A stretch of 64,000 nt of DNA from Sarcomyxa edulis. Lineage: Eukaryota; Basidiomycota; Agaricomycetes; Agaricales; Mycenaceae. The notes under the pieces are model-generated. The model was not told where the DNA came from. It saw only the letters and a program-made list of their open reading frames with translations, and searched no databases. Positions 1-64,000 of this stretch are shown here, piece after piece (positions within the stretch are counted from its first letter, which is position 1; every line of letters starts with the position of its first letter). A program made the position numbers and the translations under genes. Where the stretch lies: NCBI GenBank assembly GCA_009761415.1, contig QUOL01000011.1, positions 372,001-436,000 on the forward strand. Reading direction: 5' to 3'.

Positions 1-2120
1 TGTGGGAAACTCCATACTGTACGAGACAGTCTTGACTGTCCTCGAAATCGAAGCAGACACAGGTCTGCGAGTCATGGCTATCAATATTCTTGGAAAGTTC
101 CTCAGCAACCGTGACAATAATATACGGTATGGTCTCGTTCTCGACGTATCGTCCTCCCGCCTAATTCAGTTCTACCAGCTATGTTGCCCTCAACACTCTC
201 AACAAAGTGGTATCGATGGATACGAATGCAGTCCAACGTCATCGGAACATCATCTTAGATTGTCTCCGGGATGGAGATATCTCTATCCGACGACGAGCCC
301 TCGAACTCTCCTACGCCCTCATTAACGAACAAAACGTCCGAATACTCATCAGAGAACTTCTTGCGTTCCTTGAAGTCGCTGATGACGAGTTCAAACTCGG
401 AATGACGACTCAAATATGTTTAGCCGCTGAACGATTTGCTCCTAACAAACGGTGGCATATCGACACTGTACTCCGTGTGCTCAAACTTGTATGTTCTTTC
501 GTCACTCTCGAACTCGTTCCTCACTGACATCATGACATAGGCAGGAAATTTCGTCCGAGAGGAGATACTTTCGGCATTCATCCGGCTTGTTGCATATACC
601 CCTGAACTACAAGCTTACACTGCGTCAAAATTATATACCGCACTCCATACGGACATCTCACAAGAATCATTGACACTAGCGGCTACCTGGATCATCGGGG
701 AATACAGCGAAATATTACTCGAGGGTGGAATCATCGATGAGGATGACCCGAAACACGTCAGTAGAATCCCAATTCATATCGCGATGAGAGGACCGCAGAG
801 CTCACATATCCTCTTAGGCTGTTGACAAAGACCTTGTCGATCTACTTATCTCGATCCTCGACTCTCCCTATGCAAACTACCTCACGAGGCAATTCGTTCT
901 TACAGGTCTAACTAAGATCTCTGCCAGGCCCACTACGACATCTGCACAACAAGACCGTATAGCCGAAGTCTTGGCCAAATACACTACAAGTCCGGAACTT
1001 GAGTTACAACAGCGAGCTGTAGAATTTGCGAGCTTGTTCAATTTGGGAGATATTAGAGAAGGTGTTCTGGAGAGGATGCCTCCACCGGAGTTGAAGGCTA
1101 CCGTCATGGGTGTTGGTGAGCTCATCGTTTTTGTCTTCATTCTTATTACAAAGACATTGACTGTGTCGCCACGGAAATCTAGTGAGCGAAAACAAACCTG
1201 TCGGATCTACGCAGACCGGAAAAGATGTAAAATTTGGTGTTATCTCACTAAACAAACAAAATACTCACATCATCCTTTCTGCAGGTCGATCTCATTGGTG
1301 ATGAAATATCAGCAGCTAGTCCATCTGTGCCTGCCACCGGACAGAATAACCAAGACTTACTGGCTGAGATATTTGGTTCACCAATGACAACCACGACATC
1401 ACCTGCCCCTGGCAGTTCAGCAGCCTCACCACCCCCCACGCAAAAGAACGCCATAGACGATATCCTTGGCCTCTTCAACACTACTTCCATGACCCCCAAC
1501 CCCGCGTCGGCAGCGAGTCCCCCACCATCCTACGCCCCCTCGGGGCCTACCAATACCACACATTCTGCCTTCTCACTTCCACAGTCCCAATCCCCTGCCC
1601 CTGTTACTTCGCCACATCCAGCGGCGCCGCGTCTGACTTCATACACCGCTTATGACAAGAACGAATTGAAGATCACCTTGACGCCGCAAACGTCTCCTAC
1701 AAAGCCTGGTGTTGTTATGATATTGGCGCGATTCCAAGTGTCGGGTACTTCCGCTGTGACTGGGCTGAACTTCCAAGCGGCTGTTCCCAAGGTATGGAGT
1801 GGTTGACTTCCATCCGTTCTAATTCTGATCCCAACATCTCATGCTACTCGACTCTTAGTCCCAGCAATTACAGATGATGCCCATGTCTAATCCGAATATT
1901 AGTCCAGGAGCAGTGGAAACACAGCAGATGCGGGTGGTAGCACCAGTCAGCGTATGTTCACTCTGATTTTAGACGGGTTTATATCTCTCTGACTCTGCGA
2001 TCTTTGTAGAGCCTCGTTCGATTGAGACTTCGGATATCTTTTTCATTAGAGGGACGGGCTGTCCAGGATCAGGTAGATTTCTCTGGGTTCCCGGCAACGC
2101 TGACTGGGGGCGGATCATGA
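1..2120 (+). CDS. APL4: AP-1 complex subunit gamma (gamma-adaptin), 3' part
   Basis: This is the large gamma subunit of the AP-1 clathrin adaptor, which sorts cargo between the trans-Golgi network and endosomes. The 5' end lies outside the window, and the reading frame is open from base 2. The visible part starts in the alpha-solenoid trunk ([10 protein letters not shown], then [13 protein letters not shown] after a first intron at about 131-178). It continues through a Pro/Ser/Thr-rich hinge containing DLLAEIFG (about 1285-1620) into the gamma-ear domain ([13 protein letters not shown]). Splicing at about 1084 and 1226 must use the acceptor before TGAGCG to give [15 protein letters not shown]; the alternatives hit stops. 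The last exon begins near 2009 ([18 protein letters not shown]) and stops with TGA at 2118-2120. The family call is strong. The ear and hinge separate it from AP-2 alpha. The next gene is convergent. Confidence 0.93.
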
Positions 2121-2564
2121 TCGTGATAGACACTGAAGTTGTATTCTTTTGCTTTGGTTGTTTCAATATTGTCTTTCCCAGTGTTTCAGTCGGGTCGTAG
2201 GCTGCAAATTCGGCTTGTCAAGACCGAACGTTGATGTCATTATAAGTTCGTGAGAGATTGCTTGGATTCTTTCAAAGTACAAAAATATTTAGATCGATAC
2301 AGCGAAGACTACTGTGATATCGATGGCACGCTTCAGCTTCAGCGTCGAGAATTCGATCCCAATCTTGCACTTTCATTGGCGTATGTTTGCATATGTTGTT
2401 CAGCACCGTCCAGCGGGTTATTTTTAGACTGGACCCATCCGAGTGGCATTGTAGATTGAATGGAAGAATTGGAATCTCTCGTTTTGAATTGTAGATCATC
2501 CATCTTCAAGATAATTCTTGAGAGATAAATGATATAAACACAGTAATCCCACCAACGCCACCTA

Positions 2565-4835
2565 TCATCCGGAGAATATACCCTCAAAGTAACGAATCAA
2601 GCCTTCCCTTCCCCGCACAATCGCACCGACTACTCCATCAGGTCTGACCACCGCCACAAAACAGCCATCAGAGAATGTATATGCATCGTGCGCGTGGCCT
2701 TTACGGTCTTCGAGGATGTGATCCGCCGTCCCTTCACTAGGAGGACTGTCGATCGACCGTATCCCTGTGCGCACGATGACTGAGCAAACGGTTTCCTTGG
2801 GGAACGAAGCGAGGGCGGTGAGGATGGGAGAATATTTCTCATTCGTATCGGCAAATATGAGCACGGTATGAGACGACGGAGTGAAGATCCTGAACAGGCT
2901 TGTGGACTTGTCAGCAGCTCCACAATATACAAGACCTGGAGCATCTGGAGCACGATCCCCCGCATGAAGCTTTCCATCACTGGATGGGTTATATGGGTCC
3001 CTAGGCTCATCTGCGATGACGCTCTGTTCATCAACAACGATAGAACTCCAGCGGTAATTGACTCCCAATTGCAATAAATCTCTACCCCTCTTCCAAGCAC
3101 CGAGTTTGTTCTCGTTGGTACTATCGCGATCGAAAGTCTGTCGCAAAAGGACGGTCGTTTTGGTGAGCATCTCTGCAATGACCGGTAGACGCTCTCCAGT
3201 AAATGTCTCGAGGAGCTCGAGGGGTGCGAGGCCTTTCTGCACGAGAGCGATCTTCCAAGCTAGGTTGAAAGCATCTTGAACGCCGGAGTTCATTCCCTAA
3301 AAGGACGTGAGCTCCAGGACTCAGAGGTATTGATGGGAGATACTGACCTGTCCACCTGATGACGAAGAATGATGTTAAGCCGGGAGGTTAGTGGAGGATC
3401 GATAAATGTGCTTACCTGTGGGACTATCAAAGCGGAAGGGAAGTGGGGGTCGAGTCAGCATCCATACACGTCTAAACCCAGCTGAGATTTTACCTGTGAA
3501 CGTGCGCCGCATCTACACGTATAGAGTTTTTGACAAAATGATTTCATGAAGAGAGCATGGGAATCGCATACCTCCTGCCACAAAAACTCGGCCTTCTCCG
3601 AACTTGTCGACCATCCGTATGTTTGGACTTCGCGAGAAAGTATGTGAGAATGTGGCTCTGTATTTTCTTTGACGGTGTAAACTAACCTGTAGTGGGTCAT
3701 CCAAGTGATCTCGCCAAACTTCACGTCGGAGCGCTTAGTTTGGGCGTAGAACAACTTTAATAGTGCCTCCCGGTCAGCGGCTAGTTCCGCGTGGGGCAGG
3801 TTAGTTCCAAATATGATCATACTGAACAAACCCTTGAACTCGGTGGGGCGTAGGACAATTCTAAATTGAGAAACCGGTGATTAGAATCATACCAGAGGAC
3901 CAAAAGTAGAACGGCATACATGGCGGTAGATGCATCTCCCCACATGTGCCAATGCTAGATTTGAGGGAACATCGTAAGCATCGCACTCCCAAAAAGTGGA
4001 AATGGTAAGTACTGACATCTACATCAAGCCCTTCGACGTAAACATCACCAATGACGATCCGCTCCGCATTCCTAGTTTCTCCTAGGAAGGTCAATCCAAG
4101 AGCTTTCCTAGTCACCCCGTGGGCCCCATCCGTCCCGACGAGGAATTGGTAGTTTACGGTCTCAGAGATTTCTTGTCCATTCTGTCGTTTCACGATGTGC
4201 GCTATGACATCCTGTGCGCGTTGTTCGAACGACACAAGCTCAGTATCTAGCTCAACGAAACAGGAGTATTTCTCGAGAGCAGTTCGGAGGATCTGCTCCG
4301 AATGTGCCTGTCCCAGAAGTTTACCGTTCATCTGTAAGCGTATAGATTAGCAATGCCGCTCGAGCTGACACGAACACGACTTGATACTAAGATGAGAAAA
4401 AGACTCACGAATGGACAGGCCGGAGTAGGTTCTGTGTAAGCCTCCATTATGAGGGTGTTTCTGACAGTGACTCCATCAGGGTTGTACATGGCAAAGGGGG
4501 TGTAGACTTGTGCGTTCTTGTTCGTTGCGTAGACACCGAGCCTGTCGAATATTTCCAGGGTTCGCGGCTATGAAACGTGAGTGGACTTTTGATACAGAAC
4601 GATCGAGAGTAAACACCCACCGTTATTCCCGCCCCACGCGTCCCTTTCTTGTGTTCGGGTAGCTTGTCTATGATGCGAACGGAGACGCCATTCTGGAGGA
4701 GAGATAAGGTTAAGACAAGCCCGGTCGGGCCTGCGCCAGCCTAGTACACGAGGATCAGAACCATCGACAGGTATGTGCATAGTAGTAGAATGCAATGCCT
4801 ACAATCAAAACTGAGGGGGAAGAAGAGGAGTCCAT
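2565..4835 (-). CDS. FAD-dependent aromatic-ring monooxygenase (phenol 2-monooxygenase-like)
   Basis: This is probably an NAD(P)H- and FAD-dependent hydroxylase of the PheA/TfdB type acting on phenolic substrates; the substrate cannot be read from sequence. The ATG at 4833-4835 gives MDSSSSPSVLI, and the first intron interrupts the Rossmann motif (VLI|AGAGPTGLVL). Next come RGAGI, the GTDGAHGVTRK motif (DG fingerprint), HWHMWGD, then RMVDKFGEGRVFVAG and DAAHVHSPTGGQGMN, the second FAD-binding motif. The C-terminal ~170 residues resemble the thioredoxin-fold domain of this family (TVLIFADTNEKYSP, CFVAVVRPDGVVGA). The stop is at 2565-2567. The length, about 550 residues, is normal. The exon structure is unusual: the FAD motif lies on exons of 19 nt (3494-3512), 8 nt (3416-3423) and 8 nt (3348-3355), with introns at 3424-3493, 3356-3415 and 3297-3347. 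All junctions are GT-AG and the product is exactly the family consensus. It is transcribed away from ACC1. Confidence 0.88.
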
Positions 4836-6009
4836 GATCGATTCAGATGTATAGTCAGAATGCGAGAATATAAGCTCACCTTTTATACTCAAACGGTCAA
4901 CGGTCGTCGGTCATAACGTGGAAATTCATTCGTGAGGTCCAAGCTAATATGATCCAATACGGTATGTATACTTGCAAGCTTTTCGGGCGAGGACTGATGT
5001 CATCACGCTACTTCGCTGATTTGACGGCCGAGTGCTCTACATCTAAGGCGAGTTTAGTAAAGATGGATGATTCAGAGCTCAGACCCACATGGATGTATAG
5101 AAGCACCGTGTTGATGACTCTTAAGTATATATAGTAGACAGCCTCCAGTTTGCAGATCATTGCAGATTGGCCATTAAACTATCGAATGCTGCTTAAGGCT
5201 CCACCTAAAGGTGATAGGACGGACCCAACTAGCTGAAGTGGCACACTCCAGAGCTCCTACTTACGATCTTATTAGCGAATTGTGCAGTAGAGAAAATCTG
5301 AACGAACAATTCTTACGCTACAAAGCAACTACAGAGCGTCAGCAACGTAATGAGGGCTTGCTTCGTCGTAGATGAGGCAATTGGACGTTCATCTTTCGTT
5401 CAATATTTAATGACGATGGATCCTGGACCTTCTCGCCTTCGAGAACTCAAGGCCAGATTTTGGTCCTTGAGTACCTACGAATGTCATGATTACTCTTCGA
5501 CTGTATCAATGGTGAGAAATTCACAGTAGGCTAATACGACACTTGAGAGTTATGTGGCGTACCATATTCTTCCAAGCTCAAGACTCATGCACTGAGAATC
5601 ATAGTATATATGAAAAATTTGACCATGTGCACATAGGTCCAACACCAGGGATATGCGTTTAGGACTGCATTTGTCGTCTAAATTGTGGGGTTTTCGACAT
5701 GACCACGAGGAATAAAAAGTTCGTCAGTAGCTATGGTCTGTCTGATGTCCGTCGGGGTTGTCTGCCCTCCCGTACGTTGTCCTCCCGGCCCCGTTGGCCT
5801 GCGTTGTTCCTCCTGAAATTCCGTTCGTGCAATTCGTTGGTAGATCGAAATTAGTGTGTGGAGAAAAGGCAATAGGCTGACGTAATAGCAGTCCCCAAAA
5901 TTCTGGTGGTCCTCGATCAGTGGAAGTTTGTGACCCCACGAAACTGCACTCCCTCTCTTTCCTTACCTTTCCGTCCTTCCCTTTCTATAACGACTCTCCC
6001 GGAACCGCC
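4836..6009. other. Divergent intergenic region between monooxygenase and ACC1
   Basis: These 1.17 kb separate two genes transcribed away from each other and must hold both promoters. I found no supported coding region. Only short open frames occur, with no recognisable protein. A pyrimidine-rich stretch (about 5945-6000) directly precedes the ACC1 start and is typical of fungal core promoters. Confidence 0.6.
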
Positions 6010-9000
6010 ATGTCGGCCTACGACCATTCTCATGTGTCGCAATACATCGGTGCGTCTAGCAGGATTGTAGTCTCTAAAACACCGTTGACATACCCCATTT
6101 ATAGGCGGAAATTCATTGGAGAACGCGCCAGCAAGTAGTATTCATGACTTTGTAAAAAGCCACGGTGGTCACACCGTTATCACGAAAGTGAGTCCACTTT
6201 TTTTGGACTTGTTCGCGGTGGAACATTGCAAGACGCGCTATGGCAAATATCTAACTACCCTCTCTCCAGGTTCTGATTGCAAACAACGGTATGTTACCCG
6301 TATAACATTCTGGAACAGTACTAATTGAGCTATAGGTATCGCGGCCGTGAAGGAAATCAGATCCATCCGACAATGGAGTTACGAAACATTTGGACGCGAA
6401 CGTGAAGTCGAATTCACCGTCATGGCTACCCCAGAAGATCTCAAAGTAAACGCGGAGTACATTCGCATGGCCGACCGTTACATTGAAGTTCCGGGGGGCT
6501 CGAACAACAACAACTACGCCAACGTCGATCTCATTGTCGATGTTGCCGAACGCGCTGGAGTACATGCAGTTTGGGCAGGTTGGGGTCATGCCTCGGAAAA
6601 CCCCCGTCTTCCAGAGAGTCTAGCTGCAAGCAAGAACAAGATTGTTTTCATTGGACCACCTGGGAGTGCTATGCGTAGTTTAGGAGACAAGATCTCCAGC
6701 ACCATCGTTGCCCAGAGTGCCAACGTTCCTACCATGCCTTGGTCTGGTTCTGGAATCACAGATACTGCACTCTCGGATCGAGGCTACGTCATCGTACCAG
6801 AGGACGCTTATAACAGTGCTTGCGTGACGAGTGTTGAGGAAGGTCTGAAGAAAGCAGAGCAAATTGGATGGCCTGTGATGATCAAAGCTAGTGAGGGAGG
6901 AGGAGGAAAGGGTATTCGTAAAGTCGAACAGGCAGACGCGTTCAAAAATGCGTATCATGCTGTTGCTGGAGAGATTCCTGGTACGTGAATAGTATTCCTC
7001 CGACATATTCTATTTCCCTCATACGTTGTAGGCTCTCCCATTTTCATCATGAAACTCGCTGGGCAAGCACGGCATTTGGAAGTCCAACTTCTTGCTGACC
7101 AGTATGGCAATGCCATCTCTTTGTTCGGTCGTGATTGCTCCGTACAACGGCGTCATCAAAAAATCATTGAAGAAGCTCCAGTCACTATTGCAAAGGAGGA
7201 AACTTTCGAGCAGATGGAACGTGCTGCTGTGAGGCTGGCTAAACTTGTTGGATACGTCAGCGCAGGAACCGTAGAGTGTGCGTGTTTCGTTCTAGTCACT
7301 TTCATGTCACTAAAAGCAACCATTATTATTCTATGTAGATCTCTACAGTCATGTCGACGACTATTTCTACTTCTTGGAACTCAACCCTCGTCTCCAAGTA
7401 GAACATCCAACCACTGAAATGGTTTCCGGAGTGAATCTACCGGCAGCCCAACTTCAAATATCAATGGGTATTCCTATGCACCGTATCCGCGACATTCGCC
7501 AACTCTACGGTGTCGCCCCAAGCGCCTCTTCCGAAATCGACTTCGAGATGTTGAACCCAGACGCTAACAGACATCAGCGTAAACCAAGACCAAAAGGTCA
7601 CGTCGTCGCCGTACGTATCACAGCTGAGAACCCCGACGCTGGATTCAAGCCATCTTCCGGATCCCTTCAAGAACTCAACTTCCGTTCAAGCACCAACGTC
7701 TGGGGTTATTTCTCAGTCAGCACAGCTGGCGGTCTACACGAGTTCGCGGATTCTCAATTCGGCCATATCTTCGCGTACGGTGAAGACCGTGGCGAAAGTC
7801 GAAAGAACATGATCGTGGCTCTGAAGGAACTGAGCATTCGTGGAGATTTCAGGACTACAGTGGAGTACCTGATCAAACTTCTCGAGCTGGACGCGTTCAA
7901 GAATAATACTATCACTACCGGCTGGCTGGATTCGCTTATCAGCAACAAACTTACTGCTGAGCGTCCAGACGCGACTTTGGCTGTGGTCTGTGGGGCAGTC
8001 ACCAAGGCGTTCTTGGCTTCGGAGGGTTGTTGGGACGAATACAAGCGGATTCTCGACAAGGGTCAAGTACCTGCCCGTGATGTTCTGAAGACGGTCTTCG
8101 GTATCGATTTCATATACGAAAACACGCGCTATTCGTTTACCGCTGCTCGTTCCTCCATGACGGTTTGGACTCTGTATCTCAATGGAGGCAGGACGATGGT
8201 GGGAGCTCGGCCTTTGGCTGATGGAGGTTTGCTTGTTTTGTTGGACGGGAAAAGTCACTCTATTTATTGGAGAGAGGAGGTTGGATCGTTGAGGTTGATG
8301 GTCGACGCGAAGACTTGCTTGATCGAGCAGGAGAATGATCCCACACAGTTGAGGAGTCCGAGTCCCGGAAAATTAATCAGGTTTTTCGTGGATAGCGGTG
8401 AGCATGTCAATGCTGGGGATCAGTATGCGGAAATTGAGGTTCGTCTCTTATCTGAGCAGCTTGCTCTGATACTGATAATAATACTATCAACAGGTGATGA
8501 AAATGTACATGCCCCTCGTCGCCGCCGAGGATGGTACAGTCCAGCTCATCAAACAGCCCGGCGTAAGTCTCGAACCAGGTGACATCCTCGGTATCCTAAC
8601 TCTAGACGATCCCGCTCGAGTCAAACACGCAAAACCATTCGAAGGACTCCTCCCACCGATGGGCGCCCCAGGCGTCGTAGGCAACAAATCCGATCAGCGT
8701 CTCACTCGATGCGTACAAGTCCTCAACGATATTTTGGACGGATTCGATAATCAGGCTATCATGGTCACTACCATCAAAGACCTCATCGACGTCCTCCACG
8801 AGCCCGATTTGCCTTATGCAGAAATCACTGCTATCTTATCATCCCTCTCCGGCCGCATGCCTTCGAAATTAGAAGACAGTATCCGAGCTGCTATCGATTC
8901 AGCTAAAGCCAAAGGCGAAGCAACTGAATTCCCTGCTGTGCGAATTAAGAAACTCCTCGAACATTATGTTCAGGACAACGTCCTTCCCAAGGATAAGACG

Positions 9001-12000
9001 ATGTTCCGATCTGGTCTAGGAGCTCTTTTCGATGCGCTGGAACGATACATCGGGGGCTTGAAAGGTCATGAAACAGAGATTATCGCGAATTTGTTGGAGC
9101 GGTATGATGCGACCGAGAAATTGTTCGGCGGGAGCATCGAGGCGCGTATTCTCTCGCTTCGAGATCAATACAAGGACGATTTGGACAAGGTCGTCGCTTT
9201 GGTTCTGAGCCATATCAAGGCACAGAGTAAGGCGAAGTTGGTTTTGGCGCTTCTGGATTATGTGAAGACTAGTGGTTTGAATGTTTCGAATTCGGAGAGT
9301 CGTTTGTATAAGGTGTTGCAGAATCTTGCGGCGCTCGAGGCAAAGTACGTTCAATATCTGATAACGATGTTCAACGGGGCTGACAAGCCCAATTCTATAG
9401 ATCTTCTACACAAGTGTCCTTGAAAGCACGTGAAGTCCTTATTGTGGGACAGATGCCATCGTATGAAGAGCGTCTGATCCAGATGGAATCGGTACTCAAA
9501 AACTCTGTCACCAACAATTATTACGGCGAGCAAGGACAAGCCCCGAGGTATGAACAGCACGCTTCCTTCTTTCTCGTTCGTTTCTCATAACTCTACAGAA
9601 CACCCTCGGCTGAGGTTTTGAAGGAATTGAGTGACTCGCGATACACTGTCTATGACGTTCTTCCAGCATTCTTCAACCATTCCGATCCAATGGTCGTCCT
9701 TGGTGTGTAGTCTCTGGCATCCAATTCTCCGATAGCTGACTAGTCTCTTTCCAGCTGCTTTCGAAGTATACATTCGACGTGCATACCGCGCGTATACGTT
9801 GCTCTCCATTGACTATGAAGAGGGTGATGCCGTAGATGATGGTGAAGTACCTAACGTCGTGACATGGCGATTCAACCTTGGGCAATCTCATTCTCCTCCA
9901 TCGACTCCTAGAATATCCTTCGGGTGCGTGACTCAGATATCGTTGGAGTACTGAGACTCTAACATGACTATTTCTCTAGTGAGAATCGGAGACAAGGCTC
10001 AGTCAGCGATTTGACGTATATGTTGAACCGGCATCAGTCCCAGCCAGTGCGAACAGGAGCTATCGCCTCATTCGCTAATCTGGCCGCTCTTGCTCGGGGC
10101 TTTGGTAAGGTCGCTTCTATGCTACCTTCTTTCGACCCAGAAGAGTTCCGACACCGTTACGGGAGCAACAGCGATCCACCAAATGTCATGAACATCGCAC
10201 TGCGTATCTTCAACCCTGAGGACGACATGTCGGAAGACGAGTGGTTCAAGAAGGTGACCGAATTTGTCAATGATCATCGTGAAACCCTTTCTCGTCGCGG
10301 TGTGCGTCGTGTTTCTTTCTTCATATGTCGCCGTGGACAGTACCCCGTGTACTTCACTCTTCGTGCGGCCGATGGAGTTTGGGGTGAAGAGCAATCTATC
10401 CGTAACGTGGAGCCTGCCCTTGCTTTCCAACTCGAGCTCAGCCGATTGTCGAACTACAATCTTGTTCCATGCTTCGTGGAGGCCAAGCAGATCCATATCT
10501 ACCATGCCATCGCGAGGGAGAACCAGCTGGATAACAGGTTTTTCGTTCGTGCCCTGGTTCGGCCAGGACGTCTACGTGGAACTATGAGCACTGCGGAGTA
10601 TCTCATCTCAGAAACCGATCGGCTCGTTACCAGCGTACTGGACGCATTGGAAGTTGTTTGTGCTCAGCACAGAAATGCCGACGTCAATCATATCTTCATG
10701 AATTTCGTCTACAACCTCAATGTCACGTACGAGGATGTTCTCGCGGCTATCTCTGGGTTCATCGAACGTCACGGTAAACGATTATGGCGCCTCCACGTCA
10801 CTGGCTCGGAAATCCGCATTGCATTGGAAGACGACGATGGCAATGTCACTCCCATTCGTTGCACGATCGAGAATGTGTCCGGTTTCATTGTCAACTATCA
10901 CGGTTACCAGGAAATCACCACGGACAAGGGGACCACTATTCTCAAATCCATCGGCGAGAAAGGCCCTCTACATCTCCAGCCCGTACATCAAGCGTACCCA
11001 ACGAAAGAGTCCTTACAACCCAAACGTTACCAAGCCCATCTCGTTGGTACAACATATGTATACGATTTCCCCGATCTTTTCTCGAAAGCCTTGCATAATG
11101 TGTGGGTCAAGGCTCGCACTTGCGATCCTTCTCTGTCGATACCCAAGACCCTCTTGGAGTCCAAAGAACTTGTCCTGGACGAGCACGACCAGCTTGCGGA
11201 AGTCGACAGAGCACCTGGTAGCAATGCATTCGGTATGGTAGGATGGGTATTCACACTCAGAACTCCAGAGTTCCCACTTGGTCGTAAAGTTGTTGTGGTT
11301 GCCAACGACATTACTTACAAGATTGGATCCTTTGGTCCGATAGAGGATCAATTCTTCTATCTTGTCACTCAATACGCCCGGGACCATGGTCTCCCTCGCA
11401 TATACCTTTCGGCGAACTCCGGTGCTCGTATTGGATTGGCGGAAGAAACTCTTCCCCTCTTTTCTGCCGCGTGGAACGACAAAGACCACCCAAATAAGGG
11501 CGTCAGCTACCTTTACCTTACTCGTGATAACTTCCTCAAGCTTCAAGAGAAGGGTCTCGACGCGGTACGCACCGTTGAAATCGAGGATGACGGTGAACGC
11601 CGTTACAAAATCACCGATATCATTGGTTTACAAGACGGTCTTGGAGTAGAATGTCTGAAGGGATCCGCTCTCATTGCTGGAGAGACCTCGCGCGCCTACG
11701 ACGATATTTTCACCATCACATTGGTCACTGCTCGATCCGTGGGCATCGGTGCCTATCTCGTTCGTCTCGGCGAGCGAGCCATCCAAGTGGAAGGTCAACC
11801 AATCATCCTTACAGGTGCTGCAGCTTTGAACAAAGTCTTGGGACGTGAAGTCTACACCTCCAATCTCCAACTTGGTGGTACTCAAATCATGTTCAAGAAC
11901 GGTGTTTCTCATCTCACGGCTAGCAGCGATTTACAAGGTGCCACCCAGATTTTGGACTGGATATCGTACGTGCCCGAATTCAAGGGTGCCCCATTACCTG

Positions 12001-13309
12001 TACGCATCACCACTGATACTTGGGATCGTGATATCGGATACACTCCTCCGAAAGGAGCATACGATCCGAGATGGTTCATTGAAGGGAAGGTAGACGAGAG
12101 CACAGGAGAATACCTCTCAGGATTCTTCGACAAAGGATCGTTCCAGGAGACCCTGAGTGGTTGGGCACAGACTGTTGTCATTGGGCGTGCGCGTCTCGGT
12201 GGCATTCCGATGGGTGTCATTGCTGTCGAGACCCGTACTATCGAGCGAGTAGTCCCAGCCGATCCAGCTAACCCTGCATCGTTCGAGCAGCGTATCATGG
12301 AGGCCGGTCAGGTGTGGTACCCCAATTCGGCATATAAAACAGCTCAAGCTATTTTCGACTTCAACCGGGAAGAACTACCTCTCATCATATTTGCCAATTG
12401 GCGTGGATTCTCCGGTGGACAGCAAGACATGTATGACGAGGTTCTGAAGCAGGGATCAAAGATCGTCGACGGTCTTTCGAGCTACAAACAACCTGTGTTT
12501 GTGTACATCGTGCCGAACGGAGAGCTCCGTGGAGGTGCTTGGGTCGTCTTGGATCCTTCCATCAACTCAGAGCAGATGGAGATGTACGCCGATGTCGATG
12601 CTCGCGCTGGTGTCCTAGAACCAGAGGGCATTGTCGAGATCAAAATGCGTCGGGACAAGATTCTCAAATTGATGGAACGACTCGATTCCACGTATGCTTC
12701 CCTCAAACAAGCTACCAAGGATGCAGACAAAACGCCAGAAGAACGTGCACAGGCAGCGGCTGCACTGATTCAGCGGGAAACGTACCTTCAACCCACATAT
12801 AAGCAAATCGCATTGCTATACGCTGATCTACACGAGTAAGTCTCCCCTTTTGATTGGCTCCCTAAACTATTCTAATTATCTCTCCTAGCCGCACTGGTCG
12901 TATGGAGGCCAAAGGATGCGCCAAGCCAACTGTCTGGAAAGATTCCCGAAGACATTTCTACTGGGCAGTACGTGCTCGGGTCGCTCGCTCGGCTGCGTTG
13001 GCATTGTTGTTGGAAGCAAGCCCCGGAACGACGTTCGAATATCGCTCTGGACTTCTCGATTCGATCGCCTCTATCGAGCCTACCACGGAATACCGAGAGG
13101 TGGCAGAGACGTTGGAGAAACTCGATCTCACAAAAACGGTCATGGAACTCAAGACTGACGACTTGATGCGCCGATTGGTAGAAATGACACATCTAGATCG
13201 GAAGTCAACCATGGACGGCCTTATGCGTCTAGCGGACACCCTTTCGGAGGAAGAGAGGACAGAGCTTGTCTCTGTTTTGCAAAACGCGCCTCGCTCACCT
13301 GGTGCGTAA
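6010..13309 (+). CDS. ACC1: Acetyl-CoA carboxylase (cytosolic, multidomain)
   Basis: The enzyme carboxylates acetyl-CoA to malonyl-CoA, the committed step of fatty-acid synthesis. The ATG at 6010 gives [15 protein letters not shown]. The biotin carboxylase domain follows ([70 protein letters not shown]). The biotin site is EVMKMYMPL, with the biotinyl-Lys codon at 8500-8502, directly after a splice junction at 8493/8494. A long central domain comes next. The carboxyltransferase is mostly one large exon (from about 9980 to 12839) containing [28 protein letters not shown] and [21 protein letters not shown]. The last exon ends [12 protein letters not shown] at 13307-13309. The domain set and length (about 2,200 residues) match the fungal cytosolic enzyme, and no mitochondrial presequence is seen. 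An unusually short 19-nt exon (6270-6288) encodes VLIANNG. Confidence 0.97.
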
Positions 13310-13782
13310 GTCACGAACTCCGGACCAGGTGGACACTGATTCGTTAGATCTTTAGGTCCCCCCTCGTACGCGGGCTAGATTTCTTGCATTGTATTTTTTA
13401 GACTCATCAGCATACTCATATCCTCGCTATCGCATCTGTTTTCTTTTCTTTTCTTTCTGTCAGTAATATACATTCATAGGATCTAGTAGTCGAAAATCTA
13501 GAAGCACTCCAATATATACCGTACTTATCTCACCAACATATCGCTGTCGACTCAGTCTAGTCTCTTGCGTTCTGTTTGTATTGCTCATCTAGTACTCATG
13601 CTCTGCATCGCTTTCTCAGTTTCTGGCTATCAGAGTACTTGTTGAGTCGCGTCGGTGGGAGGAAGCGCCGATCACGGAACATTTGATTCGGTAATCCTTC
13701 GCGTCCTTACCGGTCCTCCCAGTCACTTGCCTTATAAAATGGCAGACCTCTATCAACGCCACCAACAAAGCACCTGTCCCCA
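13310..13782. other. Intergenic region ACC1 to enone reductase
   Basis: It holds the ACC1 3' flank and the promoter of the next gene on the same strand. It includes a T/C-rich stretch at about 13438-13460. I see no supported gene; a minus-strand open frame overlapping the next start has no family features. Confidence 0.5.
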
Positions 13783-15417
13783 ATGTCACCCCAAACGTAT
13801 AAGCGAATTGTCCTTCATGAACGGCCTGTAGGGGACATCGAGCCAACTACCTTCCGTACCGAGATCTTACCTTTCAACCAACTTAATCCTGGTGATGGCG
13901 AGGTTCTTATGCAAGTGACATGGTTGTCTTTGGACCCAGCTATGCGCGGTTATCTTCGGGATGTGAGAAGTTATCTCCCCCCTGTAAAGATCGGAGCAGT
14001 GCGTTCTTGTCGATGTGTCAAGCTGCTAAAACTATGCTAATTCTATGGATGGACTAAACATAGGTGATGCGCGCTATGGGTCTGGGAGTGGTGATCAAAG
14101 CAGGCAAAGGAAGCATACTCAAGGAAGGTGATAACGTTCATGGTCCATGTGGTGAGTCGATCCATGACCGTACATAGCGAAGACAGAGACCTACCTATGA
14201 ACATTACAGGTTGGACGGAATATGCTGTCATGAAGGACACGGACCTACAGAAAATCGTGTAAGTTCAACTTTCTACCTAAAACAAGTTTGTCCCATAGTC
14301 AGATATCTTGTCATTATAGCGTCCCACAAGGTGCAGAACCGCTCGATTTTCTGAACACGCTTGGAACGTCTGGTAGGTCTCTGATTGTTGACTCTGCAAT
14401 ACGGAATACTGAAAGTTATATCAAGGAATGACGGCCTATTTTGTATGCAATCCTTTCCGCGGGTATTGCCTACGCGAAACTGATATCTCATGTTATCCAG
14501 GGTCTCAAGGACATCGGAGAATTGAAAGCCGGAGAAACTCTAGTCGTCTCCGGTGCAGCCGGTTCTGTTGGGTCTCTCGCATGCCAATTAGGCAAGAAAG
14601 CCGGTGCAAAAGTCTATGCTATCGCTGGCTCTCAAGACAAATGCGATTGGCTCGAGAAGGAAATCGGCGTTGACAAAGCATTCAATTACAAGTCGCCAAA
14701 TTTCCGTAAGGAATTCAAACAGGCTGGTTTCGTGGATGTGTTCTTTGACAACGTTGGAGGTAAGTCAAGATCACTCTTGATAGCGACGTTTTCGTATCGC
14801 TCTACTGAATATCGACTCTTAGGTACCATACTTGATGCGGTCTTGGCGCAACTGAACAGAAATGCTCGTGTAGTTTTGTGTGGTACGTAGTCTGTGTATC
14901 TTGTTTCTCACACTTCGCCATCTGACGATTTGCGTTATAAGGTGCTATCTCGGCTTACAGTGAGTCGCTACGGTCGATTTATCCGGAAAGTCTCTAACTA
15001 CATCTATTTAGATACCCGGAAACCGCAAGGTATCCAAAACTACCTGGCTCTGATCTCCCAAAGAGCCAAACTCCAAGGATTCATTGTGTGAGTCCTCTCT
15101 TTGAAATGATACATCAGCAAATCACGTCCTCAAATTCACGAACCTCAGCTTTGACTATATACCCAAATACCCCTCAGCAATCGCTGAAATATCCAGAGGA
15201 TTATCAGATGGATCCATAAAGCGTAAGTTCCATATCGTGGATGGCATCGAGCAAGCCCCGGTTGCATTGCCGATGCTTTTCAACGGTGGGAATACTGGAA
15301 AATTGTACGTCTAATGCATGGTCCAACTTTGATTCCTGTGTCACTCACTGAGATGTGGATCATGACACTCGTAGGGTTGTGCGGGTCTCAGAACCACCCC
15401 AGAAGGCCAAGCTCTGA
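13783..15417 (+). CDS. NADPH-dependent 2-alkenal/enone reductase (MDR superfamily, zinc-free)
   Basis: It is related to leukotriene B4 12-hydroxydehydrogenase and plant alkenal double-bond reductases, which reduce the C=C bond of alpha,beta-unsaturated carbonyls with NADPH, often for detoxification. The ATG at 13783 gives MSPQTYKRIVLHERP. Family landmarks are WLSLDPAMRGYL, GTSGMTAYFGLKDIGELK, the nucleotide-binding VVSGAAGSVGSLACQL, VYAIAGS for the NADPH phosphate region, and FFDNVGG. There are no structural or catalytic zinc ligands, as expected for this branch. The last intron (from 15306) joins to VVRVSEPPQKAKL-stop at 15415-15417. Two very short exons occur: 17 nt at 14426-14442 and 18 nt at 14942-14959. 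The length, near 340 residues, is normal. The exact substrate is unknown. Confidence 0.88.
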
Positions 15418-15554
15418 TTTGTATGTATTACTTTTGAGTGCGTTCGGACACTCGATCAAATCATATACGATTTGTGTTCGTATTGCACTTTTCGTCATGG
15501 ACCACCTCGCCAGATGCTAAGTTATAGACTCTGTGCCGTTCATATTCAAATCTC

Positions 15555-15786
15555 TACTTTCGGCTCTGTCATCATACGGTCGACTTCCATCCCAGCTTAT
15601 GTTGAGGAGAGACTTGATCCTCGGAAGTCGAAACGGTCATGCGCACGATGCTTGAAGTTACTACTCCAAATTCTCATATGGGTGTTCTGTGGCAGTAGTC
15701 AGACCTGATGGGGTAGTAGGTGAGATTCTACGAGGGTCGGTTCGGAACTTCAAGAGTATATTTGCTGGTGATCATGAGTGGCGTTG
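15555..15786 (+). pseudogene. Decayed 3' fragment of an FAD monooxygenase gene
   Basis: The fragment corresponds to the C-terminal end of the intact monooxygenase at 2565-4835. In one frame it reads GSVIIRSTSI, matching CSVIVRTGIRSI of the intact protein. After a frameshift it reads NGHAHDA, an in-frame TGA, then VAVVRPDGVVGEILRGS and FKSIFAG. The intact protein has KGHAHDA, VAVVRPDGVVGAIVRGR and FEGIFSG in the same order. No start, FAD motif or upstream exon is recognisable between 15418 and 15555, so this is a relic, not a gene. It lies on the plus strand, just downstream of the enone reductase and about 13 kb from the intact copy in opposite orientation. The rest of 15418-16075 holds no supported gene. 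Confidence 0.85.
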
Positions 15787-16075
15787 ACGGACTTGTGCCA
15801 GATCTGTACCGTCAATGGCAAGTCAATGGACACCAGTATCCTAGCTTTGATCAACACCTACTAACACTCAGCCTCATAGGCATTCTGGGATGAGAGACTC
15901 ACTTATTACTACGTTCACCGCCAGAGAGATCGTACAACCATCAATAAAAAGTAGTAATAAGTACAACTTGTGCTAAGAAATACACTTGAGTAAGAAACGA
16001 CCTAGCGCTCTTCTCTTTCTCTCCACCAATATAAAATTACAACGATACTTAAAGTACCGTGCATGATATCATGAC

Positions 16076-17444
16076 TCAAAGATCACCAGTACCCTCCAAT
16101 CCACGCCCAGCGATACCGCCCGTAGCACCCGTGGCCTCAATCCGACTAAGCGCATCGGCAGACGTCGTGCAAGTGATCGAAGTGCCGGCACTGTTCACGA
16201 GAGGAAGCGCGGCGCATGTGAGAGTCGCTCCACAAGGCGTGATGACGAATTTCCCGCTGACGCATTGCGCAAAGCCCGAGTTGATGCACGCATTTTCGCC
16301 CGCTGTGTTTTGTGAGGTCAAGGTGAGTATGATCTGGTTTGATAGATGGGAACAGGAAGGGCTTACCAGTGCAAGAAGAATCAGTCGTGAGAGTGGCGAA
16401 CTTTGCGTTGAGTGCTTGGGCGTCTTTGCCGTTCTGGAGCTTGAAGGAGCTGGAAGTCGACTTCGAGGTTGTTGACGTTTTGGAGGACAAAGTCGAAGCT
16501 GCAGCTGCTGCAGAAACTGTCACGGTGACAGTTTCTGCGGGGGATGTTACTGTTACTGTCTTTGCTGCGGAAGTAGCTGCAGCGGTGCAATCCGACGAAT
16601 CAGCAGCAGCGACGGTTTTGGCAGCAGTGGCTGTAGCTTTCGCTTTTGTCTTGCTGGCGGAAGCAGTGGTAGCAGCTTTCGCAGTACCTGCATTGTTCGA
16701 AGACGTAGCTGCCACACCTGGGTTTTGTGTAAGGTCGACTAGCTGGCTTCCGGCTGCAATAGGTCCACTGGGATTCGCAGGGCAAGAACCTGCAGGAGAG
16801 ACGGGGGCGCTGAGGCCGAAAGGAATGGTACCAGCGCCACCCACAGCGATGCCACCAACGAATGTAGTCGGATCAGCACCCTGGAACTGACATTGGAAGA
16901 GACCATTGAGCTCTGCATTCTGTGGGGCTTGTTGACAGTAAGGAACACTTTGAGATGTAGGCTAAAGCAAATAACGATGGTGAGTTTCACGTGATTGATT
17001 GATGTAAGAAAGACAAATAGGAATTACAGTGTTGCGAGGTTGCTGAGCGAATATTTGAGTCAGTTTGATCATGGTTGCGTCGTTGTTCTGATGCCAAGTT
17101 AGACTCGTAAGTTGACATCGCGGAGAGTGGTTTGGACTCACCAAGGTCTTTGCTAGGTTTATCATCTGGTCTGCGGCATTTTGCTGCTCACATGGTCCTG
17201 GAGCAGCGAGGAGTGTGCTGAATGCGGTGACGGAGACTGGGTTGCATTGTTCACCACCACCTGCAGCAAGCTGGTCAAAGAACACATTAGCAAATGCGAT
17301 TGAGGTCTAGTAGTTGGTACTTACACAAGCTTGTTCCCATTTTGCAGTGGAATCAACGATGACCTGGGCGATGCGTTTCGTCAAAGGCGCTGCAGAGACC
17401 GAAGATGCTGCTAGAGCGAGTAAGAGAGCTGGGAAATGGACCAT
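16076..17444 (-). CDS. Secreted protein with C-terminal CBM19-like (chitin-binding) module
   Basis: The ATG at 17442-17444 starts a signal peptide (MVHFPALLLALAASSVSAA-P). The mature protein has an N-terminal Cys-containing helical region (WEQACLAAGGGEQCNPVS; PGPCEQQNAADQMINLAKTL). An Ala/Ser/Thr/Lys-rich linker follows, with repeated TVTVT units. A C-terminal Cys-rich module ends the protein (CINSGFAQCVSGKFVITPC, then CAALPLVNSAGTSITC). The latter matches the pattern of basidiomycete carbohydrate-binding module family 19 proteins, which are thought to bind chitin. The stop is at 16076-16078. No catalytic domain is visible. It is likely extracellular or wall-associated, and its function is otherwise unknown. 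Confidence 0.8.
16510..16538. repeat. Perfect 14+1+14 bp inverted repeat inside the linker coding sequence
   Basis: Arms 16510-16523 and 16525-16538 are exact reverse complements around a single central base (16524). The segment lies in the exon encoding the Thr/Val-rich linker of the CBM19-like protein and reads ETVTVTVSA on the coding strand. It is part of a longer run of related TVTVT-coding units, which may explain how such a palindrome arose. Confidence 0.9.
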
Positions 17445-17521
17445 TATTGTTTTGTTGAAAGGGAAGCTTCGAGTCGTTAATAAGTGAATGAATAAACCGG
17501 GAGCACAGCTCAGACGGACAA

Positions 17522-17538
17522 AGAGAGAGAGAGAGAGA
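17522..17538. repeat. (AG)n microsatellite
   Basis: A run of about eight AG dinucleotides lies in the 511-bp divergent region between the CBM19-like gene and the BTB gene (17445-17955). Nothing else coding is seen in that region. Confidence 0.85.
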
Positions 17539-17608
17539 AACTGGGAAGCTACCGCTGAGGGAGAGAGATTGATGGTTGGAATGGGAGGGAAAGTTGAAAC
17601 GTCTGGGC

Positions 17609-17616
17609 CTTATATA
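17609..17616 (-). promoter_or_regulatory. Putative TATA box of the CBM19-like gene
   Basis: TATATAAG on the minus strand lies about 165 bp upstream of the ATG at 17444. The position suits a core promoter with a 5' leader of roughly 130 nt. It is motif evidence only. Confidence 0.4.
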
Positions 17617-17955
17617 CCTCGGAGCGGAGGTTCACTTTTCGGGGTTATTTTTAGCACAACAATGCGAACGAACTTGAATGGGGGGAGCCACATGGGCCTA
17701 TTCAGTGTCATAACCGAGGATCCCGAGCGCGTTGAAAGCTTGTCTTTCGTCGTCCAAGTATACAAAGAACAGAACAAAGGCGGCTCCACCTCTGGCAGCT
17801 TGAGCCTTGGACGTCTGGACGTTCAAAAATTCGGTTTGATTTTCCACGGTAAAGTTCGGAGGCAAAGATGGGATCCGGATTCCGACAGCAGTCTCGGAAA
17901 CAAAATCGTGTGACTGATTCCCCTATTCTCGTTTGGCGACTGTAGGACAGACAGA

Positions 17956-19411
17956 ATGCAGACAGAGCTATCCGACCCCAGCAGCTCGACGGAATCTCTG
18001 GGAAGCTTTCGAACTCGTTCAGAGAGATCCATTTCTCCTTCAAGTTCACGAAGAGGCCCTTCAACCACCTTATCTAGCAGACTCGAAGCTAGACATGCAA
18101 AGGGAAAGTCAGATACCAGCACTGGCACTGGCACTACTACTGACGATGGAGACCAATCACAACTAAAACGGCATCCTGATCTATGGTTCGACGATGGAAG
18201 CGTGATTTGTAGGGCAGAGAACACTCTCTTTCGCGTTCATATGTCTCAATTATCACGGCATTCCATCTGCTTTCGAGATATGTTCTCATTCCCCCAGCCT
18301 CATCGCTCGGACGAATCGAATGGAGCAGGAGCAGGATCATCATCGAATAAACGGGAACATAGATCCGATAGTAATTCCAGTTCTTCAAGGAACGATCTCG
18401 AGAGCTGTCCCATCGTGTATCTACACGATGCTGCTGAAGATGTAGGAAATCTTCTGACAGCAATGTATGATGGCCCGTGCGTATCCTTGCTTATTTGCTC
18501 TGCATAATACCTTGCTGATCACTGGGGAACGTAGGAGTTTTGGCAACAATGACAGGGAAGACTTCCGCATCGTCTCGGGGATTCTTCGTCTTTCGACAAA
18601 GTACATGATCGATTCGCTACGTGCAAAAGCTCTTGCGCACCTGAGCGTGGCGTGGCCATGTACGTTAAAAGGATGGGATGCTAGAGAGGACTTGGCGCGT
18701 ACATATGAAGTGGAATCTATGACAGGGAACTTGTACCCCTCGCCCATTGTGAGTACCAGCCTACATGAATATATCAACTGAGGACTCAATACCCACATAA
18801 TCACACTTCCCAAGTCCGTCATAAACCTAGCACGAGAAGTCGACGCCCCCCAACTCCTCCCCTCCGCATTCTACGACCTCTCGCGTTATTCCTATACCCA
18901 GATATTCGAACCCAACGAAGACGAACCTCTCTACCGCCCCGACTCCGACTCTTCGCCCCCACTAAGCACCTCCGACATGCAACGCCTAGCTCTAGGCAAA
19001 GAATCCGCCCAACACACCATCACATCCCTCATCCAAGCCATGGGCGAAGGTCAATACGTCCGACAAACGCACCACCTCAACACCACGACCTCCCGCACCG
19101 TAACCCACATCCGGCGAACCTCCGGAGGAGGCATCTGCGTCTCCGCCGTCGCATGCCGGAAAGATTTCTCGGAACTGGTGGATCTGGCGACACAGCATTA
19201 TTTGTTTGATAGGGAGAGGGGGTGTTGCGATCCGTTGTATGTTGCGGAGGAGTTGGGGCAGTTGAAGAGTGCGGAGTTTTCGGAGTGTAAGGCTTGTGCG
19301 AAGGCTTTGGAGAGTTGGGCTGGGAGGGAGAGGGAGAGGATGTGGAAGTTGATTCCGTTGTGGTTTAGGCTTGAGCATGGGACTAGCGTGGATGGGGGGC
19401 CGACGAAGTGA
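17956..19411 (+). CDS. BTB/POZ domain protein
   Basis: The ATG at 17956 gives MQTELSDPSSSTES, a Ser-rich disordered N-terminus of about 65 residues. The BTB fold follows: HPDLWFDDGSVICRAENTLF, RVHMSQLSRHSICFRDMF, then IVYLHDAAEDVGNLLTAMYDG and FRIVSGILRLSTKYMIDSLR. A Ser/Asn-rich insert splits the fold after FSFPQPHRS. The C-terminal region (VDAPQLLPSAFYDLSRYSY onward) has several Cys (CCDPLY; CKACAKAL) and ends GTSVDGGPTK-stop. This architecture is common in lineage-expanded agaricomycete BTB families, usually annotated only as BTB-containing. A Cullin-3 adaptor role is possible but not shown. Its last exon shows a strong switch from C-rich to G-rich coding strand near 19170. Confidence 0.82.
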
Positions 19412-19802
19412 TTCTTTTGATTGGAAGGAGGTATATTTCTTTGCTTCTTCTCGTCCATAATGTTCAACCGTGCAATTAGTAGGTTGTGGCACGGTTTATA
19501 ACATTCTTTCTATGAGTTGCTTATAACACTTACTTTTACCACCCGCCACGCGTCAGGCGTTCAATATGTAGCCTCTTCCCTTCTTCTATACGGTGTAGCC
19601 TGTAAGTTTGCATTGCTCAAGAAAAACATAACAAGATTCTAGATCTCGTTATCTTTCACTGAAGCGTGATCGAGAGATTGTCGATTAGCCGAGATGAGGA
19701 GGAGGACGTTGTCGTCTGAGAATAACACGCCAACACTACCCGCTTCGAAGCAACCCGTCTGCAAACGTACGACTCGGACGTCCCACGGACCTCCGCCTAC
19801 GA
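19412..19802. other. Intergenic region BTB gene to DHODH
   Basis: It holds the BTB 3' flank and the promoter of the dihydroorotate dehydrogenase gene. No gene or RNA is recognised. Confidence 0.5.
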
Positions 19803-21647
19803 ATGGCTTCCCTCCTAGCCACATCCAGGATACTATCCCGGACAAAACCGAAAATACCATCCCTATTCCCATTCCCACCTTCCTCAACCCCTCTTTCCCT
19901 CTCCCTCTCCCTCTCCCGACGCACCATCTTCACCAAAAAACCCCCACCACCCCGCTCCCCCATCCGAACAGCCCTCTACGCAACAGCGTTCACACTCTCC
20001 CTAGGTCTCTTCGGAGTGTACTACCTCGATGCTCGGTCTGGTATTCATCGATATGTGTTCGGGCCTGTGATACGGTTCGTTTTGGGTCCGGAGGATGGTC
20101 AGAAGGTTGCGCTGAAGGTTTTGGGGAGTGGGTTGGGGTCGAGGGATTTTGGGGTTGATGATGGGAGGTTAAGGGTTAAGGTGGGTACTTGATTTTTGGA
20201 TCTTAATGGATTTTGGTTTTGAAGGGACTGCAATTCTGTTGCGTTCTGACCTATTAACTTACGACAATAACATTGCCGACTCGTGCAGATATGGGATCAT
20301 GAAGTCTCGAACCCAGTGGGTCTAGCAGCTGGGTTTGATAAAGAAGGTGAAGCTATTGATGGTATGTTTTATTTCTGTACTTTACACCCCTCCAAACGAA
20401 AACATCTGAATACCCTCCCCACAGGTCTCTTCAACCTCGGATTCAGTTGGGTGGAAATAGGCAGCGTAACACCAAAACCTCAGGTCTGTCTCCATGATTC
20501 CTCAGTCCCCACCCCTCAATTCACCTCAGTTATACTTATACCTCAAACGAGATAGCCAGGAAACCCCCGTCCCCGCGTATTCCGTCTCCCAGAAGACGGC
20601 GGACTAATCAACCGATACGGATTCCCATCCCAAGGGCACGCCTCAGTCCTCGCACGCCTCCGTGCCCGAGTACCCTCCTTCCTATCAGAAATCACGCCCC
20701 CGCCAACGACGGCATCCTTCCGCGAGGGTGCTCTTCTCGCTGTGAACCTGGGAAAGAATAAAGAATCACCGGTGGATTCTATAGAGGATTTCGTGGCTGG
20801 TGTGAGGACTTTTGGACCGTATAGTGATGTGTTGGTGGTTAATGTTTCGAGTCCTAATACGCCTGGGTTACGGTGCGTGTCTAATTGCTGGAACTTATTC
20901 GATTATTTTGCTTACTTGCTTACTTGTTTGCTTGCTGCAGTGGACTACAAAACAAGGATTTACTGAAGCAATTACTCGACGGAGTGACTGAAGCCCGAGA
21001 TAACCTCGCACCGGTCAACATCACATCCCGAAAACCGCAACTAGTGCTCAAAATCGCTCCTGATCTGGACGAGTCCCATCTTCGTGATATTGCCGAGGTT
21101 ATTAGAGGGAGCAGCATCGACGCGGTCATCGTGAGCAATACTACAACGCAAAGACCAGCGAGCTTGACGAGTCGTCAGTATCCCTTCCTTCCCCTCGCAT
21201 TCGAAAGCAATATTGATTAATTGCATTTGATATCTACCAGCCAACAAGATCGAATCCGGAGGTCTTTCGGGTATCCCTCTGAAACCCTACTCACTAGCCA
21301 CCCTCCGAACGCTGCGCACCCATCTCCCGGCATCGATGCCGCTAATTGGGTGTGGTGGTATCACTACAGGCCAAGACGCGATCGACTACGCAAAAGCAGG
21401 TGCATCGCTGGTACAAGTGTATACGGCATTTGGGTATGATGGTGTTGGCGCGTGTCGACGGATCAAGGATCAGATTGTAGAGATTTTGGAGAAGGAGGGG
21501 ACGACGTGGGAGGGGGTTGTTGATAAGGCTGTGAAGGAGCTTAGTATGAAGGAGGGGAGGAAGGAGGGGAGTGTGGGACAGTTGATTGCGGAGGCGGAGG
21601 AGTTGAATGTGTTGCTGGATAAGCTTGGTGCGAAATTGGGCCCATAG
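19803..21647 (+). CDS. URA9: Dihydroorotate dehydrogenase, class 2 (mitochondrial, quinone-linked)
   Basis: It oxidises dihydroorotate to orotate in pyrimidine synthesis and passes electrons to ubiquinone at the inner mitochondrial membrane. The ATG at 19803 begins a presequence rich in Ser/Leu/Arg ([11 protein letters not shown], encoded by a CT-rich tract), followed by a membrane helix ([20 protein letters not shown]). The catalytic domain has [38 protein letters not shown]-region [20 protein letters not shown] with the catalytic Ser, APDL, SNTT and [20 protein letters not shown]. It ends [15 protein letters not shown] at 21645-21647. The N-terminal helix and the catalytic Ser mark it as class 2 rather than the cytosolic fumarate-dependent class 1A. 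It is dependent on the ubiquinone made by enzymes such as COQ6 at 38-40 kb. Confidence 0.95.
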
Positions 21648-22423
21648 CGTCGTTCCCTAGCGCCACAGCCAGTGCACGTGGCTGCCTGCTGGTCCACGTG
21701 GTCGATAGTCTACTCTGAGCTTGGTGGCTTGGCTGCTGCGGGTCGGAAATCGGAATGAGAATAATGGGCGGTAGTTTTGAGTTGTTTGGCAAGAACGGCA
21801 TCCTTTGTCTAACAATAGCATCCGTGCCCAGCTATTGTCACGGCTTGTCACGCTTGTCCTCGTTGCTGCCAGTGACTCTGAGCTTTCTCGTCGGGGGAAG
21901 CAGGATGAGCTGCAAGACTACCTGCAGGCCACTCCACTGGCAAGACTTTTTTGCAAATGAATCGCAGCCACTCGTCGGCAGGAACAAACTATATCACGTA
22001 CTAAATTACCCCGTTCGACCGCGCCGTCTCGACTTTCGTCATGGTGATAGCGAGATATCGATGAAAATCAATGCGGCGATGGGGCTGAACATCGTGTATG
22101 GTATGAGGGCAGCAAGTAGGTAAGCCGGTGGTAAGCCACGCCCGGGCTGCGTGTAAATCATGAAGAGATCTCATTCCCATCCCTAATAGTACCTGACCGC
22201 ATTCGAATTCGGACAATGGAACAATCGTTTTTCTTCAAGCTGTTTCTTCCCCGGCAACAAAGAAATTTCAGCTTGGCGTATAAATAACGTATATAAAAGA
22301 CGCGGAAGTTGAACCCAACAACCCCCCCTCTCTTTTCCTTCCGTCCCGATCCCCTTTCAACTTCCGTTTTTTCTACTAGTAGTCACCCCCTGAGCTTGCT
22401 TGCCTTGCCTCCTGCTCTCCACG
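21648..22423. other. Intergenic region DHODH to GH16 gene
   Basis: These 776 bp hold no supported coding sequence. A CT-rich stretch (about 22318-22350) and TATA-like motifs near 22279 and 22292 precede the GH16 gene. Confidence 0.5.
22292..22299 (+). promoter_or_regulatory. Putative TATA box of the GH16 gene
   Basis: TATAAAAG lies about 130 bp upstream of the ATG at 22424, followed by a pyrimidine-rich leader. A second TATAAATA lies just upstream (about 22279). It is motif evidence only. Confidence 0.45.
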
Positions 22424-23747
22424 ATGCTCGTACTATCCACACTCGCTCTATCCCTCCCTTTCACAGCAGTTCTTGCCAATTCAAAACTACAGTCTCGCTC
22501 TCGTCATAGAAACGTCGCTCGTTCCGTGCAACGTCGAACAAACTCATCATATACCCTGACGGACATATACGAAGGAAAGACTTTCTTCGAGTGCGTCTTG
22601 TATTTCTCTTCTCCCCACCCGGGTCAGCATCTGACACCGCGTGTTTGTAGTGGATGGGATTTCTTCACTTCATCCGACCCAACGAACGGTCTCGTCAACT
22701 TCCAGAGTGAAGCAAATGCTACCTCAAAGGGATTAGCATACGTTCAAGACGATGATACCGTTGTCATTGCAGTAGATCACAGCACGACGTTGGCGAGTGG
22801 TTCCAAGCGCGACTCGTGAGCATTCCTTACTGCAATTATGATGGCTACCCTTTGTCTCATCAATTCATCAATACAACAGCGTCCGTATCAGCACCAAGAA
22901 GACATATAACAGTGGGCTGTTCATTGCTGATTTCTATGCCATGCCGCATGGTTGTTCGGTTTGGCCTGCTTGGTGGTACGTGTCTGGCTCCCCTGCGTGC
23001 GTTTCATGTTCCCTGGCTTATAATCCTTCGTGTCTCAGGTCCGTCGGACCTAGCTGGCCTGATGCTGGTGAAATAGGTGCGTAACCACGCCTTTTACACC
23101 TTCCATACTAATCTCACAAATCGCGTGCACTCTCATCAGACATCATCGAGGGCGTAAACACCCAAACTACCAACCAATACACCCTCCACACCACCTCAGG
23201 CTGCACCCTAGACAAAACCAACAGCAGCAACAACCTCTTCACCGCCAACGTCCTCAACACCCAATGCGAAAGTATCCCATCCGACAACACCGGCTGCGCC
23301 TTCCTAGACACCGACACCACCACCTTCGGCAAAGGCTTCAACGACATCGCTGGCGGTGTCTTTGCCCATCTGTGGGATGATACTGGGATTAGCGTGTGGC
23401 ATTTCAAGCGCACGGAGATTCCTGAGGATATCTCTTCGCGGAACCCTGATCCGACGAGTTGGGGGACTCCGGCGGCGTTTTGGAGCTCTGCGTCGTGTGA
23501 TATTGGGAATCATTTCTATGATCATGTGTTGACGTTGACGACGACGCTTTGTGGGGATTGGGCGGGTCCGGCGTTTAGTACGTCTTGCTCTGGGACTTGT
23601 GCGGATGCTGTTGCGGATCCTACGAATTTCCTTTGTGAGTTTTCGTTTCTTTCTTGTTCTGGTTATTTAGATTCTGACCATGATGGTGTCCGTTTCGTTA
23701 TTATAGACGCGAAATGGATGGTCAACTACATCGCGGTATACAACTGA
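22424..23747 (+). CDS. Secreted GH16 beta-1,3(4)-glucanase
   Basis: The ATG at 22424 begins a signal peptide (MLVLSTLALSLPFTAVLANS). The mature enzyme has YEGKTFFDGWDFFTSSDP, the substrate-cleft region TKKTYNSGLFIADF, then [22 protein letters not shown]. The last contains the GH16 catalytic signature E-x-D-x-x-E (nucleophile and acid/base Glu), assembled across an intron at about 23076-23139. The C-terminal part has Cys pairs (CDIGNHFYDH, CGDWAG, CSGTCAD) and ends AKWMVNYIAVYN-stop at 23745-23747. Overall it matches the fungal GH16_1 laminarinase/licheninase type acting on wall or external beta-glucans. About 325 residues are expected, and no GPI signal is seen. Confidence 0.9.
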
Positions 23748-24532
23748 AAAACTACAACTCTTAGAGCGGATTGTATACCCCTGTGTATAGCCCGAATCCG
23801 AACTCCAAACCGTTCCAACACATCGCATCGCATCAGATCCTTCTCCTTCAGCTTCAGCATTCCAATCGATACAACGCATACTGTATATATGATACCATTC
23901 ATCAGCATCGCTTCAAGTTAAAGTCAGTTCTGTCTACACCTTTCCCTTTCCTTTCCCCTTCCTTCAACTTCACGACACGACAGAAAGAACGAGAGAGAGA
24001 GAAAAAAACACCATCACATATTACCACTCTTTATTCGCCTAATCGTATCACGTCGTTGATCGTCTGGTATCCTTTCGCGTTATATTCATTTATCTATTGC
24101 TCCTATTGCTTACTAGTCCTTGCCTACACCTCCCTACCTCCCTTTTTCTTTCTCCGGGGCAAACGCGTCTCTCCTCTCCTTACAGGGTTTATGTTATACT
24201 GATCTGATCTACGTTCCGTACTTATTGTATCCTCGGGCTTTGGCTTCCTGGTATCGGTCTTGGTTTTACAATTATTATCATTATAACGTTTGGAGAAATG
24301 GAGATGATTTGAGGTGTGAATCTTCTTCGAGGCAGCTTCAATCACTTCGAAATCCATAGCACATCTTAACAGTTCAGGGAGAGTAATACAAAACTGGATT
24401 CTATGAGATACAACATAACTAGAAGTAGATATATAACGGTACTCAACAACCCCTACAAATTCGCGCGTTCGATATACAGTAATATCAACTGGAAAAATAG
24501 ACAAACATACACGCCAATCTCGAACCTCGACA
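23748..24532. other. Non-coding region downstream of GH16
   Basis: It is T/C-rich and AT-rich in part, with a short GA run near 23990. No family-like protein is found on either strand. A long minus-strand open frame through it is discussed under rejected items. Confidence 0.45.
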
Positions 24533-24961
24533 TCAGCGCCTGGAGCTTGGAGACACGAGAGTGAAGCCAGGAGGCACGAAGGAAAATCTGCGCGAGTTTC
24601 GTGCACGTCTCGGTTGGCGTATACGTTTCCAGAGTGAGATGAGTCTCCGCTTGAGTGATCGACGTTGAGGGCGGGTACGGCTGCGAGGACGAGTGGAGCT
24701 AAGATGACGGTGGTAGTGATAGTGGTAGACTCTACCATCAGGGGAAGTAAGCATGGGATTGCGGTGGCGGGGGCGACTGAGAGATGAGATGAGGTGAGGT
24801 GAATATGATCAGCGCCAGTGGCATTCAGTTTCAATTTTCAACGGAGGAGATTGGGCTTACGCGAGTCTCCTGCCAGGTCTACCGGGACGAGGTGGGGATA
24901 CCATACGATAGCGCGGAGTGAGCCAGGAGCGTAATCTGCCCAAGACTCGGAATGCGTGCAT
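24533..24961 (-). CDS. Hypothetical small Arg-rich protein (114 aa, two exons)
   Basis: I do not recognise this protein. The model is an ATG at 24959-24961, exon 1 24861-24961, a GT-AG intron 24777-24860 (84 nt) and exon 2 24533-24776. The total is 345 nt, exactly 115 codons including the stop. The product begins MHAFRVLGRLRSWLTPRYR, is very rich in Arg, has a Tyr/His-rich stretch (VYHYHYHRHL) and ends TLVSPSSRR. Support comes from consensus splice sites, the preserved frame across them, and a TATA-like motif about 120 bp upstream. There is no homology evidence, and an overlapping longer frame exists on the same strand. It could be a real small basic protein or chance. Confidence 0.35.
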
Positions 24962-25769
24962 TAGTCGGTTAGTCAGTTAGTCGCTTGCGCAAAGGTGTGT
25001 CCGGTTGGTGTCAAAGTGTTCAGGTAATGGTGGTAGGACGGAGCGGTATCTTGCGAGAAAGATCCCCGAATAGATTTTTATACGATCCACCGTGACACTG
25101 TGCGAAAATGCCACCAGCGTAGCAAATCGTGATCACGATGGAACAATGGATAACTAGGTTTTCTGCGGGTACAGCCATGACAAAGGAAGGAAGATGTCGA
25201 TGATTTGATAGGGGTACAACCAGAACAACCAATGGGTAATTTGCCAGTGGGCCTGTTCGGGCCTGTTCAGTCGTCTAACTCTCAAGACGTACATGAATCA
25301 CCGCCCAAGATACATGCCTAACATGTACAGACATAGCTTTTATTAGGCCTTGTTCGGTCCGAAGCGTGTCCTCGTCGCGCAACAGAGGTTTGAAAAGTTC
25401 CTCAACAACATTGCAACCAGCAGCTATCGAAAAATCGCCTGTCGGAGCAGTTTGGGAGCAGTAGTCCCAAAGTGATCCAATACGAGAGGTCTTGGACCCA
25501 GTTTTTTTGAGCAGGATACCGATACGGTGGTGCACAAATATACCAGGATTATGCAGCGTGTATGTGTCGTAAAATATAGTGTCAGGACCAAGAGGAGGTG
25601 TGCTGCAGCGAGGCGTTGTTGAAGAGACGCGACAGCATCGTGACCGGCTAAATTTGATTTCTGAACTCCGCCAAATTTTTTGAGACCTTGCGTTCTGATT
25701 CGTCTTCCGTTTCCTCTCCTTCATCCCACCACTATCTTTTCCTCCCCCCTCCTCCACTTCATCTCTGAA
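24962..25769. other. Region between the putative small gene and KAP123
   Basis: It is probably a divergent promoter region, with the small minus-strand gene on one side and importin on the other. A 160-codon minus-strand open frame (25275-25757) lacks any recognisable domain. The T/C-rich stretch at about 25700-25768 abuts the KAP123 start. Confidence 0.45.
25076..25084 (-). promoter_or_regulatory. Putative TATA box for the small Arg-rich gene
   Basis: GTATAAAAA on the minus strand lies about 120 bp upstream of the proposed ATG at 24961. It is consistent with, but does not prove, a promoter there. Confidence 0.3.
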
Positions 25770-28700
25770 ATGGATGTAAGACTCTTGTTATCATCAGCTA
25801 ACCATCTGCATTCTCTGATCTGTCTTTTTCTAGCCCAATTTCGTCCAGGGATTGCATAACTTGCTTGTTCAACTGACTGCCAATGACACCAATATTCTCA
25901 AAGCTGTACTCACCCTTTATCCATTCATTCTTGACGTATATATACTAAAACGCTATGCATTCGCGTCATCAGGCTACAGCTCAGCTAAATCAAGATTATT
26001 TCAAAAATCCTGCATGCATCTCTGCACTCGCTAGTATCTTGGCTAGCTCTCCTGAGTTCGCGGTACGATCATGGACTGATTACCAACAGCAACCTTTCTT
26101 GAGCTAATGCATATTTCTTAGGTCCGTCAATTGGCCGCAGTTGAGATGCGAAAGCGCGTATCGCAAAACAGTGGAGAGCTATGGACTCTCCTTCCTCAAG
26201 ATGAACGCGAACAGATCAAAGCAAAGCTCCCTGAACTGATCGTTGCGGAGCCAAAGTGCGTTACCTGTTCTATCGTTTTCATACTATGGACGCGTATTGG
26301 GAATCGATCTTTCCAAACTGGGGGTAGCCAAAAAAAATTCCACCCATCCCCAATGCGATCGATCATAATTATTGCTTGTTGCTGTACATCGATACTGACT
26401 ATTCTACTCATCTAGCAACCTGGTCCGACATTCCGCTGCCCGTGTCATTGCAAGCATCGCTGGTATCGAAATCCCCACAGGCACATGGCCGCAACTTCTC
26501 CCATTCCTCCACCAAACGGCTATCTCCCCCCAAGTCACCCACCGCGAAGTTGGCGTATTCATTCTGTTCACTGTTCTTGAGAACATCGTCGAAGGATTCC
26601 AAGAACATCTCCAAAGCTTGTTCAAGCTTTTCGAAAATTTATTGGTCGATCCGGAAAGTCTTGAGGTCAGGATCACCACTGCCCGGTACGTTGACTGTCA
26701 GATATTTATCTTCTTGATCATGGATACTCAATCATATCCAGAGCTCTCGGTGTCATTGCTCAGTATATCGATTCCGAAGATACTGATGATTTGGTATGTC
26801 GAATTATCAGTTCTGATGTACTCATATTGACTATGGCCACAGAGAGCTTTCCAAAAACTTCTTCCCGCGATGATCCAAGTCATCGGCCAATGTGTTGAAT
26901 CTGCTAACGAGGCCGGTGCTCGCCAATTGTTTGATGTCCTCGAGACTCTTCTCATTCTCGTGAGTTTCCAAATTCTACTCAAAGATTGGGCCCCTACTCA
27001 TCAACACTTAGGAAGTTCCTCTCCTTGGCAAGCATATCCCTGAACTTGCGCAGTTCCTGCTCCAGTGTGGTGGTAACCGTGCATACGAGACTGAGCTCCG
27101 TGTTCTAGCCCTGAACGCCTTGAACTGGACAGTCCAGTAGTAAGTCCGAATCTCTTAGCTTTCCCTAGCACGCCTTCTGATTGATGCTTTTCAGCAAAAA
27201 ATCGAAAATCCAGAGCCACAATCTGGCTCCGGCTATTCTCGCTGGGCTTATGCCCATCGTTACGGAAGAGACGACTGATGATCCTGACGATGATGCGCCT
27301 GCTCGTGTACGTCCTTTCCTGCGCGATGTGCGCGCAATTACCCATACTAATATGCTTGTTCCACAATACAGTCCGCCCTCCGTATCATCGATGGCCTGTC
27401 TACGTCCCTTCCTCCAAGACAAGTCTTCCCTGCCCTGCGCTCTCTCATCCAGCAATACTTCTCCGCGCCCGACCCTACCATGCGCCGTGCCGCCATGCTC
27501 GCTTTGGGCGTTTGCGTGGAGGGATGCAGCGAATTTATGACCCCTCTTATGTCGGAGGTCTGGCCTATCATTGAACTCGGCCTCCAAGACTCCGATGCGT
27601 CTGTCAGAAAAGCTACATGTGTAGCTATCAGCTGTCTGTGCGAGTGGCTTGAAGATGAGTGTGTTCCAAAACACGCAGTTCTCGTGCCTGTGAGTGTTTT
27701 CTCATACTTTGTGTTCATATTTGACTCACCATACTTTCCTTGTCGATCTATTAGGCTATCATGACCCTTGTTAACGACCCCGAAACTCAAAAAAGCGCAT
27801 GCACTGCGTTGGATGCCATCCTTGAGATTCTTCACGATGTTATTGATCAATACCTTCAACTTATCATGGAGCGCCTCGCTGGTCTCCTCGACACTGCTCC
27901 CATCCGTGTCAAAGCCGTTGTTACTGGAGCCATCGGTAGCGCCGCGCATGCTTCCAAGGAGAAGTTCCTCCCTTATTTCCAGCCTACCATCGCTCGCCTC
28001 CAGCACTTCCTTCTCCTCACTGGAGAAGGCGAGGAGACCGAACTCCGTGGGATTACCATGGACGCCATCGGCACGTTTGCTGAGGCCGTAGGCAAAGACC
28101 ACTTCAGGCCTTATTTCCCTGATATGATGAAGCAGGCCTTCTTGGGCATCGAGATGGGCAGTGCCAGACTGAGAGAATGCAGTTTCCTCTTCTTTGGCGT
28201 TATGGGTCGTGTCTTCGGAGATGAATTCGCAGTCTATCTGCCAACCGTCGTCCCTGCTCTTCTCGCCAGTTGCAAACAGCTCGAGCACGGAGATGACGCT
28301 GTATCGTGTAAGTCAATTCTTTCGTCTCATGCTATCTCAAGGCTATTGTATTGATAATTTTTGGTCTAGTCACTGATCCAGAAGTTGCATCGTCTTTTGC
28401 TACTGGTAGCTCCCCTTCCAACGCCATCGCTGTCATCGATGAGATGGACGGTGCTGATATTGAAGATCTAGATAACGATATGGAGAAGATGATGGAGGTC
28501 AATAGTGCTATTGCCGTGGAAAAAGAGATTGCTGCAGACACCATTGGCACTCTCTTCGCCTCCACCCGGGCGCACTTCCTGCCATACGTCGAACCATGCA
28601 CTTTAGAGTTGGTGGCGCTCCTGCCCCATTATTACGAGGGTATCCGAAAGTCTGCCACTGATGCACTTTTGGAGACCGTCCGTACTTTCTATGACCTCAG

Positions 28701-30105
28701 TGATCATTCAGAATGGCAGCCTGGTCTCACTGTTGTAAGTGATGTTTTCTATCACGACAGCCAGTATGCTAAAATTGGATTACTTTTTAGCAGACACCGT
28801 TGAGCCCTAGCGTCAAAGATCTCATCAAACATGCTCTTCCTAAGCTTCTGGAGATGTACGACACCGAGGATGATAAGTGAGTGATCGTCATGATGTCTTT
28901 GCCTTCATATTCAATTCTTTACTTGATGAAAAATTAACTCAGCTCACCTCGACGCCCAAGGCGCATGAGATGATTCGAATTTTACTGATCTTTCATTCAT
29001 CATTTGTCTTTATGGCCTATTTTCTGACTGTTGTTGACTGTACAGGAGTGTCGTCTCTAGTCTCTGCATTGGGTTTGCTGAGACTATAAACGCCATTGGA
29101 CCGGCGTTCATCGAGGGTCGTGAGTACACTTCTGCATTATCTTGTACGTTTTGTGCTATGCTGACAATTTCTTCTTGTATTAGATTTCGATGAAGTCTGT
29201 GGCATTGCTGCCCAAATTCTTGAACAAAAAGCATACTGCCAACAGGATCCCGATTCTGATTTGGCTGATGAGGCACCTGAAGACCAAGCTGAATATGACT
29301 CAGTACTCATTTCGTCTGCTGGAGACCTTGTCGCTTCGTTGGCCAATGCGTTGGGTGGAGATTTCGTTCAAGCATTTGGGACTTTCTTCCCGCTGATAGC
29401 CAAATTCTACGTGAGTGGTTTTCTGTTATCGTGAATTACTCCCAACTTATATTTACGTCGCAGAGTGGAGAGCAACGGTCTCTAAGTGATCGTTCATCAG
29501 CCATCGGGTGTCTCGCTGAGATCATTGCTGGTATGAAGAGCGCTGTGACGCCCTCGACAGAACCTCTCCTCGAGCTCTTTTACCGTGCTCTTAGCGACAG
29601 TGAAGCCGAGGTTACGAGTAACGCAGCATTTGCTATTGGTCTCCTTGTCGAGCACTCCGAGGTGGACCTGTCTCCCCAGTACATCCACCTTCTTGCGGCC
29701 CTTCGTCCTCTCTTCAATGTTGCTCCCGATGCAGCTACTGCTAGCCTAAATGCTCGTGATAACGCTGCCGGCGCTGTGTGTCGTCTCATCATCCGGAACA
29801 CCGTCGCCGTTCCCCTCGATCAGGTCCTCCCTGTGCTTATAGATGCCCTCCCACTGAAGAACGACTTCCTGGAGAACCGACCCGTCTTCCGCGCCCTCTT
29901 CCACTTGTTCCAAACAAATGGACAAGTGCTCTACCCATTCATGGACAAACTGTTACAAGTATTTGCCCATGTCTTGGATCCAACTGGACCCGATCAGCTT
30001 GGTGATGAGATTAGGCCCCAGTTGATCCAGTTGATTGGGATACTGAATGCCGAGGATCCCGCGAAGGTGCAGGCTGCTGGATTGACACCGTACATCAGTG
30101 CTTGA
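25770..30105 (+). CDS. KAP123: Karyopherin / importin beta-4 family (Kap123-IPO4)
   Basis: It is a nuclear import receptor; yeast Kap123 carries ribosomal proteins and histones H3/H4 into the nucleus. The ATG at 25770 encodes only Met-Asp before the first intron, and exon 2 continues PNFVQGLHNLLVQLTANDT. HEAT-type helical repeats run the whole length: RQLAAVEMRKRVSQNSGELW (importin-beta N-terminal region), NLVRHSAARVIASIAGIEIP, DPETQKSACTALDAILEIL and VKAVVTGAIGSAAHASKEKF. An acidic loop (DEMDGADIEDLDNDMEKM), typical of Kap123/IPO4 and involved in cargo release, lies at about 28440-28500. It ends AAGLTPYISA-stop at 30103-30105. About 1,100 residues are expected, and there are many short introns. 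Confidence 0.94.
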
Positions 30106-30403
30106 ACTTGCTTTTGATTATTCTCTCCACTTTCTCTTCATGTTTTTTGTTACTCTGCTACCTACTAGTCTCTCAATCCTGGATCTACGTTTGATGTTTT
30201 CTGCAGTACTCTAGAATACTTTTTTTCGCATATTTTCTTTCCGTCTGAAGTAGAAAGTGACAGCACGTGACACCTGTCGCGTCTGCGCGTTATGATTCGT
30301 CACGCTCTTGATTTCCAAAAATCTGTTGCTGACCTACTAAGCTCGATTCAGTGAGCTCGCTGGCCGACTCGTCCCTCCCTCTGGTACCCGCCTTTATCCA
30401 ACT

Positions 30404-33328
30404 ATGATCTTCCTTCTTTTATACACTATAGTCTGGGCGTTCTTTGCTTTTGCTTCAACCGTTTCGGTCTTGACCCCACTAGACAGCCAACTTCCGCCCA
30501 TAGCTCGGGTCGACACGCCTTTTTCTTGGACCTTCTCCACCAGTACTTTCACATACCCAAATGGTGGTCTCAAATATACCACTTCATTGCTACCCGGATG
30601 GCTTTCTTTCGATGATCAATCTTTGACATTCAGCGGCACGCCCTCTGATTCTGACGTCGGCCATCCTGAGATCACAGTGACAGCCAAGGCCGGTTCATCA
30701 TCTGCTTCCTCGGCGTTCGCGATGTGCATCACAACGTTTCCAGCACCGACACTCAATCTTCCTATCGCTGAACAATTCTATACATCTAATCCCTCACTGT
30801 CGTCGGTCTTTTTGTTAGCACCCAACTCAGCACTCGCGGCGGGCAATCCTACCTTGCGCATTCCCCCTAGCTGGTCTTTCAGTGTTGGCTTTGAATGGAA
30901 TACTTTCAACTCCACTAACAGTCTGTTCTATGCTGGGTTGCGAGCAGATGGAACGGACCTGCCGGATTGGATGGAATTCAATCCTGATACTATCACATTC
31001 AATGGGGTCTCCCCACACGAGGACTCTATCGCTGCACCTGAAATGATTGCGTTGGCTCTGCATGCGTCTGACCAGGAAGGATACACTGCGTCGGCCCTTC
31101 CTTTCAATCTGGTGGTTGCAGAGCACGAGGCTTCGCTGTCGACACTAGCCCTCCCTACGATCAATGTAACGTCTTCAACACCCTTCAACATCACCCTATC
31201 ATCTCCAGCTGACTTCTCGGGAGTCCTTGTCGACTCCGAACCAATTCAACCGTCCGAAATCGCTAACCTGTCTATCGATACCTCGTCCTACAGTTGGTTG
31301 AAATATCAAAACGCGACCAGAATGCTCAGCGGAGATGCACAAACAAGCACAGGACAAGAACCCAAACTTCCGGTAGTACTTGTGACTACGTTCAATCAAA
31401 CTATCCGGACGAACGTTTCTTTGGCGATTGTCCCGTCTTACTTCTCGGCGTCAAACCTGGCTTCCCTTACGGTCCCGGAAGACGGGGAGTTTCATTTCAA
31501 TCTTGTGCAATACTTCTCCAACGCAACGACAGAGCAGCGCAGAGATGTCAATTTGACCGCAGCCTTTGACCCAGGGAACGCGGCCAACTATCTGACGTTT
31601 GATCCTGGAACAGCCCAACTGGTGGGGACCGTACCTGCGAACTTTTCATCTTCCTCGTCTCAAACGCATATAACGGTCACTTTCACGGCATACTCCCACA
31701 TAACCCATTCCACGTCACACGCCAGTCTTCCTATCTCTGCTCAAGCTCCCATTGACGACAAAAACAAGAAAGGCCTTACCCACCCACAAAACCTTTCCAA
31801 AGCAGCGCATGCGAAATTAGCCCTTGGGTTAGGAATCTCATTCGGTGTCGTCGTTGGCTTGTGTTTTGTTGGGGTGCTCTTGGCTGCGTTCAGGCGCTGC
31901 GTGAGAGTGGACGACACGGCGCTTGGTGGCGAGCAAGGAAGAGTCGCGTTGTCGGAGAAGGATCGAAGATGGTACAAATCCGGAGGCGCGGGGTCTAACT
32001 GGAGTCTTACCGCAAGCATCACTGGGAAGTTCAGACAAATCGTCCAGCGAACCTCTGCGGATCCTATACCAACTGCTGGTCAAAGCGCACCGAAACCTGT
32101 GCACCCCGGACTGGGTCTCCACCGCGTTTCTGAACGTTCCCAATCCGACTCTCCGTTGCATCTTAGTCCGGCCGAAAGACCACGAATCCCTGGCGTATTG
32201 AGTAAGGCAGAGTTCTTCGGAAGGATCAAAGAGACTGTTCGAAAAGTGAGCGACAAATACTCGCGTCGTCGAACAGGTGCTTCTTCAAGTCGGCCAGTCA
32301 TCGGAAAGCCGATCTTAATCACCAGCTCGAAAGTGCCCGTGGAAGGTCTTCCGTTCGACGGACAAATTATCCCTGGCTCATCTGTGAACCCTTTCGATGA
32401 TCCCAATCTTTCCAGCTACCCTGGAAGTACGATTTTGGACTCACCTTCCGGTTCCACTGCAGAACGGTCAATTCCAAGGAGGAGAGCGGATTTCGCGCCT
32501 CCAAAGTCACCTGCATTGGTCCACTTTGAAGACGGATGGCATGCTCGGAAGCAATCGACAGACTCGACAAATTCTTTGGCCTCGGATGCGGCAGAGGCTG
32601 TGGTGCAGACTGCGTCGAGGGCGACAAGCATTCGGAGTGTCAGGAGCCCTAGCGGGGTCTCCTACCATTCGGTCATCTCAGAGACAACGCCGGCGACTGG
32701 ATTGCAGCCTCGTCTGGTGCCATTCACCAGCGCCACGCGTGTACCTGTACCACGATTATCTCCGGGCGAAGTAGATCCAGCGAGTCCGGCGACGACTAAG
32801 AGGGTTGCCAGCCAAAACGCGAAAGTCTTCTCCCAGCGTCGAGCTTCGAAGGAGGTCAAGAAGAGCGTTAGCGGCGATGAGCTCACAATGGGTATGCACT
32901 ATGTCCGCGCTCTCGGTGCAGACCAACGCACTGTCGGCACGAATCCATCTACGCCCACTATATCCACGAATGTGCGATCGTCATTCTCTTCGCTGGAGTC
33001 TTCCCATCTAGGCCACCATGCTCACGACGACGATGTTTTAAGGATGTTAGTACGTGCAGGAGAACGATTCAAATTCCGGGTCCCAGTCGTGTTCAATCCA
33101 TCCAATCTAGCCCACCCACCCAAACTCGAGGCTAGGTTGATATCAGGCGACCCCCTGCCTAAATTCTTGTTCGTCGATTTGACGAGTGGTGGCAAGCACA
33201 AAGGAGGCGTTGAGTTCTCCGGTGTGCCTACTGCCGAGGACCTTGGTGAGCTCATGGTTGGCGTGTATACGTGTGATGATGGAGTACGCGTTGGGAGGGC
33301 TTTTGTGGAGGTCGTGGGGAGAAGTTGA
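30404..33328 (+). CDS. AXL2: Axl2-like transmembrane protein with cadherin-like (CADG) domains
   Basis: This is a single-exon gene of 974 codons. A signal peptide (MIFLLLYTIVWAFFAFAST) precedes two dystroglycan-type cadherin-like repeats: about residues 25-115 (LPGWLSFDDQSLTFSGTP) and 130-225 (LPDWMEFNPDTITFNGVSP). Further beta-rich, N-glycosylation-rich sequence extends to about residue 450. One transmembrane helix (LALGLGISFGVVVGLCFVGV) lies near residues 470-495, followed by basic residues and a Ser/Pro-rich cytoplasmic tail. The last ~95 residues (about 880-974) again resemble a cadherin-like unit (LPKFLFVDL, FSGVPTAEDLGEL, FVEVV). The architecture matches fungal Axl2, the landmark for axial bud-site selection and septin organisation in yeast. 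Its role in a filamentous basidiomycete is inferred to be polarity or septation. Confidence 0.82.
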   Translation: MIFLLLYTIVWAFFAFASTVSVLTPLDSQLPPIARVDTPFSWTFSTSTFTYPNGGLKYTTSLLPGWLSFDDQSLTFSGTPSDSDVGHPEITVTAKAGSSSASSAFAMCITTFPAPTLNLPIAEQFYTSNPSLSSVFLLAPNSALAAGNPTLRIPPSWSFSVGFEWNTFNSTNSLFYAGLRADGTDLPDWMEFNPDTITFNGVSPHEDSIAAPEMIALALHASDQEGYTASALPFNLVVAEHEASLSTLALPTINVTSSTPFNITLSSPADFSGVLVDSEPIQPSEIANLSIDTSSYSWLKYQNATRMLSGDAQTSTGQEPKLPVVLVTTFNQTIRTNVSLAIVPSYFSASNLASLTVPEDGEFHFNLVQYFSNATTEQRRDVNLTAAFDPGNAANYLTFDPGTAQLVGTVPANFSSSSSQTHITVTFTAYSHITHSTSHASLPISAQAPIDDKNKKGLTHPQNLSKAAHAKLALGLGISFGVVVGLCFVGVLLAAFRRCVRVDDTALGGEQGRVALSEKDRRWYKSGGAGSNWSLTASITGKFRQIVQRTSADPIPTAGQSAPKPVHPGLGLHRVSERSQSDSPLHLSPAERPRIPGVLSKAEFFGRIKETVRKVSDKYSRRRTGASSSRPVIGKPILITSSKVPVEGLPFDGQIIPGSSVNPFDDPNLSSYPGSTILDSPSGSTAERSIPRRRADFAPPKSPALVHFEDGWHARKQSTDSTNSLASDAAEAVVQTASRATSIRSVRSPSGVSYHSVISETTPATGLQPRLVPFTSATRVPVPRLSPGEVDPASPATTKRVASQNAKVFSQRRASKEVKKSVSGDELTMGMHYVRALGADQRTVGTNPSTPTISTNVRSSFSSLESSHLGHHAHDDDVLRMLVRAGERFKFRVPVVFNPSNLAHPPKLEARLISGDPLPKFLFVDLTSGGKHKGGVEFSGVPTAEDLGELMVGVYTCDDGVRVGRAFVEVVGRS

Positions 33329-33806
33329 GATTTCTTTGGAACGACTTGCGTATGGACTTTTCGACATTAATGGACGTTCGACACATATGTGAGTAATTTA
33401 TGTCCTGGGCACTTTCAACGAACACACCACTGACTTGATTCTTAGACCCGATGTATTTTTGACTGCGCTTGCTTCATCCTAGACCTGTAGCACATACTAT
33501 CCCGAATACCCTCATTTTGATTTGTACACCCTATGATTTAGTATATGAGACATTATTTCCAAAGATTCGACTCGGTGATCACAAGGTGAATATGAATGTA
33601 CGTCTTGTTGGAGTCCTGTGGAAGTCCGTTGGAAAGTCTCAGCGCTTGAGCTTGAAGAACGAATGCAGGTTGATAAGCAAAGCTAAAGCAACATGAATAA
33701 CACATTCTTCTGAGACTCACACCACGAAAGCACAGAAAGATAGTACTGAAATGTGTATTGGAGAGCACGATAGTCCAATTAGAACCCTCCTTCAAGCAAA
33801 AACCCT
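33329..33806. other. Convergent intergenic region (AXL2-like / LC8)
   Basis: These 478 bp are shared 3' flanks of two convergent genes. I see no gene in them. Confidence 0.5.
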
Positions 33807-34251
33807 CTACGACTTCCAGATGAGGATAGCCAGCGAGCCGACGTAGAAGTAGATGAAATGTTTCGTTTCTGACATAAAAGTGAATCAATGATAATCCTGA
33901 CATTAACGATATCTGGCAACCGTCCATGACGCGACCATCGCCGTTGTCGGACGGTCATCGATAGTAGTAATTCAGCTCACCATGAGTCACATAACTCCCA
34001 AAGTTCTTTCCAACGACAACATGCCAAGTTGGACCGTGTCTTCGGTCAAACTCCTTCTTGATCTGTGCAGCAATATCTTTCTCGATGTTGTACTGTTCAA
34101 GGGCGGCGGACGCGATGTCGACGCTCTCCTGTTGCATCTCCTCGCTCATGTCAACGTTTTTTATGATAGCTTTTGCCCCACTGGCGCCCCCCTCTCTGGG
34201 GCTGGAGCCGGCGTCGGTAGAAGAAGAAGGCGCGTCGAGTTTGTCGGCCAT
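33807..34251 (-). CDS. DYN2: Dynein light chain LC8
   Basis: It is a homodimeric hub protein of the dynein motor and many other complexes. The ATG at 34249-34251 starts a Ser/Gly-rich N-terminal extension of about 25 residues ([20 protein letters not shown]), longer than animal LC8. The core follows: [47 protein letters not shown]. Reading on without splicing ends prematurely (GELNYYYR). A GT-AG intron at 33869-33980 (112 nt) instead joins GSYVTH to [24 protein letters not shown] (33807-33809), the universal LC8 C-terminus. The final Trp replaces the usual Phe (LLFKSG in animals). The call is very secure. Confidence 0.95.
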
Positions 34252-36717
34252 AATGTCTGACTAGTGAAGATATGAATGGGTTCTGAATGAAAAAAAGGTT
34301 AGCTTTCGATGGGGTATAAGTAGGAATTGAGTATTCTGCCTTGTGGGATGTGTAAGGAAGTAGAATAGATGAAAAAGTTGAGGAAACGATGTGGTTTGAG
34401 GGCAAGACTTACACGCGGCTTCAACTGGAAGTGCTGCACATGGATGGTCCTGGCCGAAATTGAACAGGCACGAATTCATCCGGACGTCCTTCGGTTTACA
34501 CTCGGTCTATCCTTTCTACCAAAACTACCATCTCGTATCTCTTCCAATTCACGTTCCTCGCGTTTCTCTTGCATCGTGCTCCGCGAACCACATGTCCCAC
34601 TCCTCTTCGTCACACGCCTATTTCTTGCCGTTTCGCAGCCTGTCTTTCTCCGATTGTCCCAACGTTTCTATCCTATCTAGTTGAAACAGGGACAGCAGCA
34701 GTCTAGATCCTGTTCGAGTGCATCCTACTCACCGTCCCAGCCGATTGTTGCAGGTGAGTAATTGTAGGTATGTGCGTACGTTCGATAATCTGTCAGTGAC
34801 TACGCTCTCTAGAGTCCAACCTATGCCATCTAGTACCTGTGATATATGCCATTATGTACGTGTACGCCCTTTGCAAGTATCAGTCGAGCATCGGGATCGT
34901 GTGAATCCTGTCCTCGAAATCCGCGAGACAGCTTCGTATGGGATCGATATCGCTCCCGGTCCAGCGTCTTCTCGTTTCTCGTTTCTTATCCTTATACCGT
35001 GCCTGCACTTCTTTGACTATGGTCGCGCCTAACTCGAATGTCTTGAACCTTGGGCGACTGACTGACGAAGGATTCTACTTCGGCGGAACCGACTGCCACT
35101 CGAAGAAATACCCCAAAGCCTCTTAACGGGACTTTGTTAGGCCACGCCACTACCGTATTATACACGAATCTGGTTTTGGCTCTCTGCATCTGGTGTTCTA
35201 GCCTCTAAGTACACGGTAAGTTCCTCCGACGACCAGAGTCCAATATTGCTCTTCGCTGCAGATCATTGATTCTTATATTTACTTGTTCAGGTCGAACTTG
35301 CTTACTATCCGTTGACACGATCTGAGTGTTTCTCGGAGGTTTCATTATATCCTTAGCAATGATCTTGTTGCGAGCTGCCTGTGAAGTTTTGAAAGGACCT
35401 CCACGAGGGATCGAAGTTCGACCTTGTGTAGGCGGTGATTTCCTTCAAGTTCTGGTTGCATCCATAATTCTTGGTGATGTTACATTGGCTTCTGCCGACG
35501 GAACGTGCCCTCGAACCTACATACTTGTGTGGCTCGAAGGGAGCCATGCCACCGTCCTCTCATGTGGACCACCCCTCACTTTTCACCACGGGCGTCTACT
35601 GATAATGCAATTGTGAGTGCGGAGACATATGCTCCTATTTCCACCAGTTTGGCCTACATGGCCCCGTGAGATGTTCGACTCGTCTGCTAGAACGTAGTTC
35701 TAGCAGAAGATCACATCCCCACGCAAGTTCAAAACAGGTATATCTTATCCTCTCCTTCGCGTCCGTTTCGTCTAATCTCGCCTATTCTGCGTCATGGACA
35801 GTATGACATGCACATGTCAAGGAGATTGGGGCACGGCTTTTCCCTGTTTGCGCCCAATGACTCGAGCGGTCCTCTTGCGGTACCACCAAACTGATCCTGC
35901 ATCTTCGGGGAATCTATGTTTGTATTGTCTACTCATAGATATTTCTCGTACGATAAGGTGATTAATGCCTACCTATCAATGTACAGTCTATTCTTACTCT
36001 CTCGAGCATCTGCCCCATACCTAATCCTGATAGTCAACACGAGGGACGTGCTCCGTCTCGTCGGATATCGACATACTTTTCGGTGATGGGCGACGGCGTT
36101 GCTCCCACTGTTGATCTCACCATTTGGTCGAGGAGAACCAACCAATGGCAAGACTTTGGTGTACACCGTCCTCTACCTGCCAAGACAATCAGCGTGTAAA
36201 GCCGTGCTGTATATGTATCAAATATGTATATAGCTCCAGACCTCATCAAACTAACTAAATATCACCTTCTCATTATCCCTCGCCTGTATATCTCTCATTC
36301 TGCCCGAGTGGGTATTTAATTATGTGACCTAATTCATATATTCCTATCACCGATGGATCCGTAAACCACTAGACCAATCAAGGCCTTCGTTGATTAGACG
36401 GAGGGCAGAAAACCACGCGCCGCTTTCGCCCACAAGGTCAGAACGATGTTTACGTTCCTCGTGAAGCTTTGAAGTGGCAAACATGGAAAGCCGCAGCTTC
36501 CCACCTGATACCTAAATAACATGCTCTTTCTAGTCCTTGTAGATTACATCAAACTTTGCGTTTGGTTCGGTCCAGTCTTGAGTCTAACTCGAAGGATGGT
36601 CATTTGTCTCGCCCATGCATGGACTGCTTTGTGAATCCGACTTGGGTCCCTGTGAAGTCTCGTTCTATTCACAACACAGATACTCGCCACAATGACTCTT
36701 GAGCACGTTATGTTCGG
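34252..36717. other. Gene-poor block
   Basis: In these 2.5 kb I cannot support any protein, tRNA or mobile-element signature. Open frames are short, without family motifs, and interrupted. The longest, at about 35326-35616 (96 codons, plus), is hydrophobic at its start but unrecognised. A perfect inverted repeat occurs at 35683-35707. The part next to 34252 must contain the LC8 promoter. Confidence 0.5.
35683..35707. repeat. Perfect 11+3+11 bp inverted repeat
   Basis: Arms 35683-35693 and 35697-35707 are exact reverse complements with a GTA loop, inside the gene-poor block. It could form a hairpin or be a dimeric binding site. No flanking direct repeat is evident. Confidence 0.9.
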
Positions 36718-37949
36718 CTAATCTCCTGACCACCCCAATCTCCTCAAATCTTTCCGACACTCCTCAGTCTCCTTCTTGACCCTACTCCAGTCATCAACAA
36801 CCTGCGCAAACCCTCCGTTCGCACTTCTCACACGTCCGCCATCAACCAGTTGTAACAATTGCCCATATTCCTTCAATTGCTGGTCAAGCTCTCGTTCTTC
36901 CTCTTCCATTTTTTGTTCCTGTCTTTTCAGCTTACCGTAGGCAGCAGACAGTGCGTCATTCATACACGCCGGTGCTTTGTTCGAAATCGTGTGCGTGTGG
37001 CCATAAAGTGCTTGGTAGCTTCGTGCGCGAATTAACGATAATTTTATTAGGGATGCTTCAATCGTCGCTGCGACGAGATTGTTATTGGCTGAGCGTTTCT
37101 CGTCTAGAGAAGCTGGGAAAGACTTTATAGCGTGGGTCAGCGATTCTTGGAGGCTGGGGTGAATCTGGTAGAGTAAATGTACATGTCAGTTTTGTTTGAG
37201 GTATCACGCGAGAAAGAAAATATAATATTTACTTTATTGACTTCCTCGGCCAGCGATCTTATCCGAGCGTATCGGGAGGAAAGTTCCTCTTGATCAGAGA
37301 CAAGTTCGTCCTGAGAGGCCTGTATAATATCTGGTAGATCTTCGGCCGCTACAAGGCGTTCAGCGTCACTACTTTCTATAGCGCGACAGATATCAGTGTT
37401 GGGTAGCTTCCTCCGTTATATAGCTTCTTATGTCAGAGGTTCTCACCTGAGCTACCCTCCTCGTTCAGAAAAACTGCAATCGAGAGAATTATGGAATCCA
37501 GTTCGGCTTCGAGGTGTCTGAGCGTCGCTGTATCCAGCTGAAATGTTTAGTAAGAACATTGCCATCATATAGAAAAGCGGTCATAGTTACAGCATCATAT
37601 GAATCTGACTTGTTGAATCGTCTTAAATCCAAATCTGTGATACCTCCCTCCAGAACGGGGACTGAGTCTGAGTTGCCACCTCTTGAATGATTGAAGGCAT
37701 CCGGAGCGAGTGAGCTAGGATTCGACGCGACCGGTATCAACGATGATAGTAAGTCTTGGAGAGCTAGCCTTTTTCCCAAATGGACTGGTTCCTTTGAGCA
37801 TTCATGAGGGTGAGCGTTTGAAGTCCAAAAGCAAAGTTCTATAAAACCTGGTTGCCACTCGCCTGTTCTATCTCGATATTTGTCAAGGCGTTCAAGAGTA
37901 TGGTTTTCCGGATAGCATTCAAATCCTTCCCAAGTGGCTGGATTGGCAT
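36718..37949 (-). CDS. Conserved-looking coiled-coil protein, function unknown
   Basis: I do not recognise the family. A spliced minus-strand model keeps an open frame from the ATG at 37947-37949 (MPIQPLGKDLNAIRKTILLN) through five exons to the stop at 36718-36720. Segments in order are EPVHLGKRLALQDLLSSLIP, SYDALDTATLRHLEAELDS, ESSDAERLVAAEDLPDIIQ, IHPSLQESLTHAIKSFPASL and a C-terminal charged coiled coil (KRQEQKMEEEERELDQQLKE), ending LRRLGWSGD. All introns are GT-AG and short. The all-helical acidic composition and size (about 320 residues) would fit a structural subunit such as an augmin, kinetochore or spindle component, but that is only a guess. The start is a little uncertain. Confidence 0.65.
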
Positions 37950-38031
37950 GCTCAAGTGTGTTTTTTCAGACGTGAAAGTTCAAGTCAAGAAGCCACAAGA
38001 TTCGCGGACACGAAAGTCACAAAATGCACAT

Positions 38032-38058
38032 GACACATGTCACACATGTCACACATGA
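38032..38058. repeat. Three tandem 9-bp units containing CACATG
   Basis: Three near-identical 9-bp units (ACACATGT core), each with the E-box-like CACATG, lie 83-109 bp upstream of the start of the coiled-coil gene and just beyond the COQ6 stop. The position suggests a promoter element for the coiled-coil gene, possibly bound by a basic helix-loop-helix factor. This is inferred from sequence only. Confidence 0.6.
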
Positions 38059-38094
38059 GATGACGACGAAATGAACATTGTATTGATTTCTAGT

Positions 38095-40114
38095 TCACCG
38101 ACTATTATTTGATGATGACGAAGCACTCTTCAATAGACCCTGCAATCCAGAGCTAACCATACCAGATAACCCACTTCGAATCATATTTCCTGCACTGACA
38201 CTAGCTGCAATTCCCTCTACACCCTTTGCAAGGAGGTTCCACGGAACGAAGGAGCTGTTTTCACCGTTCGAACGTGAATGAGGGTAAGCACCAGCCGTCA
38301 TCATGATCGCCGCTTTTACAGAGTCGAATTCATTGATGACTTCTAGTCCAACCGACCTCGCCCACACCACGGGTTCAAGTGTAGACGCGTAGAGTTTATG
38401 TAGTTTGTCCATGCCAGACATGAGCTTATGGTTTTCAAAGTAACGTTGTTGAGCGTAGGGAAGGAGGGACGTATAAGACCCTATCGAGAGCGTCAGTCAA
38501 CCCATAGTCATTGAGACGGATATAGTCGACAAACTAACCGACATCGCCACCACGAAGTACAGCTTCGTGAAGACACTGTGTGAGACATTCGACATCGCCT
38601 AGACCCATGTTTAAGCCTTGCCCTGCAAGTGGGTGGACAGTGTGTGCTGCATCGCCGACTAGAACGGTACGGCTTCCACGGCCTTCTGCAATATACGAGT
38701 CTGTGTGCGTGAACCGAAGTGGGAATGATGCTATAGTACCAGGTTGAATAGATGATACCAAAGGCGGAAGTATGTCCGAGTCTACTGGAGGTATACCAGC
38801 AGATTCCATGGGTGCTGGGCCTGCAGACGAGGCATAGGCAGAGTGAGCATCGATGGCATGCGACTGCTCACGCCACATAACCTCACTTCTGATTTGGGAT
38901 TCAGTGACCGGGGATCCTGCTATCTGGGCATCTAGAATGAATTTGTGAAGATATCGTATAGAGACCTCTGGCAATCTGAAAGCAGCGTTTATCATGCTTG
39001 GTAATACGTCAGGTCCTGCTGCGATGAGGGCTGCCGCTAACGGTGGTTTGGTAGACCAGACAAGAGAGGAAACAGTTGGAGAGAGGGGGAGGAAAGCTAT
39101 GGGACCTGTGGGTAGAAATCTTTGGTATGCGGTAGTATTGGGACCTTGGAATGCACCACGGGGAGGATGAACCATGGTTGCAACGATGGCGTGAGTATCG
39201 TAGGCCCAGCCATAGGATGAGATACCAGCGTAAGTCCGGACGGGTGAGTTGAACCCGTCGGCACCCACCTACATAGCATCCGATATTCCGTTTCAATAAA
39301 AATAATCCGAGGGAGGAAGTTCAATTACCAGCAGCCTAGCTCTGAGTGTTCTTCCGTTGTCGAGGTGGACCAATGGCCAGTCTCCATCGCTTTCAGCCTG
39401 CACGATAGAGCTGACTTTTGTTTTGTCCAAGATTTGTACTTCTGGAATGCCTTCCAGATGTCGCAATAACCCTCGTTGCAGATTGAGATTTTCGGTCAAT
39501 CGTGCCATTTGACCACCAGATTCAGAAGACGAGTACAAGCCCAAATCCGAGGCCGAGAATGTCATACGAGCGTCAGAAACTCCGTCCCATGCCTGAGACA
39601 GAAACAGTCAGTAGAAATTGTGGCGGTAACAAACCGCTTACTTGGATCTCTTCCATCGGGCACGTACGTTCAACTTCAACTTCACTCCAAGCGCCCGTCT
39701 CTGTAGATTTAAGCGTTAGTTATGATCATCTCACAAAAGTTCAAGACAGGGTTACTTTTCAAGAACGCTTGGGACGCATTTGTGAGTGAGCTGACTCTGT
39801 TTGAGTAAGTTCCAGGAGGTGGAGACCAATTCCGGACTTTGGATAAATCTCCGCCTTCTACTAGAGTAACTTGGAGTGATTCACGTATCGCCTTAGACGA
39901 ACCTACTGGTAGTTAGAGAGCTGTGCGTGTGGTTATAGCTAAACTCCGCACCTAATGCGCTCGCCAAGGCAAGTCCAGCTGGTCCGCCTCCAACAATAAC
40001 TATATCTGAGTCCTGGTGGGTTTCCGAAGCAATAGTAGAACCATATCTGCGATATCGCCGCAATGATTTTGAGGGGCACTTTTTTATGGCCAGACGAATA
40101 GATGTTGAGCTCAT
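38095..40114 (-). CDS. COQ6: Ubiquinone biosynthesis monooxygenase COQ6
   Basis: It is a flavin-dependent hydroxylase that adds the C5 hydroxyl in coenzyme Q synthesis on the matrix face of the inner mitochondrial membrane. The ATG at 40112-40114 gives MSSTSIRLAIKKCPSKSLRR, a basic amphipathic presequence. FAD motifs follow: DSDIVIVGGGPAGLALASAL, the DG motif VGADGFNSPVR and the second FAD motif VLVGDAAHTVHPLAGQGLNM. An insert of about 100 residues between the latter two is typical of eukaryotic COQ6. The last exon begins SYTSLLPYAQQRYFENHKL and ends SSSSNNSR-stop at 38095-38097. It is divergent from SEC6 with only 66 bp between the two ATGs. Confidence 0.94.
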
Positions 40115-40180
40115 CGAGGCGCTCGAAAGAGAAGGAGTCTGTGGCGGTGCTCCATATAGCGCGATTCTGTTTCCTCCCTC
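40115..40180. promoter_or_regulatory. 66-bp bidirectional promoter/leader region of COQ6 and SEC6
   Basis: The two start codons face away from each other with only these bases between. The core promoters must therefore overlap each other or the other gene's 5' coding region. No TATA box is visible. Confidence 0.6.
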
Positions 40181-42589
40181 ATGTCGGCAGCTCCAGTTTC
40201 GGCGGCTCAAGCTGTCGGTGAATACCTCCAATCTCCTGATGATCTCGTCAAGATATCTGCTTTTAGGAAGAAATTGGAGAAGGAGAAGGCTTCTATCGAT
40301 GCTAGGCTGAAGAGCGGTGTCAAGGAACAGCTACATGCCACCAGAGAAGGCCTCAGAAAGCTTTTGGGTACTCGCAATAACGTGCAGGTCATCAAAGATG
40401 AGATGGAGACGATGGACAGACAATGTAGCGATCCTCAGAATGTCGTGTCGACCTCTGACCAAATCAGCCGAGTAAGTTACTTATCCATTCCAACGTCGTG
40501 ATACTCAGTTATGGTAGGTCTCCATGGTACATCGTAATTTCGAGCAAACAGAGGAGATGGTGAATAACCTCCTCGAGATGAATGCAAAGCTTGATTCTCT
40601 AGAGACCATGCTGGAAGAGGACAGCCAAGATATATTAGGCCCCGCTTCCAACCTCCTCGTTATTCACTATCAACTCAACCGGCTAGAGGACTTTCGAAAT
40701 CAGACGATGCATCAAGCCAAGAAGGCGTCAGCGAGCTCTAGGGCTACTCTGACGCGATGGTTTGAGAGACTCAACACTTTCATCGAGGCCTTCGACCAAT
40801 ACGTGATGGGTCTTGCGAGAAACGTTCTTAACTTGGTTCGGGCGGGTCACCCGGAAGTCGTGGTGAAACTTATCAAGATTGCGGAGGTAGAGGGAAGAGC
40901 AGACGAAAAGGCAAGTGTACCATCCGAGCGTGTTGCTAGATCCTTGTGCTAATATGATCCATGTCAGGCTATAGCCATTCGTCTCGTCAAAAAGGCAGCT
41001 AAACTCGACGCCGCATCTAAGTTCAAATCTATGCAGGCCAACGCACGAATAATCAAACACTACCGATCCAAGATCGTTCAAAATATCCGGGAATCCATCA
41101 AGCAGAAATTCGAGGACGCTTACAAAAGCGACGAACAAAATCCAGGCGCCTTTCTCGACAATCTCGGATGGATGTATCAAGACATCATCCGAATAGAGAG
41201 CGACGTTGTTCCGTGCTTCCCAGCGGAATACGAGATTTATTCGCTTTTCATTAGGGAATACCACAAAGCCTTGAATTCGACCATCAAAACCCTAGTCGCA
41301 GCAGGACCTGACGCTAGTGTCCTGCTAGTCTTACACGCGTGGCTCAAGGAATATAAAAAGAGTATGAAAGAACTAGATGTTCCGTCGGAACTTCTAGAAC
41401 CACCATTATTCGACGGAAAGGAGCAGAGTCTCATCGACGATTACCTCCAACTTATCGTCAAGAAACTCGACGAATGGTCCGCCAATCTCATGAAAACGGA
41501 AATCGAGGAGTTCACGACCCGCGCGGAGCCTCCAGAACTAGACAGTGATGGTCTATACGGTACTCAAGGAGCCGTCATCTTGTTCCAGATGGTGAACCAG
41601 CAGGTCGATTTAGCAACGGAGAGTGGACAAGGGGCTATTCTGGCCCAGGTCGTCAGCGAGACCAACCGCGTTATGCGGGGAATCCAGGACCAATGGGTCA
41701 AAATCGTTGAAGCAGAGTTCAAAAAGCAGACAGAGAAGCCGGAAGAAGTCGCTGGTGGGCTCGTGGAGTACTGCATTGCGCTTGCTAACGATCAGATCAA
41801 GTCGGCGGATTATGCGGAGGCTCTACTCGCACGTCTGGAACCACTCGTGTCGGAGAAATACCGGGTCACTATAAATGAGCGCTTAAATGACGCTATCGAC
41901 GGATATCTCGACGTTGCGAAGAAGTGCACCCAGACCCTTATCGACATCATCTTCAATGATTTGAAACCAGCGACAAAGGGTTTATTCCAGCCTGCTTGGT
42001 ATGATGGAGTCATGAAACAGATAGTCGAGACTATGCGGGATTACATGTCCGATTACCAGACATACCTCAATTCCTCACTCTTCGAGCTTCTGGTTGAAGA
42101 CCTCCTCGATGCATTCCTCGTCATATATCTCAACAGTCTCGCCAACTCTCCCAAACTCAAGATGCCTGCAGCTGCAGAGCGAATCAAGGAAGACGTCAGC
42201 ATCGTCTTCTCTTTCTTCAGTACGCTAAAACCCGCCAAGGAGCTCGAGGCGTCGTTCGAAGTCGTGGAGATGATATTGGCCCTACTTGAGGCTTCGAAAG
42301 ACATGGTTTTCTTATCGTTCTGGTCGTTTGCCAAAGTACACGGACCCAACATTGCATTTGTTGAAGGTTTGATGAAGGCACGGGGGGATTTAGATCGATC
42401 TGCCGTCAACGAGGTCATGGACAGCGTTAAACGCAAGGTAAAAGACGAAGGCCTAACAGATCGTAAGTCTGATGACCTGCTCGGCTTCGCGTTTCTTATT
42501 GACCAACACTTTGCTCTTAGCACCAGAGCCAACGATAATGAAGAAAGTCGCTGTGCAGGGCACATTCTCAAGATTTCTTCGAACCTAAT
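40181..42589 (+). CDS. SEC6: Exocyst complex component Sec6 (EXOC3)
   Basis: It is a subunit of the exocyst, which tethers secretory vesicles to the plasma membrane at growth sites. The ATG at 40181 gives MSAAPVSAAQAVGEYLQSPD. Typical Sec6 segments follow: NLLEMNAKLDSLETMLEED, LLVIHYQLNRLEDFRNQTMH, NPGAFLDNLGWMYQDIIRIE and the C-terminal helical domain. The final intron (donor at about 42465, acceptor at about 42521) joins GLTD to PPEPTIMKKVAVQGTFSRFL-RT-stop at 42587-42589, a strongly conserved Sec6 ending. Reading through the intron would give an unrelated tail. About 730 residues are expected, with four short introns, mostly in the 5' third. Confidence 0.95.
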
Positions 42590-42706
42590 GATCTTAATAT
42601 CTTTGTCGACTCTACTCACTTTATCCATAGCATTGTTATCTGTAATTTACACGGACTCTACATCTGTATCGTATACCACCATATTTATAGACTCTTTCCA
42701 ACGTTC

Positions 42707-45700
42707 TTATTCTGTCTTCGAATGTTCCAGAGAGGGATCCACCCGTGACCTATCGGGTAGGACTGCAGCGACCTGGTCGATTTTCTTGAATTGCCAAGGG
42801 AAGCGAGATGGGTAGAGGAACGGACGCAAGTCGAATCCTATAGACCAACTATCAGTGGCATATTACAGCGGGTGATAATTAAACGAAACTCACTGTTGTC
42901 ATCTGGGCTATACGATTCCTGTAATGCATATATTATCAGAATCTATCCGATGTCAGGGAGTAGAAGATGTGATGGACGAACGGCATGGTATGCCGGAGTC
43001 AGTGTGGTCATCTTGTGGCGATTTCGTGCATGCTCGAAGAAGAAAAGTTTAACCTTCTCCGCAATCTAAAAGATGCTATTAGGGTTGGTACAAAAAAGGA
43101 CCAGGATGGCACGCACTTGAAGCGGGGACAAAAATGAGCCCCATTCGTGGATCAATTTAGTGAACGTGCTATACGGTCCACATTTATCGATCTTGCGCAA
43201 TCGTCCAAAGACAGAAAGCTCGTCGTATGTCATACCCATGTCGGCCTAAAGTTTAGGGGAATAGATCAACACAATCGAAAATAGAGCGGGAAAGATGCAT
43301 ACTTCATCAGCTTGTACATAGGTTTCCGTTATGGGCTCGAGTTCCGCCGTTGGGACAGCATCTAGGAAGCTAAGAATCAAGACAGAATGAGAGTCTGACA
43401 GCTCCACCGAAATTAATGTCGACGTACGTGGCAAGGATGGGCAAGTTGAATGATTCTTGTGCGTAAGCTATGAACCTCTTCAAGTCTGTCTTACTGATAC
43501 CACCGATAGGATTAATATCCGCTAGAAATAGATGAGCCTTTGACTACAGCGGTGGATGCATGACTTACCTGATGAACAATCGTATTTGGTTAGATAGCCT
43601 CGAAGACTGCATGGGAAATTTGAGCAAGGGTCATGAGGGTGAAGTCAACAGGATGCATGTGCACCTTTCGTCCACGTTTGCGCTCCCAAGAACCAGGAGA
43701 CCTCCTGTTTTGCCTCGAACCCAGGGTAACAACTGTGCGAACATATAAGACAAAACCATTCTTAACCTTGCCTGATGGAGTTAGATGAGTAGTTATACAC
43801 AGTGTATCGGAAACTGGATGCTGTACCTGAATGTTTTGCAAAGCTAGATTTTCTGCGGCGGTGCCTCCATGGGCTCTAAATTGAGGTCGCACACCAGTGA
43901 CGAAACCGAATAAGTTTCGCACAGCGGTGACGACAGTGTCCATGTTTAAATCGACATGATAACTGGCGGAATAAGGAGAAAGCACTTTTTCGAAAGACGA
44001 GGAGCGTACCTTCCGATAGCCTCAGATAACTGTTTCGCTCTTCGGCGCGTTTCGACACTAGAATTCTCTGTTCCCATATAACAGGTGTGGAATATCCGAC
44101 TCGCAAACTCCCTGGGGTCAGATGGTATATAACTAGAGTCCTCTGGTTCTCCGGTTATACGTCTGGCATCAGCGATAACTTGTTTGTCTGCAAAGAACGA
44201 TCAACCCCTGGGAATTCGAAGAGAAGGCACGAGAAACACACCTGCTCTTGAAGCAGCTTCGGCTACAAGCCGACACATAGAATATACGATGACAGCAGTG
44301 GCGCAGCTATCAATACCACCACTGAGAGGAATGAAATACCCCTGAGTGCGCGACCGTCTCAGATAGTCCCATAGCCAACAAGCTGGGCCTAACCTGTAAT
44401 TTTAACGGTCAACCATCCGCAGGCAGAGATACCTGACTTGGAGAACACTGACGCAATTTCCTCTTCTGGCTTGTGGTACCGCACTTCTAGAGGATTGGCA
44501 CCCAATAATCCAACCAAGTCCTCTTCATTTATCTCGTCGAACTTTCCCCTAGTCAGAGCAAAGGGTACCTCGATTCTATGGTACCGCTCACTGGCGGCAG
44601 CTTGCATGCTTCTACTGCTCCTTGCTCGATGAGCTCGCACGTCCTCTATGTCGATCGTAGCAGTGACGACTTCTACTTCGTTCAAAGAGAATTGGGATCC
44701 CTGAGCTATGATGCGCCCATTGAGAGCAATCATGGCACAACCATCGTAATACAGGCGGTCACCGTCGCACCCTTGCTGGTTAGCGTACAGATACACTCCT
44801 CCGAGCTAGCTTTCGCGTTAGCAATTCTCAGAATACAGTCAAAATCTTGTACCCACTTTCTGAGTGGCTTCCCGTATCAGATCGACGCGGGCATGCAATT
44901 TACGGAGCTCGTGGTGGCTACCACTAGAATTAGTGAAGATTTCTACACCATCTAGGCCCATGAGAATATGAGGACTGTTGAGAAAGTGAACAAGAGCACG
45001 ATAATGAGAAAAATATAGGTAGTCACCTTGCGGGAGTGAACAGTTCTTCACATGTTTCTACACCGATACACGTATCAATGGTGCTTACTACGGCATCCCC
45101 AAATGGCACCTTAGTCTAGTGAACATGATTTAGTATCATGCAGGTTCTAGAGGAGTTTTTCAAAAGACTACCTGGTTCGTCACCGCTTGAATGATTCTGG
45201 GAAGGAAATGGTCTTCACACTGACGATGTTTCATCCAAGGCGTAAAATATCGTAATTCACGATAATTTCCGTCGTTCGCTAGCCACATTTTGGGACGGAT
45301 CAATAGTATCTGCTTGTCGTGAACAATAACACGACAATTGTATATCACGTTCTTGTGTACCACGGGCCTATATTCGTACTTGAACAACATTGGCCTCAAG
45401 AAATATTTAGAAGGACTAACATTCCGATATCACACACTATGCCCATAGTATCGTCCGTCGACAATATCTTGGCGAGGACTTCCCAAGAATGAAGAACAGT
45501 ATCTCCTGATAGAAATATTTGGTTATGAATCGTTATATGGAAGCTGATGCGAATTTGCCTTCAAGAAAATGGTCGAGACAGCCGTAGCCACTGCATAACA
45601 CGTTAGGTTTAGAAGGGAAAAGACGAAGAAGGTATCTCACGGAATCTCTAACTCCGGTCCGACTCTCAGTGTTGCACCACGACTTTTGGCGATAGCAATG

Positions 45701-45936
45701 CTCGAGAGGATACGATCAAGGTTTCCCTAAACAAAGGATTCAGAGGAGAAGTGTGCTGGGTTCATAGGCGACTGACTTGGAAGTCAAGGGCCCATTGATT
45801 TAGAGAACTACATGGTACGTTGTGTTAGACAGCGTAAGGAGAAATCTAATGGTCCTTACCATCTGTTTATAAATCAGCCAAGTGAAGAGACAAAGCAATG
45901 CGCCACTCACGTTGCTAGAGTGATCAAATGGCCCAT
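42707..45936 (-). CDS. QNS1: Glutamine-dependent NAD+ synthetase
   Basis: It makes NAD+ from nicotinate adenine dinucleotide, with ammonia from an N-terminal nitrilase-type glutaminase. The ATG at 45934-45936 gives MGHLITLAT, then [13 protein letters not shown]. The glutaminase triad is visible: Glu in [13 protein letters not shown], Lys in [17 protein letters not shown] and Cys in ETCEELFTP. The synthetase domain has the ATP P-loop [34 protein letters not shown] and ENLALQNIQ. The end is [34 protein letters not shown] and a stop at 42707-42709. There are about 15 short introns. Two are special: a 3-nt exon at 45860-45862 (introns of 48 and 52 nt) restores the conserved [12 protein letters not shown] Cys, and the intron 45506-45558 has a GC donor (AAG|GCAAAT). 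Confidence 0.95.
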
Positions 45937-46256
45937 TCTGGGGAGGCTTGAACGACCAAGAGACCCTGCAGACCGATAACTCTGAGTCAGGACTCAGAAA
46001 GCTCAGAATCTAAGGATAGGACCTCTAGCGTGACGGGTGACCATCATAATCGCGGTCTGTCACACTGCTTTCCGACTGCAAGTCGTGCTCAATAAATGCC
46101 ATTGTAAACGCGACGAAAAAGCGGGGTAACAGTACTACTATAAGTACGAGAGTCCGATCCACATAAATTCATGGTCATAGGTGTATTAGATGAGAAAAAG
46201 GCCAAAAAGGGTCCGTCAAAGCATAAAATCACCGACACTTGGTATCATTCCAGACC
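45937..46256. other. Intergenic region RGD2-like to QNS1
   Basis: These 320 bp contain the 3' flank of the RhoGAP gene and the promoter of QNS1, both on the minus strand. No gene is seen. Confidence 0.5.
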
Positions 46257-49200
46257 TTATTTCCTCTCAACGATATCATCCTCTGCGTCGCTGGCCATTG
46301 TTCTCCTCGAGAAGGCAGAGCTTCTACCAACCAAGCTTCCTGGTCTCCCACCAGATAATCTTTTATATGTCGGGCTTGGTGACCCGCTTCCAGGAGGACT
46401 GGGACTTCCGCTCACGCTATTCCGATTGATGTTTTGCACCAAGTTGCCTACAGTACCAGAAGGCGGTCTCGGCCCACGCGCAGACATTCTTGGTGACCGA
46501 GTCACGCCAGCCCCTTGATTAGAACCAGAGCGCGAAATAGAGGCTCGTGCAGAGCTAATGGGTCGATCTTCGTTGCTTGCTCCATTGCCGCCGTTGCTAC
46601 TGGCGGAACCGCTACGTGATCCAGCCTTCGTCGGGCTAGAGGAGCGGGAGCCTGCGAGTGCTGCACTCATGCGCCTAACGTTAGTTTTCGGCTGAGGTGT
46701 CGGGGGTGTCACAACGGGAGATGGCACTGGAGCTGGAGCTGGTGTGGGTTCGGCTTCAGGTTCTGCAAACGTCGTCGCGCCACTGGGACTAGGGATTTCC
46801 GCTTCCTCAGGTGGAGGATCGACAAATTTGGGCATCGGAGGGGGGCTGTGTTCGTCATGTTCGGGAGGCGGTTCCTTGAATGTAGGACGCGGCGGGAGGT
46901 CGTCGTCTTCTGGTGGAGGCTCTCTGAAAGAAGGACGTGGAGGAGGAGCATGTAGATCTGGCTCCACTACTTCTGGCTCCACTACTGCTGCGACTGGTTC
47001 AGGAGTAGGCTCTACAGGCGCTACAGGCACTGCAGGAGGGGTGATCTCAGCGGGTGATTCAGATGGTTGCGGCTGCGGCGGTGATGGGGGCGACGAGGTC
47101 CGCTGTATTACACCCACTGCAGGAAGAGGCTGAGGTGCAAAGATCTCGGGAGACTTGATTTTCGCTCCAAGAGAAGGGTTCTGAAGGGCAGCCTGGGCAG
47201 CAAGCAATTGTTTTGCATCGGCGCCAAGGGAGATACGACTGCGGCTTAGACGCATGTCGACGGGAGCCGTGCGTTTCCGGATAGGAACCTTTCTCTCGGA
47301 TTCACGTTTCTTGCGGACAATGGTCGGTGGAAGGAGAGCTGCGTAATTTTTCACAAGATCGATGAAGAGCACTATGTAACGAACAGGAAATCAATGTCAG
47401 TGACTGTGTCGTATTGAGCGGTGCGATACATACACGTAGGGTGACGGTCTTGAATAGAGATCTCTGACTCAAATTTGGGCCTGATAATAGCTAGAAGTAA
47501 ACGTATCAGGATCCTTTCTTTTCGCTTGAGGGTGTGACAATGAACTCACTGCGACCAACGGATAATGCAAGTTTGGTGATATACACCTCGTTAGGTTCCT
47601 CGACAGTCGTGGAATCAATTAGACTGAAGCAGTGTCAGATTTCCCTTCGAACCCAGGAGTCGTGAAACATAAAACTCACCTCTTGAGATGGCCAACAATC
47701 GCATCGAGTACGTATAGATGCACCCGTGGCAATCTCTGCAGTGCAGCCCCCAAATCCTGGATATGCTGCTCTTCGCTATTGTCTTCCGCCTTCGCCGCAC
47801 CCATCGTCGGATACAGCCTCCGGAAATCCTCCCAGCCCTCATATAATGCAAGTGGAGGATCGAGCTCCAACGTCCATAATTTAACAGTACTCGCGATAAC
47901 GGGGGCGTCATACTTGGCGATTAAATCCCTTGGGATAGGCTGGTCGGCTGGGAGAGCATTTAGGGCTTCCCGAAGATGATGTACGGCGGGCAGAGGAACT
48001 TCGTATATCCACGACTTTCTTTTCTCTGGACAAGATCGGAATGAGTGACCAGTCAGAACACAAACGAGGAGAAGACTTACCCGCATCATCAGGAAGTTTC
48101 TCGTACGCGACCTTCAAAGCCTCAAGCAAAGCAGTAACCACAGGTGGTATCACTTCCTTCTTCTCCTCCCCGCTAGTCAAAGCATTCCATCCTCCTTCAG
48201 CCCATTTTCTCAAATCGATGCCGAACACAACATCAGACTCATCATGAGACACCGACTCATACACCTGCGCGTCTGGCCTGAAAGGGCCCGTGCGATACCG
48301 CTCAATCAACGCCGTCAGGTCCGACTCGGGTTGATACGCTGCTATGAGCGTAGCAGAACGCTCTATAGACGGCTCGAGAGTTTTGGGAAGGTTCGCCAGC
48401 GTCCCCTGGTACTGCAACAGAACTTCAAGGGACATATTTCAGCACATCACGTAGATTGTAGATAGAAAGCGAGTGCTCTCACCCGTCTTGACAGCTCTCA
48501 GTCTCTCGATCTCCCACCTTTGCATCATCTTCAACGTATCTTCAACCCTCTCCTCAAGCCCCAATCGCTGTCTATCAAGTTTCCTAACAGCAACGCGGTA
48601 TGTCTTGTCAGCGTTCTCCGCATCGTGACGTGCCTTGACATAACCCGGCTCAGAGTTGTTGGCTTGGTTGTTCAAAGCCTTCGTGACGAGGTTTACAAAA
48701 GTACCAGTACGTTTGATGAGGTTCTCCGCAACGGGCTTGGCTCCACGCACTGGCGACGAGACACTGTGATTGTCCTGGTGGCCTTTCCAGTCCGCGTCGA
48801 AAGCCTGAGTACAGATTGTGAGCATTATACTCGTTTGGGAAGAAAATAAGACGCACCTTGGGCCTGAACTGATAAAACGCAACATCAGTCCCTTCGAACA
48901 GATTCCCGAATTCTCCAATGCGCCTCAACAACCCTTCCCGCTCTGTCAACTCCCTTGCAGCATCTTCAGCTCTATCCAGACTTCCTCCGAAGCCTTGTAC
49001 GTTCTCCGTCAACCATGCGACGAACTCTTCACCAGTGAAGCAGTCCTGGTATTCGCCTAAGAGAGGGAATCGGACAGGACGAAGAGGTAGCTCGGATGCT
49101 GCACGAGTCAGAAGTTGCGAGATTGCTACGGGAGGGAGGGAGAGACCCGCGAGGAGGAGTGGAGACGGGGGCATGGGAGGCATAGGCGACGTCGAGAGAC

Positions 49201-50355
49201 CAGGATGGACATTAGCATCGACGGAGAGTTTAGAAGGAGGGAGTGGGGGCGACAACGGAGGGGGAGACGCGAGCTGAGGAGGCGATGCGGGTGTTGTCTC
49301 GATATCGACGGCTTTGCCTTTACCCTTGTCGATTTTGGGCGCGTCGTCTTCCTCTATCTTGGGCTCAGACTCGGTAGTTCCAGAGAGAGCATCGGCACTC
49401 TTACGCTGAATCTCTTTGAGACGGAGAGCAATCCGTTCCGACACGCTTGGTGTGCGTTGCGGGGGTGCCCGACGATCAGCAGGTCGAACCCGAGGCGACG
49501 TGGTATACTTGTCGCCTATCTCATTGTTCGGAGCAAATTTGGCACTGTTCGCTTAGACGTTAGTGTACGAAAAAAAATCCAATTGTCTTGATGGCTACGT
49601 ACTCGTCTTCAGCCTCGTCTGCTCGACGTGTTTTCGCCAGATATTGATGTTTAAGTTTTGAGACCTGTGTGGGTTGGTCAGTAACGAAGTACACGCGATA
49701 TGGAGCTACGTACATCTCCTTGAGCGTGCTCGTAGGCCCGTAACCAGTTATCGATGACAGTATACCTAGTTTGCTTTAAACGCTCCTGCAAATGGGATAA
49801 TTAGATGAATGCATTGACGACAAGAGATGGACGACAAACTTTGTATCCTTGAGCCCATTCATCAAATGGATCAGCAACCAAAGTGTCTAGCTCTTTCGAA
49901 ATAGAATGATGGGCTTGTCCTTGCGCTACAGACTCGGCTTGAAGTCCGCGAAATGCCATGAGGAGGGATGCTCCATCGTCTGCACCAAAGCCAGTGCCTG
50001 GAACGACTCAACAACATGAGGTGATACGGCAAGTTACTGAACGTACCTGCAGGTCCAGTCAGGCTTGGATTGGTCAATGAGGAAGCTAGTTGTCTTTCGG
50101 CGAGTGCTCGAGCCTGCAATAATGGTGTGAGGAGGATTGGGGAACAACAGACAACCCACTAACCCTGATAAAAGCAATAATCTCGTCATTCTCCGCGACG
50201 CCCTAGTTATCCCATTAGCCAAGAACAGAACAACAGAACAGACAGACACGGTGCTCTACCTGCTCGAGTTTCTCAAACAAGACTTCGAGGCCTCTACGAT
50301 AGTCTTGCGACCAAAAAGAGTTTGTGAAGCTCAGAGGCAACGACAACACGGCCAT
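46257..50355 (-). CDS. RGD2: F-BAR / DEP / RhoGAP protein, Rgd2-like
   Basis: It is a membrane-curvature and Rho-GTPase regulatory protein with the domain order of yeast Rgd2. The ATG at 50353-50355 begins the F-BAR/FCH region (MAVLSLPLSFTNSFWSQDYR, RGLEVLFEKLEQGVAENDEI). A DEP domain is inserted in it (FTGEEFVAWLTENVQGFGGS, GEFGNLFEGTDVAFYQFRPK). The F-BAR resumes (YVKARHDAENADKTYRVAVR, KLDRQRLGLEERVEDTLKMM). The RhoGAP-like domain follows (FGIDLRKWAEGG, APVIASTVKLWTLELDPPLA). A long Pro/Ser-rich tail ends DAEDDIVERK-stop at 46257-46259. Where classical RhoGAPs have the arginine-finger motif (GIYRVSG), this protein reads SWIYEVPLPAVHHLREAL, with no Arg at the aligned place. Catalytic GAP activity is therefore uncertain. 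It likely acts at growth tips or septa. Confidence 0.88.
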
Positions 50356-50812
50356 TGCGTGAGTATGTCTTTGGGTTCAGGTGATGTTGGTAAGAAACAG
50401 AGAGAGAGACGACGGAAATGCAAATGCGAATGCAAGGTGGTCGACACGGTGAGTCGCTTGCAGTTTCAGACTTTACACCGCCACGCGCCTACAGCCCAGG
50501 CCGACCACCAGAAATGGTACCGTCCTCCCGGAGCTATAAATACCTCTCAGATTCAAGCTGTCTCTCATTCTCAATGCAACAATATTAATAACAGAATGCC
50601 ATGCCCGTTACTGGCAGGCTGTTGTATCTATAGAAGTGATACTGAGACTAGGAGTGGAACAAGACCTGGATGATGGCGTTCACCCTGTTGTTCTCGAATC
50701 TCGATGCATTTCATGGTAGTCGAATCCACAATTAGATACACACCCAACTCAGCCCCAAGACTCGGCAACCTCATACCTCGCGTCCTAGCCAGTAGACCAA
50801 GTGAACGCACGA
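50356..50812. other. Intergenic region between epoxide hydrolase and RGD2-like gene
   Basis: These 457 bp hold the epoxide hydrolase 3' flank and the promoter of the RhoGAP gene, both minus strand. A GA-rich stretch lies near 50399-50420. No gene is supported. Confidence 0.5.
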
Positions 50813-52462
50813 TCAAGCATACCCAGTCTTCCCAGATACAACCCCAAACGCAGGCCCTCCCTTCCCAAACATCTTGCGTAAATCACCTACCAAATCGTCC
50901 GGTTTCTCATGAGCCGCGAAATGACCTCCACTCTCATGCTGAGATTCGAAGACTACATTCCCGATGCTTCGGGCCCACCTACAATCCAATGAGAATGATG
51001 GGTCAAGTATCCTAATACTAACAGTAACAGGAGTAGGAGTAACGGGAGACTTACTTGCGTGGAACAACCACGAGTTCCTTGGGAAAGAAAGAGAGGCCGA
51101 GGGGGATCTTGGGAGTTCCAGAGACACGAGCTCCGCTTTGCGAAGATTCGTAGTATATCCGTAACGAAGCCGCAGGACCCGCACGGGAGAACCAATATAT
51201 CGATATCCAGGTTAGGACTGCCAGTCCAGTATGTCAACAACATCAGCACATCGTACGCGCATGAAAAGCCAAGCAAAAACCAAAACTCACTCTCATCGTC
51301 TTCCCACGGATAAGAATCGGTCCAATTATGCAATTTCTCGTAGATCCAAGCTAACAGACCCACAGGCGAATCAGCTAAACTATATCCCAAGGTCTGAGGC
51401 TGAGTAGATTGTTCCTGGGAGTATCCTCTGCCTTTTGACTGGAACCATTTCGTGCGGACGAGGCCTGCTTTTTCGGCAGCTGTGTATGGCGTCACGAGGT
51501 GCGAGAGGTAGAGAAGAGGGTTTGAGGTGAATTGGAGAGCTAGTCCGCTGTATAGGGTGTGCCCGTGTCAGTCACAAAGGTAAGTCGACGAAGACATTAA
51601 TGAGAAGTCACGTACACCGGGAAATTGGTGTGCCAGGCTTTACTATGTTTTCCGCCGTATTTAATAGCGATGTGGCGCGTCACCTAGATTGCTCGGAGTC
51701 AGCGTACGCTCTTCGAGTCAGTAATAAACATACCATGTGTCCCCAGTCGCCTCCTTGTGTGACTGCAGGCCAATAAGTCGAAGTGATGGATACCTACAAA
51801 TAATCATGTCGTACCGTATTCATTGTATCCCAAGGCAAGCATGAGTTTATTTCCGACCTGATTTGTATCTCAGTGACAGTCTACAACGACCACATGGTGG
51901 AAAGAGCGCCAGACGTACCTCAGCATAATGATCAGGCAAAAACGCTTTTTTCTTCGGCGCCTCCGAGAACCCGTAGCCAGGCAAGCTGAACGCAACGACG
52001 TGGAAGCTCGGATGTTCGGGAGATGCTGCAGTCAGCAAAGGAAGTATCTTTTGCACTTCGATGAAGCTCCCAGGCCCTAAATAACATGAACGTCGCGTCA
52101 TTTCTTATAACCCGATGTCGAAGGAGTAGGGGACACTTACACCCATGAACGAATAACAAAGGAACCGCGTCCGCCACCTCACTCTTCTGATGCACATAGT
52201 GGATATTGAGAGTGCTCCCATAGCCTTCGACCTCGATATCTCGAGTGAACTGAGGCAATTTGTTGATTTCTGCCTCGTGGGTCCTCCAGTCGTAACCTTC
52301 CTTCCAACGGGTAACCAAACGACGAATATCAGCTAGTGGTACGCCATAGTCCCATCCAGAGTCCTCGAGTTCGTCGGGGAGGGTTGATAGCTCGAGCTTG
52401 GCTTTCAAGAGGGCGATTTTCTCGTCTGGGATGGCGATTTTGAAGGGGGTTTCAGAAGACAT
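50813..52462 (-). CDS. Epoxide hydrolase (microsomal-type, alpha/beta-hydrolase fold)
   Basis: It opens epoxides to diols in detoxification or secondary metabolism. The ATG at 52460-52462 gives [20 protein letters not shown], the start of an EHN-type N-terminal domain that includes [12 protein letters not shown]. The alpha/beta fold shows the oxyanion motif HGWPGSFIE (restored across the intron ending near 52081), [12 protein letters not shown], and the nucleophile motif [10 protein letters not shown] with the catalytic Asp, completed by splicing near 51765. Further motifs are [11 protein letters not shown], the cap-region Tyr-containing [38 protein letters not shown] and the His motif [20 protein letters not shown]. 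The stop is at 50813-50815. No membrane anchor is visible, unlike mammalian mEH. The substrate is unknown. Confidence 0.92.
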
Positions 52463-53172
52463 GGTGGTAGAACATGAACAGTCGGATTTCTGATGGGAGC
52501 ATTTTAGGCGGCGGGGTGTGCTGATTAACTGCGAACTTCCTTTGTTGGGCTCCTTAGTCAACTTGTACTCTCACGGGGACGAGTCACCAGTTGCCAGTGG
52601 TCGAAGGTCATGATCACAGATCAGTCGCGTATCTACACCGCCACATGTCGCGATCGGCCTTCCATGTTTGGCAGTGACATTTGCCGCAAATATCCCCGAG
52701 CTCGATTGGCAAGGCCAGTCAATTCCTTCCGAGTCGTTCTTCCTCATCCGCTACTTTCACTAGCTATGCGCACATTTTTTTCCATGAGAACCTCAGATAT
52801 ATATAAGCATGTATGTGCATCGAAAACGATCTCTTTCGTACTCGGTGATCGTAGATATAGGTACCATACAGTCGTCCCGCTTTATTGGAGTATTCACCGT
52901 AGCATATACCGAAGTTCTTGATGGACCCTCCCTAGATTTTTTGGAGGGAAATGAGTAAGGTATCAGGAACTTTCTGTCTCTTAAGACTAACCATCACATG
53001 CGATACTTCTTCCGCAAACCAAGTGTGCCATTGATCCTCAGACCTATTGAAGACTGTATATCTTTCTTGAGAGATAGCCGGGAATATGGAGACTCAGGAA
53101 AGGTGATAAGGTTAGGTGATGAGTGTTCCCCTCGAAGAGGGTCAAGACACCCCAAGTATCACAGATCTTTAT
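52463..53172. other. Intergenic region upstream of epoxide hydrolase and the tRNA gene
   Basis: These 710 bp lie between the epoxide hydrolase start and the tRNA-Leu gene. They must hold the hydrolase promoter. No coding sequence is supported. Confidence 0.5.
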
Positions 53173-53296
53173 GGTCAGATGGCCGAGTGGTCTAAGGCGC
53201 CAGACTAAGGATCAAATCGTTCTACGATTACCTCTTACGTCATATCATCACGTGATCTGGTCTTTCGGGGCGTGGGTTCGAGTCCCACTCTGATCA
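53173..53296 (+). tRNA. tRNA-Leu(AAG): tRNA-Leu (anticodon AAG) with 44-nt intron
   Basis: The full cloverleaf can be drawn. The acceptor stem is 53173-53179 with 53289-53295 (one G-T pair) and discriminator A at 53296. The D arm is 53182-53198, containing the A box (TGGCCGAGTGG). The anticodon stem CCAGA (53200-53204) pairs with TCTGG (53256-53260). The loop CTAAGG-A gives anticodon AAG at 53207-53209. The intron is 53211-53254, just after position 37 as usual. An 11-nt variable arm (type II, as expected for Leu) and a T arm GTGGG/CCCAC with loop TTCGAGT (B box) follow. It reads CTT/CTC Leu codons. The downstream 29 bases of its 3' end are repeated at 53431-53459. Confidence 0.95.
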
Positions 53297-53354
53297 ATTT
53301 CCTTTTTAGGCAAGTGTGAAACGGAAATTTCCTTTTTAGGAAGGTGTGAAACGG
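53296..53354. repeat. Two tandem ~29-bp repeats just after tRNA-Leu
   Basis: Units 53296-53324 and 53326-53354 differ at only two positions, and each contains a T5 run. The first unit begins at the last base of the tRNA, so the duplication involves the tRNA 3' border and its terminator. Confidence 0.9.
53303..53307 (+). terminator. Pol III T-run terminator of tRNA-Leu
   Basis: Five T residues lie 7 bp after the mature tRNA end, a standard RNA polymerase III stop. The same T-run is duplicated 30 bp downstream within the tandem repeat. Confidence 0.7.
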
Positions 53355-53360
53355 GGTCCA

Positions 53361-53386
53361 ACTAACCCAGGGATCCTTGGGTTAGT
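53361..53386. repeat. Near-perfect 26-bp palindrome centred on GGATCC
   Basis: The outer 9-bp arms (53361-53369, 53378-53386) are exact reverse complements. Inside them, a single mismatched pair flanks a GGATCC core. It lies between the tRNA gene and the downstream copy of its 3' end. Confidence 0.9.
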
Positions 53387-53430
53387 CCCCATATGATAGA
53401 CCTGGGATCCGAACCTGATTTATAGAACAA

Positions 53431-53459
53431 GGGCGTGGGTTCGAGTCCCACTCTGATCA
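53431..53459 (+). repeat. 29-bp copy of the tRNA-Leu 3' end (tRNA fragment)
   Basis: These bases are identical to 53268-53296: the end of the variable arm, the whole T arm including the B box, the acceptor strand and the discriminator A. The 5' two thirds of the tRNA are absent here, so it cannot encode a tRNA. The remaining DNA from 53297 to 54148 contains no supported gene. Confidence 0.92.
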
Positions 53460-54148
53460 GCCGCGTTTTTGTTCTTGGAACATCTGAGTTCGATGCTGTC
53501 GAGGAGAACATTGTTTTTGGAAGTCTTCGACGCGACGCGTCTGGGTCACGTGACATCAAAAAAAAAAAATTAGCCATGATCTCGAAAGGGTCAGGGAACA
53601 ATAACACTTCAGGGAGGCCTCTGGAGAGTATATGAAGAGTCCGGTCATGATTTACAGGTAGCAGACCCGAATGCGTCGCATGTGTTGATGAGCGACCGAC
53701 CTCAAGTTGCACCAGTCACAGCTTGGCTGCCTACGAAGAATAGCAGTCCCGAAAGCGATACTCATCCGAACATGCCTATCTTCGAGGATGTCCTAGCAGT
53801 CAACGATATGAGATGTTTGAAAAATTAACGAAGGACATCATTTAAGTATGCCCTCACGATGTCGATGCACAGTGATCCGAGTGACCACAAAAAAAACTAC
53901 GTTTATTGCAACAGATGTGTACCAGAGCTGTATAATACATCTTGGTAGAGATTCAGAAGCTCTTCTTTTGCGAGGGAGTGGTTGGGGAGTGGCATCGTAG
54001 TCCGAGTCCATGTTCACTCGAAAGTTGCTCAGCCACCAAGTCAAGCCGCGCCAGCTCGTTATCGCATCCGAGTTCAAACGTTCAAACGCCCAATCCACAT
54101 CTCTCCAAAATCACCTTGCCCATATTCCCCCAGGCTACCTCGTCCACG

Positions 54149-55159
54149 ATGCAGTCAATCAGTTCAACCAGCAAGCGTGCATACGCCACAATGCCTCATC
54201 TAGCTAAAATCGCACGAACAAGATCCACTCCTCTAGCCGTCCGCCTCCGTCGCCAGAAAAAACTTGGCCACCCCATCCCACCCAACACCACAGACGCAAA
54301 AGCAAACGGCATGACACCCACCGAAGTCGCTACATTCCAACGACTACAAGCCTTAGGAAAAACCACCGTAGATGGGAAAGACTTGACGGAGGGACAATGG
54401 CTAGACAGACTCAACCAACGCCGATCTCGTATTCGCGGTATCCGTAACTTCAAACGGCAGGACGGTACAGAAGAATCCGTCGTCGTCGGTCAGAAAATCT
54501 ACCTCCCCAACATCGTATTCAAAATGGTACCAAACTACACCCCCAAAGGCGACGCCTACAATCCCTACGAAGCTACCTTCCGCGTTCCCCAATCCCTCAC
54601 AAAAACCGATATTCGATCTTATTTGTTGGCGATGTACGGTGTGAAAACGACGTACATACGTACAGACAACTATTTCTCGCCTCTGAGCCGAAACAACCAG
54701 ACGGGTGAAAAAGGACAGACTCAGTCGTATCGGACGTATAAACGTGCGGTCGTCGGTCTCGTCGATCCGTTTTATTACCCGCAACTGCAATCCGAGATGA
54801 AGACTAGCGAATTGATCGAACGGAGGTCGTGGTTGAAGAAAACGTTTGGGATTCGCGCTATTCAGATGGCTGCGAAGAATTATCAATTGCGGGTTAGTCG
54901 CCTCAATTCACCGACGTGGAGGTGGAGTGGGTTGTTGGCTCCGCGTAGGTCTTTCATTCTGAAGGAAATTGCGCATCGGAGAGAGGTTAGGGAGCATTTG
55001 GTGGAGGAGCAGGTGCGGTTGTGGCAGGATAAGAGGGAGGGGGATGTTCCTATTACAATGGCGCAGAGCGATCGCGTCAAGGGGCGGAAAACTAAGAGGG
55101 ATCATAGTAGTCCGCGTACAAGAAGATACGATCCTACGGCACCAACCCCGCTGGCGTAG
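54149..55159 (+). CDS. MRPL23 (uL23m): Mitochondrial large-subunit ribosomal protein uL23m
   Basis: It is a component of the mitochondrial ribosome near the peptide exit tunnel. It is one uninterrupted exon. The frame is open from 53942, but the first 69 codons have no family features. The ATG at 54149 gives MQSISSTSKRAYATMPHLAK, a plausible presequence; an alternative start is the ATG at 54191. The L23 core is IYLPNIVFKMV, NPYEATFRVPQSLTKTDIRS, YLLAMYGVKTTYIRTDNYFS and TYKRAVVGLVDPFYYPQL. A basic C-terminal extension runs to TAPTPLA-stop at 55157-55159. At 336 residues it is longer than bacterial L23, as is usual for fungal mitochondrial versions. The coding strand switches from C-rich (54241-54300: 28 C, 8 G) to G-rich (54961-55020: 6 C, 27 G). 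Confidence 0.86.
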   Translation: MQSISSTSKRAYATMPHLAKIARTRSTPLAVRLRRQKKLGHPIPPNTTDAKANGMTPTEVATFQRLQALGKTTVDGKDLTEGQWLDRLNQRRSRIRGIRNFKRQDGTEESVVVGQKIYLPNIVFKMVPNYTPKGDAYNPYEATFRVPQSLTKTDIRSYLLAMYGVKTTYIRTDNYFSPLSRNNQTGEKGQTQSYRTYKRAVVGLVDPFYYPQLQSEMKTSELIERRSWLKKTFGIRAIQMAAKNYQLRVSRLNSPTWRWSGLLAPRRSFILKEIAHRREVREHLVEEQVRLWQDKREGDVPITMAQSDRVKGRKTKRDHSSPRTRRYDPTAPTPLA

Positions 55160-55476
55160 GCGAGCGTAGCGAAGTTCGCGGGACGGGATGGGATGGGCGA
55201 GGCGTCGAGGTGTAGCAGGTAAATGTTAGATATATTCCAGGATAGGCTATCTAATACTTATGGAGAAATGGAGAAATTGATTGCGTCCGTCTGCGATACC
55301 TACTTGAGGCTTGAGGTGGGCTCGTCGTCGTCGGCTCGAGGCAGGGACTCGGGAGGACTGAATTGTCCCAGCATGTGATCACCGCGCGTGCATTTTCACG
55401 GTCGCGTCCCCTTCGTCCTTCCATTTCATTCAAGTTCGTACTCTCACACATATACTAGTACTACTAGACCCTCGCC
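55160..55476. other. Intergenic region uL23m to GH16 (Crh-type)
   Basis: These 317 bp are the 3' flank of the ribosomal protein gene and the promoter of the next gene on the same strand. No other feature is found. Confidence 0.5.
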
Positions 55477-56555
55477 ATGATCCTCTCCGTCTCCGTCTTC
55501 GCCTTTTCTTTTCTCCATTCTATGCTTCTCGTACACGCCTACCGCTCCGACTCCGACTCCGAATCATCCCAGCCCGCGTGCCGGCCTTTCAAAACGACCT
55601 TCCCCGCCTCTTCCGTCGGGCATTCCCCTTCTTCTCAATTCGTCGCAATTAGTCCTGAGAACTCATATCAAACCGGAGATGGCGGTGGACTCCAGCTTTT
55701 CATTGAGAAGCCTGAGGGGAGGGTTACGATGAAGAACGGTGCGAATAGCGAGGTTGCTGAGGGTGCGACTATTAATGCGACGGGGACTATGTTGTAAGTC
55801 ATTCACATTCGATTCATTCCTTTGGGAGGCTGAAATCTGAGAGCTGACTTCTGAACGCGCTTGGCTTGGCTTGATTATGGATTAGGTATGGTACAGTAGA
55901 CTTCGAGATATCAGCACCAGAAGTAGCGGGCGTCGTCACCGCTGTGATCCTCATCGGAGGTTAGTTTGGCTTCTTTACCTTTCAATCTGCAACCAGTATA
56001 AAAATAATATTAACTAATATCATGATGTATCCCAGCCTCCGAACGCGACGAAATCGACATCGAGCTCCTCGGTGGTATACCCGCACAATGGCAAACCAAC
56101 ATCTTCGCACCAACACCCAAAGATCCAGATCCTCATTATGGTCGATTCAGCTCTGATGAAGACGTTCCAGGGGATCACATCTCTGCATTCCATACATATT
56201 CCATTGATTGGGATGCTGATAGGATTGTATGGAGTGTGGATGGGGGTGTTGTGAGGACTTTGACGAGAGGTGCGTCACTGTGCCAGTGTTATCTGAGGCA
56301 GATATAAGTATAAGCAGAAACCAACTTCTAACATAACATGACTTTGTTTACAACGCTACAGAGTCAACATTCAAAAACGGTGAATACCACTACCCTTCGC
56401 ATCCGTCACGGATCCAGATGGGGATTTGGGACGCTAGTAGTCCGGCAGGGACCGCTGAATGGGCGCGAGGACCTATTGATTGGGAGAACGCGCCGCAGAG
56501 AATGAGAGCTGTTATTCGGAGTGTTACTGTTGGGTGTCCGGATTCGAGTTCGTAG
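55477..56555 (+). CDS. GH16 cell-wall transglycosylase/glucanase, Crh-like
   Basis: The ATG at 55477 begins a signal peptide (MILSVSVFAFSFLHSMLLVH-AYRS). The catalytic signature DEIDIELLGG, split from its upstream strand by an intron, is the Crh/xyloglucan-transferase-type GH16 form. Yeast Crh1/Crh2 enzymes link chitin to beta-glucan. Downstream are HTYSIDWDADRIVWSVDGGV, RIQMGIWDASSPAGTAEWA and a conserved ARGPIDW stretch. It ends VTVGCPDSSS-stop at 56553-56555, without a C-terminal chitin-binding domain or obvious GPI signal. About 275 residues are expected. It is likely secreted and active at the wall. The donor and acceptor sugars are not determinable. Confidence 0.88.
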
Positions 56556-56937
56556 GGTGCCTGTGGTTATTCGAGATCGAGCTCGTAGGGTTCTAGTGGG
56601 TCCGAGCTCGTACATAGAGTGCCTGTGGGGTTATGAGTGCATTTTTTAGGATGCGAACAATCTATCTATCAGTATGTATGCATGATACGAGGAGGAGTAT
56701 AGCGATGAATTTTTGTCTCGAGGGCCCGCCACAGTCCCGTTTTGGAAGCGAACGATTGAGTCGCACGTCAGCGCGAATTTGCTTTGCCTTCGACTCGGTG
56801 GCCCGACTGCACTGCACAAAGACGCTCACCGACCGAGCTAGCGCTGCGTCGTGTCGAGATTATACCCAATTTCGTTCGAGGATATCATATCAAGGGATAT
56901 TCTTTCCCTTTCTCGTAGCCTTCGACCATGTCATCCA
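56556..56937. other. Intergenic region GH16 to BUD6
   Basis: It contains imperfect short repeats just after the GH16 stop (units with GAGCTCGTA and GTGCCTGTGG between about 56545 and 56635). Otherwise it is the promoter of the BUD6 gene. Confidence 0.5.
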
Positions 56938-59900
56938 TGAGGACACCCACCTCTTCAAATCCAACAGCTTCCCCCACCCAAACTGGTCACTCCAGACGCG
57001 ACCACCAATCCATATCATCTACTCATTCATCGTCTGGAAGGAGCGAACGGGGAACCAGAACGGGTTCTGCATCTCATGTATGTCAATCTACTTGCTTTGC
57101 ATAGTCACAGTCAATTCACGACGGAATTACTGTAATCGTAATCAGCCTGCGGTAGAATCTGCCGTCACTCGTCTGCTCGTAGCCATCAAACAACTCCTCG
57201 AGGCACTCACACTATGGAGTCAACTCAGGATGGACGAGACGCAAGTCAGCGACGTGTATGTTCGTCTGGGAAATGACTTCAACGCGGCTGTAGCTGCGTT
57301 TGCTGCGTTTAATATAGACATGACGTGAGCTTTGGTTTCTTTGCATTCGCGCTTTGTTTTTATTGCCTCTGCTGAGCTTGCTCTTTAGCGAGCTCATGTC
57401 CGTACCCGACGATCTGCGCAACGTATTGGAACAGTGCTTGGCAGAGGATGCCACTCAAGAAAACCTGGAGCTGTATCTCCCGACCGTGCGTCAAATTATC
57501 ACGAATTTACTCCAAGGCTTGCGGGGTAAGCAATCGATATATCGAAGAATTGTCTCCGACCATAGAGACAGATCATCGCAGCAGTCTATTCCCGGTGATA
57601 ATAATCGCACTTCGCGCTCTTCTCGAGGTCATCGCTCCCAAACCTCCCGTACAGTCGCAGAAAGTGAAAGACCGGATAGTATTTCTCGAAGAAGTGGAGA
57701 GCCCTCCGGAAGACAGAAAGATCCCCTTTCAACAACAAGTATCTCTACCAATGGCAAAGAGCCTTTCGTGGGTGGATTCGCACCAAGCATCGCAGAGAAC
57801 GTTGCAACGCAGGATCAAGGACAAACCCGTAGACAAAAGTCACTCCCTTCTCCTATTGATGCGCCTCGACAACCCGAACTTGCCCCACCTCCTCTAACTT
57901 CACCCCCACTCCCTCCACCTCCTACATCACCACCGTTGCCACCACCTCCGCCACAAGAAGTCGTCCCACCTCCGCCGTCACCACCTCCTTCGGCTGTCCC
58001 GGCCCATGTCAAGCGTTATTCCTTGTCAGATAAGCCGATGACCCCACCACCGCCACCACCACCATCTGTTGTAGTCGAAGAACCTTCAAGTCCGGGCCAC
58101 GAACGAAATGGCTCTTCCCCACCCACTCCCGAGACACCTCCACTAGACGGCCTTCAAGCACCCGCAATGGCAAACTCATTAGCCGCTCTCAAGAAGAGCG
58201 ACGCCCTCGAACGTCGAGCATCAAAACGTTTCTCCACTTACAACATCTCCAAAATGACGGGGGGCTCGACAACGAGAGAACGATCACTTCGCGGCCATCC
58301 AAATCGTCGATCATTGGCAGTGTCTTCCGCATTGACTCCCGGGGAACTTGCAGTATTGACAGAGGTGGATGACGAAGAGGAAACATCACCGGCGACACTG
58401 CGGCTTGAAGCTAGCTCTAGATCTGTTTCTCGCTCTCGTTCTCGTCCCGAAACACCCGAACAGAAACATACCCCTCCTGTACCTCCGTTGCCTTCCACAC
58501 CAGCTAGATCTCGGGAACCGACACCACCGCCGTCTGATCCCGTACCGCCTGTTCTCGAGAAACCCACTTCCAAGCCCTCCAGCGAGAAATCACGGGAACG
58601 ATCCTCTGATTCGCGGTTCACTGTATTCTTACAATTAGGCCGTGAAGTGAAGAAAGTTATGATTGAGCCTGGCTTGTCGTTCTCTTCGCTGCGAGTGTTA
58701 TTTGTTGACAAATTCTCGTATAACCCCGGCCTGGAAAATTTTCCAGCCATTTATATTCGAGATCCTTCCAGTGGTGTTCAGTATGAGCTGGAGGACATGG
58801 AAGAAGTCCAAGAGAAATGTCTGCTTTCCCTTAACATTGAGCGTATGTCGATCCTCAACTATCAACTGTCCCTCATTTTCTTATCTTACATCATTTCAAT
58901 TTCCCCCGTACAGCTTTGGACCAGATCAAACAACACATCGACACTCAGATATCGACCCTATCTCGCGATATCAAGGAGCTGAAAACTACCATAACCACCA
59001 CTAATCGACACTCAGTGCACACGCCTAATATCATCACTCACCCTCTCGCCGAAAGCACGCCAGCACCAAACCGTCCCACCGATCGACAATTCCAACACGT
59101 TGCCCGTCGTCTCTCCCGTTTCGTCGGAGACCCTGTTTCACCCCAGTCTGCATCTGCGCCACCACCTGTACCACCCATGCCCCAGATTCAACCACAGATG
59201 ACCGGTCAATCTCTGCAACCCCAAATGACCGGAGGATCTATGTTATCAGATTATTCAAGCCGCGTAGTCACTGATCTGAAGACTCAATTCGACGAAGTCC
59301 AGAACCTCCGTCGGGATCTTGGGATCATGCGACAGCTTTATACCGAGTTTATGAAGCAGACCAAGGAATCTTTAGGTACTCTGCGAGGCCAAACGCAGTC
59401 TGTGAAACAACTCGCGCATGCCAACGTGGGTGGGGCGCGTGGTTATATCGATTCCGGGAAGAAGAAGCTGGATATACGCAGTCAGAATGTTTTGACAGAG
59501 GTCGAGAAGCTGCAGGATACTGTTGAAGGCGTCAAGGACGATGTACTCAAACGACACGTCACACCGAAAGCCCAGTATTTCAAGAGCATCAAGAAGGATA
59601 TTGATTCGGTCGCTAGCGAGTTGGAGAGCTTGAAGGAACACATCAAGACCATCAAACCGATGTGGAAGAAGACTTGGGAGGAAGAATTGCAGAATATCGT
59701 TGAGGAACAACAGTTCCTCAATCACCAGGAAGAATTCCTCAGTGATCTTCTTGAGGATCACAAGGCAGTCGTTGAGGTATATGGTCACGTAGAGAAAGTC
59801 ATCACTCTACGGGGCGCTACAGGTGGCCCCAGTCGTGTCCCTCGAAATCGCGGGTTCCGCCCTCCTCCTCCCGAGGAAGGTCACAACGGTCTAAGCACGG

Positions 59901-60202
59901 TGATGCTTGAGATCCGTGGTGCGGCCGTAGATCCCGAGAAAAGGATGAAGGCCATCGAGGCGAATCAGAAGAATCGAGAGAAGGAGCTGGCGTCTCGAGC
60001 TGACGATCTTCAGGCAGAGCTGACTGATTTTGTTGGCGGAAAGAAGCTCAAGATGACGGGAGGTGCTGAGGAGGCTGAACGTGTGCGTCAGAGGCGCAAC
60101 GAGATGACATTGAAGGCTATGTTCAACGGTCCTGGAACAACAACATCTGGGTCGCCATCCACAATCTCTACAGACTTGCCTTCCTCATCCCCGTCGCCAT
60201 GA
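56938..60202 (+). CDS. BUD6: Bud6 / Aip3 actin- and formin-binding polarity factor
   Basis: It binds actin and activates formins to build actin cables at growth sites. The ATG at 56938 gives MSSMRTPTSSNPTASPTQTG. The N-terminal Aip3 region follows (ESAVTRLLVAIKQLLEALTL, VRLGNDFNAAVAAFAAFNID, LYLPTVRQIITNLLQGLRGK). A long Ser/Arg-rich and poly-Pro segment comes next (about 57880-58070, PPPP runs that could bind profilin or SH3 domains). The Aip3/Bud6 core then reads FTVFLQLGREVKKVMIEPGL, RVLFVDKFSYNPGLENFPAI and YIRDPSSGVQYELEDMEEVQ. A coiled-coil C-terminal part ends DLPSSSPSP-stop at 60200-60202. About 1,020 residues are expected. Identification rests on the FxVFLQxGxExKKV and YIRDxxSGVxYELED motifs. 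Confidence 0.93.
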
Positions 60203-62017
60203 ACGGTCTTCGTCCATGACGTTCTGTATCGTGTCACTTGCATTCTCCATTTTTCAAAGTCCACTCCATCGTACTGTTCGTCGCGCAATATTTATCTATA
60301 CCTTCCTACTTTGTCTACATTATGATACATGATTTCCTCTTGCTCTAAATTTCAGCGTCAATGATTCCAGAGATTGTTCTCGACATGTCTTTCGAACACG
60401 AATCTCAGGCGAACACTGCATTCGTAAGGCAATGATCATTAACCTTCGTGGGATTTATACATGCATACTGCTAGATGATGTTAGAATGTACAGAATAGAG
60501 GGTGTGATCCCCGGTACGTTATACAAGAGAGAAATTGAAGCGAAGAAGACAGTAAACTATGAAAAGGATTAAAGGCCAGGCCTACTCTCCTGAAATATGG
60601 GCAGTGAAGACGTGAGCTATACGTTCTCTGTGGACCGGGATTGTCAGTATGCGTCTATAGGGGCAAAGCATATAAGGACGCCTTGCATTGTATTTATGTC
60701 TTCCTGGGCACTTCCATATCTGTTGGTTTCGATATTGGAATTGTTATCTGGTTGATCGTAAGCGATCATACTTCGCTATGTTGTAAGCAATTGTGCTTAC
60801 TGGATAGAGGTTTGTACTTTATGTTCTGACGTTTCTTCGTTGCACCAGATACTGGGGCCATACGCCCTGACAACAGTGCACGGTCCTGCGAAAGCTAATC
60901 ACCGTCAGCGGGAGAAGATTCGAACATCTATCGACAACAATCTACCTCATGCATATGCGGGCCTCCAACGACTACAGGTGCAGATGTTTCGGTCATTTCG
61001 TCGTTATAGAGTACTGATAGTCAACTGTGGATGCCAGATAGCGAGGAGGGTAAATTTTTCCCTAAGGCGTATATCTTTTGTGCTATAACCTGGGGGTTGA
61101 GACGAAGTTCTTATCTAGTAGGCGCTCTTCCAGTCAACTTCCAGTCGGCGCGGATGTTTCGCTTTCAGGTGACTTCATCACAAGGATTTATGACACCATG
61201 ATGGTATAAAACGGGACATCGTGTTGAGGCAGAACCATAGGCCCGGATTGCTCCAGACTCGAGAGTGATGTAGCCTAGATATTGAGGAATGTCCGTACAA
61301 ATTACACTGGAATGCGTTCAGCGCATCGTCAAGTCTCACTGAGTGGGAAGTCTTTGGTAAGCTACATGCAAATGATATCAGGGTACACGGGTAAGTGGCA
61401 GGCCCTTTATATGAGATAGTGGAGCCCACTCACCCGCAATATAGAAAGTGACAGAAGCAGACTCAACACTTTCGCTCCAACATGGACCTATATCGCTAAT
61501 GGGAATGTCTGAAGACCGTGACCGGGTTGAAGGCACGAGTCTGGAAGCACAAACATGCCTCTTCTGGGTTCCAGAGCACAGTGATAGACTAGAAAAAGGC
61601 CCAGTCAGTCGTAACATACCGTAAGGAAATATATGGAATATCGGAATCGGCAGCTTGAAGAAGACCCTTCAGTATCGGGATGTTCTTGAGCCATACCTAC
61701 CCCGGGCCCGGTGTGGTCAAAGTCACAGTCGGAAGTTCGGAGAAGTGGAGAAACTGCGGGGAAATTGTCAATTGATACGAGCTTTATTCAGTGCCAGTGA
61801 AAGGTAGGTCCAGATCTCGAAAACGAGCTTCGGGATACAACATCGATAAAGATAAGATACGAAATAAAGTCGAAAGTGTTTCATAGATACGACCGTACAG
61901 ACAAAAACAAGTAAGGAGGAAACACATGTACAACACATTGAAATACGATGGGTACGCACTGGAAAGAATGCCACATAGAAGATTCGGGGACGCGTGGGGA
62001 GGACTAACTCACGGAGA
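60203..62017. other. Gene-poor block downstream of BUD6
   Basis: These 1.8 kb lie between convergent genes. Only short, featureless open frames are present on both strands. I recognise no RNA gene, repeat or mobile element. Confidence 0.5.
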
Positions 62018-64000
62018 CTAGTACTGTTCGCTCTCCGAGTCGGTTATCTCGTCCGATTCACTACTCGCTTGGTACGATGAAGACCGCGATATTTCTTCGT
62101 TGTTGTACTGGGCGTCCAGTACACAACTCAGTTTCTCCGTTTCGTAGCGGGCATAGTCCTCGGAGATGTTCATATGGGCTCTATCAAAATCGATGATCCC
62201 CACCTCACCAGTATCATCGTTGACGACGAGATTGGCTGGGCGTATATCGCGGTGCTTAATACCGGCATCATGAATGCTCTTCATGGCGAGAAGGAAGGCA
62301 GACCTGGATAATGAATGAATGGCATCGTCAGACTGTGCAAAGACTCCTACATGGATCCTGGATTTACCGTTCTGGAGGGGAGACGGTCGTTGCTCTGCCT
62401 GTTATTTCTTTGCCTTCACGGATTTCCCGGTCCCAGAGTGAGATTCCGCCATGCCTCATAACGAGAGCCAAAGTGTACCCTTCCATATCTCGAAAAAGAC
62501 CGACCGTATTCATTATTCCCTTCACATTGGCGGCTTCCAGGTGTGTGTAGATGGCGTATTCTCGTTTGAGTCTCCTACGCTGCTTGGGGTTGAAGGCCAG
62601 CTTGACAGCGACATGATACACAAGATGGTGACCATCGTGTGTCTCTAATTCCATTCTTCCACCATGAAGAATCCCAGTCGCCCCGTGCCCAAGGTAGGAG
62701 GTGAGTACGATAGTGAGGTATTCGTGAGGGCGGTAAAACGGCTTGTTAGAAGATGATTTATGACGCAGAAATGAAGCAGGGGCCGAAGAGTTGTATACGT
62801 CGTATCGTAGATGGATCAACGCGAGGTCCCGTTTAGAGGCTTCGGTCAAGATCTGTCAAATATGTCCTTAGGGCTGGGACGGCGTGAGGATAGTAGTAGA
62901 ACGATACGCACGGCTAAGTCATAGCTAGAGTTCGCACCAGCTGGGCGGGGAGTGTGTATTTTCCTTCGTTTTCGAGTCCTGGACCCCGGGCCCTCATTGG
63001 GAAGAACAGACTTGGGGTGCCGTGGGCCATGGTCTTCAGGTACGTTCAACGGAACTCTATTCACTTCGGCTTCGCTTTGTTGTGTCGCGCGGTCAATAGC
63101 GTCTTCAAGGGCGGCCACGTACAGTCCAATATGAAGCTTTCCGTAGGGAGGGTCTTTACATCGATAAGGTTTGAACAACTGCGATAGATATAATGTCTGT
63201 GTCTTTCGATGTCGGATACCGATTCGTTCATAGTTGCCACAACTGAAGAAAATCACAGTTGTGTCTTGACGAACGGCTTCAGCCCAGGCCTAGAGTTCAC
63301 GACGAATTTTCAATGTTGTCAACATGAGAGCGTGCATTCAAGACTATGCTTACATGTTGCAAAAGATGCTGCGGGGTAGCAATTCCGTACACATCTTCCC
63401 GGCATTTCTTTGCTTTTGTGTTCGATGGAGGATATATAATGGGAGAGGTATCATGTTTGGTCTCAGCAACCAGGCGTGTCTTTCGACCCATGTTCAATGG
63501 CCCTTGTCGAGAGCTGCGGTCAAGAGCTCCATTGGGGGATTTGTGATCCCTGGCACGGGTGTTTCGCCATGGACCATCAGTCTCTCGTATGCTGACAGGT
63601 ATATTCCAAGGTGCCCTCCGTCCGTCAAAGATCTTCTTCCCGTGGAACGGCTGGGGTACAAAACCCCGAGTCAAGCAAATCTGTGAATTGAAGGACCTGG
63701 ATTTTGCTACGGAGTCCATTAGCTTCAGCAGACGTTCTGCCTCGTCAGATACTGTGTTTATCATCCAGATCGCAACTTCCGGAAATCTCTCCAGTACTTG
63801 AGATACGGACTCCTTCAAATTTTCCTCGAGTTTGGGAAGGGCTGTGTAATTAATCTCTAGACAACCTTTGACAGTGCTGGCGTTCCAAGCCTCTTCATAT
63901 TCTCGGGGACGACATTTAGTCCAGACGAGGACAGAAGATAAGAGGGGAGTTCGAGGAGCAAGGAACATAGTGCATGCCAAAGTACAGCAGTATGACAATG
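62018..64000 (-). CDS. Protein-kinase-like protein with large N-terminal domain, 5' end outside window
   Basis: It is a multi-exon minus-strand gene whose start lies beyond base 64000. The visible N-terminal region (REYEEAWNASTVKGCLEINY, ATPQHLLQH|AWAEAVRQDTTVIF, FFSCGNYERIGIRHRKTQTL) is unrecognised and is spliced by GT-AG introns. A basic stretch (RTRKRRKIHTPR) could be a nuclear signal. The C-terminal half is a divergent kinase fold: glycine loop YLGHGATGILHGG, VAVKLAF with the ATP-binding Lys, RREYAIYTHLEAAN with a Glu, catalytic loop KHRDIRPANLVV, and IIDFDRAH, where DFD replaces DFG. It ends with an acidic Ser-rich tail (TDSESEQY-stop, 62018-62020). Similar kinase-like proteins form lineage-specific families in Agaricomycetes. 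Whether it phosphorylates anything is unknown. Confidence 0.75.

What the first reader, a model, noticed from the sequence alone, without database searches (positions are those of the whole stretch)
18819..19411. Exon-scale C-to-G strand-skew flip, repeated in many exons on both strands
In many exons the coding strand starts C-rich and ends G-rich. BTB last exon: 18841-18900 has 30 C and 6 G; 19321-19380 has 4 C and 28 G. uL23m: 28 C/8 G (54241-54300) becomes 6 C/27 G (54961-55020). GH16: 28 C/4 G (23161-23220) becomes 10 C/23 G (23521-23580). DHODH: 29 C/9 G (20641-20700) becomes 8 C/20 G (20821-20880). The direction follows the gene: in the minus-strand RhoGAP gene the plus strand has 26 G/8 C near the exon 5' side (49201-49260) and 25 C/8 G near its 3' side (48901-48960). 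ACC1 exons 7374-8440 and 8494-9343, the Crh-like GH16 and epoxide hydrolase look similar. The switch restarts per exon, not per gene. The big ACC1 exon, KAP123, SEC6 and BUD6 show it weakly or not at all. A C-rich 5' half and G-rich 3' half could pair, folding exons back and bringing splice sites together, or could reflect exon-oriented mutation or selection.
Basis: partly seen in the sequence, partly recalled or inferred. Interest (0 to 1): 0.8.

Follow-up and report, generated by a model that had tools for sequence, protein, structure and literature searches.

The report
Mushroom exons switch from C to G
In this mushroom genome many exons use C-ending codons in their first part and G-ending codons in their last part, starting over at each intron; the pattern is real and its cause unproven, but it may be a trace of how DNA is repaired or recombined within exons.

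Summary
All ten quoted 60-base counts are exact. In the window plus 20 stretches elsewhere in the genome (264 kb, own gene models), synonymous third positions go from C-rich to G-rich along first, internal, last and single exons. This exceeds amino-acid-preserving shuffles (z 12.7) and restarts at introns: +0.233±0.025 within exons, −0.130±0.034 across introns. Intergenic DNA shows no such flip. A weaker gene-wide gradient coexists.

"Direction follows the gene" carries no information: a C-to-G flip reads the same on both strands. Fold-back pairing is not supported: in 10 strong exons folding is not significantly better than in polarity-keeping synonymous shuffles. Flip strength clusters by region (p=0.0024 outside the window). 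The change is mainly C↔G and roughly mirror-symmetric.

Best mechanism, unproven (about 1 in 3): a DNA repair or gene-conversion bias of opposite strand sign on either side of breaks inside exons, which act as homology islands between divergent introns. Exon-biased crossovers with a CNN-repeat motif in Schizophyllum fit (PMC4209137). No polymorphism, recombination or relative DNA was available.

The parts
18815..19162 (+). C/A-ending part of the last exon of a BTB-domain protein gene
   Evidence: LLR 72.9; C/G flip at codon 116, best width 1.5 codons; homologs in many Agaricomycetes, some named BTB domain-containing; no Pfam hit for the exon alone
19163..19411 (+). G/T-ending part of the same exon, up to the stop codon
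19803..20180 (+). First exon of the DHODH gene model, flip near 20046
   Evidence: C/G LLR 25.7, best width 5.5 codons
20556..20872 (+). DHODH internal exon, flip near 20721 (best width about 11 codons)
   Evidence: LLR 16.0; Pfam DHO_dh
21241..21647 (+). DHODH last exon, flip near 21396
   Evidence: LLR 15.3; Pfam DHO_dh
23140..23634 (+).
54191..55159 (+).
   Evidence: LLR 36.2, width unresolved; Pfam Ribosomal_L23
7339..8438 (+). Exon of the ACC1 gene model, flip near 7797
   Evidence: LLR 18.6, width unresolved
8494..9344 (+). ACC1 exon with a gradual flip towards its 3' end
   Evidence: LLR 23.0, best width 35 codons; Pfam ACC_central
55477..55793 (+). First exon of the next gene model, C-to-G flip
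   Evidence: LLR 13.5, width unresolved; no Pfam hit
48857..49544 (-).
   Evidence: Pfam DEP; absent from the LLR>8 list
9980..12835 (+). Long ACC1 exon without a flip: C-biased almost throughout
   Evidence: 25-codon profile

Best explanation
Shown: in this agaric genome exons carry a C-to-G flip of synonymous composition that is roughly mirror-symmetric between strands, restarts at introns, is step-like in the best-resolved cases, varies by genomic region and is absent from intergenic DNA. Inferred: it is the long-term footprint of a DNA-level, break-centred process in exons. Breaks, most simply meiotic double-strand breaks, arise inside exons. The two sides of a break expose opposite strands, so any repair rule that prefers C over G on one named strand leaves C-excess on the left and G-excess on the right, whichever way the gene reads. 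One concrete rule: heteroduplex mismatches that contain G are corrected towards the donor, while those that contain C (C/C above all) often escape. Then C accumulates on the invading 3' strand, G is lost from it, and A and T hardly move. Exons bound the process because introns and intergenic DNA differ too much between haplotypes of an outbred mushroom for stable strand exchange.
For: The flip is strand-symmetric in form, and the two sides change roughly alike: ln C left/right 0.235±0.037 and ln G right/left 0.373±0.049 at 4-fold sites (a difference of about 2 SE), C:T odds 0.301±0.059 and G:A odds 0.371±0.067 at 2-fold sites; A 0.054±0.032 and T 0.018±0.028 nearly flat (A-to-T slope 0.07±0.04). 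Flat A/T on average argues against plain C or A deamination. Flip strength clusters by 10-kb region: between-locus R2 0.474 against 0.240 permuted, p=0.0024, 80 genes outside the window; adjacent genes rho 0.31, p=0.02 outside the window. No link with GC3 outside the window (rho -0.02), as a C-versus-G bias without net GC gain predicts. Intergenic flip -0.015±0.009 (104 segments) against +0.113±0.010 in exons (174 segments). External: in Schizophyllum commune crossovers are enriched in exons and under-represented in introns, and crossover regions with 400-nt flanks carry CCNCNNCNNCNN..., also against random exons (PMC4209137, passages and section 8). That motif occurs 1.17 per kb in the 32 strong-flip exons here, 0.35±0.10 in their synonymous shuffles and 0.21 in all DNA, partly by construction. 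MutS-type matches at 6 genomic places (10 exon matches) and Rad51-family matches (11) show only that general machinery is present.
Against: No recombination, polymorphism or haplotype data were available. Introns do not share the G-C skew of neighbouring exon ends (rho 0.08 and 0.07, not significant, 185 introns), nor do 3' UTRs (rho 0.005), though the 5' UTR does (rho 0.44, p=0.004, 40 genes). Successive exons of one gene do not correlate in flip strength (rho 0.09, p=0.35). In the strongest 18 exons A and T shift too (A 0.250 to 0.156, T 0.207 to 0.303), so the bias is not purely C/G. A gene-wide gradient coexists; over all genes at 4-fold sites gene position alone is nearly as good as exon position (dLL 86.7 against 98.4; both 130.4). 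An end effect decaying over 200-400 bp fits somewhat better than relative position (dLL 106.8 at 200 bp against 98.4, two more parameters), so true scaling with exon length is not shown. Widths are unresolved in 12 of 32 strong exons and gradual in 8494-9344. The crossover motif is not enriched in the weaker exons: 0.20 per kb against 0.36±0.07 shuffled at LLR 3-8, 0.28 against 0.27±0.06 at LLR<3. Codon positions 1+2 flip too (0.085±0.010), but in the BTB exon 117 homologs show the same amino-acid-level flip (mean 0.289 against 0.322 here), so that part can be old protein composition. The S. commune paper itself argues that GC-biased conversion is an unlikely cause of its patterns (passage). 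The mismatch rule rests on recalled mismatch-repair specificity. No motif was found at flip points beyond weak 5-mers.
Confidence: 0.33

Rival explanations
1. RNA-level selection on exons: splicing, nuclear export or translation factors favour C-rich exon starts and G-rich exon ends, or weak local structure, in the pre-mRNA.
For: The pattern follows exon edges and restarts at introns; introns show no matching G-C skew; local folding is weaker than in shuffles in 32 strong exons (z +1.41±0.26); the 5' UTR shares the C excess.
Against: First, last and single exons have slopes like internal ones (1.14±0.40, 1.03±0.20, 1.38±0.63; internal 1.06±0.19), so two flanking splice sites are not needed. 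Regional clustering and rough mirror symmetry are not expected from it. Long-range folding is not clearly improved.
Confidence: 0.25
2. Mutation rather than conversion: breaks or nicks in introns and gene flanks, with resection into exons; C-to-G changes on exposed single strands leave C-rich exon starts and G-rich ends.
For: Direction fits if breaks lie outside exons; an end-decay of 200-400 bp fits the profile well; human germline break-associated C-to-G clusters are a recalled analogue.
Against: Tracts should run through short introns and several exons, yet the pattern restarts at introns; intergenic DNA shows no flip; sharp steps inside some exons are not expected from two overlapping decays.
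Confidence: 0.17
3. Transcription-coupled asymmetry: known C-over-G skew at transcription starts, fading along the gene, plus deamination of exposed strands.
For: C excess of -0.218 in the 60 bp before start codons, 96 genes; a gene-wide gradient exists; C-skew upstream of translation starts is known in some fungi (PMC555766, abstract and outline).
Against: Exon position outweighs gene position in internal exons (1.01±0.16 against 0.21±0.13); the skew falls back across introns; A and T are nearly flat at 4-fold sites on average, unlike deamination.
Confidence: 0.1
4. Amino-acid composition or gene-model artefact: the flip reflects protein content or the ab initio exon edges.
For: Synonymous shuffles keep part of the flip (0.045 of 0.139); homologs of the BTB exon share the amino-acid-level flip.
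Against: The excess over synonymous shuffles is z 12.7; the frames found without gene models show it; 7 of 10 tested exons have Pfam matches at E<=0.001, one of them (29464-30096) below Pfam's cut-off, and the BTB exon has 230 homologs.
Confidence: 0.03

Closest known systems
GC-compositional strand bias around transcription or translation starts in plants and fungi (Fujimori 2005, PMC555766; abstract and outline seen)
   Same: C over G on the sense strand at gene starts; present here in the 60 bp before start codons
   Different: That bias is tied to the gene start; here the C excess returns at the start of internal exons and turns into G excess at exon ends
Splicing-coupled strand asymmetry (Touchon 2004; Zhang 2008; seen only as cited in passages of PMC10030826)
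   Same: Composition asymmetry tied to exon-intron structure
   Different: Described there as differences between exons and introns, absent in intronless genes; here a sign flip inside exons, also in single-exon gene models
Biased gene conversion, standard GC-favouring form (recalled)
   Same: A recombination-driven composition bias is the inferred cause
   Different: No relation to GC3 outside the window; the bias is C against G by strand, not GC against AT
Crossover regions in Schizophyllum commune exons with a (CNN)n motif (PMC4209137; passages and section 8 seen)
   Same: Exon-biased recombination in a mushroom and runs of C every third base
   Different: No strand flip or C-then-G polarity in the passages I read; the word skew does not occur in its text

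Membership tests
TSS-associated C-over-G skew | C excess just upstream of the start codon on the sense strand | tested here: met
   -0.218 in the 60 bp upstream, 96 genes
TSS-associated C-over-G skew | Confined to the gene start | tested here: not met
   internal exons show a slope like that of first exons
Splicing-coupled strand asymmetry | Bound to exon-intron boundaries | tested here: met
   falls back across introns by 0.130±0.034, 145 introns, 61% negative
Splicing-coupled strand asymmetry | Absent from intronless genes | tested here: inconclusive
   11 single-exon models flip with slope 1.38±0.63, but the models are ab initio
GC-biased gene conversion | Higher GC at synonymous sites where the process is strong | tested here: not met
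   flip against GC3 rho -0.02 outside the window, 0.07 overall; only 4-fold GC overall is weakly related (rho 0.16, p=0.02)
GC-biased gene conversion | Linked to recombination events | not testable with these tools
   no cross, tetrad or population data
Single-strand deamination asymmetry | C to T and A to G on one strand, so that A and T also flip at 4-fold sites | tested here: not met
   A and T nearly flat on average; a partial A/T shift in the 18 strongest exons
Exon fold-back RNA structure | Specific pairing beyond that of composition | tested here: not met
   10 exons against synonymous shuffles within 20-codon blocks: none beyond 2 sd; against half-preserving shuffles 2 of 10 beyond 2 sd

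The most novel reading that the evidence does not exclude
Mushroom exons record, in the sign of their synonymous C/G skew, the polarity of recombination: a strand-asymmetric gene-conversion drive, caused by C-containing mismatches escaping repair, writes C left and G right of break sites inside exons. One assembled genome could then be read as a map of historical exon-internal recombination sites.
Probability: 0.25. Interest if true: 0.92.

Novelty: new variant of a known kind. Interest (0 to 1): 0.75.

Why it matters
A sawtooth in base composition that restarts at introns, with near-total codon polarity in the extreme cases, is not what standard views of codon usage, splicing or mutation lead one to expect. 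If it is a recombination footprint, it would give a sequence-only readout of where breaks are repaired in mushrooms and evidence for a strand-specific form of biased gene conversion. If it is selection, it would reveal an exon-scale rule in pre-mRNA. Either way it would distort codon-usage, gene-finding and substitution models in such genomes.

Tried and rejected
RNA fold-back: tested on 10 exons, no clear specific pairing. Deamination of exposed strands: my first idea (note), dropped because A and T are nearly flat at 4-fold sites. Breaks in open chromatin acting everywhere: dropped because intergenic DNA shows no flip. Skew carried into introns: not significant in G-C terms; in the earlier keto measure upstream exon against intron correlated weakly (rho 0.17, p=0.006; against the first 20 intron bases rho 0.13, p=0.04). 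Strict scaling with exon length: not shown. Amino-acid drive in the BTB exon: not supported, homologs share the flip. Motif at flip points: nothing convincing. The first gene-finder run merged genes and was replaced (then 15). Literature: 10 searches. Three returned nothing and most of the others were capped lists (for example 20 of 32, 15 of 52, 15 of 1,210). No title or opening of an abstract among the listed papers describes an exon-scale C-to-G flip; the library lacks most subscription papers. Read only in part: PMC9612004 (outline, passages), PMC4889658 (passages), PMC9001825 (outline with abstract), PMC4209137 (passages, section 8), PMC555766 (outline with abstract), PMC10030826 (passages). 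Rows dropped: gene models under 300 bp of coding sequence; exons cut by a stretch end; short exons as stated per call; the eight 3-kb loci (chosen by an intron pattern) from then on, but they were still in the pool. All exon numbers rest on one ab initio gene finder without RNA evidence, on 264 kb (0.7%) of one genome.

Full report
What was checked. The ten 60-base counts in the finding are exact. The window lies at C3:372001-436000 of a 35.6-Mb genome in 40 contigs. Protein matches place it among mushroom-forming fungi: a 974-aa frame matches axial budding pattern protein 2 of Agaricomycetes, the best named hits being Mycena species at about 50-54% identity (best 120 of 368 listed), and the BTB exon has 230 homologs, the named ones among the 120 listed being Agaricomycetes.

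The pattern is general. Mean third-position GC skew rises from about -0.3 at exon starts to about +0.1 at exon ends, in first, internal, last and single exons and outside as well as inside the window. Against shuffles that keep the amino acids of each exon the excess has z 12.7 over 265 exons; 24 exons rise beyond z 3 and none fall. With a C/G-only change point, 44 of 205 exons exceed LLR 6 in the C-to-G sense and 2 in the other; shuffles give 4.65 and 0.95. A check on 52 long stop-free frames without gene models agrees.

It is exon-bound. Within exons the skew rises by 0.233±0.025 (311 exons); from the second half of one exon to the first half of the next it falls by 0.130±0.034 (145 introns, 61% negative). 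In internal exons the exon term is 1.01±0.16 and the gene term 0.21±0.13; over all exons of genes with three or more exons the terms are 0.91±0.14 and 0.45±0.11. Over all genes at 4-fold sites gene position alone is nearly as good a predictor as exon position (dLL 86.7 against 98.4; both together 130.4). Unoriented exon segments flip by +0.113±0.010 (174) and intergenic segments by -0.015±0.009 (104). An end effect with 200-400 bp decay fits somewhat better than relative position, with two more parameters, and exons of 90-200 bp show only 0.42±0.32.

The orientation argument is empty. A C-rich to G-rich step on one strand is, read on the other, again C-rich to G-rich. That plus-strand and minus-strand genes both show it (0.276±0.037 and 0.247±0.035) is therefore no evidence for coupling to transcription. 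The rough mirror symmetry is itself a clue towards a DNA-level process.

Form of the bias. At 4-fold sites C falls and G rises (log ratios 0.235±0.037 and 0.373±0.049) while A and T stay nearly level on average. In the 18 strongest exons the left side is A 0.250, C 0.455, G 0.088, T 0.207 and the right side A 0.156, C 0.160, G 0.381, T 0.303, so there A and T join in. Twenty of 32 strong exons disfavour 25 codons by more than 2 units; the other 12 do not resolve the width or are gradual, for example 8494-9344.

Regional clustering. Genes in the same 10-kb stretch share flip strength (R2 0.474 against 0.240 by permutation, p=0.0024, 80 genes in 20 stretches outside the window), and adjacent genes correlate (rho 0.33 overall, 0.31 outside the window). 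Successive exons of one gene do not (rho 0.09, p=0.35), which I cannot explain well. There is no relation to GC3 outside the window and only a weak one with 4-fold GC overall (rho 0.16, p=0.02).

Mechanisms. Fold-back pairing is not supported: of 10 exons none is beyond 2 sd of 20-codon-block synonymous shuffles, 2 are beyond 2 sd of half-preserving shuffles and 1 of whole-exon shuffles. Splice-site-linked selection is weakened because first, last and single exons behave like internal exons. Deamination fails on A and T. A break-centred repair process in exons would give the mirror-symmetric flip, its direction and its regional variation. A published crossover study in Schizophyllum commune found crossovers enriched in exons, under-represented in introns, and a CCNCNNCNN... 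motif in crossover regions with flanks, also against random exons (PMC4209137; passages, section 8); the same paper holds GC-biased conversion to be an unlikely cause of its own patterns. The motif is dense in the 32 strong-flip exons here (1.17 per kb against 0.35 in synonymous shuffles), partly because of how those exons were chosen, and is not enriched in weaker exons (0.20 against 0.36, and 0.28 against 0.27). The mismatch rule that I propose (G-mismatches corrected towards the donor, C-mismatches escaping) is inference from recalled mismatch-repair specificity.

What stands against it. Introns do not carry the G-C skew on. The amino-acid-level flip of the BTB exon is shared by homologs (117 of 120 measurable, 38 with a flip at least as large), so it need not come from a drive. 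No recombination data exist here. I therefore put the mechanism at about one in three and the observation itself near certainty.

Noticed in passing
window 30342-33328: My gene model joins this large exon to the upstream gene; its frame 30404-33325 matches axial budding pattern protein 2 (Axl2), and a Mycena sanguinolenta database protein of 1548 aa (P0168, named for an importin N-terminal domain) also contains it, suggesting conserved neighbours fused in annotation.
   Followed up: partly
L026 (C7:100001-110000) and L024 (C5:100001-110000) against L012, L014, L019, L025, L028: Mean gene flip differs strongly between 10-kb stretches (0.86 and 0.67, the latter from 2 genes, against -0.08 to 0.04), a possible map of regional intensity.
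   Followed up: partly
window 30342-33328: This long exon seems to show several successive C-to-G rises with resets inside one exon, by eye only (25-codon profile).
   Followed up: no
G000 contigs C21, C27 and C32: Two 25-base intron-like strings on C21 recur on C27, one of them also on C32, pointing to a repeated segment shared by these contigs.
   Followed up: no
window 47679-47984, minus strand: RhoGAP domain of the minus-strand gene found by Pfam PF00620, one of 17 exon-level matches in the genome.
   Followed up: no
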